From: Sulfitobacter sp. W027
Lineage (GTDB): Bacteria > Pseudomonadota > Alphaproteobacteria > Rhodobacterales > Rhodobacteraceae
Direction of reading: 5' to 3'
Assembly (NCBI RefSeq): GCF_025143985.1
Contig: NZ_CP083565.1
Coordinates: 130,714 to 194,713 of the forward strand
DNA: 64,000 nucleotides
Shown here: positions 1 to 64,000 of the stretch, in pieces
Layout of the letters: each line of letters begins with the position of its first letter
Position numbering within the stretch: the stretch's first letter is position 1
Made by a program: the position numbers and the translations under genes
The notes under the pieces: generated by a model
What the model saw: only the letters and a program-made list of their open reading frames with translations
What the model was told of the DNA's origin: nothing
The model's database searches: none

Positions 1-236
1 GCAACGATGTGGGCCGCGTCGTCATCGGCTGGTCGGTTGAGGAAGGCAATTTTTCTATGTCCTGGCGCGAACAGGGTGGCCCCGCTGTATCAGCGCCGAC
101 CTCCCATGGGTTCGGAACGACTGTGATCGACAAGCTGACGGCCTCATCGCTCTCAGCAGATGTCGAGCTCACCTACGTCCCGACCGGATTGGTCTGGAAA
201 GTGAGCTGCCAGTTGTCGACGCTTCGCGATGACTAA
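1..236 (+). CDS. HWE-type sensor histidine kinase, C-terminal end (5' cut by window)
   Basis: Only the last ~77 codons are present; the frame is open from base 3, so the upstream part lies outside the window. The residues GRVVIGW, a W-x-E-x-GGP stretch and GFGTTVI match the ATP-binding end of HWE/HisKA_2 histidine kinases, in which a GFG(T/S) motif serves as the G box. The family autophosphorylates on His and passes phosphate to a response regulator. No partner regulator is visible here. The call rests on this C-terminal block alone. Confidence 0.75.
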   Translation, partial: NDVGRVVIGWSVEEGNFSMSWREQGGPAVSAPTSHGFGTTVIDKLTASSLSADVELTYVPTGLVWKVSCQLSTLRDD

Positions 237-373
237 AGCGAGTCTAACTGCAATCAGGTAATTGAGGACCATCGCAAGTATAAGTGCTCTTTTCTATCAA
301 GATTGAGGTTGGGCGCAGAGCAAATACTCTATAAGCGAAGAGTCTCATCAATCTCCGGAGTGGGTGTTCACAT

Positions 374-778
374 ATGGCTTTTCCTTTAATCAACAAAGTA
401 AGTCCGGAACCTGTAGAGGATAGCCTCGAAAGATCCGCCCGCGTGGCTCGGCGGGCGTTAAATACCCCTTTAGCAATGATCTCTTGGTTTGATCCCACGA
501 ATGGGGTGCATCAGGTAAGTTCCGAGGAAGGTGCCATTGATTATTCGGGCGATACACGAGTCTCTCAAATGGCCCGTGATATCGCTGAGCATGTTGTGAC
601 CCGCAAGCAGCTTTGGGCTGTTTCTGATGCAGGCGAAAATCTAATACTCAACCAAACTCTTGCGGTTAAACAGAGTGGCGTTGTGAGTTGTATCTCGGTG
701 CCTATACGCAATACGCGGGATGACCGCATATTGGGAGCTCTCTCCTGTATAAGTTTCACTCCGCGTGCCTGGACATGA
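374..778 (+). pseudogene. GAF-domain protein, 3' truncated
   Basis: The 134-residue frame reads as the first part of a GAF sensor domain, with ARRALNTPLAMISWFD and the SCISVPIRN...LGALSCI core near the end. GAF genes of this kind usually continue into a histidine kinase or cyclase output domain. Here the frame stops just after PRAWT, and the DNA continues directly into the C-terminal end of an unrelated protein at about 780. I read this as a deletion or recombination junction leaving a gene fragment. It could still be expressed as a free GAF domain. Confidence 0.6.
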
Positions 779-779
779 T

Positions 780-962
780 ACCTCCTTCACACTGGTAGAA
801 CTGCGCCGTCTTCCTAATGTTGGCTCCGATCACTTCCCGGTCTTTGCGGAGCTTCAATACGAGCCATCGGCCGAGGCGGAACAAGACGCGCCAAAAGCAG
901 ACCATGAAGATCGAGAAGAAGCTGCAGAAATGATCGAAGAAGCGCGCGAGGCATCGGAATGA
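780..962 (+). pseudogene. Endonuclease/exonuclease/phosphatase family C-terminal fragment
   Basis: The frame reads SFTLVELRRLPNVGSDHFPV followed by FAELQYEP and an acidic tail rich in E, D and A. The GSDHFPV block is the conserved C-terminal Ser-Asp-His metal and catalytic motif of the EEP (DNase I-like) fold. The ~220 residues that should precede it are missing, so this is only a 3' gene end fused to the GAF fragment. It has no recognisable start signal of its own. Confidence 0.6.
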
Positions 963-1044
963 GACGGAGACTGAAGCGGCTGCTTTGACGAGGTATATCA
1001 TCCATCTAACACCACAAGGGAGCTTGGGAAACCGAGGCAAAACC

Positions 1045-1203
1045 ATGGACATCATTCGGGTTATCATTGCGATCTTGCTGCCGCCGCTTGGCGTTTTCCT
1101 GCAAGAAGGGCTGGGGAAGCATTTTTGGATCAACATCCTGTTGACGCTTTTTGGGTATCTCCCGGGCATCATCCATGCGCTTTATATCATTATCAAAAGA
1201 TAG
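1045..1203 (+). CDS. Pmp3/YqaE family small membrane protein
   Basis: A 52-residue hydrophobic protein beginning MDIIRVIIAILLPPLGVFLQ and containing W-I-N-I-LLTLFGYLPGIIHALYII. Two transmembrane segments joined by a short GLGKHFW loop fit the Pmp3/YqaE (UPF0057) family, which is linked to membrane potential and salt or cold stress in other organisms. A GAGG box 7 bases upstream supports the start at 1045 rather than the earlier in-frame start at 985. It stands alone between gene fragments. Confidence 0.8.
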   Translation: MDIIRVIIAILLPPLGVFLQEGLGKHFWINILLTLFGYLPGIIHALYIIIKR

Positions 1204-1332
1204 CCTTTTTTGTCCTCTCCAGCTTTTTACGAGTGAGATGAGCAGAGGGTCATGCCAAGCGGCATTTGGCAGCTCTCTCGACTGATCTACAGTTCTTGCC
1301 TAAGATACTGATAGAGGGAAAAATATGCACGT

Positions 1333-2098
1333 ATGGAGAATCTAGAGCTTCTACTGAATCGGGCGCTGGATGCCGTCATAGGCATGGGCTCAGAGGGGCG
1401 CGTAACGGCTTGGAATGGCGCGGCCGAAGAGCTCTTTGGTTGGTCCAAGGAGGAGGCCTTGGGCGCGGTCTTAGGTGAGTTGATTGTGCCGGCTCAACAT
1501 CGTGAACACCACGCGCGCGGTCTTGAGCATTACAACCGCACAGGCGAAGGCCCCGTTCTTGAGAGGCGTATCAAAATTACGGCCCTGCACCGGACAGGCG
1601 TCGAGTTTCCGGTCGAGTTGTCGATCTTCGCGATCAACCACTCCGACCAGCAGCATAGTTTCTACGCTTTTGTGCGCGATCGATCTGTTGAGGAAGCGGC
1701 GCATCGCGAACAAGAGCTGCGCGCGCGGGAAGCGACGGCTGTCATGAATGTGGGCCAAAAGCTGATCGAAGATGTGCCCCTTGATGACTTCATCCAGTTC
1801 TGTCTCGACGAGGTATGCGATATTGCCAGCATGGATGCGGGGCATCTCTATGTTGTACGGGGCGAAGGCAGCGCTCAGATCTTGGAGCCTTCGGGGATTT
1901 GGTGCCTGCGCGATGAACGGTATCGGCCAGTTGTAGAGGTCACCTCCCGCCTCCAGTTCAAACCGGGGCAAGGGCTTCCGGGCCGGGCTTGGCAGTCAGG
2001 CGGGTTGGAGGCGCTCGAAAACCTGATTGATGACTGCAAATTCTTGCGCCGCGAGGTTTTTACGGAGGTGGGGCTGACGCGGGGTGTGGCACTTGCAG
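1333..2098 (+). pseudogene. PAS-GAF sensor protein, 3' truncated
   Basis: Residues ~5-120 form a PAS domain (DAVIGMGSEGRVTAWNGAAE, ELFGW, then HRTGVEFPVELS). Residues ~135-255 begin a GAF domain (LDEVCDIASMDAGHLYVV, PGQGLPGRAW). Homology ends within the GAF domain after GLTRGVALA at about 2098. The frame then runs 14 residues into the antisense of an MFS gene and stops at 2139. The output domain, probably a histidine kinase, is gone. The preserved reading frame suggests a fairly recent event. Confidence 0.65.
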
Positions 2099-3176
2099 TT
2101 GCGGCAGCGATGCCCCCGAGGCCGAAGTTCAACCCATAGAACAGCCCGCCGATCAAGCCAATTCGGTCTGGGAGAAGATCCATCGCGTATATCAGGATCG
2201 AGGCAAAGGCGCTGGCCATGATTAGACTGATCAGGATCGTTAGAACGCCTGTCCAGAACAGACCCGCATAAGGCAGGATCAGCGTCAGCGGCAGGGGTCC
2301 TAGCATCGAGAACCAGATGATCCTGTAGCGCCCGATACGGTCACCCATGATACCGCCGATTAAGACACCCACGGCGGCTGCAATTAGAAAAACGAACAGC
2401 ATCAACTGCGAAGCGGGAATAGACAGATCAAACCGCTCGATGAGATAGAAGGTATAGAACGACCGGAAACTCTCGCTATAGGTGTTCTTTACAAACATCA
2501 GCAGTGTCAGAACCACCCGTCCGAGACCGATGGTGAACGGCGCATGGCTGGGAGCCGGAATGCCCTTACTGGCGCGTGCCCGCATCGCTGCGAACTCGGT
2601 ACTGATCTGGCGCTGCTTGCTGCCGATCCACCCCAAGAGCACCATTGCGAGCAAGGCGACTACCGCAAACCATGCCAAGCTTGGTTGCCCCCATGGTACG
2701 ATGATCAGCGCGGCAAACACCGGCCCAAGCGCACCTCCCGCTTGGCCGCCCACTTGGAACATGCCTTGCGCGAGCCCCTGCCGCCCCCCGGCGGCATAGC
2801 GTGCCATCCGCGTGGCCTCGGGGTGGAAGATCGACGAACCGATACCGATCAGAGCGACGGAAACAAGGATCATCGCATAGCTTGGTGCATAAGCAAGGCA
2901 GACCATCCCCGACATGGTGAACATCATGCCCACCACCGGCGAATATGGTGCGGGGTACCTGTCGGTAATCATCCCGATGACTGGCTGCAAAAGGGCACCA
3001 GCCACCTGAAACGTCAAGGTGATCATGCCGATCTGCACGAAGTCGAGTTGATAGATCTCTCTCAGAATAGGATAGGCTGCCGGGATTAGGGATTGCATCA
3101 AATCGTTGAGCAGATGCGTCATGCCCAACACTGTCAGCACAGTGAGATAGGTTCCTGAGCGAGCTGCTATCGTCAT
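2099..3176 (-). pseudogene. Fosmidomycin-resistance (Fsr) type MFS transporter, C-terminally truncated
   Basis: The start ATG at 3176 opens a ~360-residue protein with about eleven transmembrane segments. It carries LTVLGMTHLLNDLMQSLIPA, TFQVAGALLQPVIGMITDRYP, the IFHPEATRMAR loop and QGMFQVGG, all typical of the Fsr branch of the major facilitator superfamily. Homology stops at GLNFGLGGIAAA; the last ~40 residues (the final helix) are replaced by the antisense of the PAS-GAF gene, and the frame does not close until 1875. Transport function is probably lost or altered. Confidence 0.7.
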
Positions 3177-3576
3177 TACATTTGTCTCACGATCTGGAGA
3201 AATCGGCGGCGTTGGGCCAAACTGCTCATAGCGTGTTGGCTTCTGCAAGGGGTCATGCCCACGGCCCATTTTTTGGCGCGGCACAATAGACCCGTTATCA
3301 GGCGCACTCTGCCGTTTGCATCAGTCGAGCGAGCCTCGGTGGAATATACGCCTAAGCGTCGATGGCGGGGGGCTTTACCCACCTTGTTCCGTCTAAACTC
3401 CAATGTTCCATCCTGATTGGTGGCCGAGATGTACGGTGGTCGCGTTATCGAGGTGTGGACAGTAGTCTCGGTACTGGACAGCCCCACTCTGCACGCCGAC
3501 TTGCCAGTTAAATGAAATCAGCCACCGAACAACATCTTCAAAGCGCCTTCGACCGGTGGACGGGCCATGCTTGTAG
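3177..3576. other. Intergenic, no supported gene
   Basis: About 400 bases lie between the MFS start and the 3' end of the dehydratase-fusion gene. Frames present here have no recognisable motif or convincing ribosome-binding site. The region should hold the MFS promoter. I see no strong terminator hairpin. Confidence 0.5.
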
Positions 3577-6042
3577 CTAGCGAATATAGCGATCCCAACT
3601 ACCGTAGCTGCTAAGGACCGTCCCACGGGGGATGCTGAGGCCGATGAGCGCAGCACCGCAAAGCAACGAAAACCCAGTGGGCCCCCAATTAGCGCCCGCG
3701 ACAAAGGGGGCGAACAGCAGGACAACTCCCAGTATCAGGTTCAGAAACCGGACCATCCGGCCGACCGGCGCCAAGGCTGCGACAGAAAAGGTGATGACCA
3801 GCGCTCCGATGATATGGTTCGTAGCGGCCGCACCGCTACCCCAAGGGATGAGCCAAGGCGACAGCATCAATAGCAGCCCCACGGCCATGGAAGCCAGCAA
3901 TGTCCAGGGAAAGGTCATGCCGCCCGACACCATTTCGCTTAGGATGATCCGTGGACCGCGTTCGAAGTTGTCAATTGGGGCCTCGTCCGGCCCTTTGTCG
4001 GTATCCCCGTTAAAGAACACTCTGAGCCACGGTTGCCCTGCCAGATGGCGGCGTTGCAGGAATTGATAGGTCGCGACCAGTTCATCCAGCGAATAGGGGA
4101 TCTGCCAGACCATTGCAGCCGCAGCGATCAGCGCCAGCGTGGAATAGGTGCCGATGACGATCGGCTGGATCACGATAAAGAAGATGGAGATGGCGCCAAG
4201 CGGCACGATCATCACGCCAAAGAGCACCACCAGCCAAGGCATGGTCCGCCATCGCCGCGCCGACCCCATCGCCCCCACCAAGATCTCCAGCGCATAGGTT
4301 AGCGCGCCGATCCCAGCGTCGGGGACCGGCCAGGCCTTGGAAACGGAGGAGGTGATAATCTCTTCGGTCCCGTTCTTCGCAACGGTGCTGCCGGGAAAAA
4401 ACGGCTCCCAGACATGTTCGATGCTGCCAAGCTGATAGCCGGTCAGATAGCGGGAGATTAACAGCCCGACCACCGCGAGCATGATGACGGGCAATCGCTG
4501 GAACCAATCGGAGGGCGAATAATCCCAGCCTTTGGGTATGGTTGGGCCGGTCTGCGCGGCAACCGGAGAAACGCCGGGCACCGGGGGAAAGCCCAAGGCA
4601 AAGGCGACCGCGAGCATTCCGACAGCCGTATTGTTCAGGTAGGCCGCAGCACTGTCACTCCAGAAAACCAGTGGCGCAAAGAGTATCCAGCACCCCAGCC
4701 CCGCCGCTGCGGACCGCGCCCAAGGCAGACGCCAGGAGAGGGACAAGAGCCCCAGCACGGTCAGCAATATGCCCGCAACCAGGTCTGACAGGCCGAGCCA
4801 GGTTCCCACATGCCCCAACAAGGGCGGCGAAGTGAGTAGCCACAGCCCCAGTCCCGCGTTGGCCCAGCCGGTCCACAGGTGAGCCCGATGCTCTGCTCGG
4901 TAATCCCTCTCATGAGCCTCGCGCACGGTTTCCGGATTCTCGAGCCTACCATCTGCAGCTTCCAGCCACGGCGGCGGGGTAATCCCATTGATGCGGTACC
5001 AGCCCAAGGGATCGCGCTTCAGCGCCGAAATAAGCGTCGGCAGTTTATCATTGATGCGTTCCTGCGGTGACCAATCCAGCAGATCGCGGGCCAGTGAAAT
5101 ATCCAGCGCGAAGTGATCCGAGGCCATGTCGATCATAAAGGGCCGGATGAAGGGCTTTTCACCCTGATCCAGGGCGTCGGGCACCACCGGTTCCGACCCC
5201 GTTTCCAGGGCGGCTCCGAGTTTGGCGACTGGTCCCGGCACCACCAGGGTTTGCCAGGTTTCTTCTCCATGGATCAACGCGCCGATACGATCCTGCAGGA
5301 CGCCGTAACTCAACGTATCGGGTTCGCCAGCAAGGATCACTTGACCCGAGGGGATATCAGCGCGGCGGTCCACGGTGCGCGTGAACAGCCGTAACATGTC
5401 ATCGACATGAATAAAGGCCTGCCCCGCGTTGGTGTTCCCCGCAAAGACATGGCTTTTGACGTTGCGCTCATAGATCCGCGCAATTTGATGGCTGAGGGTC
5501 GGCACCGCTGTTTCATCGCCATATAGCCCGGCGAGGTGCAGAAAGACCGTAGACATATCTCCCGCCTCTTCGGCGATGATCTCTTCGGTACGGGCCTTGG
5601 ACTGCGGATAGGTCCAGGAGGGGGCAAGTGGTGTTTCCTCTGTGAGTCGGGTGCCAGGACGGCCAGCAGCATGCACCAACATCGTGCCTGAATAAATGAA
5701 CTGCTCAACCTCAAGCTTTCGTAAGGCGCGAAGCAGATTGCGCGTGCCGTCTTCGTTTACTGCCTTGTATTGCGGGCGCTCCTCGCCGCTGAAGTCGAAA
5801 TAGGCCGCCAGATGGATAACCGAGGCAACGCGCCCGCCCGCTTTCTGCTCCAATTCCAAGATCGCGCGCTCCACCGACGCGCTGTCGGTGAGGTCAAAGG
5901 CGATCATATCATCTCGGTCCTTGGCGTTTCCAGGCCGGTCGAGTCCGATAACATGATAACTTTGCGACAGTGCCTTGCACAAACCGCTGCCGATATTCCC
6001 TGCCGCACCGGTGATTACCACAACAGGCTTATCCTGGGACAT
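3577..6042 (-). CDS. NAD-dependent epimerase/dehydratase fused to SPW-repeat and cysteine-less VKOR-like membrane domains
   Basis: An 821-residue fusion. Residues 1-~345 are an extended SDR with TGAAGNIG at 11-18, a Ser near 118 and YPQSK at 145-149. Residues ~390-490 and ~710-810 contain paired helices with S-P-W/L patterns like SPW-repeat domains. Residues ~515-665 match the VKOR-like family (WEPFF, WPVPDAGIGAL, RWRTMPW, QPIVIG, DELVATYQFLQRR). The family's redox CxxC, expected after the QP helix, reads S634-T-L-A637, so thiol chemistry is not possible at that site. It may therefore be a structural or quinone-binding relative. The gene is single and reads leftward. Confidence 0.75.
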   Translation of the reverse strand: MSQDKPVVVITGAAGNIGSGLCKALSQSYHVIGLDRPGNAKDRDDMIAFDLTDSASVERAILELEQKAGGRVASVIHLAAYFDFSGEERPQYKAVNEDGTRNLLRALRKLEVEQFIYSGTMLVHAAGRPGTRLTEETPLAPSWTYPQSKARTEEIIAEEAGDMSTVFLHLAGLYGDETAVPTLSHQIARIYERNVKSHVFAGNTNAGQAFIHVDDMLRLFTRTVDRRADIPSGQVILAGEPDTLSYGVLQDRIGALIHGEETWQTLVVPGPVAKLGAALETGSEPVVPDALDQGEKPFIRPFMIDMASDHFALDISLARDLLDWSPQERINDKLPTLISALKRDPLGWYRINGITPPPWLEAADGRLENPETVREAHERDYRAEHRAHLWTGWANAGLGLWLLTSPPLLGHVGTWLGLSDLVAGILLTVLGLLSLSWRLPWARSAAAGLGCWILFAPLVFWSDSAAAYLNNTAVGMLAVAFALGFPPVPGVSPVAAQTGPTIPKGWDYSPSDWFQRLPVIMLAVVGLLISRYLTGYQLGSIEHVWEPFFPGSTVAKNGTEEIITSSVSKAWPVPDAGIGALTYALEILVGAMGSARRWRTMPWLVVLFGVMIVPLGAISIFFIVIQPIVIGTYSTLALIAAAAMVWQIPYSLDELVATYQFLQRRHLAGQPWLRVFFNGDTDKGPDEAPIDNFERGPRIILSEMVSGGMTFPWTLLASMAVGLLLMLSPWLIPWGSGAAATNHIIGALVITFSVAALAPVGRMVRFLNLILGVVLLFAPFVAGANWGPTGFSLLCGAALIGLSIPRGTVLSSYGSWDRYIR

Positions 6043-6352
6043 AGCATTCTCCCCGCATCCTCTTTACGGACCAACGGCTTGTAGCCAATTTTGTTCACCG
6101 ATTGGTTTTCGGATCCTGCTCATAATCTGAGCTGAGAGCCACTATAAGCCCATAATCACCTTATCAAAGTGACCACCTAGTGCCCGCCCTGTAGGATGCA
6201 ATTGGGTGCTAAGAAATCTGCGCGATTTGAGAATGCGCTGAACGATACAGGCAAAGGTCACAGAATGTCGTGAGCTCTAATGCGCAATTTGCTTTGTTGA
6301 AGATAAAGAGTTCACGCTTACCTTATTCGTACGATCAGAAAAGGGGTTCGAT

Positions 6353-6595
6353 GTGAAACAGGATGAGTTTGATGAAAAGATACATGAGCTCGAAGAAGCA
6401 TTGATTGAGCGGAGGGCTGAACTCGGGCGATCAAAAACTTCAGAAGCTGAGGAACAAAAGCTTCTGGACGTTCAGAGGCGAGTTGAAGCCCTTTTGGTCG
6501 ACGCCAAGCGCCCGAGTGGCGAAGAGGACAAGCAGGACATTTTCCGCTTAGCCAATGAATTGCTTCTCGAACTCCGTCAGAATCCCTTCGCGTGA
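6353..6595 (+). CDS. Small coiled-coil hypothetical protein
   Basis: An 80-residue, highly charged, almost entirely helical protein (KIHELEEALIERRAEL, LLDVQRRVEALLVDA, LANELLLELRQ). An AAGGGG box 7 bases before a GTG codon supports the start. The nearby ATG is in another frame and is followed at once by TGA. I do not recognise a family. Its composition suggests a coiled coil, perhaps a chaperone-like or structural role, but no function can be assigned. Confidence 0.5.
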   Translation: MKQDEFDEKIHELEEALIERRAELGRSKTSEAEEQKLLDVQRRVEALLVDAKRPSGEEDKQDIFRLANELLLELRQNPFA

Positions 6596-7070
6596 AATAA
6601 TTGATCACTTGGTCCGGCTTGAATGTTAGGGCACAGGTATACATTGGCCTATCGGACGTGGCTCTCGATAGGTAACCCAAAATCCTATTGGCTTGGCCGT
6701 GTTGTAGTGGCGGTGCCCCCATTTGAACGGAAGGCAGCGAGCCAATCAATCCCAGCCAGTCCGCCAATGGTATACTTCCCCGAGAGTCGTGATCCGCCGT
6801 TCACTGCAATTCTCTCGCCCGCAACCTGTCAGGATTTTCCGGGAACTGCCTATTGCGGTCTGGTGAGGTGGGGGCGTCGGTGGTTAACTTCCCAGACTAT
6901 TGAGGAAACCGCGATTGATGTAATTTGAAAGGTCAAACTACCGAACCAGAGTACCGAACCAGAGTGCAGTCATATTTTTGGAGCGGTCAAAATTGGTTTG
7001 CGCTCGTCCCAAACGGAGGCTTGTCATCAGATGTTCAGCCCAAACGTGCGCTAATGTTGTTTGTTTGCCA
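6596..7070. other. Intergenic, no supported gene
   Basis: About 475 bases between the coiled-coil gene and the convergent GNAT gene. Open frames exist on both strands, but none has family motifs or a good ribosome-binding site. I see nothing definite. Confidence 0.5.
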
Positions 7071-7694
7071 TCAGCCAGGCTCGCCTCGATAGAGATCAAG
7101 TGAGGATCGGGGAAAGCGAACCATTCCACCATCAGAGGTTCGCTGTCGGGTAAAACCATGTCGATTATAGAAAGCTTCCAGGTCGTTCATCCGCAGGCCT
7201 TCGTTGCCGAACGGCTCGTGGACAAGCTCGACACTCAGATCCGCGGCATCTGCGGCTTTTACAAGTACACGCAGGATCTGGTGTGCAATCCCCTGGCCAC
7301 GGTGGTTCGGAGCGACCCATATACCGCCCAGAAAGAACCGTCTGTTCCTAAATGCATGTTCGATATAGGCGACATTGTCTTGCGCATTGCGGTAGTAGGT
7401 GCGGTCTCCGGTATGACCGGTCTCTCCGCGAAGTCTTGGAACTTGGCTTATCCGTGCAAGAACGTCTGCATATTTCTTCCGTGCTCCAACTTGCGATTTA
7501 TCTTGGGATGATCTGATTTCGGCCGTGAGCGCAGGGTGTCTGGTTTCACAATAGTCCTGCAAGCCGTGCTGCAGTGCCACTGAGACGAACGCGCGCAACT
7601 CATGGATCAGCCGATCGTTCTCAGCTTGAAGGAAATCCGCGGCCTTCAAAGTCGTTTGCTCGGTGGGGCACCTGCTGCTCTGCTTTCCAGCCAT
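7071..7694 (-). CDS. GNAT-family N-acetyltransferase (paralogue 1)
   Basis: A 207-residue protein with the acetyl-CoA loop GGIWVAPNHRGQGIAHQILR (motif A, RGxGxA) and the GNAT motif B ending LEAFYNRHGFTR. The N-terminal ~90 residues (HELRAFVSVALQHGLQDYCE, TRHPALTAE) lie outside the usual fold and are shared with the GNAT at 48602-49195. The two share long blocks, so this is a paralogous pair on one accessory region. The substrate is unknown. The gene stands alone, facing the 6353 gene. Confidence 0.8.
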   Translation of the reverse strand: MAGKQSSRCPTEQTTLKAADFLQAENDRLIHELRAFVSVALQHGLQDYCETRHPALTAEIRSSQDKSQVGARKKYADVLARISQVPRLRGETGHTGDRTYYRNAQDNVAYIEHAFRNRRFFLGGIWVAPNHRGQGIAHQILRVLVKAADAADLSVELVHEPFGNEGLRMNDLEAFYNRHGFTRQRTSDGGMVRFPRSSLDLYRGEPG

Positions 7695-7841
7695 ACTCAG
7701 AAATCCAAGTGCGGTTCAAATTGTGACGGACAAGCTTGTCCGAACTCGTTTTTCGTTCAAGCGCATTGATCAATGGGCCGGCCGTCCAATTTCAAGAAGT
7801 GCAAAGCGCTGCCCGCGACACCCGCGGGCAGAAGGGTTCGA

Positions 7842-8126
7842 TTATGCTAAGAGTGAAGGGCCCTTTTCCCCCTGTTTTTCCCTTGCGCGGGCGTCCTTTA
7901 ACGCCTGCTTTAACAGGTTCAACCGCGCAAGTGCGCGATCGCGTTGTTCGAGGCGTCTTCGGAGGCGGGAGCCCGGATTGCCCATCAAGATGGTTTTTTT
8001 AGCTATCGTTTCCGGAAGCCAAACCAGCGCTGCAGATTGCGCTTCACTCAGCAATCGATCGGCTGCTTGAAAGCGCTGATACGCGATAAGCACTGCTCTT
8101 CGATGTATCCCAACAAACCTATGCAC
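7842..8126 (-). CDS. Small basic hypothetical protein
   Basis: A 94-residue frame starting MHRFVGIHRRAVLIAYQRFQ with a strongly basic second half (SRLRRRLEQRDRALARLNLL, KDAREKQG-like). The pattern, an amphipathic helix then a basic coiled-coil tail, looks protein-like, but I do not recognise a family and the ribosome-binding site is weak. It could be a spurious frame. It is 147 bases from the GNAT gene in the same orientation. Confidence 0.4.
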   Translation of the reverse strand: MHRFVGIHRRAVLIAYQRFQAADRLLSEAQSAALVWLPETIAKKTILMGNPGSRLRRRLEQRDRALARLNLLKQALKDARAREKQGEKGPSLLA

Positions 8127-8827
8127 GGCTGAACTCCCTAGACGAGTCGACAGGATCGCTCATACGACTATAGCAAATCTTCCCGTCAGTTTCACTCAAG
8201 CTGTGGAAACAAGACTTCCGATCGGTGCGCGCCCCGAAAACGCTTGAGAAGCCTTCAGTTACTTGACGCGCAGCAACCATACCTACCTGCACACCCAAAC
8301 CTTGGCCAAATCTTTTGATGGAGGAGGTGACAACAACCGGCTCTGTCCTAATTCAAAGAGGACAGAACGGGAGTGAAAGCCATGGCCGAGAAACAGCAGA
8401 AATCTAACACAACGGGCAAGGGGACTGAAGGAAACCGCTTTGGTCTTATCGGCCTTGGGGTGGTTCCATTTCAGCATATTGCTGAGGGCGGCAATAAAAA
8501 GATGCCCATACATTCCCGATAGCCCTTGCGGCAAAGCGAGCCGCTCTATGCGCTTCATCGCCACTCTATCACAAACTGCTTTTCAACTCGGCCGCGGGAG
8601 TCCGACCAAGCTGGGGATTGGGATATTGCCCGAACCTTCAGAAGTAATCGCGCACTCTTTCCAAAATTGGGGGAATCACGGTTGAGGCGCACTTCAAGTC
8701 TTCGACAGGAACCTCAAAATCACTTTGGTCAGCCATCCTTGCGACTCCTGAAAAACCAAGCTGTCAGCTGTTCGATATTGCACAGAGTGTGTTTGAGGGT
8801 AGGGAGTTGCGCATTTTTGCGCATCAC
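8127..8827. other. Intergenic, no supported gene
   Basis: Roughly 700 bases upstream of yceI with scattered short frames on both strands, none with motifs or a convincing start. Part may be decayed coding sequence. The distal end near 8828 carries a palindrome listed separately. Confidence 0.45.
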
Positions 8828-8841
8828 TTAGTTGCAACTAA
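8828..8841. promoter_or_regulatory. Perfect 14-bp palindrome upstream of yceI
   Basis: TTAGTTGCAACTAA is a perfect palindrome 37 bases before the yceI start. Its position fits an operator at or near the promoter. The AGTTGC/GCAACT half-sites resemble those of some MarR-family regulators, but no such regulator is in the window, so the binding protein is unknown. Confidence 0.45.
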
Positions 8842-8878
8842 TGTGACGAATGCATCTCAAACGGAGAAATAAAAACAG

Positions 8879-9457
8879 ATGAAAAACTTCCTTCTCACGA
8901 CGGTAATGGGCGCGACGCTCGCGACTGCGGCACAGGCCGAAACGGTGGCATATGTGCTTGATCCGTCTCATAGCCAGATCGTTTTCAGCTATAACCACTT
9001 GGGTTTCTCGACCACGACAGGCATGTTCTCCGGGTTCGAGGGCAGCATCGAGCTGGACCAGGAAGATCCGGCGGCATCGAGCGTCTCTGTTTCCTTTCCC
9101 GCAAAGAGCCTCATCACCGGCTGGCCCGCGCGCGAAGAGCATTTCCTGTCCGAGGATTTCTTCGGCGCCGAAGCGAACCCTTTGGTGACATTCACCTCGA
9201 CGTTGATCGAAGTGACCGGCGAAGAGACCGGCAAGATCACCGGCGATCTGACTATGAACGGCATTACGCAGTCTGTCGTCTTGGACGCAACACTGAACCA
9301 GTTGGAAGATCATCCGATGGAAAATCGCCCCTGGGCCGGGTTTGACGCGACAACCACGCTGCTGCGCTCGGATTTCGACATGGGCCAGTTCGCACCGTTT
9401 GTCGGGGATGATGTCGCGATCGATATCTCGATCGAAGCAATGGTGCCCGCTGAATAA
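8879..9457 (+). CDS. YceI family periplasmic lipid-binding protein
   Basis: 192 residues with a Sec signal peptide (MKNFLLTTVMGATLATAAQA, cleaved before ETVAYVLDPSHS). The mature part is a full-length YceI lipocalin-like fold: DPSHSQIVFSYNHLGFSTT, FPAKSLITGWP, F-x-S-T-L-I-E near 100 and the GDLTMNGITQSVVLD block. YceI proteins bind polyisoprenoid or quinone-like lipids in the periplasm. It converges on the b561-YceI fusion gene with a shared terminator between them, which suggests a functional pair. A GGAG box precedes the start. Confidence 0.9.
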   Translation: MKNFLLTTVMGATLATAAQAETVAYVLDPSHSQIVFSYNHLGFSTTTGMFSGFEGSIELDQEDPAASSVSVSFPAKSLITGWPAREEHFLSEDFFGAEANPLVTFTSTLIEVTGEETGKITGDLTMNGITQSVVLDATLNQLEDHPMENRPWAGFDATTTLLRSDFDMGQFAPFVGDDVAIDISIEAMVPAE

Positions 9458-9477
9458 TCGAAGCCTAACCCTCAACC

Positions 9478-9512
9478 AAAAGGGCCGCGCAATCCCTCGC
9501 GCGGCCCTTTTT
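9478..9512. terminator. Bidirectional rho-independent terminator
   Basis: A 12-bp perfect stem (AAAGGGCCGCGC pairing with GCGCGGCCCTTT) has an 8-base loop. Five T follow on the plus strand, and the A-run on the left gives a shorter T-run on the minus strand. It lies between convergent yceI and the b561-YceI gene and can serve both. Confidence 0.9.
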
Positions 9513-9531
9513 CGTCTCGATGGCGCAGAGC

Positions 9532-10713
9532 CTATTCCGTCTTGGTCGCCACCAGTTCAATCTGGACCTCTACGGAAAACCCGACAGAGCTTTCGTCCGG
9601 ATAGGCCGCCCCCATGCCGAAATCACGACGGTCCAGACCCGTGCCACCAAAAACCGTGGCCGTGCCCCCTGTCACCTCGAGATCGAAGTCGAGCGTGACG
9701 GGAACACGTTGCCCGACCAATGTCAGGGAGCCTGATGCGCGGTGGGTCGGTCCGTCGATTTGCACGATGTCGCCCTGAAACACCGCGGTGTCATGTACGG
9801 CGACATCGAAGAACTCGGGGCCTTTCGCCTGGTCCGTCACGGACCCCAGTGTGAGGGAGGTCGTATCGATCACCGTCTTCACGGTGCCTGTTCCGGTTAC
9901 TTCATCATAGTCGATGTCGGCCTGCCAATTGGCAAAGCCGCCGGTGACCTCGGCCCCCATCTGCGTGATCGTGAACGACAGGCTGCCTTCCTGCACGACC
10001 CAGCCTTCGGTCTGCTGGGCTGGCAAATGTGACGCGCCTTCCACGATGTGAGCGGGGGCGAACACGGTCAGGGCGCCGCCGATTGCAAAGGTCCAGATCC
10101 CTATTGCGGCGAAAACGGAAGCCCCCTTGCCGGGGTGAGTGGCCGCCTTGCCGGCAGCCCGTCCGTTCCACATGCGGGCCAAGGTGCCGTCGCGGTCGAT
10201 CAACGCGTGTTTGACTGCGCCGCCAATATGCGCCGCGACCATGGCCGCCAATACGATCCCCGCAATCCAGTGAACATTGGCTGCCGCACCGGCGAGGCGC
10301 TCCGACTTCGGAATGAACGGCAGGCTTTGGGGGAAGGGCCACCAGATTGGCGCAAAGCCCACTTCGGCCGAATGGATCACCCAGCCGGAGAGGGGCAGCA
10401 CGAAGATGGCGGCGTAAAGCACCCAATGCGCCGTCTCGGCGGCAAAGGTTTCAAGGCGCCGTTCGGGATGGAGCGGCACGGGACGCTGTTGCGAGATTGC
10501 CCAGATCACCCGCAACATAGCCAGAGCCAAGACCGTCATGCCGATCGTCTTATGTGCCGAATACAACAGCTGAAGGAAGCCCACGGTATCGCCACTGCGC
10601 GGCGTGAACTTCCCGATCAATCCAAGCGCTATGTCTGCCAGCACTAGGAGCGCGATGCTCCAATGGAAAAAGCGGGAGACGCGCCCGTAGCTGGCGGTTG
10701 TGTTTGATATCAT
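9532..10713 (-). CDS. Cytochrome b561-YceI fusion protein
   Basis: 393 residues. The N-terminal ~180 form a four-helix cytochrome b561 with haem-ligand histidines in FFHWSIALLV, YSAHKTIGM, ETAHWVLYAA and AAHIGGAVKH. A fifth helix near 205-225 leads to a periplasmic YceI domain (residues ~230-393: SFTITQMGAEVTGGF, RDFGMGAAYP). The architecture couples a membrane dihaem cytochrome to a lipid or quinone-binding domain, suggesting quinol or isoprenoid redox chemistry (inference). It lies tail to tail with free-standing yceI. The start is ATG at 10713; fragments of old transposases lie directly upstream. Confidence 0.9.
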   Translation of the reverse strand: MISNTTASYGRVSRFFHWSIALLVLADIALGLIGKFTPRSGDTVGFLQLLYSAHKTIGMTVLALAMLRVIWAISQQRPVPLHPERRLETFAAETAHWVLYAAIFVLPLSGWVIHSAEVGFAPIWWPFPQSLPFIPKSERLAGAAANVHWIAGIVLAAMVAAHIGGAVKHALIDRDGTLARMWNGRAAGKAATHPGKGASVFAAIGIWTFAIGGALTVFAPAHIVEGASHLPAQQTEGWVVQEGSLSFTITQMGAEVTGGFANWQADIDYDEVTGTGTVKTVIDTTSLTLGSVTDQAKGPEFFDVAVHDTAVFQGDIVQIDGPTHRASGSLTLVGQRVPVTLDFDLEVTGGTATVFGGTGLDRRDFGMGAAYPDESSVGFSVEVQIELVATKTE

Positions 10714-10816
10714 TGGGTCCTCACATGTCTCGCTGGGTTCTCAATATATCGATTTCGCCGCCCGCACATTCCGTTGTTTCCACACAACCAATGTGCGCAG
10801 AAGGTTGGGACACGGT

Positions 10817-10888
10817 TTCTCGAACATTCCGGCCGCCTTTTTCAAAGTTGCGGATCGCCAAGTAGATCAACTTCGTGGCAGCGTCTTC
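10817..10888 (-). pseudogene. IS256-family transposase remnant (C-terminal part)
   Basis: The minus strand encodes EDAATKLIYLAIRNFEKGGR followed by NVRE, the conserved stretch near the C-terminus of IS256-type DDE transposases. Only ~24 codons remain. It joins directly to an IS5-type fragment at 10888, in a different reading frame, so the junction is a recombination or deletion point. Confidence 0.65.
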
Positions 10889-11217
10889 GGCGCGACAAAT
10901 TGGAGAAATCAGGCACCGCAATGGCCACTCCCAGCAGCGTCACGATTGAGCGCATCAAGCCTTGGGTCTGCCGCAGCGGTTGCTTGAAGACCATGTCCAG
11001 TGTCAGGCAAAGCTCGATTGCCAGATCAGAGTAATATGGCTGACCACCAGGGGGTGTTCGACGTGGAGCCGCCCAAAGGTCAAGCGCGTCCTCGCTGATC
11101 AAGACCGTCAGGATAACCGCGCCGCCGCAGGCCCTCGTTGTATTCAGACCAGTTGGTCACCGGCTGCTTTTGCTTCGGAATTTTGCTACGCCGATCAGCG
11201 TTGAACTTGGGCGGCAT
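10889..11217 (-). pseudogene. IS5-family transposase N-terminal fragment with frameshift
   Basis: From the ATG at 11217 the minus strand reads MPPKFNADRRSKIPKQKQPV then TNWSEYNEGLRRRG. A frameshift near 11110 follows, after which the other frame continues ISEDALDLWAAPRRTPPGGQ, YYSDLAIELCLTL, QTQGLMRSI and VPDFSNLSRR. This is the N-terminal third of an IS5-type transposase. The rest is lost at the junction with the IS256 remnant. A C-terminal IS5-type piece at 15321-15657 could be its other half. Confidence 0.75.
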
Positions 11218-12070
11218 ATACAGCGTCCTCAAAAGAATAAGCCGTGACCGATATCAGCCGAGTGGGGCACCGTGCAACAAGGCCCCTGTTTAATGCGGGA
11301 CGGGCAGTAGATGCGCAAAGCTAAATTTCTTCCCTGGGCCACTTGCCGTTACGCAAGGGAAACCTAATTACGATCAATGGCGTCGAGCGAGCATAATAAT
11401 CCATCCCGCAAGCGTAATGAGCGCGAGCGTAAGACAGACAGCGGACAGGCAAGCGAGCGCTTGGCGTTTGCAATGGCATTGGCGCTTCTCTGGTTGCTTG
11501 GCCTTTGGTTCGTTTTAACGCATTGAACGACCCAAACATACAACTCTAGCTGAAACGATTGAGCACGTGAGACGGTAGTGTCGCAAAATTTCCGGTTCCG
11601 CGGTGGACCCGAATATGCCACCATTGTCAGTGAGTTGGTGAAAGGTTGTTGACGTGATTGAGTTTAACAGGCTGCTGAAGAAGTTGGCCTTGAAGGACGT
11701 TGTTCAAGCTAAGTCAGCATTCCTTAGCTCGAACTATCAATTTTAGCTCAGCCTTCGCAGTGAGGCTCTGCTTAGGTTGCGCGGAGAACAGACGACGTCG
11801 AAGCCCGTGGCGGTCTGACCCTATAAAGGATGGTGGCCCAGGGGCCCAGCATCAAAGCCAACGCCTCCAATCGGATGCGAACCGACCGCCAGGCACCCGC
11901 AATGTTGTCAACCTCGCATGACAGTTCGCGTTCGATCACCACCTTGCCCCTACTTTGGCTAAAGGCCGCCACATTTAACATAAGTTAGCTTATTGGATTT
12001 CGAGTGATGCCGGCGGGCGCGCGCTACCCTCAACTGAGATTGTTATTATAAAACAGTAGTTTATGCATTA
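11218..12070. other. Non-coding debris between IS remnants
   Basis: About 850 bases with no gene I can support. A minus-strand frame at 11772-11981 looks protein-like (AGAWRSVRIRLEALALMLGP) but has no family I recognise and no start signal. The base composition and neighbours suggest decayed mobile-element sequence. Confidence 0.45.
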
Positions 12071-12250
12071 ATGCCCCTTCAAGCTCCGCCGTTGCCGTCT
12101 GAGATCATTTCCTATCCGGTTTGGTCTTATTGTCAGTTTCAGTTGAGCCCGCGCGATGTCGAGGATCTACTTGCGTCGCGCGACATCGTCGTGAGCTACG
12201 ATACTATCCGGAAGTGGGCTGAAAAATTTGGTGCAAAGCGTGCTGCTTAA
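12071..12250 (+). pseudogene. IS6-family transposase N-terminal remnant
   Basis: A 59-residue frame beginning at ATG 12071 contains SYPVWSYCQFQLSPRDVEDL, LASRDIVVSYDTIRKW and AEKFG. This is the start of IS6-type transposases, where an aromatic F/L-S-x-RDVEDLLA...VSYxTIRxW block precedes the DDE domain. It stops at 12248 before the catalytic core, so it is not functional. Confidence 0.75.
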
Positions 12251-12301
12251 CCCCAGATGCCTTAGACAGCCAACGTGATCGGGCCAAGAGCTGATTGGAA
12301 C

Positions 12302-12561
12302 GACTCAGGCAATCTCCAAGCGCTTTATGGGTTTCTGTTCGGTGCGCCTTTTACCGAGACCTTAGGAGTGCCTATCCCGATTGAGCTGATTGTGGTCCCC
12401 TTCATGGCAGCCAATCGGGAACTTGCCTGGCTCGTAGCAGGCGCGTAGTCCCGTTGGGCTTCTTGCTCGTCTCCTTCGTGGGCTACACAGCGGGGGCTGC
12501 TGGGCACTTTCTTGTCGACTATTTAGCCCGACCACAGCAGCCTGCTTCGGCGTCAGAGTGA
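12302..12561 (+). pseudogene. Frameshifted VTT/YqaA-like membrane protein fragment
   Basis: One frame reads LYGFLFGAPFTETLGVPIPI then ELIVVPFMAANRELAWLVAG and hits TAG. The next frame continues VPLGFLLVSFVGYTAGAAGH and FLVDYLARP to a stop at 12559. The combined pattern (E-x-L-x-x-PIP...P-x-x-x-A-x-x-x-x-A-W...GY-x-x-G) resembles the VTT/SNARE-associated YqaA family of inner-membrane proteins. There is at least one frameshift and no clear start. The family call is tentative. Confidence 0.45.
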
Positions 12562-12639
12562 TTGCCAGGGCCATACGCCGTGTTGGAGACCGGCTTCGTG
12601 TCAGGAAAAGCCTCGCGCACCCAAGCCGTCATTGTGGTT

Positions 12640-12741
12640 TCGGCCAAGATATCCTAAAGCGCGCAGCGTCCATGAGATGCAGCGGCCATGGGTTGCATAA
12701 TGCTCTAACGCCACCTGCTTCTGTGCCGTCGAAAACTTAGG
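12640..12741 (-). pseudogene. IS3-family OrfA remnant
   Basis: About 34 codons on the minus strand read KFSTAQKQVALEHYATHGRC followed by ISWTLRALGYLGR. This is the helix-turn-helix start of IS3-type OrfA proteins (Q-K-x-x-A-V-x-H-Y-x-x-H-G-R...T-x-R-A-L-G-Y). The sequence on both sides is unrelated. A separate IS3-type OrfB piece lies at 14566-14727. Confidence 0.6.
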
Positions 12742-13586
12742 CGTGCGCGGCGCCGATTGTATAGGCAAGTCCCGCAGAGGTTGGTATTTTCGATGCCGCC
12801 CTTTAAAGGCGTTCTTCGTTGGATACCACAACTCACGGATGGTGGCCTGCACGCGCTTTCAGGCGGAAATAAGGGCACAGACCTGCTTCTGGGGATCCGT
12901 CCAGTCCCCGGCAAAGGGGAAAAGTCGAGAACACAGATCATCGTGCCAGACGGTAGCTGCCGCTGAATGATGATGGAGGAATTCCGATGACACCCCTGTC
13001 CAAACCCCAACAAAATTCGCGGCTCATGTCTCGCTCAAAGCTCAGCCCTTAGCAGTAATACAGGCAATCATACCCTATGAGCTTGAAAACGGTAGCAAGC
13101 GCAATGCAGCGCGCTCTCGCTTTGAGCGCGAGAGCCTGCCAAGCTATCCAATCCGACAAACCCGAAAACTATCTAGCGGGTGAAACCGCGTTTGACGCAA
13201 CTTATCGAAAATTCCGTCGTGAGGCACCATAAATTATTCGCTAGAACATGACGGTCGGAATGATCAGTGCAGGCCTATATGCTGGAATCCAGATGTCGAG
13301 TGTCACCTTAAAGCTCGACGGATCGGTGGTACGACAGTCCGCGACCGCCGCCATCGAGACATGCCGAGGGCCATCTTTACACCATCGGCGCGACTACAGC
13401 GGGTCTCTGCTAGCAACGGGCATCTGGCTCTGCTCGCTGGACGGAAAGAATGCTCGTAAAAACCGTGCGGGGAAGCGGCTGGTAATTAGGGGAACTGGCC
13501 AAGGATAGCGATTTCTTATAGGCCTAGAAGCAGGCAGCAACGAGTAGGGCAGATATCCTAGTGCGGCATCTGGCATGATGACAGAC

Positions 13587-13626
13587 GAAAGCCCGCGCGT
13601 AGGAGTTCGAGAAAACGCGGGCTTTC
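13587..13626. repeat. Hairpin repeat, copy 1 (terminator-like)
   Basis: GAAAGCCCGCG pairs perfectly with CGCGGGCTTTC, an 11-bp stem with an 18-base loop. A close copy lies 380 bases downstream. Flanking A and T residues make it resemble a bidirectional terminator, but no gene ends beside it. Confidence 0.6.
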
Positions 13627-13966
13627 TTAGAACACCCGGCAATGGACCGGAGCTCTCAGGATAGACTGTGCCAAAACACGAAGAAAAGCAACCATTGCCC
13701 CGAGACAGGCAGATTCCGTAATAGCAAGGGTGGCCCCTTCGTAGCTCTATGTTCAAGCGGCCGGCTGAAGAATATAGGTTCAGCATGGTCGGCGTGGCAA
13801 CCTGACAGGAGGGTCGCGGGTAATCATCGTGGCTTGAGGCCTGCCGTACTCGTTGCGTTCAATCGCACGAGATAACTTCTCTGCGGGCGACTTAGATGAA
13901 AAGTGAAGGTGTCCGAACAACCTTAACCTTGCGAAAACTGTATTTAACAAAAGCCTCTACATGCGC

Positions 13967-14005
13967 GAAAGCCCGCGCCAGTCTGGACGGGGGACGCGAG
14001 CTTTC
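13967..14005. repeat. Hairpin repeat, copy 2 (terminator-like)
   Basis: GAAAGCCCGCG pairs with CGCGAGCTTTC, the same stem as copy 1 with one G-to-A change that still allows a G-U-like pair on one strand. The 17-base loop differs from copy 1, so the stems rather than the loops are conserved. Confidence 0.55.
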
Positions 14006-14164
14006 TGAGAAAACCGAACAGAGAATCGGCATTCCCCAGAAAAGTATGTTTTACAGGTCAACCAAAGGCAACTGGGCCGCGCTTGAAGACCGAAATCAGC
14101 TCGAACCCCGTGGAATTTTGCCGAACTGTCTTTTCATGCTCGATGCCGTCCAAGGGGAGCTAGC

Positions 14165-14311
14165 ATGCGCCGAAAAGAAGATGACATACACGAAGAGTGC
14201 GAGAAGATCAGGCATCGTAGGTTTTTGATTTGGGGCGTGGTACCGTCTATGGTTTTCCTATGGGGCTTCGCTCTATGGGTCGCGCTGGAGCATTTCTTCA
14301 GCGCCTACTAG
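14165..14311 (+). CDS. Small single-pass membrane protein
   Basis: A 48-residue protein with a charged N-terminus (MRRKEDDIHEECEKIRHRR) followed by one clear transmembrane segment (FLIWGVVPSMVFLWGFALWV) and a short aromatic tail. A strong AAGGGGAG ribosome-binding site lies 6 bases upstream. The pattern of cytoplasmic charge then one helix is typical of small membrane proteins. I do not recognise the family. It is one of few intact frames in the IS graveyard. Confidence 0.55.
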   Translation: MRRKEDDIHEECEKIRHRRFLIWGVVPSMVFLWGFALWVALEHFFSAY

Positions 14312-14565
14312 GTCAGATAAGAAGATGGTTCCGCGGAGAGGTGTGAGCCTAGCCGGAGCCAATCCCTCGGTATGTTGGATCGCGATCTAGCCCTCCCGCT
14401 TCTAAGAACGATTAAGGGGAGGAAGACCTTACATGGACCCAGAGTTTTCAAAATCCGGTGCTACGTGGGGATATATCCTGTCCGCCCAAGGTAGGCCGTC
14501 CGCCAAACGGCAGCGACAAGACATTTCGCTGCATGGAGTAATTGAACAGGTTTGGTGTGACCGTT

Positions 14566-14727
14566 GAAAACCTCTCCATTGAGCAGTTCATTCCGGAAAC
14601 GGGCGTTAAAGCTCTCGCAATAGCCATTTGCCCAAGGTGAACCTGGGGCGATGAATGCCGTCTTCGCGCCAACGGCACCGATCCAAGCCCGTACCTTTTT
14701 CGCGATAAACTCCGCGCCATAGCTCGT
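14566..14727 (-). pseudogene. IS3-family OrfB transposase remnant
   Basis: The minus strand encodes SYGAEFIAKKVRAWIGAVGA, KTAFIAPGSPWANGYCESFN and ARFRNELLNGEVF. This is the DDE-region end of IS3-type OrfB, where the usual SDNGPEF is altered to TSYGAEF and the W-x-N-G-Y-x-E-S-F glutamate is kept. The sequence past GEVF is unrelated. It is a fragment and not functional. Confidence 0.75.
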
Positions 14728-14854
14728 CGGAAAGAAGCGCCGCTGAGAGGTTATGGCCGCCTGCGCAGCTCTCACATTGCGCAGCGGGTGGCCATAACCG
14801 GGTCTCAGGTCTCAACAGTGGTTTTGCATAACCACACCACTGAGGAGACTAGCC

Positions 14855-15265
14855 TTGACCGCTACCTATGCAACCCTTTCGACCGAGTTGTTCGCCACCG
14901 ACACATCCAAGCATCAACATGAGGTGCTGATCAGCATTCTCGGTAAGAAGCGCCGCCGCCGCATGACGATCATGAACGCGCTGGAAATCTTCCAGCGCTT
15001 AGTCATAAAACTCGCCAGCTACGACCTGCCGGTGCGGATCGGGTTTGAAGTGACGGGCAATTATCACGGTGTTTCGGCTTACCATCTCGGACAAGCCGCA
15101 TTCGAGTTGAAGCTTGTATCCTCCCTCGGTCTGGCGCGAACGCGAGAGGCTCTGCACAACAGCTGGGATGAGAACGATCCTAAGAACGCCCAGGTCATCC
15201 TGCACATCGACCTTCTGGACAATGTCGTGGTCTCGGTCGGCGGTTTTCGCACCGAAACCGAATAG
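14855..15265 (+). pseudogene. IS110-family transposase N-terminal fragment
   Basis: A TTG start with GAGGAG upstream opens a 136-residue frame: TDTSKHQHEVLISILGKKRR, RIGFEVTGNYHGVSAYHLGQ and TREALHNSWDENDPKNAQVI. This is the DEDD RuvC-like N-terminal domain of IS110 transposases. One usual acidic residue is changed: the DPKDA motif reads DPKNA. Homology ends near HID and the serine-containing C-terminal domain is missing. An imperfect hairpin at 14811-14844 just upstream may be the element's left end. Confidence 0.7.
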
Positions 15266-15320
15266 GAAGCGTTCACATGTTTAGGCCGCTAAATTCGAAT
15301 GTAAATTCGCCGGGGCCGCG

Positions 15321-15657
15321 TCCCCTTGAGCTTTGACCCGATAGCAGTCGGCCCATCAGGCTTTCGTCTCGGCTCCGCTGATTGTAGCCCAATGACTTCT
15401 GCTATGCTATACGCCCCCTTGCTTTCAATCTCGGCGATATGGCAGTCGCGTGACGGTGAATGCTGCGCCACGTTCGGACTGGATACTGCCTTCTTGGTAG
15501 GCGGAATTATGACCTCAATCATCGACCCAAACCGAGCCGCAAGCAAATCAGATGTTGGATTACCATCATACGCACCGTGCGCCAGAAACAGGTCAACTGG
15601 GCCGTTGATTTGATCCAGCAATGCCGGCAGGGCAGTCGGAACTCCAATGTCATCCAT
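15321..15657 (-). pseudogene. IS5-family transposase C-terminal fragment with frameshift
   Basis: The frame reads LLDQINGPVDLFLAHGAYDG, SDLLAARFGSMIEVIIPPTK and RDCHIAEIESKG. A shifted frame then continues GYNQRSRDESLMGR, the conserved YxxRSxxE end of IS5-type DDE transposases. The second catalytic Asp position (usually ADGAYD) reads AHGAYD. This could be the far half of the element whose N-terminal part lies at 10889-11217, split by insertions. Confidence 0.75.
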
Positions 15658-15787
15658 GGTTAGATCAGAGGAGGAGATCTCTCCGCTAACAAGATCTTCC
15701 TAGCGAATTGACCTCAAACGGGAAAATTGACCGATACGGTTCGTGGACTTCGCGACCAAGTTCTACTCCTTCCAAGCGCTAACCCCT

Positions 15788-16756
15788 TTATACAGCATGC
15801 GGCACCGCCGCTTTCTGAGATAAGAAGGCGCAGACCAACAGTTGCAGCATATGGTAGATCATCAACGGTAGCACGATGGCGCCAACAGTCTCGGGGGCGA
15901 ACAGCGCCGTGGCAATGGGCAGACCGGAGGCGAGGCTTTTGGTAGAACCGCAATAAAACAGGGCCGCTCGGTCCGGCGCATCGAGGCCGAAAATCTGGCC
16001 TGCGAGGACCATCAGCCCCATTGCGAGGGCGAGAAACAGGACTACCACACCGGAAATCACCGCCAGATCGCCTCCCGAAACAGTAGCCCAGAGCCCCGAT
16101 ACTGTGCCAGCTGAGAACGCCGAATAGACAATCAGCAGGATCGACCCACGATCAACACTCATGCTCAAGACGCGGTGGCGGCGGATGAAGGCGCCAATCC
16201 ATGGCATCGCCAATTGGCCCAGAACGAAGGGCAGGAGAATTTGTATGGCGATTTTGATGACGGCATCAAAGCCGACTTCACCTTCGCCTTGGTTCAGCAT
16301 CAACGCGACCAGTGCAGGCGTCAGCATGACCCCCAACAGGTTCGACAGCGACGCCGCGCAAATTGCGCCCGGCACGTTGCCGCCAGCAATTGACGTGAAT
16401 GCGATGGAGGATTGGACGGTGGACGGCAAGACCGCCAAAAAAAGGAACCCCAGGACCGCAGTCGTGCCCAGAAACGGGCCAAAGAGTGTGACCAGCAACA
16501 GACCAAGAAGAGGAAACAGCAAGTAGGTCGCCGCAAAGCTCAGCCCCTGAAGCCGCCAGTTCAGCAGCCCGGCGCGGATTGCCTTTGGGTCGAGCTTGGC
16601 GCCGTAGAGGAAGAACAATAGCGCCACCGCCCAGAAGGTCAAATCCTTCAGTACTTCGGCGGCAAGGCCGCGTGCGGGGATCAACAGGCCGAGGCAGACC
16701 GTTGCCAACAGCAGGACCATATAAAGATCGATCCCGATCTTGGAAAGAAAACGCAT
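15788..16756 (-). CDS. Bile acid:sodium symporter (SBF-like) family transporter
   Basis: 322 residues from the ATG at 16756, with about ten hydrophobic helices. It has the SBF-like signatures LLFFLYGAKLDPKAIRAGLL, FLAVLPSTVQSSIAFTSIAG and GNVPGAICAASLSNLLGVML. The family moves organic anions, often with Na+. It is the last gene of the tctC-tctB-tctA-ggt-sbf run, 100 bases after ggt, and may export or import a product of the pathway (inference). A hairpin lies in the gap before it. Confidence 0.8.
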   Translation of the reverse strand: MRFLSKIGIDLYMVLLLATVCLGLLIPARGLAAEVLKDLTFWAVALLFFLYGAKLDPKAIRAGLLNWRLQGLSFAATYLLFPLLGLLLVTLFGPFLGTTAVLGFLFLAVLPSTVQSSIAFTSIAGGNVPGAICAASLSNLLGVMLTPALVALMLNQGEGEVGFDAVIKIAIQILLPFVLGQLAMPWIGAFIRRHRVLSMSVDRGSILLIVYSAFSAGTVSGLWATVSGGDLAVISGVVVLFLALAMGLMVLAGQIFGLDAPDRAALFYCGSTKSLASGLPIATALFAPETVGAIVLPLMIYHMLQLLVCAFLSQKAAVPHAV

Positions 16757-16833
16757 AGGACACCATGAATAAAAGTTGACGGCCACAAGTGATGCGACCG
16801 TCTTGGAAGAGGGAGAGAGAGGGCAAGGAGGCG

Positions 16834-16850
16834 GCGCGGCACCGCCGCGC
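16834..16850. terminator. Intercistronic hairpin between ggt and sbf
   Basis: GCGCGGC pairs with GCCGCGC around a 3-base loop. No T-run follows on the minus strand, so it looks like an mRNA processing or attenuation structure rather than a full terminator. Confidence 0.45.
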
Positions 16851-16856
16851 TGCTAA

Positions 16857-18446
16857 TCAATAACCGGCGGCTTGACCGTCCTTGCGCGGATCAGAGCCCG
16901 CCATATAACCACCTTCGGGCAGGCGCGCGACAAGTTGCGCGCCACCAAAGCCAAAAGCGTTGTCGGGCGCTTCGACCTCAATGCGGTGGCCGAGCTTGCG
17001 CAACCCGCACAACAAGGTCTCGCCCATAGTGGGCTCGCAGGCGACGTCCAGCCCCGAAATCGTGCGCCAGCGCGGTGCGTCGGCGGCGACTTGTACGTCC
17101 TGCTCCCACAACTGGGTGCGCAGCAGCAGTTGCAGATGTCCCATGGCCTGAATCGGGCCGCCCATCATGCCGTAGGCCATCAGCGGCGCACCGTTCTTCA
17201 TGGCAAAGCCGGGAATGATCGTGTGGAACGGGCGCTTGCCGCCAGCGACCTGGTTTTGATGGCCTTCTTGGGTGGTGAAGCCGAAGCCGCGGTTCTGCAT
17301 TGAGATGCCGGTGCCCGGCACCACCACACCCGAACCGAAGCCCGCGTAGTTTGACTGGATGAAGCTGACCATCATGCCATTCGCGTCCGCCGTGCTCATG
17401 AGCACCGTGCCGCCGCGTTTGGGCGCGCCGGGGCCGAAGTCCTGCGCCTTGTCCACGGCAATCAGTGCCGCGCGAGATTTAAGGTAGTCAGGATCGAGAA
17501 GTGCTGTCTCATCCACCCCGGTCATATGGTCACGGTCAGCGACATAGGCGTGCAGATCGGCGTAGGCAAGTTTGACTGCTTCGATCTGCAGGTGGATTGC
17601 CGCCAGATCGTCGGGGCCGTGTTTGCGGATGTCGGTGTGCTGCAACATGCCGAGCGCCATCAGCGCGGCGATCCCCTGCCCGTTTGGCGGGATCTCGTGC
17701 AGTTCGACGTCTTCGAAGGACTGGCTGACGGTGCCGCACCAATCGGGGCGGTGCGCGGCCAGATCCTCGACCGTCATCGCGCCGCCGTTGGCCTTGGCGA
17801 AGGCGGCGATTTCCTCGGCCAGTTCGCCTTCGTAGAAGGCGCGACCCTTGGTCTCGGCAATCAGGCGCAGCGTGCGGGCGGCGCCGGGGTTGCGGAAGCG
17901 CTCACCGGCCTTGGGGGTGCTGCCGCCGGGCATGAAGCACTCGGCGAAGCCTGGTTGCTTGCCCAGCACCTCGGCGCCTTTCTCCCACAGGCGTGCGATG
18001 ACCGGCGAGACGATGAAGCCTTCCTCGGCATAGCGGATCGCGGGGGCAAGCACGGTGGCAAGGCCCAGCTTGCCGAACTTCTCAGACAGTTCCACCCATG
18101 CGCTCACGGCGCCGGGCACGGTAACACTGTCCCAGCCATGCTGGACCATGCCGTCGGGGAAACGCTCGGGCGACCAGGCGGCCGGCGCGCGGCCCGAGGC
18201 ATTGAGCCCGTGCAGCTTTTCGCCGTCCCAGAGGATGCAAAAAGCGTCAGAGCCGAGGCCGTTGCCGGTGGGTTCGACAATCGTCAGCGCCGCAGCGGTG
18301 GCGATAGCAGCATCGACGGCATTACCGCCCTGCTGCATGATCGTCAAACCAGCCTGTGTGGCCAAGGGCTGCGAGGTGGCGACGACGTTTTCGGCCAGAA
18401 CGGGCGAACGGCGTGATGGGTAGACGGGATCATGACGCAGACGCAT
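16857..18446 (-). CDS. Gamma-glutamyltranspeptidase family protein (cytoplasmic type)
   Basis: 529 residues. The Ntn-hydrolase nucleophile is Thr347 in RGGTVLMSTADANG, where the precursor would autocleave. Upstream are the QQGGNAVDAAIATAAALTIV and EPTGNGLGSDAF blocks. Downstream are SMQNRGFGF and MAYGMMGGPIQAMGHLQLLL. There is no signal peptide, so it should act in the cytoplasm on imported gamma-glutamyl compounds. The start overlaps the tctA stop by 17 bases, showing translational coupling to the Tct transporter. The substrate is not known. Confidence 0.85.
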   Translation of the reverse strand: MRLRHDPVYPSRRSPVLAENVVATSQPLATQAGLTIMQQGGNAVDAAIATAAALTIVEPTGNGLGSDAFCILWDGEKLHGLNASGRAPAAWSPERFPDGMVQHGWDSVTVPGAVSAWVELSEKFGKLGLATVLAPAIRYAEEGFIVSPVIARLWEKGAEVLGKQPGFAECFMPGGSTPKAGERFRNPGAARTLRLIAETKGRAFYEGELAEEIAAFAKANGGAMTVEDLAAHRPDWCGTVSQSFEDVELHEIPPNGQGIAALMALGMLQHTDIRKHGPDDLAAIHLQIEAVKLAYADLHAYVADRDHMTGVDETALLDPDYLKSRAALIAVDKAQDFGPGAPKRGGTVLMSTADANGMMVSFIQSNYAGFGSGVVVPGTGISMQNRGFGFTTQEGHQNQVAGGKRPFHTIIPGFAMKNGAPLMAYGMMGGPIQAMGHLQLLLRTQLWEQDVQVAADAPRWRTISGLDVACEPTMGETLLCGLRKLGHRIEVEAPDNAFGFGGAQLVARLPEGGYMAGSDPRKDGQAAGY

Positions 18447-19947
18447 CTTCGGACCTCTCGATTTTCGAGTTTTTCTTCAGATGGGCGCGGATCGCCCAAC
18501 CTATGGATAGGACAGCCGCCACCAGAAACAGCAGGCTGATGGGTCGGGTCAGGAATAGCGTGGGATCGCCGTCGGTCATCAGCGCCCGACGCAGGTTTGT
18601 CTCGGCGATGGGGCCAAGGATCACGCCCAGCACCAAGGGGGCCAGTGAATAGCCCAAGGCGCGCAGGGTGTAACCCGCCACACCGATAAACCCGAGCAGG
18701 TAGAGATCGGTTACGCGGTTGTTCAGGGCAAAGGAGCCGACGACACAGCAAGTCATGACCACCGGCACAATCGCCCATTTCGGCACCGACGCGACGCGCA
18801 GGAACACCCGCATCGACAGGACGGAGACCACCAGCATCATCAGTGACGCCACGGCCATGGCGATGAACATACCATAGACAAGATCACCGTGATCCATGAT
18901 GAGCCGCGGCCCGACGGAAATGCCGTGTACCATGAGCGAGGCCATCAGGATCGCATCCACGGCGGAGCCGGGGATGCCCAGACCGATTAGCGGGATCAGT
19001 CCGCCGCCAGCGGTGGCGCTGTTGCCCGCCTCAGAGGCGACGACGCCATCGGGGTGGCCATTGCCAAACTCTTCGGGCGTTTTGGAGCCGCGTTTGGCCT
19101 GATCATAGGCTACGAGGTTAGCGATAGACCCACCCGCGCCCGGCAGCGCGCCGATCAGCACGCCAACGATGGAAGAACGGATGAGGTTCACCGGGCGGCT
19201 CAGCACCTCTTTCATTACCTTCCAGGTTTGGAAATCGATGGCCCCGGTGACCAGCGCATTGCCCGAGCGGACGGATTTGGAATCTTCGACCTCGGAGACC
19301 AGTTGCGAGATCGCGAATACCCCGATCAGGACGACAAGGAAGGGCAGCCCGGCTTGCAGCATCTCGATCCCAAAGTCGAAACGGGGTCGCCCCATGATTG
19401 GGTCGGTACCTACGGTAGAAATCGCCAGCCCGATCAACCCGGCGAGGATGCCACGGATCACGCTGTCGCCGACAAGGCTGGCCACGATGGTCAAAGCAAA
19501 GACGATGAGCGAAAAATACTCCCACGGGCCCAGCTTGACCGCGAACATCGCCAGCGGTGGGGCTGCGACGATCAGCACGATCGTGGACAGGATGGTGCCA
19601 AAGAAAGAGGCCCAAACCCCCAAAGACAGCGCCCGCCCCGCCTCGCCGCGGCGGGCCATTGGGAAGGCGTCAAAAGTGGTGGCGACAGAGGACGGCGTGC
19701 CGGGAATCCCCAACAGTGCGGCCGAGATCAGCCCGCCGGTATAGCCCCCCACATAGACTGAAAGCATAACGGCAATGCCTTGCAACGGCTCCATAGAGAA
19801 GGTCAGCGGCAGGGTCAGCACGATGGCCATGGTGACGGTAAAGCCCGGAATGGCGGCTGCGATAATGCCGGCAACGGACCCTGCCAGCATGTAGATCAGC
19901 GTCGACAGCGTGAAAATCTGCGACAGGCCAGAAAGGAAATCTTCCAT
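18430..19947 (-). CDS. tctA: Tripartite tricarboxylate transporter, large permease TctA
   Basis: 505 residues from the ATG at 19947, one base after the tctB stop. It has about eleven helices and TctA signatures AGSVAGIIAAAIPGFTVTMA, YVGGYTGGLISAALLGIPGT and the C-terminal repeat IPLIGLGIPGSAVDAILMA. TctA forms the channel of the TctABC secondary carboxylate transporter with TctB and the periplasmic TctC. The upstream ATG-like codons at 19992 lie inside tctB and are not used. Confidence 0.9.
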   Translation of the reverse strand: MEDFLSGLSQIFTLSTLIYMLAGSVAGIIAAAIPGFTVTMAIVLTLPLTFSMEPLQGIAVMLSVYVGGYTGGLISAALLGIPGTPSSVATTFDAFPMARRGEAGRALSLGVWASFFGTILSTIVLIVAAPPLAMFAVKLGPWEYFSLIVFALTIVASLVGDSVIRGILAGLIGLAISTVGTDPIMGRPRFDFGIEMLQAGLPFLVVLIGVFAISQLVSEVEDSKSVRSGNALVTGAIDFQTWKVMKEVLSRPVNLIRSSIVGVLIGALPGAGGSIANLVAYDQAKRGSKTPEEFGNGHPDGVVASEAGNSATAGGGLIPLIGLGIPGSAVDAILMASLMVHGISVGPRLIMDHGDLVYGMFIAMAVASLMMLVVSVLSMRVFLRVASVPKWAIVPVVMTCCVVGSFALNNRVTDLYLLGFIGVAGYTLRALGYSLAPLVLGVILGPIAETNLRRALMTDGDPTLFLTRPISLLFLVAAVLSIGWAIRAHLKKNSKIERSEDASAS

Positions 19948-19948
19948 G

Positions 19949-20464
19949 TCAGCGGTCCCCGCGAGGTAGGAACACGTTGAACACCTCAGCAAAAAGCCAG
20001 TTCAACCCGAAGGAGAAGACAATAGCCACCGCCAGGGCGATTAGGATGGTTGCCCATCCGCGCGGCATCAGGACCAGCTCAACACCGAGAATGAACAGAA
20101 AGCTGGCGATCGAGAAGCCCAGCACCGGCAGCGCCACGATATAGGCGCCGAGTGCGGCGAGCACCACGAAAACCAGATAGCGGCGGCGCACCCATGACAC
20201 TGTCTCGCCGATAAAGCGGGAATAGGCGCCCCGCGGGATCTTTCGTAACGCATCGATCACGGCCACGAGGGACATCAGCATAAGGCCCGCGAAAACCATC
20301 TTTGGAAAAGCACCCGCGCCAAGGTGCTCAAAGCGCGACGCGGGGATCGCAAAGGCCGAGACGAACAGGCCGCTCGAAGCAAGCAGGATGGCGATATAGC
20401 TCAGGAGGCGGGCTGTCTCGCCCGCCTCCTTCACATGATCTTGCGAGATCACCTTGTCGTTCAC
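19949..20464 (-). CDS. tctB: Tripartite tricarboxylate transporter, small permease TctB
   Basis: 171 residues, starting at a GTG that overlaps the tctC stop by 4 bases. It has four hydrophobic segments (LLSYIAILLASSGLFVSAFA, MVFAGLMLMSLVAVIDAL, YLVFVVLAALGAYIVALPVL, WATILIALAVAIVFSFGLNW), the TctB pattern. TctB helps assemble TctA in the inner membrane. Its place between tctC and tctA fits the usual order. Confidence 0.85.
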   Translation of the reverse strand: MNDKVISQDHVKEAGETARLLSYIAILLASSGLFVSAFAIPASRFEHLGAGAFPKMVFAGLMLMSLVAVIDALRKIPRGAYSRFIGETVSWVRRRYLVFVVLAALGAYIVALPVLGFSIASFLFILGVELVLMPRGWATILIALAVAIVFSFGLNWLFAEVFNVFLPRGDR

Positions 20465-21408
20465 TGGGCAAGAACCTCCGACAGCGACGTCACGGTTGCA
20501 TCCAGCTTCTCAAGGTAAGCGCGATAGCCGTCCTGACCGCGGAACATCACCGAGGCACCGGCATTGTTGGTCTGCTCGATGTAGGTCTCGTCCTTAGACA
20601 AAGCCTCAAGCGCCGCTTCCATCTTGTCGCGTGCTTCCTGCGGAGCGCCTTTGGGCATCACGATGCCACGGGTCACATACAGTTCCAGGTCGGCACCGAG
20701 CTCCATAAAGGTCGGCACGTCCGGTGTCTCCTCAACACGCTCGGGCGAACCGACCGCAAGGAATTGCAGATCACCGTTCTCAACAAATTCCTGAGAAGAC
20801 GAGATGTCGCCAATGGCCGCATCGAGATTGCCGCCAACCAGCGCACGGACGCGCTCGCCTGTGCCTTCATAGCCGACATAGGAGAACTGGATGTCAAAAG
20901 CCTGTTCAATCATCGCCGCATGCAGATGCGGCACGCCGCCTAGGGTCACGCCGATGGTGATCTCACCGGGGTTTTCCTTGGCGTAGCTAACGAACTCTTC
21001 GAGATTGCCATAGTCATCGGTGGGGTGCACGACAAGATACTGCGGCGAGGCTGTCATCAGCGCGATCGGCTCGAAATCACTCCATGCCAGATCGGTGATG
21101 CCGGTCTCCGTCGCCACCAGCAGACCTTCGTGGACCTGGCTGATCGTATAGCCGTCGGCCTTGCGGCGCGAGGCCTCGCGCAGGCCCACAGTGCCGCCGA
21201 CGCCCGGCATGTTGATAATTGGCAATTCAACGCCAAGGTGCGGCTGGATATTGCCAGCGACCAAACGCATCAGCGTGTCAGACCCGCCACCTGGCGACCA
21301 AGGTACGATGAACTCAACTGGGCGTTCGGGGTAGTCCTGCGCGGCAAGAGGTGCTGCGCTCAATGTGGCGGCGGCACAAAGAGCGGCAAAGCCCGTACGG
21401 AAAAACAT
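20461..21408 (-). CDS. tctC: Tripartite tricarboxylate transporter substrate-binding protein TctC
   Basis: 315 residues from the ATG at 21408, which has GGGAGA 6 bases upstream; the earlier start lacks this. It has a signal peptide cleaved after APLAA, then YPERPVEFIVPWSPGGGSDT and the typical Bug/TctC motifs NMPGVGGTVGLREASRRKAD and YLVVHPTDDYGN. It captures a carboxylate in the periplasm and delivers it to TctBA. It is the first gene of the operon and divergent from a LysR gene, its likely regulator. A C-terminal motif to identify the ligand is not evident. Confidence 0.9.
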   Translation of the reverse strand: MFFRTGFAALCAAATLSAAPLAAQDYPERPVEFIVPWSPGGGSDTLMRLVAGNIQPHLGVELPIINMPGVGGTVGLREASRRKADGYTISQVHEGLLVATETGITDLAWSDFEPIALMTASPQYLVVHPTDDYGNLEEFVSYAKENPGEITIGVTLGGVPHLHAAMIEQAFDIQFSYVGYEGTGERVRALVGGNLDAAIGDISSSQEFVENGDLQFLAVGSPERVEETPDVPTFMELGADLELYVTRGIVMPKGAPQEARDKMEAALEALSKDETYIEQTNNAGASVMFRGQDGYRAYLEKLDATVTSLSEVLAQ

Positions 21409-21511
21409 GTGATATCTCCCTAATGATAGACGCAACGCGTCCTGAATTGGCGGTGGGTCCGAACCTACCAGAAGTAAAGCAATAAAAAAGCGCGGAATCC
21501 TTGTTATTAGA

Positions 21512-21526
21512 TTAAGCGCAACTTAA
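21512..21526. promoter_or_regulatory. Candidate LysR-type operator between tctC and the lysR gene
   Basis: TTAAGCGCAACTTAA has perfect 5-bp arms around 5 bases. It contains the T-N11-A dyad expected for LysR-type regulators and lies 9 bases before the LysR start and 103 bases from tctC. A site this close to the regulator start fits autorepression. Confidence 0.55.
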
Positions 21527-21535
21527 CTTATCCTA

Positions 21536-22408
21536 ATGGATACACGGCAGCTCGAAACCCTTTTGGCCATTGTGCACCACGGCGGTTTTACTGCGGCAGC
21601 GCGAGCCGTGAATATTACGGCCTCGGCGGTCAGCCAACAGGTTGTCGCTCTTGAACAGGAGCTCGGTACAACCCTCTTTGATCGCTCTCGCCGTCCCCCG
21701 GCCCTGACCTCGAAGGGTGCAGAGATGGTGCGCACCGCCCGGACCATGCTTCAACTGGCAAACGCGGCCAAATCGGTCGCGGGAGGCAGCGAAGTGCGCG
21801 GGACGCTGGCTATCGGTTCTCTTCGCACCTGCGCGCAGTCGTTGATGCCGGTCGCGATCGCCGCCCTGCGCCAACGATACCCGGACCTCTCCTTCCGGCT
21901 GCGGATCGGCATGTCTGAAGAATTGATGCGCGAGGTGGCGGCGGGTCAACTCGATACCGCCCTTGTCGCAGATCACGTCGCTGTCCCGCTCACGCTGCGC
22001 TGGACCGAGGTGCTGAATGAACCGCTTGCGCTGCTGATACCCCACGGGGTCGAGGCCCGCGCAGTGGAGGAAGTGCTGCACCGGGTACCTTACGTCCGCT
22101 ATCAAACCCGCGTCCCCCTCGCCCGTCAAATCGACACCGAGATCGCCCGCTTTGGTGTGGAACCAGCCCAAATCATTACTGTCAACACGATGGCGGCGGT
22201 GATTGGTTGCGTACAGGCGGGACTGGGATTTGCAGTGGTGCCGTCGGTCACCCTTCAGGACATCGCCCCGGGCAGCCTGCGCTGGCTGCCATTCGGCACG
22301 CCGCCAATTCGTAGGCGGCTAGGGCTGGTGCACAGCCCGCATTCCAATCGCAGCGAAGTTCTCGCTGCGCTGAGCAAGAAACTCGTGGAACATGGGCGGA
22401 CTGTTTAG
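21536..22408 (+). CDS. LysR family transcriptional regulator
   Basis: 290 residues. The N-terminal winged helix-turn-helix reads MDTRQLETLLAIVHHGGFTA then NITASAVSQQVVALEQELGT. The rest is a LysR substrate-binding domain (LAIGSLRTCAQSLMPVAIAA, LDTALVADH, VIGCVQAGLGFAVVPS). Divergent from tctC over a 127-base gap holding a T-N11-A dyad, it is the natural regulator of the tct-ggt-sbf operon, activated by the substrate or a product (inference). Confidence 0.9.
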   Translation: MDTRQLETLLAIVHHGGFTAAARAVNITASAVSQQVVALEQELGTTLFDRSRRPPALTSKGAEMVRTARTMLQLANAAKSVAGGSEVRGTLAIGSLRTCAQSLMPVAIAALRQRYPDLSFRLRIGMSEELMREVAAGQLDTALVADHVAVPLTLRWTEVLNEPLALLIPHGVEARAVEEVLHRVPYVRYQTRVPLARQIDTEIARFGVEPAQIITVNTMAAVIGCVQAGLGFAVVPSVTLQDIAPGSLRWLPFGTPPIRRRLGLVHSPHSNRSEVLAALSKKLVEHGRTV

Positions 22409-22818
22409 CACTGACTTTCTCGGCAAGGTCGCTTGGGCAACACCTTGAAACCCGCGTTATCAAGGCCCCTGCTCCGCCTCTCACCGTGACAAATTAAGGG
22501 GACTACCCTAATCTGGAAATAAGGAAAACTTTCTATACCGCTCCTACCTCAAAGCCCGAAAATCCTCGTGGGTTCTGACGCAGAAAGCAGCAACATCGCA
22601 TTTGTCTGGCGGGGAATACCGTGGTCCTCGCGCTGAATACGCACGCAAGCCTCAATCTCCAGGCGCTCTGTTGGAGAACGAAAACCAAGCCGGATCATAA
22701 CCATAGCTGAATCGTTCTAAGCCCGACCGTCAAGCCATCAATTTCGGCTTCTGCAGGAGTCGGGGTATAATAATGAAAGCTTATTGGCAGTGGGTGTCTG
22801 CGGATAGTAGAAGAAGCA
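22409..22818. other. Intergenic, no supported gene
   Basis: About 410 bases between the LysR and TauE genes. I see no gene, no clear terminator with a T-run and no repeat. The promoter of the TauE gene should lie near its distal end. Confidence 0.5.
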
Positions 22819-23580
22819 ATGACTTACATCGATATCTTACTGCTTCTCGGCTCCGGTTTCTTGGCAGGCGCAATCAACGCCCTTGCTGGGGGCGGAACGA
22901 TCTTCACATTCTCCGCACTTGTCGCCGTAGGACTACCAGCTGTCACCGCCAACGCGACAAGTGCTGTCTCAGTCCTGCCCGGTCAGATCGCGTCAACTAC
23001 TGCCTATCGACGCGAGATCGCAAAAGCATTCCGTCGACTTCTGCCGTTCTCCATCATCTCCGCATTTGGCGGCATCTTGGGGGGCCTGCTGCTGCTCAAC
23101 ACGAATGAGGGCGCGTTCCGCGCGCTTGTGCCATTTCTGATCCTATTCGCCACCGTCTTGTTCATGCTCGCGCCACGCATCGCCACATTGGGAGAACGTA
23201 TGGCCGCTCGTCGCAGGAGCAACGCGCCAGGCCCGCTTGCCACGAGTTTGCAAGGGTTGGTCGCTATCTACGGCGGCTATTTCGGCGCTGGAATGGGGAT
23301 CATGATGCTGGCTTCCCTTTCGCTCACCGAAGGTCGGGACTTCCATGCGCTCAACGCCGCGAAAAACTGGCTCGCCTGCATTATGCAGGGCTTGGCAGTC
23401 GTCGTGTTCATCGTCTCTGGGGCAATCGATTATCGTGCGGTTGCGATTGTCGCGACGGCGAGCATCCTGGGTGGCTGGGGGAGCGTGGTTGTTGGACGGT
23501 TGGTGCCGCAGCACCTGATCCGTTGGTTCGTCATTGCCACTGGATTGGCTTTAAGTGCCTGGTACTTCATCCTCGGATAG
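22819..23580 (+). CDS. Sulfite exporter TauE/SafE family permease
   Basis: 253 residues with about eight helices. The first repeat has LGSGFLAGAINALAGGGTIF and NATSAVSVLPGQIAS; the second has AIYGGYFGAGMGIMMLASLS and LNAAKNWLACIMQG. These are the paired motifs of TauE/SafE anion permeases, which move sulfonate, sulfite or related anions across the inner membrane. It is a single gene, so its substrate cannot be told from context. Confidence 0.85.
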   Translation: MTYIDILLLLGSGFLAGAINALAGGGTIFTFSALVAVGLPAVTANATSAVSVLPGQIASTTAYRREIAKAFRRLLPFSIISAFGGILGGLLLLNTNEGAFRALVPFLILFATVLFMLAPRIATLGERMAARRRSNAPGPLATSLQGLVAIYGGYFGAGMGIMMLASLSLTEGRDFHALNAAKNWLACIMQGLAVVVFIVSGAIDYRAVAIVATASILGGWGSVVVGRLVPQHLIRWFVIATGLALSAWYFILG

Positions 23581-23890
23581 CCTTTGGTTCTGCAACCCGG
23601 GCAATTTGACTTTTGAACCTAATCGACCGTGCGGTTTGATTCCGAGCTCGAACTGAAGTTCGGCGCTGGCAATGGTCATATTGCCGACGATTCTTATAGC
23701 GCTCTTCCAGGAACTAACAAGCGGCAAGAAGGAGTATGAGGGCAGCAGTAAATATAGGGCGGCCCTTGGTGCCCACCCTTTCTAATCTGCTTTGCGGGGA
23801 AAAGAAAATACTGAGCCTCCACGTCCTTAGAGGGTCGACGTTAATGCCTATTGATACATATATGGGCGCATATCTAAAATAGAGGTTGAT
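23581..23890. other. Intergenic, no supported gene
   Basis: About 310 bases leading to the H-NS-like gene. The last 60 bases are AT-rich (TATTGATACATATATGGGCG), the probable promoter zone of the H-NS-like gene. Nothing else is seen. Confidence 0.5.
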
Positions 23891-24241
23891 ATGTTTACGA
23901 AAAATGACCTGAAAGCAATGTCGCGAAAAGAGCTCGAGAGGCTTCTGTCTGATGTAAAAAAGGCATTGCAGGCGGCTCGAAACAGAGACCAGCGAGAGGC
24001 AAGAAAAGCTGCTACGAAAGCGGCCGCAGAATTTGGATTTTCCTTAGGGGAAATTTCTGAAACGCAACCCTCAGCTCCTGCGAAAAAGCGAGCTAAGGTT
24101 AAGAAAGCTTCGAAGCCCTCAAAACCAATTTATGCCAATCCAGACGATAAGAAACAGACCTGGACGGGTAAGGGCCGACAGCCGAATTGGTTCCGTAGTC
24201 AGGTCGAGAGCGGCACCGCGCCCGATGCTATGCGTATCTGA
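23891..24241 (+). CDS. H-NS family nucleoid protein (HvrA/Spb-like)
   Basis: 116 residues with an AGAGG box 6 bases upstream. Residues ~5-50 are a charged coiled coil (LKAMSRKELERLLSDVKKAL) for oligomerisation. A basic linker (PAKKRAKVKKASKPSKP) follows, then the C-terminal DNA-binding core YANPDDKKQTWTGKGRQPNW with the W-x-G-K/R-G-R-x-P-x-W AT-hook-like loop of H-NS proteins. Such short forms regulate photosynthesis or acquired genes in Rhodobacterales. It may silence the transferred genes around it (inference). Confidence 0.9.
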   Translation: MFTKNDLKAMSRKELERLLSDVKKALQAARNRDQREARKAATKAAAEFGFSLGEISETQPSAPAKKRAKVKKASKPSKPIYANPDDKKQTWTGKGRQPNWFRSQVESGTAPDAMRI

Positions 24242-24314
24242 CCGGTGGAAGCCTAGAATTTCAACTATTTCGGGACCGAAAAGTACCTGACATCCAGAGA
24301 GCGAGACTGATGGT

Positions 24315-24356
24315 TAGCTGCGCATTTCAGAATGGTTTTTCCCTGATGCGCAGCTA
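24315..24356. terminator. Strong hairpin downstream of the H-NS gene
   Basis: TAGCTGCGCAT pairs perfectly with ATGCGCAGCTA over 11 bp, with three further pairs inside beyond a bulge and a T-rich loop. No T-run follows, so it is not a classical terminator. It could be a transcript-end or protective structure for the H-NS mRNA, or part of the mgtC leader. Confidence 0.5.
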
Positions 24357-24416
24357 CCTGCATTTCGCCCACCCCCTTTATACCGATCGGCATTAGGCCT
24401 CGGGAGAGAAGTCCTC

Positions 24417-24480
24417 CTACAGCGTCACGTCTACAAGGCGCCTACAGAATGACCTCATTAAGCCTACAGGGCAGCTACAG
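24417..24480. repeat. Phased CTACAG repeats
   Basis: CTACAG or CTACAA starts at 24417, 24431, 24442, 24464 and 24475, with spacings of 14, 11, 22 and 11 bases, so the last four are on one helical face. Most are preceded by C or G-C. They lie 240-300 bases before the MgtC start. Confidence 0.5.
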
Positions 24481-24715
24481 ACGGGCCACAACAAGTACCT
24501 CTAAAAAGCAATCTCGTTAACGGTCTGCGCTGAGCTTTTAGGTGATCATAAAGCTTTTCAGGCCATCGGAGTGCCCGCTCATGTTCCCAAACTTTCTTTG
24601 AATACTGAGTGGCGCTTGTAAGGCTGTTACCCTAGCGATTACTGCGCAGGGTGTTCTGGGGCGCCCTGGCGTTGTTGCACCTCGGCCGAGGTTGCGCCGA
24701 ATAAGGATTAAACCC

Positions 24716-25213
24716 GTGTGGCAAGAAGTCTGGGCAACCATCATCAGCGAATTTTCCGATATTCCCGACTTGTCGACCATGACCCGTATAACACTGCGTT
24801 TGGTGTTGGCGGCGTTTCTGGGCGGGCTGCTTGGTTATGAACGAGAACTCAAGGCGCGAAGCGCCGGGGTGCGCACCCATATGCTGGTGGCCGTAGGTGC
24901 GGCGCTCTTCGTGATTGGACCATTACAAAGTGGCATGCCCACACCAGACATGTCCCGGGTCCTGCAAGGTATTATTCAGGGCATTGGCTTTTTGGGCGCA
25001 GGAGCGATCATTATTCGCGCCGCAGAACAAAAGGTTCAAGGTTTGACGACCGCTGCAAATATTTGGGCGACAGCTGGTATTGGTATCGTCGCGGGGCTCG
25101 GTCTCGAGGCAACTGCGGTCCTAGCGACGGTGATCGTGCTGATCATCCTAGCCGTTATCCCGCGCATCCTACCGTCTTCGGTTAGGCCCAACGGGGCCCA
25201 AGAAGGACAATAA
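24716..25213 (+). CDS. MgtC/SapB family membrane protein
   Basis: 165 residues from a GTG with AAGGA 8 bases upstream; the earlier TTG at 24692 has no such site. Hydrophobic helices carry the MgtC signatures [38 protein letters not shown] and [20 protein letters not shown]. MgtC proteins act at the inner membrane in adaptation to low Mg2+ and acid stress. The C-terminal ACT-like domain of long MgtC forms is absent, as in most SapB-type members. Confidence 0.85.
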
Positions 25214-25310
25214 CCCTATTAGGTTCCCCTTTACCCCGCCCGGTGGCCTGTCGTTTCAAGGGGCTGTACCCAACGTAATAGGTATTTGGTTTAAATTACG
25301 TAGGGCACCC

Positions 25311-25955
25311 TCAATGCATTATGGCATCCGCTCCGGCTGCAACTGACATCGCGACGAGAACCGTCAGGACTATCGAAGCCAGCCCCATGCCGATACCTGC
25401 AAGTACAACCAGTCCGTCGCGTTCAACGAAGCCAATACCTGCGACGAAAAGCGAAATAGCAGGAAACCACCCACTGAGCGGTAAAGGCACAAACAGTGCC
25501 AAGGCGATTCCCAAAAGAAGCAATCCGATGAGGCGCTCAATTTTGGGTTGGAATACGCCTTGCAGGCGCGGTCGAGTCAGGCGTTCAACGCGCCGGGAAA
25601 TCGGCCGTAGACGCAGCACGGTATTTCTCAGAGCGGAACGGGACAATGACCGTTTGGCAATCCAAGGCGGCAGCCAAATATAAGAACGCCCGAGCACCAG
25701 TTGAACACTAAAGAACACCAGGGGGATGGCCGTTACAAGCGTGGCGCCGGGAGGCAGCGGCAACAGATTAATTAGGGATGAGAGCAGAATGGCCCAACCG
25801 AATGACCGCTCCCCCAACCGTTCTAAGAGGTGACCAAGGGGTATCGCGTTGCGCTGTCGCTCACTCCCAAGCACGCAAAGCAAATTGAACGATAAAGAAC
25901 GACTTTTGACGTTCCTTTGCCTTTTTGACAGTGGATAACTGAAGTTGATTGTCAC
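25311..25955 (-). CDS. ExoD family exopolysaccharide synthesis protein
   Basis: 214 residues starting at GTG with AGGAGA just upstream. It has HLLERLGERSFGWAILLSSL, NLLPLPPGATLVTAIPLVFF then QLVLGRSYIWLPPWI, the ExoD core with the conserved P-rich turn. Three to four C-terminal helices follow (LLLLGIALALFVPLPLSG). ExoD-like proteins affect exopolysaccharide output and alkali tolerance in rhizobia. It is a single gene converging on mgtC. Confidence 0.85.
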   Translation of the reverse strand: MTINFSYPLSKRQRNVKSRSLSFNLLCVLGSERQRNAIPLGHLLERLGERSFGWAILLSSLINLLPLPPGATLVTAIPLVFFSVQLVLGRSYIWLPPWIAKRSLSRSALRNTVLRLRPISRRVERLTRPRLQGVFQPKIERLIGLLLLGIALALFVPLPLSGWFPAISLFVAGIGFVERDGLVVLAGIGMGLASIVLTVLVAMSVAAGADAIMH

Positions 25956-26177
25956 AGTTCTCCTAAGCCCCGATGGGGAGGCATTAAGAAAAGTGTCTCT
26001 CGGATGGTCGTCATTGGCCTGCCTTTAACTGGGGGCAAATCTGCCCGGCGCATTGATTGGCAGGTCCCTTTGGAATCCGCTCTGTTCCACTCTTGTAGGG
26101 AACTGGATGGAACTCTATGTGGGTATGAACCTGAAGGAACCAAGAGCCTATGCAATATTCTTACGAACTGAGGCCGC

Positions 26178-27143
26178 ATGGGCATTGATCTGATCTACAT
26201 TGCAACTGGCCTCATTCTGCTCTTCGCCGGGGGCGAAGGTCTTGTGCGCGGCAGTGTCGCGATTGCAGAACGAGCAGGGCTCTCCAAAATGGTGATCGGG
26301 CTGACCATCGTCGGGTTTGGTACCTCCGCGCCGGAGTTGCTGGTCTCCTTGAAGGCCGCATTCAGCGGAGCCCCTGAGATTGCTCTAGGCAATGTGGTCG
26401 GAAGCAATATCGCCAATATCCTACTTATCATCGGGGCTGGGGCCTTGATCATGCCGATCGCCGGTTGGGATAGGTCTGCTGTACGGGAAGCGATGGTAGC
26501 GGCCTTGGTCGCTTTTGCGCTGTTTGGTCTGCTCAAAGGAGCGTTTCTAAACCGCCTCGAGGGCGCACTCTTACTCGCTGTTCTAGCTGTCTACCTCGGT
26601 GCGACGTTCTGGATGGAAAAACGCAGCCGTGACTCCCAGATGTTCGAGCATGAGGCCGAAAACTTCGAAGGCTCTGGCGTTTCCAGAACGAGCGTTGCCA
26701 CCGTCTTTGTTCTAGGCGGCATCATAGCGCTCGTGGCGGGTGCTAATCTGCTGGTGTCCGGGGCCGGGTCCATCGCGAAAACGTTCGGGGTTTCCGATGC
26801 TGTGATTGGCCTGTCCCTTGTAGCCATCGGCACCTCTCTGCCCGAGCTTGCCACATCTATTTCTGCGGCCCTCAAAAAGCAGTCTGACGTGGTCATCGGC
26901 AATGTGATTGGAAGCAATATTTTCAACGTCTTGGCGATTCTCGGGATCACATCCGCTATCGTGCCGATTGAAGTGAGTGAACGGTTCCAAGGGTTTGATA
27001 TGGTGTTCATGCTGCTACTGTCCTGCGGCCTGGCTGTGATCTTGTTTGCAGCCAAGCGCATTGGTCGAGTAGCAGGCTTCCTGTTCATAGCGGGTTATGC
27101 AGTTTACATTGGATACCTGTTCCAAAGCGGCGCGATCAGCTAG
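26178..27143 (+). CDS. Calcium/sodium antiporter of the CaCA family (YrbG-like)
   Basis: 321 residues with ten helices in two inverted repeats. Each repeat carries an alpha motif: GFGTSAPELLVSLKAAFSGA with GNVVGSNIANI, and AIGTSLPELATSISAALKKQ with GNVIGSNIFNV. The acidic E in G-T-S-x-P-E binds the ion. The family exchanges Ca2+ for Na+ or H+ at the inner membrane. It is a single gene with GAGG before the start. Confidence 0.9.
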   Translation: MGIDLIYIATGLILLFAGGEGLVRGSVAIAERAGLSKMVIGLTIVGFGTSAPELLVSLKAAFSGAPEIALGNVVGSNIANILLIIGAGALIMPIAGWDRSAVREAMVAALVAFALFGLLKGAFLNRLEGALLLAVLAVYLGATFWMEKRSRDSQMFEHEAENFEGSGVSRTSVATVFVLGGIIALVAGANLLVSGAGSIAKTFGVSDAVIGLSLVAIGTSLPELATSISAALKKQSDVVIGNVIGSNIFNVLAILGITSAIVPIEVSERFQGFDMVFMLLLSCGLAVILFAAKRIGRVAGFLFIAGYAVYIGYLFQSGAIS

Positions 27144-27211
27144 CCTTCCTGAATATTCCCGGCCGAGGTCGCATGAAGATGTAGCTCAAGCCAGACCGAT
27201 TAGATGGCCGC

Positions 27212-27673
27212 TCAATCGCATTCGGTGCTCACCATGGTCTCATTCGGCACCTGCGTGTTGCAGTAGATCCCAGCGTCAAGGTCGGTGTCGATCAGGATAG
27301 CATCTTCGAAGACGGCTGCTTTGAGAACCGCGTTCTCGAATGATACGTTGATTAGCTTGGCACCGGAAAAACTGGCGCCCGTCAAATCGGCAGAGGCAAA
27401 CGAAACATTCTCGAGGGTTGCCTGGTCAAACAGCGAAAGGTTGAGACCTGCTTCCGAGAAGTCCACGTCCCTTAATTGAGCTTCGGTCAGGTCTATCCCG
27501 GTCAACTTCCGACCTGTGAGGTCCATCTGCTCGAAGGTACAACCGGAACATCTGCCGAGCATGCGCAATTGCTTCTCCTGCTCCGGTTCCTGCCCGATCG
27601 CGGAAGTGCCAAAGAGAGAAGCGACAGTCAGAAGCACGCCAAGGCAGCTCGTCGGAAACGCATGATTTTTCAA
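27212..27673 (-). CDS. Exported pentapeptide-repeat protein
   Basis: 153 residues if started at the TTG at 27673, which has AGGTGG 6 bases upstream and opens directly into a signal peptide (KNHAFPTSCLGVLLTVASLF, cleaved after GTSAIGQ). A longer ATG start at 27712 would overlap the upstream gene. About eight pentapeptide repeats follow (A/L-x-D/N-L/F pattern: DLTGRKLTGIDLTEAQLRDV, ADLTGASFSGAKL). The C-terminus has a lone Cys pair (YCNTQ, STECD). These right-handed beta helices often bind other proteins; the role here is unknown. Confidence 0.75.
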   Translation of the reverse strand: MKNHAFPTSCLGVLLTVASLFGTSAIGQEPEQEKQLRMLGRCSGCTFEQMDLTGRKLTGIDLTEAQLRDVDFSEAGLNLSLFDQATLENVSFASADLTGASFSGAKLINVSFENAVLKAAVFEDAILIDTDLDAGIYCNTQVPNETMVSTECD

Positions 27674-27701
27674 GAAGTACCACCTAAGCCTATCAGGCCT
27701 T

Positions 27702-27953
27702 TCAAAAGTCAAAAAGCTCGCTCAAAAAGCCTTCGCGACGCTTCTTTTTATAAGGCTTGCCGTGGTCACGATCTTGTCCCGAACTGCGCAGGGAGGCGAC
27801 CTCACGGGGGGCAAGTTGGGGATCCGACCGTTCAATGATCTTGTCCAGCTCGCCTCGGTCTAGCCAAACCCCACGACACTGGGGGCAGTAGTCAATTTCT
27901 ACACCGGAGCGATCTGTCATCACCAGTTGGGTTCCATCGATCGGACATTGCAT
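27702..27953 (-). CDS. TFIIB-type zinc-ribbon protein
   Basis: 83 residues. MQCPIDGTQLVMTDRSGVEI then DYCPQCRGVWLDRGELDKII is the zf-TFIIB module: C-P-x-C is reduced to one Cys plus CPQC, followed by GVWLDRGEL. The basic tail KKKRREGFLSELFDF matches bacterial family members. The role is unknown. It lies 28 bases upstream of the pentapeptide-repeat gene in the same orientation and may be cotranscribed with it. Confidence 0.85.
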   Translation of the reverse strand: MQCPIDGTQLVMTDRSGVEIDYCPQCRGVWLDRGELDKIIERSDPQLAPREVASLRSSGQDRDHGKPYKKKRREGFLSELFDF

Positions 27954-28176
27954 CGGTTAAGCCTCCTTCATTCCTGAAGTTAATTGGGCACCCGCGATGC
28001 AAACTGCAACCACTTCAAATTTATTCTCGCCAGAATCGCTGTGCGTTTGATCGGCTGGAACGGAGCCAGGCGGCGTCAGCACCGTCAAGATTTTTTGCAA
28101 ACCCGGGAAGATAAGGACGAACCCATGCAGTGGTAGACGTTCGACGGTTGTCAACAGCATGATTTCCAAGTGCAAT

Positions 28177-28584
28177 CTAGATCGCGTTTGGTCTAGGGGG
28201 ATATTGCTCTGAAGCATGGAAAAGCTCAGATGAAGCGGCGCTTTCCAAACATGTTATGACAGTCTCCGGCAGATAGGGCTTCGCAATAAAAGTCCCCCCA
28301 GGCGGCAAACTTTTTGATGTCACATTTGAGGCTCCAGATGCGACAATGATCGCAATGCGGGGCCATCTGCGGTGCACGATCTTCGCCAGCTCTAAGCCGT
28401 TTATTGATCCGGGCATTCCGATAGACGTCAGCATGATTCGGATATCAGTATCGGCCGAGAGAATCGCCAATGCTTCGACCGCATGTCCAACGGCGCGGCC
28501 AGAAAGTCCTGCATCTTCCACAAGGTCCATGGCCGCAAAGCGCAGAAATGGATCACCCTCTACGACGAGAACATCATGCATCAT
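28177..28584 (-). CDS. Response-regulator receiver domain lacking the phospho-acceptor Asp
   Basis: 135 residues, a single receiver domain. The fold is clear: VLVVEGDPFLRFAAMDLVED, MPGSINGLELA, IIVASGAS and the conserved Lys in FIAKPYLPE. The phosphorylation site, normally D in LTDIxMPG, reads LTSIGMPG, with Ser at 54. One of the two acidic Mg2+ residues in the first loop is also changed (VEGD). It is likely a phosphorylation-independent or dead receiver. It is divergent from a PAS histidine kinase and may pair with it. Confidence 0.8.
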   Translation of the reverse strand: MMHDVLVVEGDPFLRFAAMDLVEDAGLSGRAVGHAVEALAILSADTDIRIMLTSIGMPGSINGLELAKIVHRRWPRIAIIVASGASNVTSKSLPPGGTFIAKPYLPETVITCLESAASSELFHASEQYPPRPNAI

Positions 28585-28821
28585 GAACTAACATCTGGAA
28601 AAGATCCTAATGGTTGTGGGGCATTACAATCATGCTCACCCATTCCTCTACTCCGCAAGCTTTCCCTGCCTCCCCCTGAGTCCTAAGGGCCATTTTTTGC
28701 CAAACATTTAACAAAGTTGAAGGTGCACCTCCTCCTTATTTTCCTGACTGGCCATTGCTATGTAGTCAGAGATTGGTCCGCAATGGACGTTGCATTTACG
28801 GTTTCTAGAGCAGAGTGGCAT

Positions 28822-30366
28822 ATGGAAAAAAATAATCCCAGCACTCCGACTGACAAGCGTTTGGCAGGGCAGCCTTCACGTCGAGATGATAAGTTCAATG
28901 TAACTGAATGCGGTCTAGAAGTAGAGACGATCGAAACCGCATTGGCCGCCGCGAATATTGCCGTGTTTCAGCTCGATCTGGTTTCTGACACCTCAAATGT
29001 TTCAGGAGCGTGGCGTGAACTGATGGATGTTAGTCTGTCCGAGGATGTCGACTTTCAAACTGAATGGCGGGGGAGGATACATCCTGAAGATGAAGTGGTC
29101 ATCGAACGCGCACTGGCTGATTATGTAGAAAGCAGAACTCCACGCGTCATGATGGAATATCGGCTACGTTCACGCGATGGACGGGAGTGGCTCTGGATGC
29201 GAACAGATGCTGAGGCAACTCAGTGGGATGAGCAGGGGAATGCCCTCAACCTAGTCGGGACGCAACGAGACATTACAGACCGGAAACGTGCTGAGCTAGC
29301 GCTGCGCAGTAGTGAAGCGAAGTTCAGATCCCTGATGAAAAATGCGCCCATCGGGACCGCCCTCATTTCTTTGGAAGGGAAGTGGTTGGCGGCGAATGCT
29401 GCGATGACTACTTTTCTCGGGTATACTGAAAGTGAGCTGGAGAACACAGATTTCCAAACCGTAACACATGAAGATGATCTGGCGGACAGCCTGATGAATG
29501 CGCAAAAGCTCCTAAAGGGTGAGGTTGACGCATTCGAAATGGAAAAAAGATATGTTCGACCTGATGGAGAGGTGGTGTGGGGCCATCTCAGCGTTGTTTT
29601 GGTACGCAGCGACGAAGGCCACCCCTTACATTACATCACACAGGTTCTAGATATTACTGAAAAACGTAGGTTGGATTTTCTCAGGAACGAGTTCATGTCC
29701 ATCATCGCGCATGAATTACGCACGCCCGTGACGGCAGTCGTAGGGGCGCTGGATATGCTCGACGTCGTTTGTCCTAATGGCCCAACGGAAAAAGTGCAGC
29801 AACTTGTAAAAATTGCCAAACGCGGCGGGGACCGGTTACGCACAGCGTTGGAAGATCTGCTCGATTTCGAACAGGTGTCAGGCGGAACGTTATCCCTAAA
29901 CTTGACTGAGACAAATATTATCGAAATTTTAGGAGAGGCGCTGCTGAAGAGCCAACCCGTCATGGATCAACATAAGGTTTCAGCCCGCATGATCTTACAG
30001 GAAAGCGAAATTCCCTGGCAATGCGATCCGGCTCTGTTGGATAGAGCGCTGAGGCACCTGCTCTCAAATGCTGCCAAATTTTCTCCTGATAATAGTGAGG
30101 TCTGCGTTATCGTGACGAGGGATTTCCGTCAGCTGAATATCCGCGTAAAGGATTCAGGCCCCGGCATTCCCGATAATCTTCACGAAAAGATATTTCAGCC
30201 TTTCTGGCAGCAAGACCTATCTGACACCAGGGACAAGCAGGGTATCGGCCTCGGGCTGACCATTTCCCGCCAGGCGATCCGAAAAATGGGCGGTGAGCTA
30301 TCAATCGAGCCCTGTGATGGGGCTGGAGCTGAGTTTCTTATCACGCTCCCCGCCCGCCCCCTGTAA
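28822..30366 (+). CDS. PAS-PAS sensor histidine kinase
   Basis: 514 residues from the ATG at 28822; earlier in-frame TTG (28717) and ATG (28783) starts are possible but add a non-conserved leader. Two PAS/PAC repeats (YRLRSRDGREWLWMRTDAEA, VGTQRDITDRKRAELALRSS; then KNAPIGTALISLEGKWLAAN, ITQVLDITEKRRLDFLRNEF) lead to a HisKA domain with the phospho-His in SIIAHELRTPVTAV. The ATPase domain has N box LLSNAAKFSPD, G1 DSGPGIP and G2 GIGLGLTIS. There is no membrane segment, so it is a cytosolic sensor. Confidence 0.9.
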   Translation: MEKNNPSTPTDKRLAGQPSRRDDKFNVTECGLEVETIETALAAANIAVFQLDLVSDTSNVSGAWRELMDVSLSEDVDFQTEWRGRIHPEDEVVIERALADYVESRTPRVMMEYRLRSRDGREWLWMRTDAEATQWDEQGNALNLVGTQRDITDRKRAELALRSSEAKFRSLMKNAPIGTALISLEGKWLAANAAMTTFLGYTESELENTDFQTVTHEDDLADSLMNAQKLLKGEVDAFEMEKRYVRPDGEVVWGHLSVVLVRSDEGHPLHYITQVLDITEKRRLDFLRNEFMSIIAHELRTPVTAVVGALDMLDVVCPNGPTEKVQQLVKIAKRGGDRLRTALEDLLDFEQVSGGTLSLNLTETNIIEILGEALLKSQPVMDQHKVSARMILQESEIPWQCDPALLDRALRHLLSNAAKFSPDNSEVCVIVTRDFRQLNIRVKDSGPGIPDNLHEKIFQPFWQQDLSDTRDKQGIGLGLTISRQAIRKMGGELSIEPCDGAGAEFLITLPARPL

Positions 30367-30392
30367 GGAATTTACGTCATCTAGGACGGCGC

Positions 30393-30420
30393 CAAGGCCA
30401 CCATCTAAGTAGATGGCCTT
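30393..30420. terminator. Hairpin after the histidine kinase gene
   Basis: CCATCTA pairs with TAGATGG around AG, extended by AAGG-CCTT with a small bulge. There is no T-run; it is a possible weak terminator or processing site 27 bases after the kinase stop. Confidence 0.45.
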
Positions 30421-30629
30421 GCTCGTTGAAGCTAATACCGAGCATTGGCGTAATACTCCCCTTTCGAACCAAGCCAAGGCAGCTGGTGCTATGCCGCTCA
30501 GACGACTTGGAGTTTCTTTGTAGCTGTGATTGCCTCTAACATGCCTTTCTGTCGATCCGGTCCGGTCGTAAAATCGTCAGATTTACATGCAGCAATGTGC
30601 AGGCAGAATGATCCGAAAGGAGGTTCACC

Positions 30630-31613
30630 ATGAAAGTTCTTGCCGTTGATGACGACCCCATCATTTTGGAGATGATTGAGGCCACCTTCAGGCGATCTAG
30701 GTCCCCAAAGGTTAGGCTCACGGTTTTGTCTTCCGGCCCAGCTGCCCTAAAACTGCTGGCCGATCCAAACCAACATTTCGACTGCATCTTGCTTGACATC
30801 CAGATGCCTCAGATGGATGGCATCACCTTGTGCAGCCATATCAGAGCGCTAAAGAGCTATCGCGATACCCCGGTGGTCATGCTTACCCAGAGGACCGAGA
30901 CGGCTTCAATCGAGCGCGCATTTATGGCGGGTGCAACAGACTATGTCACCAAACCTTTTGACCCGAAAGTTCTCCGCGCCAGGCTGCGTGTGGCGGAACG
31001 TATGATGGAGAGCGCGGCCCTAGCTCCTCGCTTGAGCCTCTCTAAACTGCATGGGAAGGGTCGCCCGGGGCAACATGACTTTGCATTAGAAGACCCTTTA
31101 CACATCGAAGATGTCCATCAACTGGTTTTGCCGTTCCCGCTAGGGAATTATCTATCGCAGCTTGCCCGGAACGACTTGGGCGATTGCCAGGTTTTCGCAG
31201 CGACAATTGAGGATGCGGAAAGACTCTATACTCAGGGTAGCACCCGTGAATTTGCCGTCGCGGTCGCCGCCACCGTCGCGGCAATCGCAAAGATTGTGGA
31301 CCACCCTCAATTGCTGATGGCTCATAACGGCAATGGCACCTTGCTATGCGTCGCCTCGGGCGTCCAATTGCCGAATTGGCCTGAGATTGAGGATATGATC
31401 CAGGAAGAAATTGATACCTCGGGATTACACCATGACAACGGCGTTAGGATGGATTTATCTTTATCTGTTGGCAGCCCGGTTCACCCGAACGCCAGTCAAT
31501 CTCAGAGAGTAAGGCGAACGTTTTCGCGCGCGATTCAACGCGTGGTGAGGCGCCAGAAAGTTCTTTCTGATACACCGCCCCCCGACATCCTACCTGTCTC
31601 GGCGGCCCATTGA
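30630..31613 (+). CDS. Response regulator with a degenerate GGDEF-like output domain
   Basis: 327 residues with GGAGG before the start. Residues 1-125 are an intact receiver: acidic pocket VDDDP, phospho-Asp in ILLDIQMPQMDG and Lys in VTKPFDP. Residues ~150-310 have the layout of a diguanylate cyclase: an N-terminal helix, LLMAHNGNGTLLCVASG where GGDEF should be, and VRMDLSLSVGSPVH with FSRAIQRVVRRQ near the end. The GGDEF signature is gone, so catalysis is unlikely. The C-terminal call is an inference from pattern, not strong identity. Confidence 0.65.
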   Translation: MKVLAVDDDPIILEMIEATFRRSRSPKVRLTVLSSGPAALKLLADPNQHFDCILLDIQMPQMDGITLCSHIRALKSYRDTPVVMLTQRTETASIERAFMAGATDYVTKPFDPKVLRARLRVAERMMESAALAPRLSLSKLHGKGRPGQHDFALEDPLHIEDVHQLVLPFPLGNYLSQLARNDLGDCQVFAATIEDAERLYTQGSTREFAVAVAATVAAIAKIVDHPQLLMAHNGNGTLLCVASGVQLPNWPEIEDMIQEEIDTSGLHHDNGVRMDLSLSVGSPVHPNASQSQRVRRTFSRAIQRVVRRQKVLSDTPPPDILPVSAAH

Positions 31614-31670
31614 ATGAAGATCCTCTTAGTAGATGATGACCCGCTTATCCTTGAACTCGTGCCGTGTTGA
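31614..31670 (+). pseudogene. Receiver-domain gene start, truncated after 18 codons
   Basis: Starting ATG immediately after the TGA of the upstream response regulator, the frame reads MKILLVDDDPLILELV then PC and a stop. This is the canonical first strand and helix of a receiver domain with its acidic triad. The rest of the gene is missing and the DNA runs into a 5'-truncated Rid gene, so the stop lies at a junction. Confidence 0.7.
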
Positions 31671-31733
31671 TTGCACGTCCCGCAGATCCTGAAGCGCCCC
31701 ACTCAAGCGCAAGCTTTCCGCTGGTCGAAATAG

Positions 31734-32252
31734 AAAATAGGCCTGTCACAATCACTTTACCTCAGCGGCACCGTTCCTGAGTTGGCTGATGAAACTGCAG
31801 AGAAAGGCTCGCCCGAATATTTCGGGGATACGGCCACTCAGACTGCCAGCGTTCTTGCATCAATCGAAAAGAAGCTCGCCTCGATTGACCTCGACATGGG
31901 TGACGCCGTGAAAATGCAGACCTATCTTGTCGCGCCCGAGGGCAGTGACGGGATGGATTTTCAGGGTTTCATGGAGGGTTACACCCAATACTCTGGCACC
32001 GAGGACCAACCCGAACTGCCAACGCGGTCGGTCTTCGCCGTCGCAGGATTGGCGAACCCTGCTTGGTTGGTTGAAGTTGTGGCAGTCCGCTCTGTCCTGA
32101 ATGTCGAAGCGGTGGCCCAAGAAGGGCCACCGCTTTTTTCTTTCAGCCTTCGGTACGATACCAGTCGGCAACGTTCCACAGGTCGCTGTCCCAAGCGTTC
32201 AGCTTCACACCACCAAGCGTGTTGCCCTGCGCCGCTACCGCTGCGCGGTTGA
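31734..32252 (+). pseudogene. Rid/YjgF family protein, 5' truncated
   Basis: Homology begins inside the gene at SLYLSGTVPELADETAEKGS with no start codon in frame after TAG at 31731. It continues TATQTASVLASIEKKLASID, DAVKMQTYLVAPEG and LPTRSVFAVAGLANPAWLVE, the Rid core. The usual N-terminal ~30 residues with signal peptide are lost. The normal stop after VAVR is also absent, and the frame runs through the terminator into the antisense of the next gene to 32252. Confidence 0.7.
32107..32139 (+). terminator. Rho-independent terminator (plus strand)
   Basis: AAGCGGTGGCCC pairs with GGGCCACCGCTT, a perfect 12-bp stem with a 5-base loop and six T on the plus strand. It ends the Rid relic and lies 4 bases from the convergent binding-protein stop, for which it may act weakly since no T-run follows on the minus strand. 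Confidence 0.9.
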
Positions 32253-33858
32253 TCAACGGCAGCATGGATTTGCTTTCGGTGGTGATAATGTCGTTCAAAC
32301 GTTTAACCAGACGCGCCCGCTCTTCGATCTTGCTTGTGCGAGAAAGTTCATCCAGCAGGGAGTCATATTCCTCATCGCAAAAGCGGTTGATGTTCTCTCC
32401 CTGCCATTGGGTTGAGGGCTTTGGCTCATTCCCACAACGGCGCTGCGCAAGATAAGCTTGCGGGTCGGTGCCGTCATAGAGGTTCGCATACATCTCAACG
32501 TCGGCATAGAACTTGGGGAATGTGTCGGGGCTGCCTGGATCGCCGCCGAAAAAGACCGACGCGTCGATGTTGCGCAGCTCAACCTCAATACCGATCTGGT
32601 TCCACCAGTCTTTGATAAGCGCCTGGAAGTCTTGACGAACGGCGTTGGTAGAGGTCTGAAACACGATCAACAGACGCATACCGTCTTTCTCGCGTACGCC
32701 GTCCCCGTCTTCATCCTGCCAGCCTGCTTCATCCAAAAGTGCTTTCGCAGCTTCCAAATCCTGCGTCATACATTCTGTGTTGTCAGAGCTATAAATCGGA
32801 GGAGCGGGGACCAGATTGCAGGTTGGCCGACCTGCCTGACCGTAGCCGATTTCGTTGAGCAATTCGCGGTCGATTGCCATGCTCATGGCCTGCCGAACGC
32901 GTCTGTCTGTCAGGAACGGATGTGGCTCCTCAACAGTTGCACGCGTCTCGGGCGGGAGATCAGGCGAAGGATTTGTCATGTTAATTTCGATCCGCTCGAC
33001 AAGGGGACCGAACTCAAAAATAGGCTTTCCTGTACCGCCCTCTGCGATTGTTTCCAGCACGTCAGGTGCCATCAACAAATCCCACGCGTAATCAAACTCA
33101 CCGGTTTCCATTACGGCGCGCGCGGCTGAAACGGCGTCTCCACCGCCTTTAAAGTTCAGCTTGGCAAAGGCGGGCTTGCCTGCATCGCGATAATTGTCGT
33201 TGGCAACAAGCTGTATAGAGTCATTTGGCCGAAAGTCCGTGACCACAAACGGGCCGCTGCCAATCGGATTGAAGTTTTCCTCGGTACAGCCCGGCGCACG
33301 CGCACCGGTGCATTCAGCGAACTGTGCAGCCTGAAGAATGGGTGAGGCCGCCCCGACGAAAGGCAGATACGGGTAAGGTTTCGGCTCATCGAAATGGATT
33401 GTTATCGTGCGATCATCTATGACTTCGACATTTTTGACGTCATTGAACTTTGACAGTTGGGCGCAACCGCCTTCGGGGTTCATGCAGTAATCTGCCGTGA
33501 ATTTTACATCCTTGGCTGTCACTGGCGTGCCATCTGACCAAGTCACCCCCTCTTTCAGTTTCCAAGTAATGGCCGTTAAGTCTTCGGTCATGCCGCCGTT
33601 CTCGACCGTTGGGATTTCGACCGCCAGCTTCGGGACAAGCTCGCCTTTCTCATCGGCGTTGGCCAAAGGCTCAAGCACCATGCTGGAAGCATCGCGCTCT
33701 TTCACACCGCCAGATAGATAGGGGTTCAAGATTGAGGGCGCTTGCCAATAGATAATGTTGAGTTGGTCATCGCGACCGCGCTCGACCTCTTGGGCAAACG
33801 CCATTGATGACAGCAAGGTCATCGAGGTTGCTCCGAGTAAATGTGCTATTAAACGCAT
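32143..33858 (-). CDS. ABC transporter substrate-binding protein, family 5 (peptide type)
   Basis: 571 residues with a signal peptide (MRLIAHLLGATSMTLLSSMA, cleaved after FAQ). The mature protein has the SBP_bac_5 motifs: IIYWQAPSILNPYLSGG, the signature TWKLKEGVTWSDGTPVTAKD, NPIGSGPFVVTDF and MSMAIDRELLNEIGYGQAG. This class binds oligopeptides, opines or sugars in the periplasm. No permease or ATPase gene is near it, so it is an orphan or its partners were lost with the nearby rearrangement. Confidence 0.85.
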   Translation of the reverse strand: MRLIAHLLGATSMTLLSSMAFAQEVERGRDDQLNIIYWQAPSILNPYLSGGVKERDASSMVLEPLANADEKGELVPKLAVEIPTVENGGMTEDLTAITWKLKEGVTWSDGTPVTAKDVKFTADYCMNPEGGCAQLSKFNDVKNVEVIDDRTITIHFDEPKPYPYLPFVGAASPILQAAQFAECTGARAPGCTEENFNPIGSGPFVVTDFRPNDSIQLVANDNYRDAGKPAFAKLNFKGGGDAVSAARAVMETGEFDYAWDLLMAPDVLETIAEGGTGKPIFEFGPLVERIEINMTNPSPDLPPETRATVEEPHPFLTDRRVRQAMSMAIDRELLNEIGYGQAGRPTCNLVPAPPIYSSDNTECMTQDLEAAKALLDEAGWQDEDGDGVREKDGMRLLIVFQTSTNAVRQDFQALIKDWWNQIGIEVELRNIDASVFFGGDPGSPDTFPKFYADVEMYANLYDGTDPQAYLAQRRCGNEPKPSTQWQGENINRFCDEEYDSLLDELSRTSKIEERARLVKRLNDIITTESKSMLPLINRAAVAAQGNTLGGVKLNAWDSDLWNVADWYRTEG

Positions 33859-35094
33859 GGTTTATCCTCTGGCCTGTTAGTGTTTGATGTGGGTGATTAC
33901 TTAACCAATCAAACAGATTCTTATCATTTTGCAAGGCTGTGACTTGCGCTATCGGACACGCAAGCATGTTCCGGATAGCCGCCCGCCATTACTGAGATGA
34001 AGGCCGAGAGATATTCTCGGGATCGGAACGAAGTCTAAGAGCCATGGGCACCGAGGGTTCTACTCTAAATTGAGAACCGTCTTGGTCGTGTGACGTCTGT
34101 CCAAGAGACGGAGTAACTGAGTGATTAAGACTTCAGTCAAAGAAACGATTTTGATGAACCGGGTCATGATCACAGACAAGCTAGGCCGGTATAGAGCCGA
34201 TCGGGGAATTTGAATCAGATGTCGGTCAGCATGCGCGCATGGAATTGAATAACCGGTTTGAGAATTCAACTGGTTTGGGGTGTCCCTCTCGGGTCTGTGC
34301 GGCAGCGTAGACTTCAGAAAAAGTTGCGACGACCCACCTAGGGTATAAAGGGGAAAGGGCCGCCGCAGTTATTCCGGGCTACAGGGAGGAAGCACCGGGG
34401 GTGAATAAGCCACAATTGCCATCCACAAATCGCATATACGTGTGCTTTGGAAAAAAGCAAAGACGGTGGGAGATTTCCACCGGTACTCTCAACTTGGAGC
34501 GCTTTGAGCTATGCGAAGAAAGGCGACGACCCTCCAAGTGCCAGGGAATGGAAGGAGAGCCGCCGAAGTTTACCGCGGCCCATGGAAGTTCAAGCCGAGG
34601 TAGAATAGAGCGTCACCTGACCCCCTGAGCTTGCTTTAGTCGAAAATCTTCACAAGACAAACGGTTTGTCCCAAAATAATCGCCTGTCAATCTTTTCGCT
34701 TTATATGGTAGAGCCGGATTTTCCAACTATGCCCGATCCGGTAGATCGCGCAATTGCCAGACCCGAGTGGTGCGCTGTCCGCCAGGCGTTATTCGACGCG
34801 GTATCCACCACAGGTCAAACGCGGCTTCGCTGATCTAAATCGTCAGATCATCGCGCTGTCCCAGACATACGTTGCACTCAGACCAGTCGGGCAGACGATG
34901 CTTTTGCTTCGTGGATCTTATCACGATGATCAGTGTTCAAATCTTGAAGGGAACAGACCACTTGGATATCTGCGGAGAGGCGATCCGTGCAACAAGGTCC
35001 AGACTTAGCAAGTTAATGTGACAAGACCGGGCGAAGAATAACCTCTCAAAATTGGCCTGTTTGAGACCCAAGTTGGATGCAACCTGCCATATTG
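33859..35094. other. Long non-coding region with decayed sequence
   Basis: About 1.2 kb without a supported gene. The first ~150 bases should hold the promoter of the binding-protein gene. The only recognisable content is the decayed IS5-type fragment at 34740-34935. The remaining short frames show no motif. Confidence 0.5.
34740..34935 (-). pseudogene. Heavily decayed IS5-family transposase remnant
   Basis: Reading the minus strand in pieces gives KIHEAKASS-like and CPTGLS segments, then ISEAAFDLWWIPRRITPGGQ and a stop. The last block aligns with ISEDALDLWAAPRRTPPGGQ of the copy at 10889-11217, so this is the same N-terminal region with many stops and frameshifts. It is an older remnant than the other copies. 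Confidence 0.6.
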
Positions 35095-36330
35095 TCAAAG
35101 CTCCACCGGCCGGCCCGCGCTCTTCGCGAAGGCATCGAAAAGGTCGCCTTGCCCCATTTGGCCACCCTTCAACATGACCCGCATTCGGTCACGCTCTGAC
35201 GATCTATGTCTGGCCACACACACACATGCCCCCACTCCGAAACTGCGTTCGAAATCCAAAACGCGAAAGCCCAATCTTGCGGCAATACGGCTTGAGGTGT
35301 CGCCGCCAGCGAGGCCCAAATACCCGACATTGACTTGATCAAGCACGGTTTCGACAAACCAGCTCGATGCGTCTGCAAGTCTGCTAGGATTCATGCCGTA
35401 GTCTGCCTCCGGGTCCAAATGAACCAGCACTCGCTGCCCGGCTTGAAGCCGTTGCACTGCGCTACCTATCAACGCGTCTGAGCGCATCGCCTCAGGTGTC
35501 AGAGCGAGCTTTTTAAAAAGCCGCGCATTGCGAACCTGCTCGGATGTGTTCGCTGACCGGCTGCCTGCAAACACTAGAACACCCATCGATTCGGGCGGTG
35601 CCACCTGTGCGGGCATCTGGGCCTTGTCCGCAACCATTGTCAGAATTTCAGCGACTGAGCTTGCCCCGATCAACAACTGCCGCCCCCCGGCAAGGGTAAG
35701 GGCCTGCGCAATCATGGCCTGGTCCTGAAGGTTCACAACGTCCAACAATACCGGTCCGTGCCTCATCCGTTGCGCAATCGAGCTCGTGTCTGCTAATGAG
35801 GTGAATGGCACAGGGTCAAGGCTGCCAAGCCCCTGCGCGCCCAAATGACGGGTTAGATCGGCTTCGGTCATCGGTGTGACGGGGTGTTGCCCCATAACGG
35901 GATGTCTGTCGATGCGGTGAGGTTTTGCATCTGGGCCTTTTGCGAACAAGTTGCCGAAGACACAGTAGCGCCCCAGACTGGGCTGCCCGCCAATCACAGC
36001 GATTACGTCTGGTTTGAAGCGTTCGATCAACTCCACCACGACCGCGCCGATCGAACCTGTCGAAGGGCTGGAGTCAAAGGTCGAACAGACTTTGAAATGT
36101 AGAACTCGCGGATTAGCATCTTCGATGCGCGGCCAAAGGTTTGCGATATCGGCGAGCGCCCTTTCTGGTCCGACCGATCGCAAATCAGTGGGCAGTCCCA
36201 GAGCCATGAGCCCCTCGCTCGCATAACCTGCGTTGAGAACCAAGCGGGCGGGCCAGCCCCTAGAGGAATAGGTGGCCAGGCTATCGGACGCGCCCGTAAA
36301 GTCATCGCCGAGAAAAACAACCTCGATCAT
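35095..36330 (-). CDS. oiaK: Four-carbon acid sugar kinase family (DUF1537), probable 3-oxo-isoapionate kinase
   Basis: 411 residues. The N-terminal substrate domain opens VVFLGDDFTGASDSLATYSS with the catalytic DDxTG. The C-terminal nucleotide domain ends LAGGDTSSRIAARLGFRVLD, the ATP-binding GGxT block. Family members phosphorylate four- and five-carbon acid sugars. It follows the RuBisCO-like gene by 4 bases as last gene of the TRAP operon. In the published apiose pathway a kinase of this family (OiaK) makes 3-oxo-isoapionate 4-phosphate for a RuBisCO-like enzyme, hence the symbol, which is tentative. Confidence 0.75.
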   Translation of the reverse strand: MIEVVFLGDDFTGASDSLATYSSRGWPARLVLNAGYASEGLMALGLPTDLRSVGPERALADIANLWPRIEDANPRVLHFKVCSTFDSSPSTGSIGAVVVELIERFKPDVIAVIGGQPSLGRYCVFGNLFAKGPDAKPHRIDRHPVMGQHPVTPMTEADLTRHLGAQGLGSLDPVPFTSLADTSSIAQRMRHGPVLLDVVNLQDQAMIAQALTLAGGRQLLIGASSVAEILTMVADKAQMPAQVAPPESMGVLVFAGSRSANTSEQVRNARLFKKLALTPEAMRSDALIGSAVQRLQAGQRVLVHLDPEADYGMNPSRLADASSWFVETVLDQVNVGYLGLAGGDTSSRIAARLGFRVLDFERSFGVGACVCVARHRSSERDRMRVMLKGGQMGQGDLFDAFAKSAGRPVEL

Positions 36331-36334
36331 GCCA

Positions 36335-37597
36335 CTATGGCCCGAAGAACCGCAACGCCTCTGCCAGTGCTGGGCGCGTTAGTGCCGCCTGGTCCAGAGG
36401 GTTACCTGCGCGGATAGCATCATAGGCTTCCCGCAGCGATCTGATCCCCGCGTCTGGCCCATCGGGATGCGCCAGAATACCGCCGCCGCACATGAACATG
36501 AAATCGGGCAGCTCTGCCGCCTCAAGGGTGTGGGGCAAGGTGCCCGCCCATTGACCGGATGAAAATGCTGGCATTACGCGATCATCTACCCCGCTCGCGC
36601 TGAGCGGTTGAAGACAGGCGCGCGCAGCCTCAGTCACCTCGTCCGCAAAATCAACGAACTTGCCACCAATTCCGTGCACATGCATGTGGTCGATCCCCGC
36701 GAGACGGTAGAGCGCGCCGTAAGCCGGAAAACTCATCCCCAAGAGCGGATGGCGGCTCATCGCGCCAAACCCGTTGCGGTGCGCATGGATCGCCAGCGGC
36801 GTATGCGCGCGCAGCGTCTCCATTCCCGACAGGCCACACCAGTTCAGGCTCGCCATGACACAACTGCCCTCCTCGGCCGCCACCAAATCGGCGTGGCGAC
36901 GCATTGCGTCGGTCTCATCCGTGATGTTGAACGCCATCATCACGCGCCGACCGGTGCGGTCCTGCCATTTGCGGATCACCGCCATTACGGCAGGCACACG
37001 CTCAGCCAGCGGAGCGATATCGGGATTGGCACAGACTTCGTCGTCCTTGATGAAATCGACACCGGCGGCGCACAGCTGATCGACAAGCGCTGCGATCTCC
37101 TCGGGACGCATGCCGACATTGGGTTTGATGATGGTGCCAAAGATCGGACCATCGGGCACGCCAAGACTGTCGCGCGTGCCCTTGATCCCGACCGCAGGCA
37201 GGGCATAGCGGGCGCGATAGGCCGCAGGGATCTCCAGCGACAGCAACTTCAGGCCGGTAATCTCGCCGATGTCATAGAGATTGCCCGATACCGTGGCCGC
37301 CAGCGTTGGCAAATTGCGTCCAATATTGCTGGTGGGATAGGCAATGCGCACCCGCGCGCGGCGGAACGGGCCCGACACATCCTTGCGCTCCACATAGGCG
37401 GAGGCCAGCGCAGGTTGTTCCACACTGTCTTCGGGCACGATGGATAAGACCCGCGCCGCTGCGCGCGCCCGCAACTCATCGGTTTCACCGGCAACACGCA
37501 CGAAGGTGCCGCTTGATTGTTCGCCCGCCATCATGGCGGCCACATCCTCCAGCGGAAACGGCGTTTCCAGCAGATATTCGGCGATCACGCGGTCCAT
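36335..37597 (-). CDS. oiaX: RuBisCO-like protein, probable 3-oxo-isoapionate-4-phosphate transcarboxylase/hydrolase
   Basis: 420 residues from the ATG at 37597 (GAGG upstream); a longer start would run into the upstream gene. It is a form IV RuBisCO homologue with Lys158 in GTIIKPNVGMRPEE, the carbamate and metal triad K184-D-D-E in DFIKDDEVCANPD, His in HAHRNGFGAMSRHP and a loop-6 Lys (K313) in HVHGIGGKFVDF. Adjacency to a DUF1537 kinase points to OiaX, which splits 3-oxo-isoapionate 4-phosphate to 3-phosphoglycerate and glycolate in the published pathway. Other RuBisCO-like subfamilies cannot be excluded by eye. Confidence 0.8.
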   Translation of the reverse strand: MDRVIAEYLLETPFPLEDVAAMMAGEQSSGTFVRVAGETDELRARAAARVLSIVPEDSVEQPALASAYVERKDVSGPFRRARVRIAYPTSNIGRNLPTLAATVSGNLYDIGEITGLKLLSLEIPAAYRARYALPAVGIKGTRDSLGVPDGPIFGTIIKPNVGMRPEEIAALVDQLCAAGVDFIKDDEVCANPDIAPLAERVPAVMAVIRKWQDRTGRRVMMAFNITDETDAMRRHADLVAAEEGSCVMASLNWCGLSGMETLRAHTPLAIHAHRNGFGAMSRHPLLGMSFPAYGALYRLAGIDHMHVHGIGGKFVDFADEVTEAARACLQPLSASGVDDRVMPAFSSGQWAGTLPHTLEAAELPDFMFMCGGGILAHPDGPDAGIRSLREAYDAIRAGNPLDQAALTRPALAEALRFFGP

Positions 37598-37604
37598 GAA
37601 ACCC

Positions 37605-38144
37605 TCACCTCGCGGAAAGATCGGGGAACGGGCGCACCGGATCCGAGCCATCCCAATCCACCGACGACGCACGGATCAGATCGAACATCTTGCCTTTGGG
37701 CCCCAAGACCTCGGAAAGCTCGATACAGCTGCCGGGATGGTTCTGTTCGGCGAAGTAAACGAACCGCCCGTTCTTGCCCACGCAACCGCTCATCTTCACT
37801 GTGAAACCCCGGTTTAGCATCCTGTCCAAATCGGCGTCGAAATTCTTGGTCCAGAATGCAATATGTTGCAAACCCCGCAGACCTTTCTCGCGGAAATCAC
37901 GATACATGGACGGCACGTCGTTGCGGATCTGAATCAGTTCCACTTGCATTTCGCCTGAGTTTGCCAGCGCCACGGAGTTGTGTGGCCCGTAACTCCTGCC
38001 GTCATAGGTGTATTCCTCGATCGGCACGCGCGGGTTGTAGAACCATGGGCCAACTCCCATGACCTCGGACCAATGCTTCATACCGGCTTCGATATCATCA
38101 ACAACATAGCCAAGCTGCCGGATCGGCCCCAGAAGGTTGCTCAT
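37605..38144 (-). CDS. VOC/glyoxalase superfamily protein
   Basis: 179 residues from the ATG at 38144, with 8 bases to the dctM stop and 7 to the RuBisCO-like gene. Two beta-alpha-beta-beta-beta modules carry possible metal ligands: Q in IRQLGYVVDDIEAGMKHWSE, E in MQVELIQIRND, H in GLRGLQHIAFWTKNFD and E in SCIELSEVLG. This resembles methylmalonyl-CoA epimerase-type VOC enzymes. Within this operon it could be the isomerase or epimerase acting before the kinase step (inference). Confidence 0.8.
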   Translation of the reverse strand: MSNLLGPIRQLGYVVDDIEAGMKHWSEVMGVGPWFYNPRVPIEEYTYDGRSYGPHNSVALANSGEMQVELIQIRNDVPSMYRDFREKGLRGLQHIAFWTKNFDADLDRMLNRGFTVKMSGCVGKNGRFVYFAEQNHPGSCIELSEVLGPKGKMFDLIRASSVDWDGSDPVRPFPDLSAR

Positions 38145-38152
38145 TTCAGACC

Positions 38153-39430
38153 TCAATTCATTAAGAGTTCGGGCAGCCAGGTCGACAGGGCCGGAACGGC
38201 CGAGACCACAAGCAGCGAAAGAAGAAGCGGGATGAAAAACGGCATCACCCCGGCGATGACACGCCCGATGGGCATGCGTGTTATGATGGTAATCATGTAA
38301 AGGCTCATGCCGACGGGTGGCGTCAGAAGTCCGATCATCAAATTCAGCACAAACACGATACCGAGTTGCAGAGGATCGACCCCCGCCGCGGTCAATGCCG
38401 GGGCGATGATGGGCGCAATGATCAGGATCGCAGCAATGCTTTCCAGCACCATGCCCACCACCAAAAGCAGAATGTTGACCAACAGCAAGAGAACCAGCGG
38501 ATTGTCCGACAGGCCCAGCAATAAGCCCGAAACCTTCATCGGCACCTGATCCAGTGTAAGAACCCATGCAAACAGCGCGGCTGTAGCCACGACGAACAGA
38601 ATGTTCGCCGTCGACTCGGCGGTGTCGCGCAGCGCACCAACAATGCCACTCATTGACAGCGAACGGTAAATGAAAATCCCGATCAGCATGGCATAGGCCA
38701 CGGTCACACCCGCCACCTCGGTCGGCCCGAAGTAGCCGCTGACCAACCCACCGATCAATAGCACCGGCGCCATTAGCGCAGGAAAGGAGATCAACGCCTT
38801 CTTCGCTAAAGCACGGGGATGCACCCGCACTTCGTCGCGCGGCAATCCTGTTACCCGGGCGATGATGGCGACTTGGATCATCAGCAATGCAGTCAGCAGC
38901 AATGCTGGGATGACCCCCGCAATCAGCAGCTTCACCGCAGAGACGTTGGCTACTGAAGCGTAGATGATAATCGGGATCGAAGGCGGAAAGATCGGACCAA
39001 TGGTGGCGGCCGCGACGGTCAGCCCGGCTGCAAATTCTTCGCGGTAGCCTTGGGCCTTCATCTGGTTGATTTGGATAGCGCCAAGCGCGCCGATGTCGGC
39101 CAGAGCGGCCCCCGAGATGCCGGAAAAGATCAGTGACACAAAGATGCTAACCTGTGCTACCGCACCGCGAATGCGGCCAAACATCATCCTTACCAATTCG
39201 AACAGATGGGCGGTCACGCCGGTTGCATTCAACAGGCTGGCCGCAAAGATGAATAGCGGCACCGCCAACAAGGGGGAACTGTCCAGTGCGTTCAAACTGC
39301 GCTGCGCGACGACCGATACCGGTAATTCGTGTGTGACAATCACGATCGCCGACGACAGGCCAAGACACACGGCAATTGGCGCGCCGAGGATGAGCAACAT
39401 AACAAAAATAGAAATGAGGATCAGGCTCAT
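38153..39430 (-). CDS. dctM: TRAP transporter large permease (DctM)
   Basis: 425 residues from the ATG at 39430, overlapping dctQ by 4 bases. It has about twelve helices and DctM signatures: VPLFIFAASLLNATGVTAHL, GISGAALADIGALGAIQI, ATIGPIFPPSIPIIIYA and LIGLLTPPVGMSLYMI. DctM forms the Na+-driven elevator channel with DctQ and receives the substrate from DctP. Confidence 0.9.
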   Translation of the reverse strand: MSLILISIFVMLLILGAPIAVCLGLSSAIVIVTHELPVSVVAQRSLNALDSSPLLAVPLFIFAASLLNATGVTAHLFELVRMMFGRIRGAVAQVSIFVSLIFSGISGAALADIGALGAIQINQMKAQGYREEFAAGLTVAAATIGPIFPPSIPIIIYASVANVSAVKLLIAGVIPALLLTALLMIQVAIIARVTGLPRDEVRVHPRALAKKALISFPALMAPVLLIGGLVSGYFGPTEVAGVTVAYAMLIGIFIYRSLSMSGIVGALRDTAESTANILFVVATAALFAWVLTLDQVPMKVSGLLLGLSDNPLVLLLLVNILLLVVGMVLESIAAILIIAPIIAPALTAAGVDPLQLGIVFVLNLMIGLLTPPVGMSLYMITIITRMPIGRVIAGVMPFFIPLLLSLLVVSAVPALSTWLPELLMN

Positions 39431-39960
39431 AGGGGCAAACCATCTACATCCCGCGCATCGCGGTAGGGCGCTGTCGGGTCTCGCTTTCGAAAAGCATCGA
39501 CGACCCGTAGCCCCGCAATTACCGCCAGCAGCAAGCACCCGGCAAGCGCAAGACTGTAGTAAACCCAGTTGGGCAGCCGCATCGCAGGGGTTAAAAACTT
39601 GCCCGCACGCGGTAGGAACTCGGCAAAGCTCCAGATCATCAGCGCCGAAAAGGCCAACGTCGCCAGGTCGGCGGCCAGCACCAGCCATCGGCGGACCGCA
39701 GGCTGCATTAGGTCAGGTAGCATGGAGACCGATACCAACACCTGACGGCCTGCCAGACAGGGAACGGCAAAGAAAACGAGCCCGATGCCGCTGAACCGTG
39801 CCAGTTCGTCCGCCCACGGCAGCCCAGTGTCAAAGAAATTCCGCGCCATAACCTGCAGCACAACAAGGCTGGCGATAAGCGCCACCAAGATCATCCCTAG
39901 GACCACACCGAAACGAGCGAGCCGCGCAAGAAATGCGCGGCTCATGGTTGTGCTTTGCAT
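39427..39960 (-). CDS. dctQ: TRAP transporter small permease (DctQ)
   Basis: 177 residues with four helices. LVALIASLVVLQVMARNFFD, the conserved W in LPWADELARFSGIGLVFF and the C-terminal SLALAGCLLLAVIAGLRVVD are typical of DctQ. It begins at the last base of dctP and overlaps dctM by 4 bases, so the three are translationally coupled. Confidence 0.9.
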   Translation of the reverse strand: MQSTTMSRAFLARLARFGVVLGMILVALIASLVVLQVMARNFFDTGLPWADELARFSGIGLVFFAVPCLAGRQVLVSVSMLPDLMQPAVRRWLVLAADLATLAFSALMIWSFAEFLPRAGKFLTPAMRLPNWVYYSLALAGCLLLAVIAGLRVVDAFRKRDPTAPYRDARDVDGLPL

Positions 39961-40973
39961 CAGGAGACAGCCGCGATCTTGGCATAAAGATTGCCGTATT
40001 CCGCACCGAATCGCTCATCGACCAGCGCCTTGACTGACGAGCGGAACGCTTCCACGTCCAACCCGTCCTCGGCACCGATCACAGTCATGCCTAAGTCGCG
40101 CAGTTGCTGTGTCTCAGACTCTTCATTGTCTAGAATGGCTTTGGTCGCCTTTTCGCGGGTCTGGTTGGCAGCCTCGCGCACGGCGCCTTTGCTAGCATCG
40201 TCCAGTGCCTGCCACGCGTCTTCATTCATTACTACGACTTCGGCATTGGACATATGACCGGTGAGCATAAGGTGCGATTGCACCTCGTAAAGCTTGACGT
40301 TTAGCACCACGTTCACCGGATTTTCCTGTCCTTGCACCACTCCGGTGGCCAAGGCCGTAGGTACTTCGGACCAGTCAACAGGCACGGCAACCGCGCCCAT
40401 ACCCTCTACCGCGGCAGTATATATCGGAAAAGGCACGGCACGGATTTTGGTACCGGCCAGATCTTCGGGTGACATCACCGCCTTGTTGCAGGTCAGGTTC
40501 CGGCGACCAAAATAATGTGCATAAATCACCCGCACGTTGGCAGCGGCGATTAGCCCTTCGTTCAGTTCCTGCATCACGGGGCTGTCCACATCTGTCACAG
40601 CCATCAGGTGGTCGACGTCGCGGTAAAGATAAGGCGTATCAAGCGCGGCGAACGGCTGGTACAGCGACCCAAGCGCGCCGGCGGTGTTGTGCGAAAAGGC
40701 GATAGTGCCCAGAGAAACCGCCTCAGCCAGTTCCTGAAGTTTGCCAAGCTGACTGTTAGGAAACACTTGCACGTCAATGCTGCCATTTGAAGTTTGACCA
40801 AGCGCCTCGGCGAACCAATCTGCCTGAGCGCCCGCAACCGAAGACACTTCGTTATTGTGGCCGTAGCGCAGGGTGGTCGCAGCCCATGATGGACGCACTA
40901 GAAAGGGCGTGGCCAAGGCCCCTGCCCCGGCCGCAAGCAGCGTGCGACGGTTCATAAAGTCTGATTTATTCAT
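39960..40973 (-). CDS. dctP: TRAP transporter substrate-binding protein (DctP)
   Basis: 337 residues. A twin-arginine leader (MNRRTLLAAGAGALATPFLV, cleaved after RPSWA) suggests Tat export. The mature part is DctP-like: LRYGHNNEVSSVAGAQADWF, VFPNSQLGKLQELAEAVSLG, the Arg that binds carboxylates in KIRAVPFPIY, and VVQGQENPVNVV. It starts the six-gene operon and faces a LacI gene. By context it binds a branched-chain sugar acid related to apionate (inference). Confidence 0.9.
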   Translation of the reverse strand: MNKSDFMNRRTLLAAGAGALATPFLVRPSWAATTLRYGHNNEVSSVAGAQADWFAEALGQTSNGSIDVQVFPNSQLGKLQELAEAVSLGTIAFSHNTAGALGSLYQPFAALDTPYLYRDVDHLMAVTDVDSPVMQELNEGLIAAANVRVIYAHYFGRRNLTCNKAVMSPEDLAGTKIRAVPFPIYTAAVEGMGAVAVPVDWSEVPTALATGVVQGQENPVNVVLNVKLYEVQSHLMLTGHMSNAEVVVMNEDAWQALDDASKGAVREAANQTREKATKAILDNEESETQQLRDLGMTVIGAEDGLDVEAFRSSVKALVDERFGAEYGNLYAKIAAVS

Positions 40974-41130
40974 CGGTTCCCCTCCCAGAGATCTTTTTGA
41001 GGTGTTTTGAGGCCCTCTGCTGTGCAGACAACGATAAAACGCTCGATAATCACCTTATTGACCCAAGGTAGAGACTCGGGCCACCATTCGTCAAAGAAAT
41101 CGGCATGAGGGTTTTTGAGGTTTTTGCGTA
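40974..41130. promoter_or_regulatory. Divergent dctP/lacI-type promoter region
   Basis: 157 bases serve both directions. TTTTTGAGGTGTTTTG at 40994-41009 recurs as TTTTTGAGGTTTTTG at 41112-41126, one copy near each start codon. CGATAA occurs at 41032 and 41044, 12 bases apart. These are candidate binding sites for the LacI-type regulator, but no perfect CG-centred palindrome is visible. Confidence 0.4.
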
Positions 41131-42156
41131 ATGAGGCTAACAAAGGACAACACTAAGCGTCCGCACCTTGCGAAGGTGGCGAGCCTTGCAGGCGTGTCAC
41201 TGGCAACGGCGGACCGGGTGATAAATCGACGCAAGGGCGTTAAAGACCGCACTCGCATCAGGGTACTAGATGCGGCCCGCGACATCGGCTACCTAAGCGC
41301 AGAGGAAGCAAGTCGCTACAACACGGTACGGCCCCTAAATATTACCGTCCTGCTGCCTGCTGGTACGAACCCCTATCTGCGTCTATTGGGCGAACGAGCT
41401 AAAGAACGTATTGGCCAGACCAGTATTGATGCTCCTTTCCTGCGGTGTTTTTTCATCGACAGCTTCAACGCCGCCGCCCTAGTGGAGGCGTTGCATAACA
41501 ACGCAGACTGGTCAGACGGGATCATCTTCTTCGCAATCGAACACCCAGAGGTGCGCGATGCCGCCGCCGAAATCGCAGCGACTGGAACGCGGTTGGTGAC
41601 GATCGTGTCCGACCTCGGCAATTCTCCCCAGATCAGCCACCTGGGGCTGGACAACCGTGCAGTGGGCAGAACCGCCGGGCTGCTGATCGGACGGCTTGCT
41701 GAATCCACCATCGGCTCGGTGGCCTTGGTCGCGGGATCGCGCCACTACCGTGCACATTCCGAACGCGAGGCTGGGTTTCTAAGTCTGATTGACGAGATGT
41801 TTCCAAAACTTAAGGTCGTGGGAATGCGCGAAGGGCACGATGACGCGGCCGAAAATTATCGACATGCGCTGGATTTGTTCGAAAAGGTCCCCGACCTGAT
41901 TGGGATCTACAACGTTGGCGGATCCTCCGGCGGTATCACCCGCGCCATCCGAGAAAAACGACAGACGAAACTCGTGTTCATCGGTCATGGCCTAACCCCA
42001 GACACCCGCCGCGCGATGCTTGACGGAACGATCGATGCCATCTTCGAGATGGACCCTGACATCTTGATCGACCGTGCCATTCGCTGTCTTTCGGAACCCG
42101 CAGCACGTCCTAGACCGCTCAAGCTGGACATCTATTTCCGGGAGAACCTACCTTGA
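41131..42156 (+). CDS. LacI family transcriptional regulator
   Basis: 341 residues. The LacI helix-turn-helix reads HLAKVASLAGVSLATADRVI then NRRKGVKDRTRIRVLDAARD. Residues ~70-330 form a periplasmic-binding-like sensor domain (LNITVLLPAGTNPYLRLLGE, LGLDNRAVGRTAGLLIGRLA, GIYNVGGSSGGITRAIRE). Divergent from dctP, it should control the TRAP-VOC-RLP-kinase operon, released by a sugar acid or phosphorylated intermediate (inference). Confidence 0.9.
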   Translation: MRLTKDNTKRPHLAKVASLAGVSLATADRVINRRKGVKDRTRIRVLDAARDIGYLSAEEASRYNTVRPLNITVLLPAGTNPYLRLLGERAKERIGQTSIDAPFLRCFFIDSFNAAALVEALHNNADWSDGIIFFAIEHPEVRDAAAEIAATGTRLVTIVSDLGNSPQISHLGLDNRAVGRTAGLLIGRLAESTIGSVALVAGSRHYRAHSEREAGFLSLIDEMFPKLKVVGMREGHDDAAENYRHALDLFEKVPDLIGIYNVGGSSGGITRAIREKRQTKLVFIGHGLTPDTRRAMLDGTIDAIFEMDPDILIDRAIRCLSEPAARPRPLKLDIYFRENLP

Positions 42157-42436
42157 TCTGTAAGGCGTGCAAAAGCGCTCTGACACGTAATACCACCACC
42201 AGTTGAGGAAACGATAACGTCAGGTTGTTGACTTTAATCAGGAAAACAAACTTGTGATCATTTTACAGGCTTATTGTGAAGTGGCTGCACAAACTCTCAG
42301 GGCGCGCCAGGATATATCCAGCCTTGAAGACAAGCTATAAAATGTCGAAGAGACGCAGCTTTTCAGGCAAGTTAAAAGCTCTGGAAACGCCGCAGTCACA
42401 AAAATGATGATGCGACGGGACATACTTGTGTTTAAA

Positions 42437-43207
42437 TCAAGCGGAGATCTGACTACTCTCAGCTGGCCCATCGACGATCATCATCGCGCAGCCTCGCGAG
42501 CAGCGCTCAACGCGGCTGTTGATACCATAGAGGCGGCGGATCATCGCGGGTGTGAGTATTTCTAGCGTCGGACCGGTGGCGAGGATCCTGCCCTCGCCCA
42601 AAGCGATGGTGGTCGTGCTGCACCGCATCACCTGATTTAGGTCATGCAAAGCGAGGATCATCACAGCTCCGCTTTCAGCGGCATAGGATTGCAACGCCTC
42701 CAATACCTCGTATTGCCGGTAAAGGTCGAGCGCGGAGGTGGGCTCGTCCATCAGGATAACCCGGGGCCGCGTCACCAGCGTCTGTGCGATCGACACGACC
42801 TGACGTTGCCCGCCGGACAGCTCCGGCAACTGCCGCTCAGCAAGTGCGGTGATGCCCAATCTGGCCAAGACGTCGTTCACGGCCGTCAACTCGGAAGCTG
42901 AAAGTCGCCAGCCGCCCCCACCCTGCTTCAGCGCGAGTATGATGGATTCGTAGACCGTCAGCGCTGCATTCACCCCCGTATCTTGAGGCATGTAGCGCAA
43001 GTCGTCCGCGGCTGCACCGCTGAGGCGCACAGTTCCTGCCCCCCGCATCTGACCTGCAATGCGCCGAAACAGCGTGGACTTACCAGCCGCATTGGCTCCC
43101 ACAAGAGCGGTCAAGCTGCCTCCTGGAATTGGCGGTGTTGTTGCCTTGCTGAGGACCTCATGCCGACCATAGCGCGCACCGAGGTTTTCAAGTTGCAGCG
43201 TCACCAT
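42437..43207 (-). CDS. Iron/siderophore ABC transporter ATP-binding protein
   Basis: 256 residues. Walker A is GANAAGKSTL, with an unusual A-N-A-A where most have N/P-x-G; the signature is LSGGQRQVVSIAQTL, Walker B VILMDEPTSALD and the switch His in ALHDLNQVMR. The order SBP-permease-ATPase and the FecE/FhuC-like sequence mark it as the iron-chelate type. It overlaps the permease stop by 7 bases and is the last gene of the operon. Confidence 0.9.
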   Translation of the reverse strand: MVTLQLENLGARYGRHEVLSKATTPPIPGGSLTALVGANAAGKSTLFRRIAGQMRGAGTVRLSGAAADDLRYMPQDTGVNAALTVYESIILALKQGGGGWRLSASELTAVNDVLARLGITALAERQLPELSGGQRQVVSIAQTLVTRPRVILMDEPTSALDLYRQYEVLEALQSYAAESGAVMILALHDLNQVMRCSTTTIALGEGRILATGPTLEILTPAMIRRLYGINSRVERCSRGCAMMIVDGPAESSQISA

Positions 43208-44262
43208 GCTTTACGCCCCTTGGTCAGAATAAGAGCGGCAAAGAAGGGAACGCCCACCAATGCCGTGATAATGCCAATGGGCAGGACAGCGCCGGGCAGC
43301 AAGGCCTTCGAGAGCACAGATGTGGCCGAAAGGATCAGCGCGCCAGCTAACATCGCTCCAGGCAGGAAGAACCGTTGATCTTCACCCAAGAGAAGCCGTG
43401 CCACATGTGGACCGACAATGCCGATGAAACCTATCGTGCCGACGAAGGAAACCGGCACGGCCGCCAAGAGCGATACGAGAAACAAAGACTCCAGTCTCAG
43501 CCGACGCACCGGCACACCCATTGCCGCCGCGCGCGCTTCACCCAGTCGAACGGCGGTCAGGGCCCATGCCCGGCGAGCAAAGAGCGGCACACAGAGCGCG
43601 AGGACCACCGCCGTCACCGCCACCTTGCCCCAAGTGGCTTTGGTGAGGCTGCCCATGGTCCAGAAGACCACGGCAGATAGAGCCTGCTCCGAGGCAAAAT
43701 ATTGCAACAACGCCAAGGCCGCGTTGAAGCTGAAGACCAATGCGATGCCTAGAAGGATAATGGTTTCGACCGTCACGCCCCGTAGAGTGGACAATCCAAA
43801 GATCAGCAAAGCGGCTGCCATCGCCATCAGAAAGGCATTGATCGGCACCATCAGGGAAATCGCCGCCGGAAAGAGTGCGACCCCCAACACCATCGCCAAC
43901 GCCGCGCCAAAACTGGCTGCTGCCGAAAGGCCGAGCGTGAAGGGACTGGCCAAAGGGTTCGCGAGGATGGTCTGCATCTGCGCCCCGGCAAGCGACAGGC
44001 TTGCCCCGACCGTCACCGCGAGCATGGCCATCGGCATCCGAATGTCCCAAACGACGACCCGCATCTGCACATCCGCATCGGTTGGAGAGACGAGGGTCCG
44101 CAGCACATCTGCCACCGAATAACGCGCCGGTCCCAGTGATACGTCCACCGCGACAGAAAGTATCAGCAAACAGGCCAGCAGAGCCAGAATGAAGATACGT
44201 CGCGTCACCAGCCCGCGGTAGGCGAACGCGGGTGCCGTAGTGTCGGATGTGATACTGGTCAT
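43201..44262 (-). CDS. FecCD family iron-chelate permease
   Basis: 353 residues with about ten helices. VWDIRMPMAMLAVTVGASLS, LAGAQMQTILANPLASPFTL, then GTIGFIGIVGPHVARLLLGE and PGAVLPIGIITALVGVPFFA are the FecCD (BtuC-like) signatures. As a single permease gene it presumably forms a homodimer. Its stop overlaps the ATPase gene. Confidence 0.9.
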   Translation of the reverse strand: MTSITSDTTAPAFAYRGLVTRRIFILALLACLLILSVAVDVSLGPARYSVADVLRTLVSPTDADVQMRVVVWDIRMPMAMLAVTVGASLSLAGAQMQTILANPLASPFTLGLSAAASFGAALAMVLGVALFPAAISLMVPINAFLMAMAAALLIFGLSTLRGVTVETIILLGIALVFSFNAALALLQYFASEQALSAVVFWTMGSLTKATWGKVAVTAVVLALCVPLFARRAWALTAVRLGEARAAAMGVPVRRLRLESLFLVSLLAAVPVSFVGTIGFIGIVGPHVARLLLGEDQRFFLPGAMLAGALILSATSVLSKALLPGAVLPIGIITALVGVPFFAALILTKGRKAW

Positions 44263-44305
44263 TGGTCTGCCTTATTCGACAAGAGGGCTGCGCTGCGCGC
44301 CCTGG

Positions 44306-45424
44306 TTACTTCAGTGAAACCCAATATCCAGGACGGTAGTCGACGGGCAGGAACCTCTCGTGAAGTTCCTTAAGTGTTGCCTCCGCGTCGAGGTCGGCAA
44401 ACAACTCCGGGTGCAACCATGTCGCCAGCCGTTGGACGGCGACAAAGCTATAGGGCGAATTGTAAAACTGATGCCAAATCGCGTGAACCTCGCCTGCCTC
44501 GACGGCCTTAACACCGGTAAAGGCGGGACGTTCCATCAAAGCCTGCAACTTCGCACGGGCCTGCGCTTCGTCCGAGCCTGGCCCGACGCCAACCCATGCG
44601 CCACCGGGGACGTAGGCTTCCCAATTACCGCCGGTGACTATGATTTGATCGGGGTTGGAGGCAATCACCTGCTCCGCGTTCACCGTACCAAATGTCCCGG
44701 GGATGAACGGGGCAGCCATGTTTTCCCCACCCGCCAGTTCGACAATGCGACCGAAGTTGCCGCTGCCGAATGACATGCAGCAATCCTCGGAGTAGCCCCC
44801 TGCCCGTTCGACAAATACCAAAGGACGCTCCAGATCGTTCTGCGCATCGATCACATCTGTGACACGGGCGATCTGCTCTTGATAGAAGTCGTTGAAGTCA
44901 TCGGCACGCTCTTCTTCGCCAAACAATTTACCGATGATTTCCATTGACTTTGCGGTGTGTTCAAACGGCTTTTCGCGGAAATCAACATAAACGATAGGGA
45001 TGTCGACCTTGGCGAGCTTTTCCTCATAGCCTGCCTCATCGGTAGCCGCCTTGGCTTCGAGGTTCATGATCATCACGTCAGGGGTCAGGGATACGGCCTG
45101 TTCAATATCGAATGTGCCATCCTTGAAGCCGCCGAAGGTCGGAATATCAGCGATCTCGGGGAATTTTTCAGCATAGGCCTCATAGCTCTCGGGCGCGGCC
45201 TCATGGAAATCGTCCCGCCACCCCACCACGCGCTCGAATGGGTCTTCGCCGTCCAATACGGCCGCAAAGAAAATTTGGCGTCCTTCGCCGAGAATTACCC
45301 GGTCCACAGGTGTTTCAAGAGTGACTTCTCGCCCTGCAATATCCGTTATGGTGATCGGGTCTGAAAAGGCAGGAGCGGAGAAAAGACACAGCGCACCGGC
45401 GCTCAAGGTGTAGCGAAGGGACAT
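44306..45424 (-). CDS. Iron-siderophore ABC transporter substrate-binding protein
   Basis: 372 residues from the ATG at 45424. A signal peptide (MSLRYTLSAGALCLFSAPAF, cleaved after SDP region) is followed by the class III binding-protein fold: ITDIAGREVTLETPVDRVIL, then SLTPDVMIMNLEAKAAT and GTVNAEQVIASNPDQIIVTG. A Cys pair (SEDCCMSFGSG) is unusual. It is the first gene of the three-gene operon, with likely iron-responsive sites upstream. Confidence 0.85.
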   Translation of the reverse strand: MSLRYTLSAGALCLFSAPAFSDPITITDIAGREVTLETPVDRVILGEGRQIFFAAVLDGEDPFERVVGWRDDFHEAAPESYEAYAEKFPEIADIPTFGGFKDGTFDIEQAVSLTPDVMIMNLEAKAATDEAGYEEKLAKVDIPIVYVDFREKPFEHTAKSMEIIGKLFGEEERADDFNDFYQEQIARVTDVIDAQNDLERPLVFVERAGGYSEDCCMSFGSGNFGRIVELAGGENMAAPFIPGTFGTVNAEQVIASNPDQIIVTGGNWEAYVPGGAWVGVGPGSDEAQARAKLQALMERPAFTGVKAVEAGEVHAIWHQFYNSPYSFVAVQRLATWLHPELFADLDAEATLKELHERFLPVDYRPGYWVSLK

Positions 45425-45468
45425 CAGGAGACCTTTATGTTTGAACTGGCCCATCGACTATTAATTCC

Positions 45469-45507
45469 GACTTAAATAGTCAAGTTTTAATATTGACAAA
45501 AATTGTC
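45469..45507. promoter_or_regulatory. Two dyads in the divergent iron-transport promoter region
   Basis: GACTTAAATAGTC (45469-45481, 4-bp arms) and GACAAAAATTGTC (45495-45507, 5-bp arms) have centres 26 bases apart. They lie between the divergent binding-protein and methyltransferase genes. The second overlaps a TTGACA -35-like box at 45494. Their position suits an iron-responsive regulator; which one is not known. Confidence 0.5.
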
Positions 45508-45549
45508 GTCTTTAACATGGAAGTCATCGACCCGTCTTGGAGCAGACCT

Positions 45550-46296
45550 ATGACCCAGCCGCTTGGCAGCAACCGTGATCTACGCGATGAGATCCGCGAC
45601 TACTGGTCGGATCGTGCCGCCACTTTCGACGCCGAGCCAGGCCACAAGATTGGACAAGGTGAAGAACAAACAGCTTGGCAGGCGCTTGTCCAAAAACATC
45701 TCGGATCTGCCACGGGGCGCCGACTGCTCGATCTGGCGTCTGGAACAGGAGAGATTGCGCGCCTGTGCCACGATCTTGGTTATGCGGTAACAGGTCTCGA
45801 TTGGTCCGAGCCCATGCTCGAGCGCGCCCGCGCCAAAGTTCCGGCCGCAGTTTTTATGCAGGCTGACGCGGAGCGTACCATGCTACCCGATGCAAGTTTC
45901 GATGTGCTCGTAACCCGCCACCTTGTATGGACCCTCGTCGATCCGGCTGCGGCCTTCGCAGAATGGAAGCGCGTTTTGGTTCCGGGTGGACAGCTGCTGT
46001 TGATCGATGGTGATTTCGTCACCCGTAGCTGGGTTGCGCGCACCTTGGCTCAGCTCTTTCCACGTCGGTCCCAGAACATGAATTCTCGTCATCAGGAAAT
46101 TCTGTCGCAAGTTCATTTCGCCCAAGGCGCTCGGGCGGAGCAAGTTGCTTTCCTGTTGGCCGAGGCAGGCTTTACGGATATTCGCATCGATACCGATCTT
46201 AGTAAAATACATCGCGCACAAGCACGACAGCTCGGCTGGCGCAGGTCTTTGATCCGTTACAGTGAGCATCGGTATGCTATCAGCGCAAAGGTTTAA
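45550..46296 (+). CDS. Class I SAM-dependent methyltransferase
   Basis: 248 residues from the ATG at 45550, which has GGAG 7 bases upstream. The longer start at 45493 lies within the -35-like and dyad region and is less likely. Motif I is [20 protein letters not shown], post [20 protein letters not shown], motif [22 protein letters not shown] and motif [17 protein letters not shown]. Divergent from the iron-chelate transporter and sharing its regulatory dyads, it may act on a siderophore or its breakdown (inference). The substrate is unknown. Confidence 0.8.
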
Positions 46297-46412
46297 GCAG
46301 AGGGACGGACGAGCGCTTGTCTCACAGGCATTTTGAGGCACAAATTGCTCTTGCAACCAGCATGGTCCTGTTCTCTAGTAATTTCTCGTTCATGAATAAT
46401 GGTGTTATCCAT

Positions 46413-46619
46413 ATGCAGGTCAGTGTCCGCGATAATAATGTCGATCAGGCTCTTCGGGTATTAAAGAAAAAGCTTCAACGTGAAGGCGTTTTCCGCGAAA
46501 TGAAGCTCAAGCAGCACTTCGAAAAGCCTTCTGAGAAGAAAGTTCGCCAACAAGCCGAAGCAATCCGCCGGGCTCGCAAAGCGGCGCGCAAGCGCTTGGA
46601 GCGAGAAGGCGTGGTGTAG
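46413..46619 (+). CDS. rpsU: Ribosomal protein bS21
   Basis: 68 residues beginning [20 protein letters not shown] followed by [20 protein letters not shown] and a basic helical tail [14 protein letters not shown], the full-length alphaproteobacterial bS21. The start at 46413 gives the family's usual length; the longer frame adds unrelated residues. bS21 helps the 30S subunit in initiation. Found here amid accessory genes, it may be a second copy, a pattern also seen on mobile DNA. Confidence 0.9.
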
Positions 46620-46948
46620 GTCTTCCATCGAACATCCAAGCCTGCAGCCAACCCATCGTCTTTAGGGTGGCCGATATGCTGAATTGGCCCGACTCTTCGA
46701 GTTTAACTGGTATTCCGATCTAGCTTCTGAGCCAGCAGACTTAAATGATGGTCCCGGCTCGGGTGAGGGCTCGAGCGGGTGCTGCCAACGCAGCAAAGTA
46801 TTGGCGCGACGCTAGCAAAGTTGGTGCCATGTTTTTAAAGGGCTTATGTGCGAGTATCTGTCATCGCGTTTTCCAAAGCTCTAATTCGCCAAGTGCCTTG
46901 ATCCGTTCTCCAAACTCGGAGCCCAGTATCTTCTTTGTCCGCCTCGTG
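46620..46948. other. Intergenic, no supported gene
   Basis: About 330 bases between rpsU and the cysG relic. A plus-strand frame from 46745 shows no family motif. I see no terminator. Confidence 0.45.
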
Positions 46949-47438
46949 TCAGGTCCCCGGCGTGGCGATCGCCATTATTGTAGGCCGATTTCTGCGCGTT
47001 TCCTCAACCTCTGCATCGACCAAACTATCGTAAAAGATCACATCCGCTTCCTGACATTTTTCGACCGCGCGCAGGGTCGGCAAATCGCGCGCTAGGGCCA
47101 GCGCCGACCAAGATGATCTGGCCGAGATTCTCCCCGGTGGTGCAGCCGCTGGCAATGGCAGCTTTGATGTCGTGCGCGGCGTCGCGTTCAGCCCCTCACA
47201 CCCATTGTCTGCGTGGGATCCCCTTGAAGACCCACGCCCAGAAGGCGCGGCGCTGTGCCCACGGGATATTGCGTGCCACGCCGGGTCTGAGCCGTCCGGC
47301 AAACGCGGCGAGGCTGCCAAGGTTGTGCGGCAAAAACCGCTCAATCTTAGTTTTGAGCTCGCGCGTGAATACAGATGCGGTGCCTTCGCTCCCGATGGCC
47401 ACGACAATGGGGTCTGGTGGCCATGAACGCGTCCTCAA
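46949..47438 (-). pseudogene. cysG: Siroheme synthase (CysG) relic
   Basis: Pieces in different frames match CysG. IVVAIGSEGTASVFTRELKT, IERFLPHNLGSLAAFAGRLR and RRAFWAWVFKGIPRR are the precorrin-2 dehydrogenase/ferrochelatase part. A shifted frame reads AAIASGCTTGENLGQIILVG and AGP. Another reads DLPTLRAVEKCQEADVIFYD, the start of the uroporphyrinogen-III methyltransferase part. With at least two frameshifts and the C-terminal ~200 residues missing, it is not functional. Confidence 0.75.
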
Positions 47439-47557
47439 ACACCGCTCGCAATAGCTCTGAGAGCTGCCGTGCCCGCCCGCTGTCCATCACATCAGCGATG
47501 TTAAAATACTATTCCGCTCCCAAAAGGGACTAGGAACGATGATATGAGGACATTCTG

Positions 47558-47659
47558 ATGTCAGATAACGCTCCAGAATATCTCTATAATTCGGAAGATG
47601 ACAGGACGTATAGACGCCATCGGCGATCGGAATTTCCGACATATTCGCGATTTTGGTGA
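47558..47659 (+). CDS. Possible 33-residue small protein
   Basis: ATG at 47558 has GAGGA 7 bases upstream and opens MSDNAPEYLYNSEDDRTYRR then HRRSEFPTYSRFW and TGA. It is charged and rich in Tyr and Arg. No family is recognised, and so short a frame may arise by chance; the ribosome-binding site is the only support. Confidence 0.25.
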   Translation: MSDNAPEYLYNSEDDRTYRRHRRSEFPTYSRFW

Positions 47660-47754
47660 AACGTTAACCGGTATTTAACGAGGTTCCTATAGGTATAACT
47701 TGCGATGATCGCAAATAACTTCGCATCGCTAAACAACTAGAATTGGAGAACAAA

Positions 47755-48189
47755 GTGATTTTTAAACACAAAAACAGAGCAGCAGCAGTCGCAGCCGACC
47801 TTGCCTATTCACCCGACGAAATTAACGCCGGGTTTGAATTCGCAGACCGCAAGAGCCGCAGAGTCAATCCACCCGGAAATTGGGATAGTGCCGGACGTTT
47901 TTATGCGGAAGAACGCAGCAGTTCCGTCGAAAACTGCTGCGCCCCGAGCCGAAATTTTCCATTTTCGGAGATGAAAACTGCGCGGACGGCAGCACACTGT
48001 GCAGAAATAGCGGGGGTGGAGTCTGTCACGCATGTGCGCCGCATAGCCTTGGCCCTTGAAAAGTGCATTGACGGTGTATCAGAGCCAGCTCTGCGCAAAC
48101 TGCTTACCCCGGGGGTTCAGAAACGAAAAGCAAATCGTTACCCACCCGAGGAACAGCACGGCAGTCGCACAAGCCCAGATTTCACTTGA
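47755..48189 (+). CDS. Hypothetical protein
   Basis: 144 residues from a GTG with GGAG 6 bases upstream. The first half is Ala-rich and charged (KNRAAAVAADLAYSPDEINA); a Cys-containing middle (SSVENCCAPSRNFPFSEMKT) leads to a helical segment (VRRIALALEKCIDGVSEPAL) and a basic tail. I do not recognise it. A convergent frame overlaps its end. Its ribosome-binding site and helical pattern favour a real gene. Confidence 0.4.
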   Translation: MIFKHKNRAAAVAADLAYSPDEINAGFEFADRKSRRVNPPGNWDSAGRFYAEERSSSVENCCAPSRNFPFSEMKTARTAAHCAEIAGVESVTHVRRIALALEKCIDGVSEPALRKLLTPGVQKRKANRYPPEEQHGSRTSPDFT

Positions 48190-48601
48190 GAACCGTATTT
48201 GACTGCGCGATGCAAAGCCGGGCACCAACAGGAAGCTGTCGTGCCCGGTCACGTAGTTAAAGAACGGATAGGAAGCGTTCACGTATTTGGGCGACTGGAG
48301 CCGAATGTAACTCACCGTGACTGCCCCCCCCCCTGACCGGCTTGGTCAAGCAGATCAAATGCAAGGCTTCGAGCTCAAAGGAATCAATACGGATAAGTCG
48401 CGATCTTCTGGAAACGCTATACGCGCGGGCGGATCGAGACACCTCATGCATTCCAGGACGGTTTCCCGGTTACTGCCCCCACCGTACCACCCTTACAATT
48501 CGTCGTCATCTTCCCCTAAAAAATATGGCTAGATTAGATGGCGCTTTCCAATGTTGAGTTGAACACAGCAGAAGACTAGGAGATTTGACGCCAGCCCAGA
48601 C
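48190..48601. other. Intergenic, no supported gene
   Basis: About 410 bases with a run of nine C at 48326. Short frames on both strands lack motifs. The minus-strand frame 48079-48315 has one hydrophobic stretch but is discussed as rejected. Confidence 0.45.
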
Positions 48602-49195
48602 TCACTTGTCAGTATAGAGATCAAGCGGAGATTGCGGAAAGCGGACCATGCCGCCTGGTGCTGTATCGAGCCTAGTAAATCCGTGTCGATTATAGAAGGC
48701 CTCGAGCTCACTCATGGCAAGGCCTTCTTCGCCAAACGGCTCGTGGTAAAGCTCAATACTCAGATCAGTTTCATCAACGGCCTCAACTAAGGCTCGCAGA
48801 ATTTTGTGGGCCATTCCCTTGCCGCGATACTGAGGCGCGACCCAAATTCCGCCGAGGACGAACCGTTTATTTTTCAGCGCGTGCTCAATATAGGCCACAT
48901 TGTCCTGTTCATTGCGGTAATAAGTTCGCACTGCGGTATCACCCGCGGCACCCTGTAATCCGGGAACATCGCGGATCCTGATGAGGACCCGATCGTATTT
49001 CTGGCGCGCGCGGAGCTGTGAATGCGCGTAGTATTTCTCAAGCTCCGCAGTCAACTCTGGGTGCCGAGTTGCACAATAATCGCGTAGCCCGTGTTGCAGC
49101 GCGACAGCAACAAAAGCACGGAGTTCGCGATTTAGCCTGTTAACCTCAGCTTTGAGTGTCTCAACAGTTTCCGGTGTGGCCATCGCCTCTGCCAT
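48602..49195 (-). CDS. GNAT-family N-acetyltransferase (paralogue 2)
   Basis: 197 residues. It shares nearly the whole layout of the protein at 7071-7694: HELR/RELRAFVAVALQHGLRD, RHPELTAELEKYYAHSQLRA, TYYRNEQDNVAYIEHALKNK, the acetyl-CoA loop GGIWVAPQYRGKGMAHKILR and the C-terminal YNRHGFTRLDTAPGGMVRFP. The pair likely arose by duplication or separate transfer of one family. The substrate is unknown. It stands alone, with no close neighbour in its orientation. Confidence 0.8.
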   Translation of the reverse strand: MAEAMATPETVETLKAEVNRLNRELRAFVAVALQHGLRDYCATRHPELTAELEKYYAHSQLRARQKYDRVLIRIRDVPGLQGAAGDTAVRTYYRNEQDNVAYIEHALKNKRFVLGGIWVAPQYRGKGMAHKILRALVEAVDETDLSIELYHEPFGEEGLAMSELEAFYNRHGFTRLDTAPGGMVRFPQSPLDLYTDK

Positions 49196-49652
49196 TCCTT
49201 TCGCTTTTCCCTCATACAGGTTTTTCGCTTAGACGCTTGAGATAGCCTGCTGCGGCAGATTGGCTACCAGTTCTTTTGAGCGTAGGGGGGCGAACTGTAG
49301 CTCGAATGATAACCTTGAAGAACATAGCATCTACTGAGCTATCAACCGACCTACGACAATTGTTTACAGCCGGTTTGGCAACAAAAGCATATAGTGAATA
49401 AATCCACACCACGCACAGTATCCATTTTCTGATCCTCCGTAGCCAATATGCAATATCGTTACCCCTTAGGCCTCCTAATTTTGTCATACCGATAGCTAAA
49501 ATTGATATAATTCACAGGCCCAATGTATTATTCCTCGTGCTTTCATCATTCTTTAAACAGCTTCATGTATATCTGTTTGTGAGAGTTCCAGCAAAGAATA
49601 CCGCAATTACTGGATACTTCTCATAAAAATTTTATTATGGAGAAAATTTTAT
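49196..49652. other. AT-rich intergenic region
   Basis: About 455 bases between the GNAT gene and the island gene at 49653. From 49490 the sequence becomes clearly more AT-rich than the surroundings (runs such as AATTGATATAATTC), like recently acquired DNA. It should contain divergent promoters. No gene is supported. Confidence 0.5.
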
Positions 49653-50273
49653 ATGACGACCTATCCAATTATAACAAGCCGTAAAGCCGACAATAAAATA
49701 CTCAAACTCGAATTTGAAATCGAGCTGGGAGAAAAAGTACTGGCAGCGGCCCAAGAAAAAAAGCGCTGGCTGGATAATTGGCAACCCGAACATGTTGCGA
49801 ACCTCCAGGCTGAATTAGAACAGAAAAAACTCGAAAAGCATCAGATCAACACGGCCGGTAGAGCGGAAATTGCGGCAGTTCTGAACCATGTGAACGGAAA
49901 AGCCCGGGCCTGGACGATCTGCCCCGATAGGCTCATTAGCATCGCTCATGACTGCGAGAAATTGCTCGATACTCGCGGTATCAGGGTCAAGAATCGAGCT
50001 GGAACTTTGGTGCGATTTCGCCCGGCGGGAAAGTCTTCTGCACGTTCACAGATTGGCAGAAGCATCACGACCTATGTTGTTCTGCGCCGCGTGCGCGACG
50101 GCTGGCGATTGGTGCACGCTCAACGTGATTATTGCTTCATAAATCAACGGGCGTTTAGAGAAGTCATTGTGCGGCCCGCGGCACATGAAGATATAATCCG
50201 CCATGCTACACGGGGCTTCAGAGGCTGGGATGAGCCTCCAACAGACGCCCCATCCGAGCGCCCGACGGCATGA
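49653..50273 (+). CDS. Hypothetical protein with N-terminal coiled coil
   Basis: 206 residues preceded by GGAG about 12 bases upstream. Residues ~10-70 are a charged helix (KILKLEFEIELGEKVLAAAQ, ELEQKKLEKHQI). The second half is basic and beta-rich (RAWTICPDRLISIAHDCEKL, SITTYVVLRRVRDGWRLVHA). The last residues are TA then stop. I do not recognise a family. It converges on the FtsH-like gene at 50467 and sits at the left edge of the island. Its A-rich 5' end differs in base use from the neighbours. Confidence 0.6.
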   Translation: MTTYPIITSRKADNKILKLEFEIELGEKVLAAAQEKKRWLDNWQPEHVANLQAELEQKKLEKHQINTAGRAEIAAVLNHVNGKARAWTICPDRLISIAHDCEKLLDTRGIRVKNRAGTLVRFRPAGKSSARSQIGRSITTYVVLRRVRDGWRLVHAQRDYCFINQRAFREVIVRPAAHEDIIRHATRGFRGWDEPPTDAPSERPTA

Positions 50274-50466
50274 GTGTTATGCCTACCTACATCAGAAGAG
50301 GCACGGTCGAAAAGCACCCCTCTCGTTGCGTTGGATCGGCCACCTTCGGGGCGCTCTCAAGGATCAGCCGGAGACGCGCCAAGTATCGGGTTGCACAGAG
50401 GAGACCCATAAATTGGTGGACGGCAGGAGCCCAAAGGGCTCCCGCCAGCCAGTCGGAAAGTTGCAA

Positions 50467-52743
50467 CTACGAGGTGTTATGCGGGCATTCCGGCTGGAGT
50501 GTCGTGCCTACGGAACGCTGCGAAGGTAATAAATCTTTGGAAAGTTCATCCAAATCGCTTCTAGTCAACTCTCTTCTGCAAATCAGCTCAGCTGCGATCC
50601 GCTTCAGACCATTTAGGTGTTCCTTAAGCAAACTGCTGACAGCCAGTTCTGCATCCTGCAACGTCGCCTGGATCCGCCGTTGCGTCCTGATGGGGAGCCT
50701 GTCAAAATCCACTTGGCTCGCATCCCGCCAGATCAAGTCAGCGCCGCCGAACGACCAGTTCAAGTCCATCTCCAGCGCAAGCCTAGTTGCCTGCGCAAGG
50801 TCGCTAGCCGCCCCAAGCCCGGCTCCATTGGCCGCCTCGCCCAACACCAAAGTCTCGGCCGTGCGGCCTGCAAGACACATTTTGAGTTTGGCCTCTGCCA
50901 ACCGAGGAGTGATCGTAGGCAGAGGAGCTGGCTCAACATGTCCACCCCGAGCCGTCATCCAGGCCCTCACCGGGGTCGGCAAGGGCGACAGCAATGCCGC
51001 GAGAAGATGCCCTGCTTCGTGGATGGCAACACGGTGCATCAGGGCCGGTTCGAGAGGTGGCGCGACTTGGTCTACGGCCGCTTCCAGATGTCGCTGGAGC
51101 AACCGCGTCCGATCCGTGCGCGCTCTGCCAAGCGCATCACGCGCAATTGCCTCGGCGGTGGCCCCGGGCTCGCCGAGGAGGCGGTCTGCAATTGGGCCCA
51201 AATTCAAATCAGAGCCATTCTCGACCTTCAATTTTGCGACGAGAATTGCAAGAAGTCCGGCGCGGTTTGGCAGTGGGATCTCCAGCTTCACATCGAACCT
51301 TCCACTGCGAATAACAGCCGGATCCACAATGTCGAGATGATTGGTCGCACCTACCAGGATCAGGCCCTCGACGTCTGCTGCACGATTGATTTGTTCCAGC
51401 AATCCATTGGTCACCCCGCGCAAGTACCCGTCGCTCTGCCCGCCAGAAGAGCGATCAGAAAAACTATCGATTTCATCGATAAACAGCACCGCAGGTGCTT
51501 GTTGAGCTGCCCGATCGAAGGCCGCTGAAAGGGCTGCCAGCATATCGCCCTGATGCCCGTGTCGCTGGCAGTCGGAATATGATGTTGCAATAATCGGAAT
51601 CCCGGCAGAACCAGCGAATGCATGCGCGAGCATCGTCTTTCCGGTGCCGGGGGGGCCATGGAACAACGCGCTCCGCGTCACTTCAGACCACGCCGCCCTG
51701 CCCGCGCGCCAATCTTTCAGGTCTGCCAGCATTTGCTTTAAAGGTCTTACTGCACCCCCAAGTCCTTGCACGTCATTCAGAGTAACTGATGGCCCTTCCC
51801 TTTGCGCTGCTGTAATCTGTGCGAGCCGATCCGCAACCCGCAGCGTGGTGGCTTCTTCAAAAGCCGCAGCAATTTGCACCGGCTCTAACCGCCGGAATGC
51901 TTCTGCATCTGGCAGCCGTTTCAGCAACTCATCATCAGCGAGCTGCCGGGTATTGCTATGTGTGCAACGCAGTGTCTCCACAATTACTGCGGGAGAAATT
52001 CCCCCCCATCGAAATTCCTGGTGAACAAGGCTTTCTTGCTCTGCTGACAGCTGGTTTTTCGCGCTACAGATCGCCAAAACGGGGACATGCCGCATGAGAC
52101 TTTTATCGATCGCTTGCCGGAATTTCGGAACCGATCGTTTTTGCTCCGACGCCACGATGCTTGAGCCGCTTTCGTAAACATGGTGGGCCGCCTGCTGAGC
52201 CGATGGACAGGGCGGCCTCCTTTGCCAGTGCGTCAGAACTTCGGAAGCAATGCTTTCAAGCTGTGACCGCATCTTGTCCGATGGACAGAGGATTAAGGTA
52301 AGGCCCCCCGGTCGAAAAATCTGTGCCAGCGCCTGTTCGTCTTTGATCATGGCGCACATCAAAATTGTGACGAGAACGGCGGCAGGCTGAGGTTTGATCT
52401 CCCAGAGCGGTGAAACCTCCAAGTCAGTACATGCCCATGGGTCTTCCCCGTCTGCCAAATACCGCTCGATTTCAGCAGTGGTCATGCTTTCTGCCGCAGG
52501 GGGCCCCTCGAAACCACCCGGGTTGCGACCCACATCGTCTTGAAAAATTTGGCGCACGGGCGGGTGCAATAGATCGACGGATGCTTCTCCGTCAGCTTCC
52601 TCGTCACCATATTCATAAAAACGTTCGGCGTTTGATCTCCACTCAGACAGAGCGCTCTCGCGCAGCGCGGTGAGAGTCGAGCGCGCCAGTTCGGCAGAAA
52701 ATTTGCTCGGGAACAGTGGCGATTGGCTTAAAACTTCAGTCAT
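50467..52743 (-). CDS. Soluble FtsH-like AAA+ ATPase/M41 metalloprotease
   Basis: 758 residues. An N-terminal ~320-residue part is unlike FtsH and has no membrane helix. The AAA+ module follows: Walker A GPPGTGKT at 363-370, Walker B LFIDEID at 419-425 and arginine-finger block RSGRFD at 479-484. The protease domain has the zinc motif HEAGH at 575-579, AGRTAE at 625-630 and the third-ligand region ASDLAQAT at 646-653. Classical FtsH is membrane anchored with the fingers SRH; this one should be cytoplasmic. It is last in an operon with a nuclease-like gene, 15 bases downstream. Its substrate is unknown. Confidence 0.85.
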   Translation of the reverse strand: MTEVLSQSPLFPSKFSAELARSTLTALRESALSEWRSNAERFYEYGDEEADGEASVDLLHPPVRQIFQDDVGRNPGGFEGPPAAESMTTAEIERYLADGEDPWACTDLEVSPLWEIKPQPAAVLVTILMCAMIKDEQALAQIFRPGGLTLILCPSDKMRSQLESIASEVLTHWQRRPPCPSAQQAAHHVYESGSSIVASEQKRSVPKFRQAIDKSLMRHVPVLAICSAKNQLSAEQESLVHQEFRWGGISPAVIVETLRCTHSNTRQLADDELLKRLPDAEAFRRLEPVQIAAAFEEATTLRVADRLAQITAAQREGPSVTLNDVQGLGGAVRPLKQMLADLKDWRAGRAAWSEVTRSALFHGPPGTGKTMLAHAFAGSAGIPIIATSYSDCQRHGHQGDMLAALSAAFDRAAQQAPAVLFIDEIDSFSDRSSGGQSDGYLRGVTNGLLEQINRAADVEGLILVGATNHLDIVDPAVIRSGRFDVKLEIPLPNRAGLLAILVAKLKVENGSDLNLGPIADRLLGEPGATAEAIARDALGRARTDRTRLLQRHLEAAVDQVAPPLEPALMHRVAIHEAGHLLAALLSPLPTPVRAWMTARGGHVEPAPLPTITPRLAEAKLKMCLAGRTAETLVLGEAANGAGLGAASDLAQATRLALEMDLNWSFGGADLIWRDASQVDFDRLPIRTQRRIQATLQDAELAVSSLLKEHLNGLKRIAAELICRRELTRSDLDELSKDLLPSQRSVGTTLQPECPHNTS

Positions 52744-52758
52744 ATTCTGCGCCCCCTC

Positions 52759-53316
52759 TCAATAACAAAACGGCATTGGGCCTGTGGGAGCTGGGGCCAT
52801 CTGGTCTACTCCAACTTCGCTCAAAGCAGCTTCAAAACTCGCGCCCGGCCGTCGCCTCAACTTCTCAACTTCCTCGACACCAATGGTCTGCGATCGTCGG
52901 CGATCCGCGGTAAACTTCACCACGTTTTCAGATAAGCAGACGAGCGCTAACAGATCATAGTCATTCTGCGAATACCGGCGCACACCAGCTGGCGATCGAT
53001 GGTATCCATGAGAAATGTTGAAATTGAAGCAGTTCGCGCGCGGTCTTATCGCTGTTTTGACCTGAACACGAAGGACCCCTTGCGTGAGGAATACGACGCA
53101 ATCGAAAGGCGCATGCTCTGCAACGTTTACACTTTGCAGACCGAGGCTCAGAAGGACGCTTTCAACGAGCAGCTCGCCTGCGCGGCCAAACTGCTTGCCA
53201 TGATAGCGCAGGGTCTCTGCATCGAGTTTTGGAAACTGAAGCAGGTCGTGATGGGGCTCGGACGAAGGGGCGTGAAACACCTCCTCGAACCCAACCAATG
53301 TCGGTTGATGTGTCAT
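52759..53316 (-). CDS. PD-(D/E)XK-type nuclease-like protein
   Basis: 185 residues from the ATG at 53316 with AAGGA upstream. The predicted active site is E48 (GRAGELLVESVLLSLGL), D72 (HAPFDCVVF) and Q85-V-K87 (GVLRVQVKTA), the order E...D...QxK seen in PDDEXK nucleases. A strand LLAL at 122-125 follows (NDYDLLALVCL). Such folds cleave DNA or RNA as restriction or repair enzymes. It sits between a small acidic gene and the AAA+ protease. Catalytic activity is inferred from the motif only. Confidence 0.7.
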   Translation of the reverse strand: MTHQPTLVGFEEVFHAPSSEPHHDLLQFPKLDAETLRYHGKQFGRAGELLVESVLLSLGLQSVNVAEHAPFDCVVFLTQGVLRVQVKTAIRPRANCFNFNISHGYHRSPAGVRRYSQNDYDLLALVCLSENVVKFTADRRRSQTIGVEEVEKLRRRPGASFEAALSEVGVDQMAPAPTGPMPFCY

Positions 53317-53402
53317 TTTTTTATCCTTTAGTGGCAATAGATCACCCGCCCGGCCGCCGCTGCGGCGCCGGTCAGGGACTTAAACTTGAGAAGGGTGAAG
53401 GC

Positions 53403-53885
53403 TTATGCCTCTGGCGTGAGACCGAGATCGGCTTCCGGCGGCTCTTGGCCCTCCACCTCTGCGCGGTCGGCCATCTGCTCCAAGCTGAGACCTGCTTCCT
53501 CAAGCATAAAATGAATGCGAGGCTCCGCAGGTTTCTGCATAATTTTTGCGAGTTTAATGCGTGCCGCCTCAAGTTCGGCTGGCGATCCGGCGCGAATGGC
53601 GCGGTGGATCACCCCCGCGGCGCGACACAGCAGACGATCGTCGGGCCTGCATGTCCGGAAGGTCGCCAGCAGGGTGGCATCTTCTGCCAAGCCTGCCCAG
53701 ACCGCCTCCGCCTCGCTGCGCCAATCGAACCCCTCCGGCCAGTCAGAATCGTCAAAAAAGACTTCTTCATCGAGCGTCGACTGCAAGTTACTGACCAAGC
53801 GCTCGAACATGAGAGAGTGTGGGGAAGTCGCAAAACTTTCGCCTGTCGCTCGTTCAATCGGATCGTTAAAATAGTCTTTAGGCAT
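53403..53885 (-). CDS. Acidic hypothetical protein, first gene of the nuclease-protease operon
   Basis: 160 residues with AGGAG 8 bases before the ATG. It is strongly acidic (STLDEEVFFDDSDWPEGF, EVEGQEPPEADLGL) with Leu- and Ala-rich helices (AEAVWAGLAEDATLLATFR, AELEAARIKLAKIMQKPAEP). No family is recognised. As an acidic leader gene beside a nuclease and an AAA+ protease it could be an adaptor, inhibitor or substrate of the protease (inference). Confidence 0.65.
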   Translation of the reverse strand: MPKDYFNDPIERATGESFATSPHSLMFERLVSNLQSTLDEEVFFDDSDWPEGFDWRSEAEAVWAGLAEDATLLATFRTCRPDDRLLCRAAGVIHRAIRAGSPAELEAARIKLAKIMQKPAEPRIHFMLEEAGLSLEQMADRAEVEGQEPPEADLGLTPEA

Positions 53886-53954
53886 AATGATCTCCTAATT
53901 AGATCGTTGTGATTAGAGCGGGGTGAGGGCTGCAACCCTTGCCTCGCTTGCTTT

Positions 53955-53983
53955 ATTATGATACCATTATATCAATAAGTCAA
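53955..53983 (-). promoter_or_regulatory. Promoter of the nuclease-protease operon with an embedded dyad operator
   Basis: On the minus strand TTGACT (-35, at 53978-53983) and CATAAT (-10, at 53955-53960) are spaced exactly 17 bases. TGATA-N6-TATCA at 53959-53974 lies in the spacer and touches the -10 box. The divergent ribbon-helix-helix gene 36 bases away is the obvious repressor candidate. Confidence 0.65.
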
Positions 53984-54009
53984 CTCTTAATTCGAGGAAC
54001 TATTGCAAA

Positions 54010-54186
54010 ATGGTAAAAAAAGGCCGCCCTCCTGTCGATTCCAGTGGAATTATGCTCAGGCTTCATAGCGATATCATAAAAAAAATAGACGCCTTTAGGA
54101 AAGAAGAGGACGATTTGCCAACCCGCCCCGAAATGATCCGCCGAATGATAAAAGATTGGATCGAAGATAAAGAAAATATGAAATAG
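54010..54186 (+). CDS. Ribbon-helix-helix transcriptional regulator
   Basis: 58 residues: MVKKGRPPVDSSGIMLRLHS then DIIKKIDAFRKEEDDLPTRP and EMIRRMIKDWIEDKENMK. The beta strand (GIMLRLHS) and two helices with the P-T-R-P-E-x-I-R-R turn match CopG/Arc-type RHH repressors. It is divergent from the acidic-nuclease-protease operon and probably represses it through the dyad at 53959. GAGGA lies about 11 bases upstream. A-rich codons mark it as foreign. Confidence 0.75.
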   Translation: MVKKGRPPVDSSGIMLRLHSDIIKKIDAFRKEEDDLPTRPEMIRRMIKDWIEDKENMK

Positions 54187-54314
54187 AAATATGATTACGC
54201 AAAAATATGAAAACATTTGACGCAGGTCTCTCCGCACCCAAATCCTGATTAAAAATCTAGAACACCGTGGTAAGTAGGCAGCATGCAAGTCTCCTACTGG
54301 GATGCTGCCTCCGA
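54187..54314. other. Intergenic between RHH gene and integrase end
   Basis: 128 bases, convergent. Possible hairpin TACCACGG... repeats are not convincing and no clear terminator is seen. A core recombination site might lie here or beside the integrase, but I cannot identify one. Confidence 0.35.
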
Positions 54315-55718
54315 TTAATTTGCCCCCAAGTCCGATCCCAAATTATAAAAGGGCCCCGGCTTTCGACCGCGGATGGGACTGCTTGCGGTCACCCGGAGGA
54401 TTTGCTGACTTCGGACGGATCGCCGTTTTCGGCTACGATTTGACCTGCCGTAATGTCTCAGCGTCCGTGTACTTTGCTGGCCGAGACACGCAGCGATGGT
54501 TTCATCCGAAATCTTTTCATCCGACTTCATGTCTGCTGCGAGCGCATGTCGGAAAACATACGGCGTCACATTTTTCCTTTGCTTTGGAAAAGCGCGCGCG
54601 CCGAGTCTCGTCATCAGCTTACCAAGACTTACGGTCAGCCGACGCTCCTGTTCTGCAACTGAGAGCCAAATCCCGGAAGGTGAACGGGGAGTTGTCTTCT
54701 CGCTGATCTGCAGACGCGCGCTGCCAGACCGCGCAATATGGTCTCGCAGCCAGATCGCCTCCGGGCTCTGGCAGATCATCTCGATGCTGCGTAGTGCTTG
54801 CCCCTTTCCTTCTATCTCCGGCGTCAGTTCCCGAGCCGTCTTGGCGCCCTTGATCGCGAATGTCAGAGTGCTTTCGCCATTCGCCTCTCCGAGCTCAACG
54901 GTAACCCCAAGCTTTTCCGAAAGTTCAACAGGTCGGCAGCCGGTCAGCATCAAGGTCGCAATAATCACGCAGCGCTCTGCGCTAACATAGTCATCTGTCA
55001 GAGCCGTTTTCCAAAAATGGTCACGCCAACTGTAGGTCCCACTCTTTTTGCGCTTGTTGTCTTCATGCCGGTTAAGCGCCCGCAGAGCGACGATTCCAGG
55101 TGCTGGCTTTTTCTTCGGATTTGCTTCTTCTTTGGGCTGCCTGCTGCGTAGCGCGCGGTGCTCTGGGTCGGGGGGCATAGCAATTAGAAAGGCTACTGCC
55201 TCCGCCAATCGATTGCGCTCTGTTTCGCTGAGTGTTTCGCCCGCCGCCCTCATCCGCGCCATGGCTTCCGCATCGACCGTTCCGTTGATCTGCTTTATCA
55301 ATGATGAGCGGGCGGGTCCCGCCTTCGTAAGCGTGAGGACCTCTTTCCAAAAGACGGGCGCGTGCTCAGCAATCACTTGCCCGGCCATGCGAACAAGAGC
55401 GGATCTGCTGGCTTGCCGTGTATTGACGCTTGCCCATCCCTGGGTGCGGTCTTTCTTCAAAAAAGCTTCAAAGGGATCATTATTCCGGTTGGAGCGGGCG
55501 AGGGCTGCCACGCGCTGTTCATATTTCTGCCAGGTGCCCGACGCGACCAAAGCTTCCGGCGTATAGAGCAGGTCGGCCTCCCGGGCATGGGTATAGGCAA
55601 TCAAACTGTTGGCGAAAAAGGCCTCGACCGCCATAGCCTCATCAAGCAATTGATCGGCCGCGGCAGTCCGTTTGTGAAGGTTGTCATAAGAAGAACCTAG
55701 AGGGAGCTGTTCAGTCAT
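54315..55718 (-). CDS. Tyrosine recombinase (integrase) family protein
   Basis: 467 residues. A long N-terminal helical part leads to the catalytic domain: Arg in LMLTGCRPVELSEKLGVTV, box II as TPYVFRHALAADM and the C-terminal Tyr in GQQSTRTLRHYGRSN. The first His of HxxR is Tyr here and the LGH histidine is Gln, so the active site is atypical. A basic tail of ~45 residues (NRSRKRRSVRSQQILRV) follows. It starts 4 bases inside the upstream gene (ATGA overlap), last gene of a three-gene operon, and likely mobilises the island. Confidence 0.7.
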   Translation of the reverse strand: MTEQLPLGSSYDNLHKRTAAADQLLDEAMAVEAFFANSLIAYTHAREADLLYTPEALVASGTWQKYEQRVAALARSNRNNDPFEAFLKKDRTQGWASVNTRQASRSALVRMAGQVIAEHAPVFWKEVLTLTKAGPARSSLIKQINGTVDAEAMARMRAAGETLSETERNRLAEAVAFLIAMPPDPEHRALRSRQPKEEANPKKKPAPGIVALRALNRHEDNKRKKSGTYSWRDHFWKTALTDDYVSAERCVIIATLMLTGCRPVELSEKLGVTVELGEANGESTLTFAIKGAKTARELTPEIEGKGQALRSIEMICQSPEAIWLRDHIARSGSARLQISEKTTPRSPSGIWLSVAEQERRLTVSLGKLMTRLGARAFPKQRKNVTPYVFRHALAADMKSDEKISDETIAACLGQQSTRTLRHYGRSNRSRKRRSVRSQQILRVTASSPIRGRKPGPFYNLGSDLGAN

Positions 55719-55954
55719 GACAAGACCTCTGAACGGTCTAAGGTTGCATCCCTTATTCGCGGATCAGACCACTCTATTCCCTTAATCGAAGTGGCGCCCT
55801 CACAATAGCTTTGGGCATTCCGTGCATAGTGTTCACTCTTAAACGCAGAGTGAGGATCGTTAATGTAACTCAAGATCGGATCACTGAACCCGACGTGGTG
55901 GCTCGTCCGGAAAGGCGATAAAAGGCTCGAAGAAATGCAAAAGTAAACTGCCAT
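55715..55954 (-). CDS. Small hypothetical protein, middle gene of the recombinase operon
   Basis: 79 residues from the ATG at 55954, which follows the stop of the upstream gene by one base; its own stop overlaps the recombinase start by 4 (ATGA). The earlier in-frame ATG at 56095 lies inside the upstream gene. The protein has a hydrophobic start (MAVYFCISSSLLSPFRTSHH) and an acidic tail. No family is recognised. The exact overlaps are strong evidence that it is translated. Confidence 0.6.
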   Translation of the reverse strand: MAVYFCISSSLLSPFRTSHHVGFSDPILSYINDPHSAFKSEHYARNAQSYCEGATSIKGIEWSDPRIRDATLDRSEVLS

Positions 55955-55955
55955 G

Positions 55956-56405
55956 TCAGCAACCCTCCTGACGGCGTATCTCCAGGACGCATACCCATGC
56001 GGGGCCGCCCTCCGACGCAAAGGGCAATACACTGAGGCGGAAGATAGCCACCTGAAAGTCAATGCGGCCGACAAAATGAGGGACCTTCCCGTCATTGGGA
56101 TGGAAAGGCCTTAACTCCATCCTGAGCGGCTTTAATAGAAAAGAAAGGCCGTGAATTGCGGCCGTGATCCGGTTAGAATCACGGGAGGATCGGTGCGGTG
56201 TCAGGCAGCCAGAAATTCTGATCTCGAGCTTCCGCCTGAGGCCATCAAGCAAAAGGTCACATATATACGCTTCGCCTACGCTGCTATCTCTTGCTTTCAA
56301 AACGCCGGCATAGGCATCACGCCGCAAGCCCTGCAAAATCAGAGCTGCGCTTTCTCGTTTCAGCGCACCAAAGGGCGGTTCATTGGTTATTAATAAGGTG
56401 TCCAT
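55956..56405 (-). CDS. Hypothetical protein, first gene of the recombinase operon
   Basis: 149 residues starting at ATG 56405, with GGAG inside a hairpin 11 bases upstream. Helical start (FGALKRESAALILQGLRRDA), then basic and hydrophobic segments (RRKLEIRISGCLTPHRSSRD, GRIDFQVAIFRLSVLPFASE). I do not recognise a family. It may be an excision or recombination accessory factor given its coupling to a recombinase. Confidence 0.6.
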   Translation of the reverse strand: MDTLLITNEPPFGALKRESAALILQGLRRDAYAGVLKARDSSVGEAYICDLLLDGLRRKLEIRISGCLTPHRSSRDSNRITAAIHGLSFLLKPLRMELRPFHPNDGKVPHFVGRIDFQVAIFRLSVLPFASEGGPAWVCVLEIRRQEGC

Positions 56406-56409
56406 TGTT

Positions 56410-56435
56410 CAATCTCCATCCAATCTTGGAGATTG
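56410..56435. promoter_or_regulatory. Hairpin burying the ribosome-binding site of the recombinase operon
   Basis: CAATCTCCA pairs with TGGAGATTG over 9 bp with an 8-base loop. On the minus strand the 3' arm holds the GGAG Shine-Dalgarno sequence, followed by four bases and the ATG at 56405. Folding should block initiation of the first gene. Confidence 0.6.
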
Positions 56436-56478
56436 TGCAACGTGGTTAAGAACGAGTGAATGAAAGCGAGCCCGCCTC

Positions 56479-57561
56479 TCAGAAAAATTCAGTTAAAAAA
56501 CGCTTGTTGGCGCGGCCATCGTTGAGCTGAACAATGTTGTGTGGCTCAGATGAAAACCAAGCAAAAGAGCCCCAAGCCAACGCCGGCATCGTTTTCCTAA
56601 AACCGGGTGCCTCCCGGTCTTGGAACGCTGTAACAAAAGCCACTTGCGAGCGGTTGAAACCTGCTGCGTCCGTCAGTGCATACAGGGCGGTTTGACGCCG
56701 TTCCGAAATCGGCCCATCTGTCGCAACGACTTCAATGAAGACGATAAGCGGATCGGTGGGTCCAAGATCTACGAGGATGAGGTCGGGTAAATCTTTGTCC
56801 GCGGCGATTTGCAGCCCAATTGAGGCGGCCAGACTATCGTCACGTTGAACTACCTTGTTGCCGCTCTCGCTTAGCCACAACACGGCCGGTGTCTGCAGGA
56901 AGTTCTGGGCAAAGTCTTCGACTACAGACTTTGAGATAATGGAACTAGGGCCAGGCGCTAGCCTGCGTGTCTCACCGTTGGGAAAGGTTACCATCACACC
57001 AGATTTTCCTGCTACAGTTCCCGCTTGCATGAGCGACACACGTGCCAACGCACTTCTAGAAAGGTGTCTGGCTTGATATGCTGAAATTTCCGCGGACAAA
57101 GTTTCATCTGTTAGCTTTGGATCGAATAACGCGGCAAAGTCTGAGAGGAGTGCATAGCGAGGCTTACTCGATGTCGTGGGCAAATCATCTCTCGCGATCA
57201 CTGCACCGATGTTTACTAATCCCTCCCGCAAGGTTTCATCACGTATCGGCTCGCGTGTGTTGTCGGCGTACCAGGGGTTGCCGGGCACCACGTAGCTCTT
57301 CTTGCGGATATCTTCGCCGTAGGCAACTCGCTCGCTATCACTTACCTTCGCCGCCTGGTCGTCGGTCATCCGATATACATGGATGGGGCCTAGATAGCGG
57401 TCTAGCCCCTGCACTGCTCCTATGTAGATCATAGTGAAGACCGTACTCGCGGAGAGTTGACGCGTGCAGTAGATGCGATTGGGGATGCCTTCTGGAAAGA
57501 TAAGTTGAAGTCGTTCCTCGACCTGTTCACGCGTTACGTATGGGGGGAGGTCACTCGTCAA
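56479..57561 (-). CDS. BsuBI/PstI-family type II restriction endonuclease
   Basis: 360 residues from a TTG at 57561, which has a perfect AGGAGG 7 bases upstream and lies one base past the methyltransferase stop. The C-terminal ~130 residues match the BsuBI/PstI family: DLPDLILVDLGPTDPLIVFI, EVVATDGPISERRQTALYAL, QVAFVTAFQDREAPGF and AWGSFAWFSSEPHNIVQL. That family cuts CTGCAG-type sites, so a similar target is likely. It is paired with the adenine methyltransferase just upstream. Confidence 0.85.
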   Translation of the reverse strand: MTSDLPPYVTREQVEERLQLIFPEGIPNRIYCTRQLSASTVFTMIYIGAVQGLDRYLGPIHVYRMTDDQAAKVSDSERVAYGEDIRKKSYVVPGNPWYADNTREPIRDETLREGLVNIGAVIARDDLPTTSSKPRYALLSDFAALFDPKLTDETLSAEISAYQARHLSRSALARVSLMQAGTVAGKSGVMVTFPNGETRRLAPGPSSIISKSVVEDFAQNFLQTPAVLWLSESGNKVVQRDDSLAASIGLQIAADKDLPDLILVDLGPTDPLIVFIEVVATDGPISERRQTALYALTDAAGFNRSQVAFVTAFQDREAPGFRKTMPALAWGSFAWFSSEPHNIVQLNDGRANKRFLTEFF

Positions 57562-57562
57562 A

Positions 57563-59386
57563 CTATGCCTCCTGATAGAGGCGCAAGCACTCACTTTCGA
57601 TCTCTGAGCGGTCGGCCCTCGCGCCAATCAGCTTCCGCAGCCCTTCAAGGGCATGTGGCGAAGGAAGTGGAAGTGCCTCCAACTCATATGCAGAAACAGC
57701 AACACTTCCGCTAACACAGCGAAACGCCTGATCTGCGGCAGCGCTATTTAGAAACACCGAAAGCACTTCGGCGCTTACAGGCGGGGTCGCCCCCAGTGGC
57801 TTCAGCATGTTCAGGTGGTTCTCGATAACTACCGCACCATGCTTTTCAATGAAGGTCGATGGCAACGCCGCTGCGATCAAACGCCGATGCTGCTCCTTCG
57901 CTGTTGTGCGCTGCAGTAGAACACATTGTTGCTTCGAAATCAGCCATTGGTCTCGATCACGAATTTCGAACCATGGCTGATGATTGCGCTTGGTCGCTCG
58001 CCACTCGAATCGCCCATCCGTTTGAACAGCTTCTGCCCATATGAGGGGCAAACGGTTCTTTGCTTTGCGACTGTGTAGCTGATCTTTAAATCGGTTCCAT
58101 ACGAGCGGCCCAGTGCTTACCGTGTAGCCCCAGTCAACCAAATGATGCTTGCAGGCTTGCAGTCGCTCTACCGTGGTGGTTTGCATGATCGTTCGTGGCA
58201 GTATCCAAGGCGTAGACGGGTCGGCGGGCAAAGGTAGCGACGTTAGTGGGACCACTTTCAAACTTGCGTCACTCGCAATATGCAGCTCCTTCACTTGAGC
58301 TACGGTTGGGCCACCCCCACGACGATAGGTAGCTAACAGGGTCTCCTGAAGCACATCGTCGAAAACGCCCTTACGCGCAGCGACGAAGTCGAAATGTTGT
58401 GGGGGCGCTTCGCTTCCTAAAAGAGCACGGAGGTTCTTGAAATATTCCCCTGCGAGAAAACTGGTGGGCGTCACAAAAGCGATCACACCGCCAATGCGAG
58501 TATGCCGAACTGCGATGTCAGTGAACACTCCATAGAGATTGGCATGTCCGAACAATCCCCTTTTAAACTTGTCGCGCAAGTCAGGAGACAAACGGCTGCG
58601 GCCGTAGGGCGGGTTGCCAATAACTAGATCGAAACGATCTCTTGGGGGATCCTTTTGAAGGCTATCACAAACCGTCACTAGGTGTGGTGTTTTCTTCCCT
58701 GCTATAGCGGAAAAGGGTAGCAAAACTACATCGAGTGCAACTTGAGCGAGCCATGCACCAAATGGGTCTAATTCATACCCGCGCAGCCGGTTGGAAATGC
58801 TCTCGATTAAGATGCGCGGACTGCATTCGGACAGCTGCGCGATGATATGCTTTGCTATTGGGGCAAGAAAGGCGCCGCCACCACATGCAGGATCAAGCAC
58901 ACGGCAAGTCGCCCAATCGACACCCGTTTCCTCTGATAGCTGAATAAGCCGTTCTGTGAGGACCGGGGGTGTATAAAACATCCCATGTAAAGAGCGATAG
59001 GATGGAGGTAGTAAAGACGTATAGGTGAGGCCGATTTGATAAGCCGCAATTTCAGGCTCTAAATGTGCAGCCAACGCACCCATCGATTCCGCAATGCTCG
59101 AGATCGGTGCGTCAAGGCTTCCACTTACGGGAAGCTTCTGTGCCCGACGCAGAACCAGCGACACCGTGTTGTGTTTGCATGCCGCGGACCACCAGCTTTG
59201 AACCAGCTCGCGGCCAACTGAGTGAGCAAAAGCAAAACGATCGTCTGTTGGCATGCCTTGCGCGATCGCACGAAGCATAACGCGTGCGTTTTGTTGTTTA
59301 ACGATGATTTCGTTTTGATCAGTACCGTCGATACCAACGTTTTCGCGCTGATTGAACTCGGTGGTCCGATGTCGCCCTGCTCTCAT
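57563..59386 (-). CDS. Adenine-specific DNA methyltransferase of the BsuBI/PstI-type system
   Basis: 607 residues. Motif X-like MFYTPPVLTERLIQL, motif I VLDPACGGGAFLAPIAKHII and motif IV LVIGNPPYGRSRLSPDLRDK are the N6-adenine methyltransferase core; target recognition lies in the C-terminal half (GYTVSTGPLVWNRFKDQLHS, LVW...ENHLNMLKP). It protects the host sequence from the linked endonuclease. It starts 4 bases inside the upstream small gene (ATGA overlap). Confidence 0.9.
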   Translation of the reverse strand: MRAGRHRTTEFNQRENVGIDGTDQNEIIVKQQNARVMLRAIAQGMPTDDRFAFAHSVGRELVQSWWSAACKHNTVSLVLRRAQKLPVSGSLDAPISSIAESMGALAAHLEPEIAAYQIGLTYTSLLPPSYRSLHGMFYTPPVLTERLIQLSEETGVDWATCRVLDPACGGGAFLAPIAKHIIAQLSECSPRILIESISNRLRGYELDPFGAWLAQVALDVVLLPFSAIAGKKTPHLVTVCDSLQKDPPRDRFDLVIGNPPYGRSRLSPDLRDKFKRGLFGHANLYGVFTDIAVRHTRIGGVIAFVTPTSFLAGEYFKNLRALLGSEAPPQHFDFVAARKGVFDDVLQETLLATYRRGGGPTVAQVKELHIASDASLKVVPLTSLPLPADPSTPWILPRTIMQTTTVERLQACKHHLVDWGYTVSTGPLVWNRFKDQLHSRKAKNRLPLIWAEAVQTDGRFEWRATKRNHQPWFEIRDRDQWLISKQQCVLLQRTTAKEQHRRLIAAALPSTFIEKHGAVVIENHLNMLKPLGATPPVSAEVLSVFLNSAAADQAFRCVSGSVAVSAYELEALPLPSPHALEGLRKLIGARADRSEIESECLRLYQEA

Positions 59387-59625
59387 GGTGCCTCCAATGC
59401 CTTCACTTTAGAGGATAAGGCCCGAAGGGTTAAATCCTTTTCGTCAACTTTGATCAACTCCTTGCGAAGGCAGCACGGACGCTCGTTCGCTGCGAGAATA
59501 TTAAGGTTCGTGGCCAAGCCAGCCTCGATCAGGCGCTTCCGCGCCGCATCATTGCGACACCGCAATAGCTTCCCCCCTTTCACCTGAAACATAGCCAGCA
59601 GTCTTAAAGTAATTTCGGCATTCAT
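59383..59625 (-). CDS. Small hypothetical protein at the head of the restriction-modification operon
   Basis: 80 residues from the ATG at 59625 and ending at the methyltransferase start with a 4-base overlap. It has a basic helical core (MNAEITLRLLAMFQVKGGKL, LRCRNDAARKRLIEAGLATN) and an acidic end (LIKVDEKDLTLRALSSKVKA). It may be a control or antidote-like protein, but it has no helix-turn-helix I can see and no known family. The ribosome-binding site is weak; the overlap is the main support. Confidence 0.55.
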   Translation of the reverse strand: MNAEITLRLLAMFQVKGGKLLRCRNDAARKRLIEAGLATNLNILAANERPCCLRKELIKVDEKDLTLRALSSKVKALEAP

Positions 59626-59731
59626 CCGGTGAGTATAGGTCGCAAAATTGAGCGATAGCGGTGAACAAGTCAGTGAATGTGCGATTGCCGATCCGGCGCA
59701 GACGCGCTTTGGGCTTGGATGTCTGACGTCA

Positions 59732-60031
59732 GCCAATCGCGGTCACGCTTGTTGAAGCATGCGGGCATTTCGGGATAAGATGCGCATGCAGGATGGCATG
59801 CACCTCGTTTTTGATCCGGGTTCGATGCCGGACAACCTGATAGTGGCGCGCAACGTGCCTACTCATCCGGGGTCGCGCGTTGACGATGGCCTTCACCTGA
59901 AGCGGGTTGGCGATAACCACCCGCTTCACATGGGGCGTCAGCACGCGCGACACCGCCATGCAGTTCCCGGTCGCCTCGATCACGACCTCCCCAAAGGTGC
60001 GGTGGGTGTCGATTCCAACTACGCGTCGCAT
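59732..60031 (-). pseudogene. IS110-family transposase remnant with internal deletions
   Basis: From RRVVGIDTHRTFGE the frame jumps to VVIEATGNCMAVSRVLTPHV, KRVVIANPLQVKAI, then ARHYQVVRHRTRIKNEVHAI and LHAHLIPKCPHA. These are conserved IS110-type blocks in correct order but with two segments missing between them. It lies next to the restriction-modification operon. Confidence 0.75.
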
Positions 60032-60252
60032 GTGCGCCTCCCATCGCCAGTGACAAAAAGCGGGAGCAGCGGGCGACACGCCAACTAAGGATTCGCGTTC
60101 TCGCCGCTACCAGGCGAGCCGCAGAGGCGGCCAACTACTAACTCGAGCTCTCGGCTTATGCTATAGGAACGGCCTGCCCGCACATTCGTGCTCCCGGTGC
60201 CTCTGTCCCGGATGGTCGCACCATACACCCAAATCCGAAAATCGGGCGTGCG

Positions 60253-60417
60253 GTGCGAACCCGCGGCCACTTCCCGAGCGATGAGACGGCGGCAAAGTTG
60301 ATCTACCTGGCGCTCAATGCTACTTCAGTTGAGTGGAAGCGATCTGTGCGTGAGTGGCACCGCGTTAAAAGCCAACTCGCCATCATGTTCGAAAACGCTT
60401 TCCCATGGCGTAACTAA
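60253..60417 (+). pseudogene. IS256-family transposase C-terminal remnant
   Basis: The 54-codon frame reads VRTRGHFPSDETAAKLIYLA, LNATSVEWKRSVREWHRVKS and QLAIMFENAFPWRN then stop. This is the end of an IS256-type transposase (RTRGHFP...KLIYLAL...W...W...K-x-Q-x-A-I-x-F). The rest of the gene is gone. A related fragment is at 10817-10888 in the opposite direction. Confidence 0.75.
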
Positions 60418-60550
60418 AGGCGTCAGGGCATAAAATTACGCACACTCATCAGCCCGTCGATCCTTTGTCCTGTCTATCGCTCAAAGCGATACCGGCGCAC
60501 GCCAGGATCACATATTTTCTATGGCTAATTTATCAGTGGTATTCGTCAAT

Positions 60551-61318
60551 CTATCCAACAAACTCAATGCAGGTGTACTGATATCCCCGCCCGGAATAAT
60601 CAAAGTATTGGCTCTCCTTCGCGCTTCGAAACTCATTCCAAGCCAAGCCGGAATCCTGCGGCAATGCACAGGTTCCACCATTGAGGTGGGCTGTAAGAGC
60701 GTGAGACGCCTTGGGTAGTTCATCTCCAAAGCAAAACGCTGTCATATACGGAGCTGATTTACTTTTGCTGCCCCAGACGACCATTCCATCGCGCGATACG
60801 ATAAATGCAACCGGCTTGCTGGACAGCCCAACAAATCGCAAAGCAGTCGCCTGGAGTGAGCACTCGAAACGGTTTCCTATCTCGCACAGGGAATCTGTAT
60901 TCCAGCCAATACCGCTAAACTCACCTCTGAGAAGGTTGGCAGGCATAAGTAGCCACGACGCAAACACGTTGGCCTCGGTTTCTATCTTATCCCTGAAATC
61001 GTTCAGGGTATCATCGCTGTCTTCGAAACGATCCCGCAAACCCCGATGGCACATGAAGTGTCCCAGCTCATGGGCATATGTGAACCGTTGACGCCGCTTG
61101 TTCTCGATTTCCGAGTTCAGCAAAATCGTCCACTTGTCAGTGTTCTTTGTTTTAACAAGACACCCTTCGAAGGAATCGTAGCTGCCTATCTTGGTTTTCA
61201 GTTCGCCGCCAAAATCGCTGTTTTGAAGTGCGCCATCAATGAGCTTTGAAATATCCAGTGGGTAAGTGTTCGGGCCGTGGTCCTGCCAGAGCCTTGTAAG
61301 GCGGTTGGCCTCCTTCAT
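60551..61318 (-). CDS. ImmA/IrrE family metallo-endopeptidase
   Basis: 255 residues from the ATG at 61318; a TTG at 61345 would overlap the upstream gene by 17. The zinc motif HELGH lies in RFTYAHELGHFMCHRG with downstream Glu in ETEANVFASWLLMPA. C-terminal part: CSLQATALRFVGLSSKPVAF and a Cys-containing end. In ICEBs1 the homologue ImmA cleaves its cognate XRE repressor on DNA damage. The XRE gene ends 10 bases upstream. Confidence 0.85.
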   Translation of the reverse strand: MKEANRLTRLWQDHGPNTYPLDISKLIDGALQNSDFGGELKTKIGSYDSFEGCLVKTKNTDKWTILLNSEIENKRRQRFTYAHELGHFMCHRGLRDRFEDSDDTLNDFRDKIETEANVFASWLLMPANLLRGEFSGIGWNTDSLCEIGNRFECSLQATALRFVGLSSKPVAFIVSRDGMVVWGSKSKSAPYMTAFCFGDELPKASHALTAHLNGGTCALPQDSGLAWNEFRSAKESQYFDYSGRGYQYTCIEFVG

Positions 61319-61328
61319 CGGAGGGCGG

Positions 61329-61652
61329 CTAATCGTCGTCGTCAAAACCTGAAACTATCCTCTCAATCGTGCGCTTGTCATTCTCAGACAGCTTATGGAA
61401 TTTTCTGAAAAAGGCATCCTCGATTTGTCGGTCAGAAGGCTCGTCTTGCGTATCGTCCAAGAAGAACTCTGGCGACGCCCCAAAATGATTTGCGATTTTT
61501 AGCAACAACTCAGCGGACGGCTTGGCATTCTTCTTGTTTTCGAGTTGCCAGACATATGCCTTTGAAGACCCAAGGACCGTCGCCAGCTCCTCCTGTGTCA
61601 TGTTCTTGGATGTTCGGATTTTTCTGAGCTTTTCGCCAAATTTTTCTGACAT
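61329..61652 (-). CDS. XRE family transcriptional regulator
   Basis: 107 residues from the ATG at 61652. The helix-turn-helix is KLRKIRTSKNMTQEELATVL then GSSKAYVWQLENKKNAKPSA. The tail LSENDKRTIERIVSGFDDDD is acidic and could be the protease-sensitive part. It heads an operon with ImmA and is divergent from two DUF3892 genes. Two operators with the same 22-bp layout cover the shared promoter region, so it likely represses both directions. Confidence 0.85.
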   Translation of the reverse strand: MSEKFGEKLRKIRTSKNMTQEELATVLGSSKAYVWQLENKKNAKPSAELLLKIANHFGASPEFFLDDTQDEPSDRQIEDAFFRKFHKLSENDKRTIERIVSGFDDDD

Positions 61653-61682
61653 GCAAGATTCTCTCTGTTCGCGGGCTGACAG

Positions 61683-61732
61683 AAGTATAGTGATCACTAT
61701 ATCTAATCTCAAGTGTAGTACTAGCTATACTT
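61683..61732. promoter_or_regulatory. Twin operators over divergent promoters (XRE-ImmA/DUF3892)
   Basis: Two 22-bp sites share the plan AAGTATAG-N6-CTATACTT: 61683-61704 (with perfect core TATAGTGATCACTATA) and 61711-61732 (one arm mismatch), centres 28 bases apart. On the minus strand TTGAGA (61707-61712) and TATACT (61684-61689) form a promoter with 17-base spacing for the xre gene, overlapped by site 1. TATACT at 61726 in site 2 is a likely -10 for the DUF3892 genes. Confidence 0.75.
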
Positions 61733-61759
61733 ATGTAAACCAAAATGGAGAACGAAAAG

Positions 61760-62023
61760 ATGGCTGACAGAAAAGTTACCGCGTCGGGAAAAGACAAGGA
61801 CGACGACATCACCACGCTTTGCAAATCGGGCGAGGCATGGTCCCCACGGCTGAAGGCTGACGCGATCCGCGATATCGAAAACGGCACGCATACCTACTAC
61901 GTCCAGCAGGCTGGCACGTCCCGTGTCGACATCACCGTGGTGAACGGAACGACCGGCAAATACCTCCGCTCGACCGCCGATAAGTCGTCGAGCAACAACT
62001 TGGACAATCTCCCTGATTGCTAA
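61760..62023 (+). CDS. DUF3892 domain protein (copy 1)
   Basis: 87 residues from the ATG at 61760 with GGAG 10 bases upstream. Pattern: ITTLCKSGEAWSPRLKADAI, GTHTYYVQQAGTSRVDITVV then GKYLRSTADKSSSNNLDNLP and DC. The GKYLxTxxD...NNLxxLPxC end is the DUF3892 signature. Function is not known. It is first of two tandem paralogues under the XRE twin operators. Confidence 0.75.
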   Translation: MADRKVTASGKDKDDDITTLCKSGEAWSPRLKADAIRDIENGTHTYYVQQAGTSRVDITVVNGTTGKYLRSTADKSSSNNLDNLPDC

Positions 62024-62120
62024 GGCTATGACCCTACACGATCAGGGCTCGCAGACTACCTCTGCGGGTCCGTTTCAACCTGGCATCCTTGAATGTCATT
62101 AAAAGAAGGATATTTACCTC

Positions 62121-62408
62121 ATGCCACAGGAGCATCAGATCACCTGTATTATCCCAGACGGCGCTGACGCTGACCGGCGTATTGACAGCATCGGCGGAGC
62201 CACTGGTTCCAAGAGTGGCGGCCCTTGGTGCATTAAGCTCGATGTTGCCATCAAAGGTATCGAAGACGGCACTTGGCGCTTCTGGACCCGCGTCAATGGC
62301 AACTCGGTATGGGTCATCATCGCTACGCGGAATGGAAAGAAATACCTGAAAACCGAGGCCGATGGAGCCGAACCGAATAACCTCCTGAGTCTGCCGCGCT
62401 GCAAATAG
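62121..62408 (+). CDS. DUF3892 domain protein (copy 2)
   Basis: 95 residues with AAGGA about 11 bases upstream. ITCIIPDGADADRRIDSIGG, GTWRFWTRVNGNSVWVIIAT and GKKYLKTEADGAEPNNLLSL then PRC align with copy 1, including the final LPxC. The two are ~35-40% alike by eye, so this is an old duplication. It is 97 bases after copy 1, same strand, likely in one operon. Confidence 0.75.
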   Translation: MPQEHQITCIIPDGADADRRIDSIGGATGSKSGGPWCIKLDVAIKGIEDGTWRFWTRVNGNSVWVIIATRNGKKYLKTEADGAEPNNLLSLPRCK

Positions 62409-62490
62409 GCCGTGGGGTGCGCAACACCCAAGTGCCTAGCCTATTTCTACCCCAATCGGCTCAGGACACCACGCTTGCTTTCTTGACCAA

Positions 62491-63450
62491 CTAGATGTTC
62501 GATCCCGGCATTTGGTGGATCGGATTTAGGATGAATCGATCTGGCTCTGAAGTCCAGATCTTGCAGATGTATTTCTAAGGCGTCAGCCCGCTGAGGGTCT
62601 TGAGCCTGCGGGCGAAGTTGTAGGCTGCCATGAAGTCGGCAAGGTGTGTTCGCAAATGGTCGTGGTTTTCGTAGTGGAAGCGTTTGACGGTCGCCTCCTT
62701 GATGGTGCGGTTCATTCGTTCGACCTGGCCATTGGTCCACGGATGGTTCGGCTTAGTGAGCCGATGTTCGATCTCATTTGCCTCACAGATCATGTCGAAC
62801 CGCATCTGCCGTGAATATGCTGTGTTCCGGTTGCGGGGCTGCTCGGCGAACTGGATGCCGTTGTCAGTGAGGATCGCGTGGATGCGATAGGGGACGGCCT
62901 TGAGCAGGTGTTCGAGGAACTCCCATGCGGTCTTACGATCTGCCTTGTCCACGCTTTGGGTGACTGCGAATTTGCTGGTTCGGCCAATACCCACGAAGAG
63001 GTATAGCTTGCCCTCCGCCGTCTGAACCTCGGCGATGTCGATATGAAAGAAGCCGATAGGGTATCGCTTGAACCGCTGCCGCTTTGGCTTGTCGCCCTCG
63101 ACGTCCGGCAGGCGCGAGATGCCATTCCGTTGCAGGCATCGATGTAGCGCCGAGCGTATCAGGTGCGTAATCGACGGCTGAAGCGCATAGAGGCAATCAT
63201 CCAACGGCAGTAGCGTATCACGCCGGAATGCGACAATCATGGCCTCCTCCGCTTCGGTGAGAACGGTCGAACGCGGCTCCCTCGGCCCAGTCTTCAAGTC
63301 CTCCACCGTCGCCCGCTTGCGCCACATCGCGACGGTCTTGGGATTGATGCCCAGCTCCTTGCTCAGCTGCGCGAGCGAAGCTTGCGATCGCTGTATTGCA
63401 GCTCTGACAGCGTGCGTGGTCGAGGCGCTCCCGTGACGAACTTGTCCCAT
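62491..63450 (-). pseudogene. IS481-family transposase with premature stop
   Basis: From the ATG at 63450: N-terminal helix-turn-helix (LAQLSKELGINPKTVAMWRK) and DDE core (HIDIAEVQTAEGKLYLFVGI, ILTDNGIQFAEQP, HPWTNGQVERMNRTIKEATV). The frame hits TAG at 62575 after LSGLTP. Past it the same frame continues KYICKIWTSEPDRFILNPIH and QMPGSNI to TAG at 62491, the family's normal C-terminus. The final stop codon is contributed by the flanking CTAG. Confidence 0.85.
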
Positions 63451-63511
63451 AATGCTTCCTTCCATTCCTGAGAAAGGATCACACCATCAAACCGTGGGAT
63501 CAAACACCTAG
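62491..63511 (-). mobile_element. IS481-family insertion sequence with CTAG target duplication
   Basis: Terminal inverted repeats at 62495-62518 and 63484-63507 share the core TGTTYGATCCC and 17 of 24 positions. CTAG flanks both outer ends (62491-62494 and 63508-63511), the target duplication expected for IS481. One transposase gene fills the element. The transposase has a nonsense mutation, so the copy is probably dead unless read through. Confidence 0.85.
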
Positions 63512-63714
63512 AAACGCGTTACCTTCCTCCATTGAAGATATGCCTGCGAGCCTGAGCTCTTTTCATCTCGAGGAAGCTTCACCTGCATGAAGCGATATGT
63601 TTATATTATTATGCGTGACATAGTAAAATCGGCGCCTAAAAGCAGTATTGTCGCGCAGGTTCGCAGTTCCGCTCGTCAAGGAACGAATTTAATAAAAATA
63701 GGGAAAATGCCGAC

Positions 63715-64000
63715 ATGAACAACCTGAAACTCTGGCTCTCAGCCGCGGCTATTGCCGGAAGCGCCCCCACCATTGCCGCCGCGGAATGCGGCGAAGTCAG
63801 CATCACCGAGATGACCTTTTCATCAGCGATCATCACAACAGAGATTGCGACCTTTCTAATGGAACAGGGTTACGGCTGCACAGTCACGCGTGTGCCCTCC
63901 GACACGATCCCCGCTCTTACATCGCTTGCTGAGAACAACGAGCCGGATATCGTCACCGAGCTTTGGGTCAACTCCGCGGGAAACGCCTACGAGAAGCTAA
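63715..64000 (+). CDS. Glycine betaine/proline-type ABC transporter substrate-binding protein (3' cut by window)
   Basis: 95 residues are present. A signal peptide (MNNLKLWLSAAAIAGSAPTI, cleaved after AAA) precedes ECGEVSITEMTFSSAIITTE and FLMEQGYGCTVTRVPSDTIP, then ENNEPDIVTELWVNSAGNAY. This is the OpuAC-type binding fold, where W-x-x... and E-P-D-I-V-T-E-L-W are conserved. GGGAAA lies 8 bases upstream. The gene runs off the window end, so permease and ATPase genes may follow. Confidence 0.8.
   Translation, partial: MNNLKLWLSAAAIAGSAPTIAAAECGEVSITEMTFSSAIITTEIATFLMEQGYGCTVTRVPSDTIPALTSLAENNEPDIVTELWVNSAGNAYEKL

Follow-up and report, generated by a model that had tools for sequence, protein, structure and literature searches.

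An Operon of an Exchangeable Nuclease and a Tandem-AAA M41 Protease with a Predicted SymR-like Antisense RNA in Sulfitobacter sp. W027: a Candidate Mobile Conflict Module

Why would a nuclease gene be kept beside a protease gene of FtsH type, behind a divergent RHH gene? The question was raised by a locus of Sulfitobacter sp. W027, found in the 64,000-nucleotide stretch analysed here (the window; NZ_CP083565.1, positions 130,714 to 194,713). We give about even chances to the explanation that the locus is a mobile, multiply silenced conflict module, in which an exchangeable nuclease would be the effector and the protease would be the module's own.

Gene Set and Recurrence

A preliminary description had placed four genes here, and all four frames were open at their positions. 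The operon consists of the small acidic protein gene, which is the first gene (53403-53885, minus strand, 160 aa), the nuclease gene (52759-53316, minus strand, 185 aa counted from the ATG), and the protease gene (50467-52743, minus strand, 758 aa). The RHH gene is divergent (54010-54186, plus strand, 58 aa). Co-occurrence of the genes elsewhere had been named as a check, and the same order, i.e., RHH, small protein, nuclease, and protease, was kept in many genera. Because the identical order recurs across genera, the set is beyond chance.

A nuclease gene on the same strand was found directly before the protease gene in 45 of 54 protease loci. Among the 41 loci reached via the protease alone (the window and L048-L087), the nuclease was just upstream in 32 and an antisense-RNA match was present in 30. 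The W027 genome carries a second copy of the set, on contig C4 (L048), with a protease 79% identical. This copy, the antisense RNA, and the likely degenerate AAA domain described below were absent from the preliminary description. As judged by sequence comparison, the conserved set is the RHH repressor gene, the antisense RNA, a small helical (mostly acidic) protein, a nuclease of three types, and a tandem-AAA M41 protease.

Some loci deviate from this set. The nuclease gene was open in L009, L016, L079, and L082, though the protease was missing or split into two frames, and therefore the protease seems unneeded to restrain the nuclease. The reverse breakage was found in L013, where the nuclease frame is broken near its start and the protease is open. 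L092, from outside the host's family, has nuclease and protease without the RHH gene, small gene, or antisense RNA. Both L013 and L092 count against the conflict-module reading. The small gene occurs without the nuclease, or with a shortened one, in L174, L176, and L187.

Protease

The protease was matched by Pfam AAA (6.8e-31) and Peptidase_M41 (8.8e-10). The active AAA domain spans residues 360-491 (51271-51666, minus strand), and the M41 domain, with H575, E576, and H579 of the HEAGH motif, spans residues 570-732 (50548-51036, minus strand). A likely degenerate first AAA domain was located at residues of about 118-315 (51799-52392, minus strand). Among 84 aligned homologues, the P-loop residues G363, G366, G368, and K369, E424 of the Walker B region, and H575, E576, G578, and H579 were invariant. 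D423 of the Walker B region and D648, presumably the third zinc ligand by analogy with FtsH, were kept in at least 90%.

The protease had been described as a soluble FtsH relative, and structure model, Foldseek, and hydropathy agree with this. The AF2 model (pLDDT 83.5, pTM 0.75) had FtsH structures as its best Foldseek matches. The Kyte-Doolittle maximum over 19 residues, a hydropathy measure only, was just 1.43, so a clear membrane segment appears to be missing. In the model, the protein looks like a p97-like tandem AAA whose first domain is degenerate and whose second is intact, with an M41 protease fused to it.

Housekeeping FtsH proteases are quality-control enzymes, and the FtsH-type catalytic core, AAA and M41, is present and intact here. 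The locus might thus be a stress-type protein quality-control operon, with a nuclease that is inactive by now and an association that is old but incidental. This is very improbable, since the nuclease keeps its catalytic residues and is replaced by another nuclease instead of being lost, and the distribution is sporadic and mobile. A separate FtsH-like gene is also encoded on contig C1 of the same genome, and an FtsH-level match is present in most genomes of the host's family. The module protease shares core, fold, and active site with FtsH, but it has no clear membrane segment, carries an extra AAA-like domain in front, and is sporadic and mobile. It reached 158.7 of the 600 bits of the FtsH equivalog cut-off (TIGR01241). 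FtsH pore loops carry an aromatic residue; as judged by eye, this residue is absent from the protease, which counts against the conflict-module reading.

Nuclease and Its Exchange

The 185-aa protein had been taken for a PDDEXK-type nuclease, and Pfam match and kept residues bear this out at the sequence level. PDDEXK_5 (PF11645) matched it with 26.4 bits (cut-off 26.1) and the L009 nuclease with 40.7 bits. Residues E48, D72, Q85, and K87, i.e., the E...D...(E/Q)xK pattern, were identical in 24/24 aligned homologues. Sequence search gave no PDB match. That the catalytic residues of both nuclease and protease are kept counts for the conflict-module reading.

Three nuclease types were assigned at 45 protease loci, i.e., PDDEXK_5 (18), GIY-YIG-like (25), and CoiA-like (2), and the first two both occur inside the window's own genus. 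Along a protease tree of 50 rows, 43 of them labelled with nuclease type, the type switches at least seven times. The GIY-YIG-like members scanned scored below the profile cut-offs; at E<=0.05, T5orf172 matched 8/22 and MUG113 6/22 (best E 1.6e-4). Four members are named GIY-YIG by RefSeq, and K175, G177, R185, E216, and H220 are invariant in 22/22 proteins, for which the PDB search yielded no useful match. The CoiA-like type, two sequences only, matched CoiA_nuc at E 0.11-0.12 and DUF7830 with 21.2 of 27.5 bits at best. The swap among three types supports an effector role of the nuclease.

Small Acidic Protein and RHH Repressor

The acidic protein has a calculated pI of 4.48 and no Pfam family above cut-off. 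Structure prediction, which the preliminary description had proposed, gave an AF2 model of helices only (pLDDT 78.4) without a PDB match at E<=0.001. Family members were located at 36 of 55 loci by iterated HMM. An inhibitor role for this protein, with its degradation by the protease, is a guess.

The RHH protein matched PF01402 at E 5e-4 with 20.4 bits, marginally below the cut-off of 20.5, and its gene was present at 36 of 55 loci. This CopG-type protein probably represses the operon. A sigma-70-like operon promoter, TTGACT-17-CATAAT, was predicted by promoter scan with 10/12 matches (53955-53983, minus strand). Within its spacer lies the palindrome TGATA-N6-TATCA (53959-53974), which recurs in the leaders of L005, L006, L007, L013, L015, and L048 and is a candidate RHH operator.

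Antisense RNA

An antisense RNA of 73 nt with two hairpins was predicted from Rfam symR, model R1, folding, and covariation (53880-53952, plus strand). Its sequence is complementary to part of the small-gene transcript, namely leader, Shine-Dalgarno region, and start codon. Rfam symR (RF01809) matched it over model positions 1-77 of 77 with 31.2 bits (E 0.00065); the highest score elsewhere was 41.7 bits, so the gathering score of 61 was not reached. Model R1, of which the window sequence is a seed, gave 79.5 bits here and matched full-length in 42/55 loci, 28 of these 42 outside the seed. The antisense strand of the leader hairpin folds better in 34/36 leaders, with a mean z of -4.7 vs -3.4 for the mRNA strand. 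All base pairs (19/19) show changes on both sides, and 89.6% of alignment cells are paired vs at most 58.9% after sliding. The terminal hairpin (53916-53949, plus strand), of 14 pairs with a loop of 6, is followed by a T-rich tract (tail GCTTTATTAT) and is intrinsic-terminator-like. The promoter scan listed no promoter for the RNA, which counts against the conflict-module reading. What is new here is this predicted SymR-like RNA, which covaries and lies antisense to the start of the small gene.

R1162-type Rfam matches fall on the mRNA strand of the leader. Because this strand also folds and carries these matches, a role of the hairpin within the mRNA itself is possible, which counts against the conflict-module reading. 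The matches to R1162-like RNA (RF00043) share the leader hairpin, a CUAA-CAC segment, and the start region, but all of them stay below the gathering score (34.5 of 55), and the controlled genes differ. PtaRNA1 (RF01811) matched the antisense strand at one locus only, with 27.1 of the gathering 47, and its controlled genes differ too. RHH and RNA control was also seen before other genes in L193, L194, and L196, in settings that are prophage-like by eye.

By sequence, a predicted antisense RNA spans the start of the controlled gene, as in type I toxin-antitoxin systems. This RNA, which was missing from the earlier picture, turns silencing of that type into a serious alternative. A rival reading is an addiction (post-segregational killing) module of plasmids and islands, whose toxic operon would be switched off by antisense RNA and RHH protein. 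On loss of the element, these unstable silencers would vanish, the protease would free the nuclease, and the chromosome would be damaged. The module is carried on plasmids and often lies beside recombinases or relaxases. Its RNA is similar to SymR and, at a single locus, to PtaRNA1, both of which Rfam classes as antitoxins. SymE offers a precedent, as it is repressed by LexA, SymR, and Lon (Kawano 2007, PMC1891008, in excerpt). However, the excerpted text reports SymR as stable, not unstable (PMC1891008). The partial operons of L174, L176, and L187 and the copies whose protease is missing or split (L009, L016, L079, and L082) also persist, and a toxin side of three proteins would be unusual. 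Addiction is rather unlikely on balance.

Proposed Mechanism and Known Systems

In the conflict-module reading, two layers would silence the operon in the resting cell: the RHH protein would bind across the promoter, and the SymR-like RNA would pair with the first gene around its ribosome-binding site. As adaptor or inhibitor, the small protein may link the nuclease to the protease's N-terminal portion. Once the silencing gives way, the operon would be made; the trigger, an incoming element, phage, or DNA damage, is a guess. We further guess that the protease, driven by ATP, extracts or degrades one of the partners, in the simplest case the small protein. The nuclease would then cut invader or host DNA, and the order of these last steps is also a guess. 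For this reading speak the gene order kept across genera, the repeated change of nuclease type, the matches, strand preference, and covariation of the RNA, the sporadic distribution with mobility genes beside half of the copies, and the four copies that keep an open nuclease gene without an intact protease.

No described system of this make-up was found in PADLOC or the literature searched, and the earlier failure to recognise the set holds against PADLOC-DB 2023. This database gave AAA-domain cross-matches only for the protease, and none for nuclease, small protein, or RHH protein. Among the nearest likenesses is SymE/SymR of E. coli (RF01809), which has a two-hairpin antisense RNA of similar size overlapping the first gene at its leader and start codon, and a transcriptional repressor as second silencer, and where a protease, Lon, acts too (PMC1891008, in excerpt). 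In contrast, the module RNA reaches at most 41.7 of the 61 bits that Rfam requires, the small protein is all-helical by prediction without an AbrB match, the repressor is RHH, not LexA, and a nuclease and an own protease are added.

In the MoxR-vWA 'FtsH ternary' conflict systems (Kaur et al. 2020, PMC7159879, in excerpt), one component carries a pair of AAA domains of FtsH type, of which the first is inactive. Paired AAA domains with an inactive first one and a predicted conflict role are thus shared, whereas the partners here are a nuclease, a small helical protein, an RHH protein, and an antisense RNA. MoxR or vWA annotations were absent from the ten plasmid loci, whose gene tables are incomplete. 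Separately, IetAS couples an AAA+ protein to proteolysis. IetA profiles matched the module's AAA domain with 84.3 bits, but NCBIfam IteA gave 85.7 of 510 bits for the protease, and the module has a fused M41 domain as protease, plus a nuclease. The subtilisin partner was searched by name in PADLOC only.

We suggest, tentatively and with somewhat less than even confidence, that the module represents a prokaryotic conflict system of a new class. Its universal activation core would be the protease, unrelated nucleases would be swapped via a fast-evolving helical adaptor, and RHH protein and antisense RNA would form the off-switch; carrier loss or invasion would lead to ATP-driven proteolysis and nucleolytic attack. 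If true, dedicated AAA+ proteolysis, nuclease-effector exchange, and type I antisense silencing would be joined, a link not found in the literature searched, in a new way of arming and disarming a nuclease. SymR-like RNAs would be a portable means of silencing that is not limited to SymE, and the marine Roseobacter group, with its relatives, would have one more module in its conflict repertoire. Its parts are directly testable, i.e., one RNA, repressor, small protein, nuclease, and protease.

Distribution and Flanking Genes

In marine bacteria, the gene set is carried on plasmids and on other mobile DNA. A protease place of at least 349 bits was found in at least 33/394 genomes of the host's family, a lower bound because at most two candidates were scored per genome. 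The protease N-terminal domain was matched in 2/384 other genomes of a class sample. As these matches indicate, the distribution of the set is sporadic.

Recombinases or relaxases adjoin half of the copies. A large serine recombinase on the same strand lies 354-1859 nt downstream of the protease in 18/54 protease loci, a relaxase is nearby in 5/54, and a tyrosine-type recombinase is upstream in 4/54. None of these was seen in 27/54, within the stretch read, which in some ends at a contig end. These genes, the R1162-type matches in the leader, and the RHH and RNA control at the prophage-like loci would suit a life-cycle operon of a mobile element, whose nuclease and protease aid transfer, integration, or copy control; the R1162 antisense RNA controls a plasmid gene. 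We consider this quite unlikely. The mobility gene varies between copies while the module stays, and 27/54 show none in the stretch read, so the module looks like cargo. A transfer machine would also not be expected to swap nucleases.

In a flank survey, 150 ORFs around 18 loci were compared with 145 control ORFs. Mobility genes are enriched in the module flanks: Resolvase/Recombinase was found in 7/150 flank ORFs vs at most 1/145 control ORFs, where no such family stands in the control's list, which reaches single members. With PADLOC at E<=1e-15, the best 25 of 73 flank families included Cas1, Cas2, Cas4, PD-T7-1, PD-T7-5, DrmD, and generic ones, and the best 25 of 38 control families included reverse transcriptase, CARF regulator, DrmD, and generic ones. 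The Cas genes are probably one CRISPR-Cas locus, because most models have one member each. Co-occurrence next to defence genes had been proposed as a check; the set itself is conserved elsewhere, but known defence genes showed no clear enrichment in the flanks among the matches listed, which counts against the conflict-module reading.

In the window, a tyrosine-recombinase-like neighbour of 467 aa (54315-55718, minus strand) had weak XerS and XerA matches (E 0.0087 and 0.022), and its homologues hold the same place in L005, L008, and L048. Behind the protease, a convergent 206-aa gene (49653-50273, plus strand), with no Pfam family, is a neighbour common to several Sulfitobacter-type copies. 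Homology of the window extends over 48112-56462 to L048 and over 49887-54212 to L013.

Genes of the Module

The preliminary description of this stretch had proposed a candidate defence system of four genes. All four were found, i.e., a protease of 758 aa (50467-52743, -), a nuclease of 185 aa (52759-53316, -), a small acidic protein of 160 aa (53403-53885, -), and an RHH gene (54010-54186, +) divergent from the other three. The protease was confirmed as an AAA+ protease by AAA and Peptidase_M41 matches in Pfam. As had been claimed, it has no clear membrane segment by hydropathy, and neither do the nuclease and the 160-aa protein. The reading of the 185-aa protein as a PD-(D/E)XK-type nuclease agrees with a PDDEXK_5 match in Pfam, barely over the cut-off. 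Its residues E48, D72, Q85, and K87 were invariant in 24/24 aligned relatives.

The 160-aa protein was predicted to fold as a helical bundle (pLDDT 78.4). Its best PDB match, at E 0.42, fell short of the threshold of 0.001, and no Pfam family passed the cut-off. Members of its family were united at 36 loci by an iterated profile. Its acidity holds in the window (calculated pI 4.48), but the family is mostly, not always, acidic (median 4.82, range 4.24-9.07, n = 36, with start codons partly uncertain). Genes of 156-203 aa in L049-L051 and of 228 aa in L078 take the place of the small gene. The profile did not take them in at E ≤ 0.01, and it left out L052 and L079 as well. Second small-like genes were observed in L054 (11093-12381), L174 (5122-6233), and L055 (7237-7734). 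In L054 and L174, the two copies form a tandem pair under the antisense RNA, and the L055 copy lies apart with its own RNA. These genes suggest that the controlled protein has duplicated and diverged.

The window belongs to contig C2 of its 4.15-Mb genome. Contig C4 holds a further complete set (L048), its protease being 79% identical, and Sulfitobacter plasmids carry close relatives. The set had not been recognised as a described defence system, and no description of it was found in PADLOC or in the literature searched, an incomplete collection of open-licence texts.

Conservation of the Gene Set

Fifty-five loci were compared, i.e., the window, 13 reached via plasmids or named genome contigs (L005-L017), a further 40 out of genomes of this family (L048-L087), and one out of a different family of the class (L092). 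The protease search of the family covered 394 genomes of 393 genera and gave 41 places of at least 349 bits in 33 genomes, which are the window and L048-L087. Below this main set came three fragments at 275-283 bits and FtsH-like proteins at about 270 bits or less. Some copies in the family may be missing because a maximum of two candidates was scored per genome. The protein searches yielded 39 nuclease relatives out of 339 candidates and 56 small-protein relatives out of 324, and the nuclease search of genome contigs led to three loci.

The protease, whole or partial, was present at 54/55 loci (exception L009), the nuclease at 46, the small protein (by profile) and the RHH gene at 36 each, and a match to the antisense-RNA model at 42; all five were together at 29. 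The genes also co-occur elsewhere as linked neighbours. The nuclease was directly upstream on the same strand in 45/54 protease loci, within 232 nt in 43 of these 45. The 45 include two CoiA-like cases, one overlapping the protease (L068) and one 528 nt off (L071). At L059, only a 60-aa end of the nuclease was seen at the contig edge. Among the 41 loci found by protease alone, the nuclease was present in 32 and the RNA match in 30. Nine protease loci had no nuclease, of which L076 and L086 start at a contig edge. On the protease tree, L056 and L072 stand apart as a pair; shorter relatives make up another group (L084, L085, and L087).

Outside the family, L092 (6897-11630) carries nuclease, protease, and serine recombinase without the RHH gene, small gene, or antisense RNA. 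A MarR-like gene of 143 aa was noticed upstream by eye. This locus is perhaps a minimal core of the module.

Exchange of the Nuclease

Three nuclease types were assigned among the 54 protease loci, i.e., PDDEXK_5 (18), GIY-YIG-like (25), and CoiA-like (2). The GIY-YIG-like protein combines zinc-binding-type cysteine clusters with a GIY-YIG-like domain at its C-terminus, and it has invariant K, G, R, E, and H residues. Pfam support for this type was weak (T5orf172 in 8/22, best E 1.6e-4), and RefSeq uses the name GIY-YIG on four plasmid loci. The CoiA-like assignment is weaker still. On the tree of 50 proteases, 43 rows of which were labelled, the nuclease type switches at least seven times, and the strongly supported branches by themselves require at least three changes of the GIY-YIG label. 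Within the genus, 6/62 genomes matched at E ≤ 1e-100: the own genome, one carrying a fragment, and four that combine a GIY-YIG-like gene with a protease of 32-35% identity. Judged from sequence, this replacement pattern fits an exchangeable effector, and the favoured reading is a conflict module whose effector is the nuclease.

The module may instead be an addiction module. The nuclease gene was open while the protease was absent or split in L009, L016, L079, and L082, which makes the protease more likely an activator or executor than an antitoxin. Assembly errors could lie behind some of these breaks, and L013 showed the opposite breakage.

Putative Antisense RNA and Proposed Control of the Operon

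The 36 leaders between the RHH gene and the small gene share a common hairpin, a CTAACCACAACGATC-like segment, and a ribosome site. A putative structured RNA of 73 nt (53880-53952, +) is placed opposite the leader and start codon of the small gene. On this strand, the window leader matched Rfam symR along the whole model with 31.2 bits (E 0.00065). The RNA was not classed as SymR because the match is under the gathering score of 61. Twenty leader slices of other genomes gave symR in four (antisense strand; best 41.7 bits, E 2.3e-5), R1162-type RNA in six (mRNA strand), one PtaRNA1 match (antisense strand), and one Mu-gpT-DE match; the symR, R1162-type, and PtaRNA1 matches were all under their gathering scores. 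Neither symR nor R1162-type RNA was found by Rfam in the L009 and L012 leaders.

The hairpin folded better as antisense than as sense in 34/36 leaders, counted with kinship ignored. The means were -24.8 vs -18.1 kcal/mol, with 106 vs 19 G-U pairs, and the sense strand folds too (mean z -3.4). A covariance model, R1, was built from 14 leaders and matched at full length at 42/55 loci with at least 28.9 bits, 28 of them non-seed; the other strand reached at most 23.4 bits. All but one of the 42 matches lie at the operon's own leader, the remaining one being at the second small-like gene beyond the protease in L055. Changes on both sides were found in 19/19 pairs of alignment A15 (42 rows, without 16 weak or partial rows of alignment A13), a count biased towards structure by fitting to R1. 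In alignment A12 (14 rows, MAFFT, structure drawn by hand), they were found in 10/19 pairs. When an earlier leader alignment, A11, was folded automatically, it yielded no pairs, presumably because its hairpins were misaligned.

On the + strand, the terminal hairpin of the RNA scored as an intrinsic terminator. The promoter scan placed the operon promoter at TTGACT-17-CATAAT. By eye, TAAAAT at 53867-53872 is a possible -10 element of the RNA; the scan lists no promoter there. The E. coli symR promoter is likewise located within the symE frame (Kawano 2007, PMC1891008).

Over the 394 family genomes, R1 gave 52 places in 31 genomes. Twenty-five lay outside the operons compared above, with an RHH gene in 21, the small gene in 13 (profile), a GIY-YIG-like gene in nine, a protease stretch in five, and a complete operon in one (L195), which is absent from the protease-based family search. 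L190, L193, L194, and L196 precede other genes, and L197 and L198 showed no clear gene. In the own genome, the two strong matches were both at the operon. Two weak ones followed, one on the opposite strand of one copy (E 0.075) and one at E 0.14. As RNA and RHH stand ahead of other genes at a few places, the control part is not confined to this operon, and it seems to be portable. The leaders of L193, L194, and L196 near 5000-5140 have the RHH gene and antisense RNA before other small genes, followed in L194 by genes that look prophage-like by eye.

In the proposed mechanism, the RHH protein and the antisense RNA would silence the operon, and the protease would control the nuclease via the small protein. 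Silencing is likely and has support from sequence; what sets the module off, how its steps follow one another, and what it targets are inferences. SymE is kept in check by LexA, SymR, and Lon (PMC1891008). The logic is close, i.e., a transcriptional repressor, an antisense RNA, and an AAA+ protease, whereas the module differs in its controlled protein, its nuclease, and its dedicated protease.

Genomic Setting and Spread

In 18/54 loci, the protease is followed after 354-1859 nt by a large serine recombinase in the same orientation. A tyrosine-type recombinase was found ahead of the set in 4/54, and a relaxase nearby in 5/54. None of these was present at 27/54 loci within the stretch read. Resolvase/Recombinase domains occurred in 7/150 flank ORFs vs at most 1/145 control ORFs. 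A mobile setting of the module is supported by these neighbours. As a further alternative, the module may serve the life cycle of the element that carries it.

A defence island was also considered and rejected, as PADLOC families showed no clear excess in the flanks over same-contig controls. At E ≤ 1e-15, 73 families were counted in flanks vs 38 in controls, with 25 listed per side; most of those listed had one member each, from related Cas or reverse-transcriptase models. The scan covered 150/175 flank ORFs, excluding L050, L054, L074, L082, and the CoiA-like ORF of L071, and 145/261 control ORFs, excluding L110-L112, L115-L120, and five single ORFs from other loci.

Next to the module, 56479-59386 holds a BsuBI/PstI-type restriction endonuclease with an N6 methyltransferase adjacent to it. 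The block common to the window and L048 stops at 56462, just short of the endonuclease, and that shared with L005 extends to 57376. A tyrosine-recombinase-like protein of 467 aa with no Pfam match lies at 54315-55718, and its homologues adjoin the module in the same position in L005, L008, and L048. In L077 (about 10545-12306), a protease remnant adjoins CRISPR-array-like repeats with an SPPHGGVDRN-like peptide in translation.

The N-terminal domain profile of the protease matched, among 385 genomes of the class sample, only the own genome, G656 (1.2e-29), and G750 (3.3e-9). Just one of these two further matches (2/384 genomes besides the own) is strong, and no module gene was detected by profile at L093, the G750 locus. 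A phage-borne gene was not adopted, the phage collection giving just four AAA-domain matches of 33-34% identity in unannotated records. Distant PDDEXK relatives were found on four viral contigs at 28-34% identity. Upstream on the same Paracoccus plasmid as L012, a clear sul1 RNA (RF03058, 78.5 bits) was observed at 225-280 (-).
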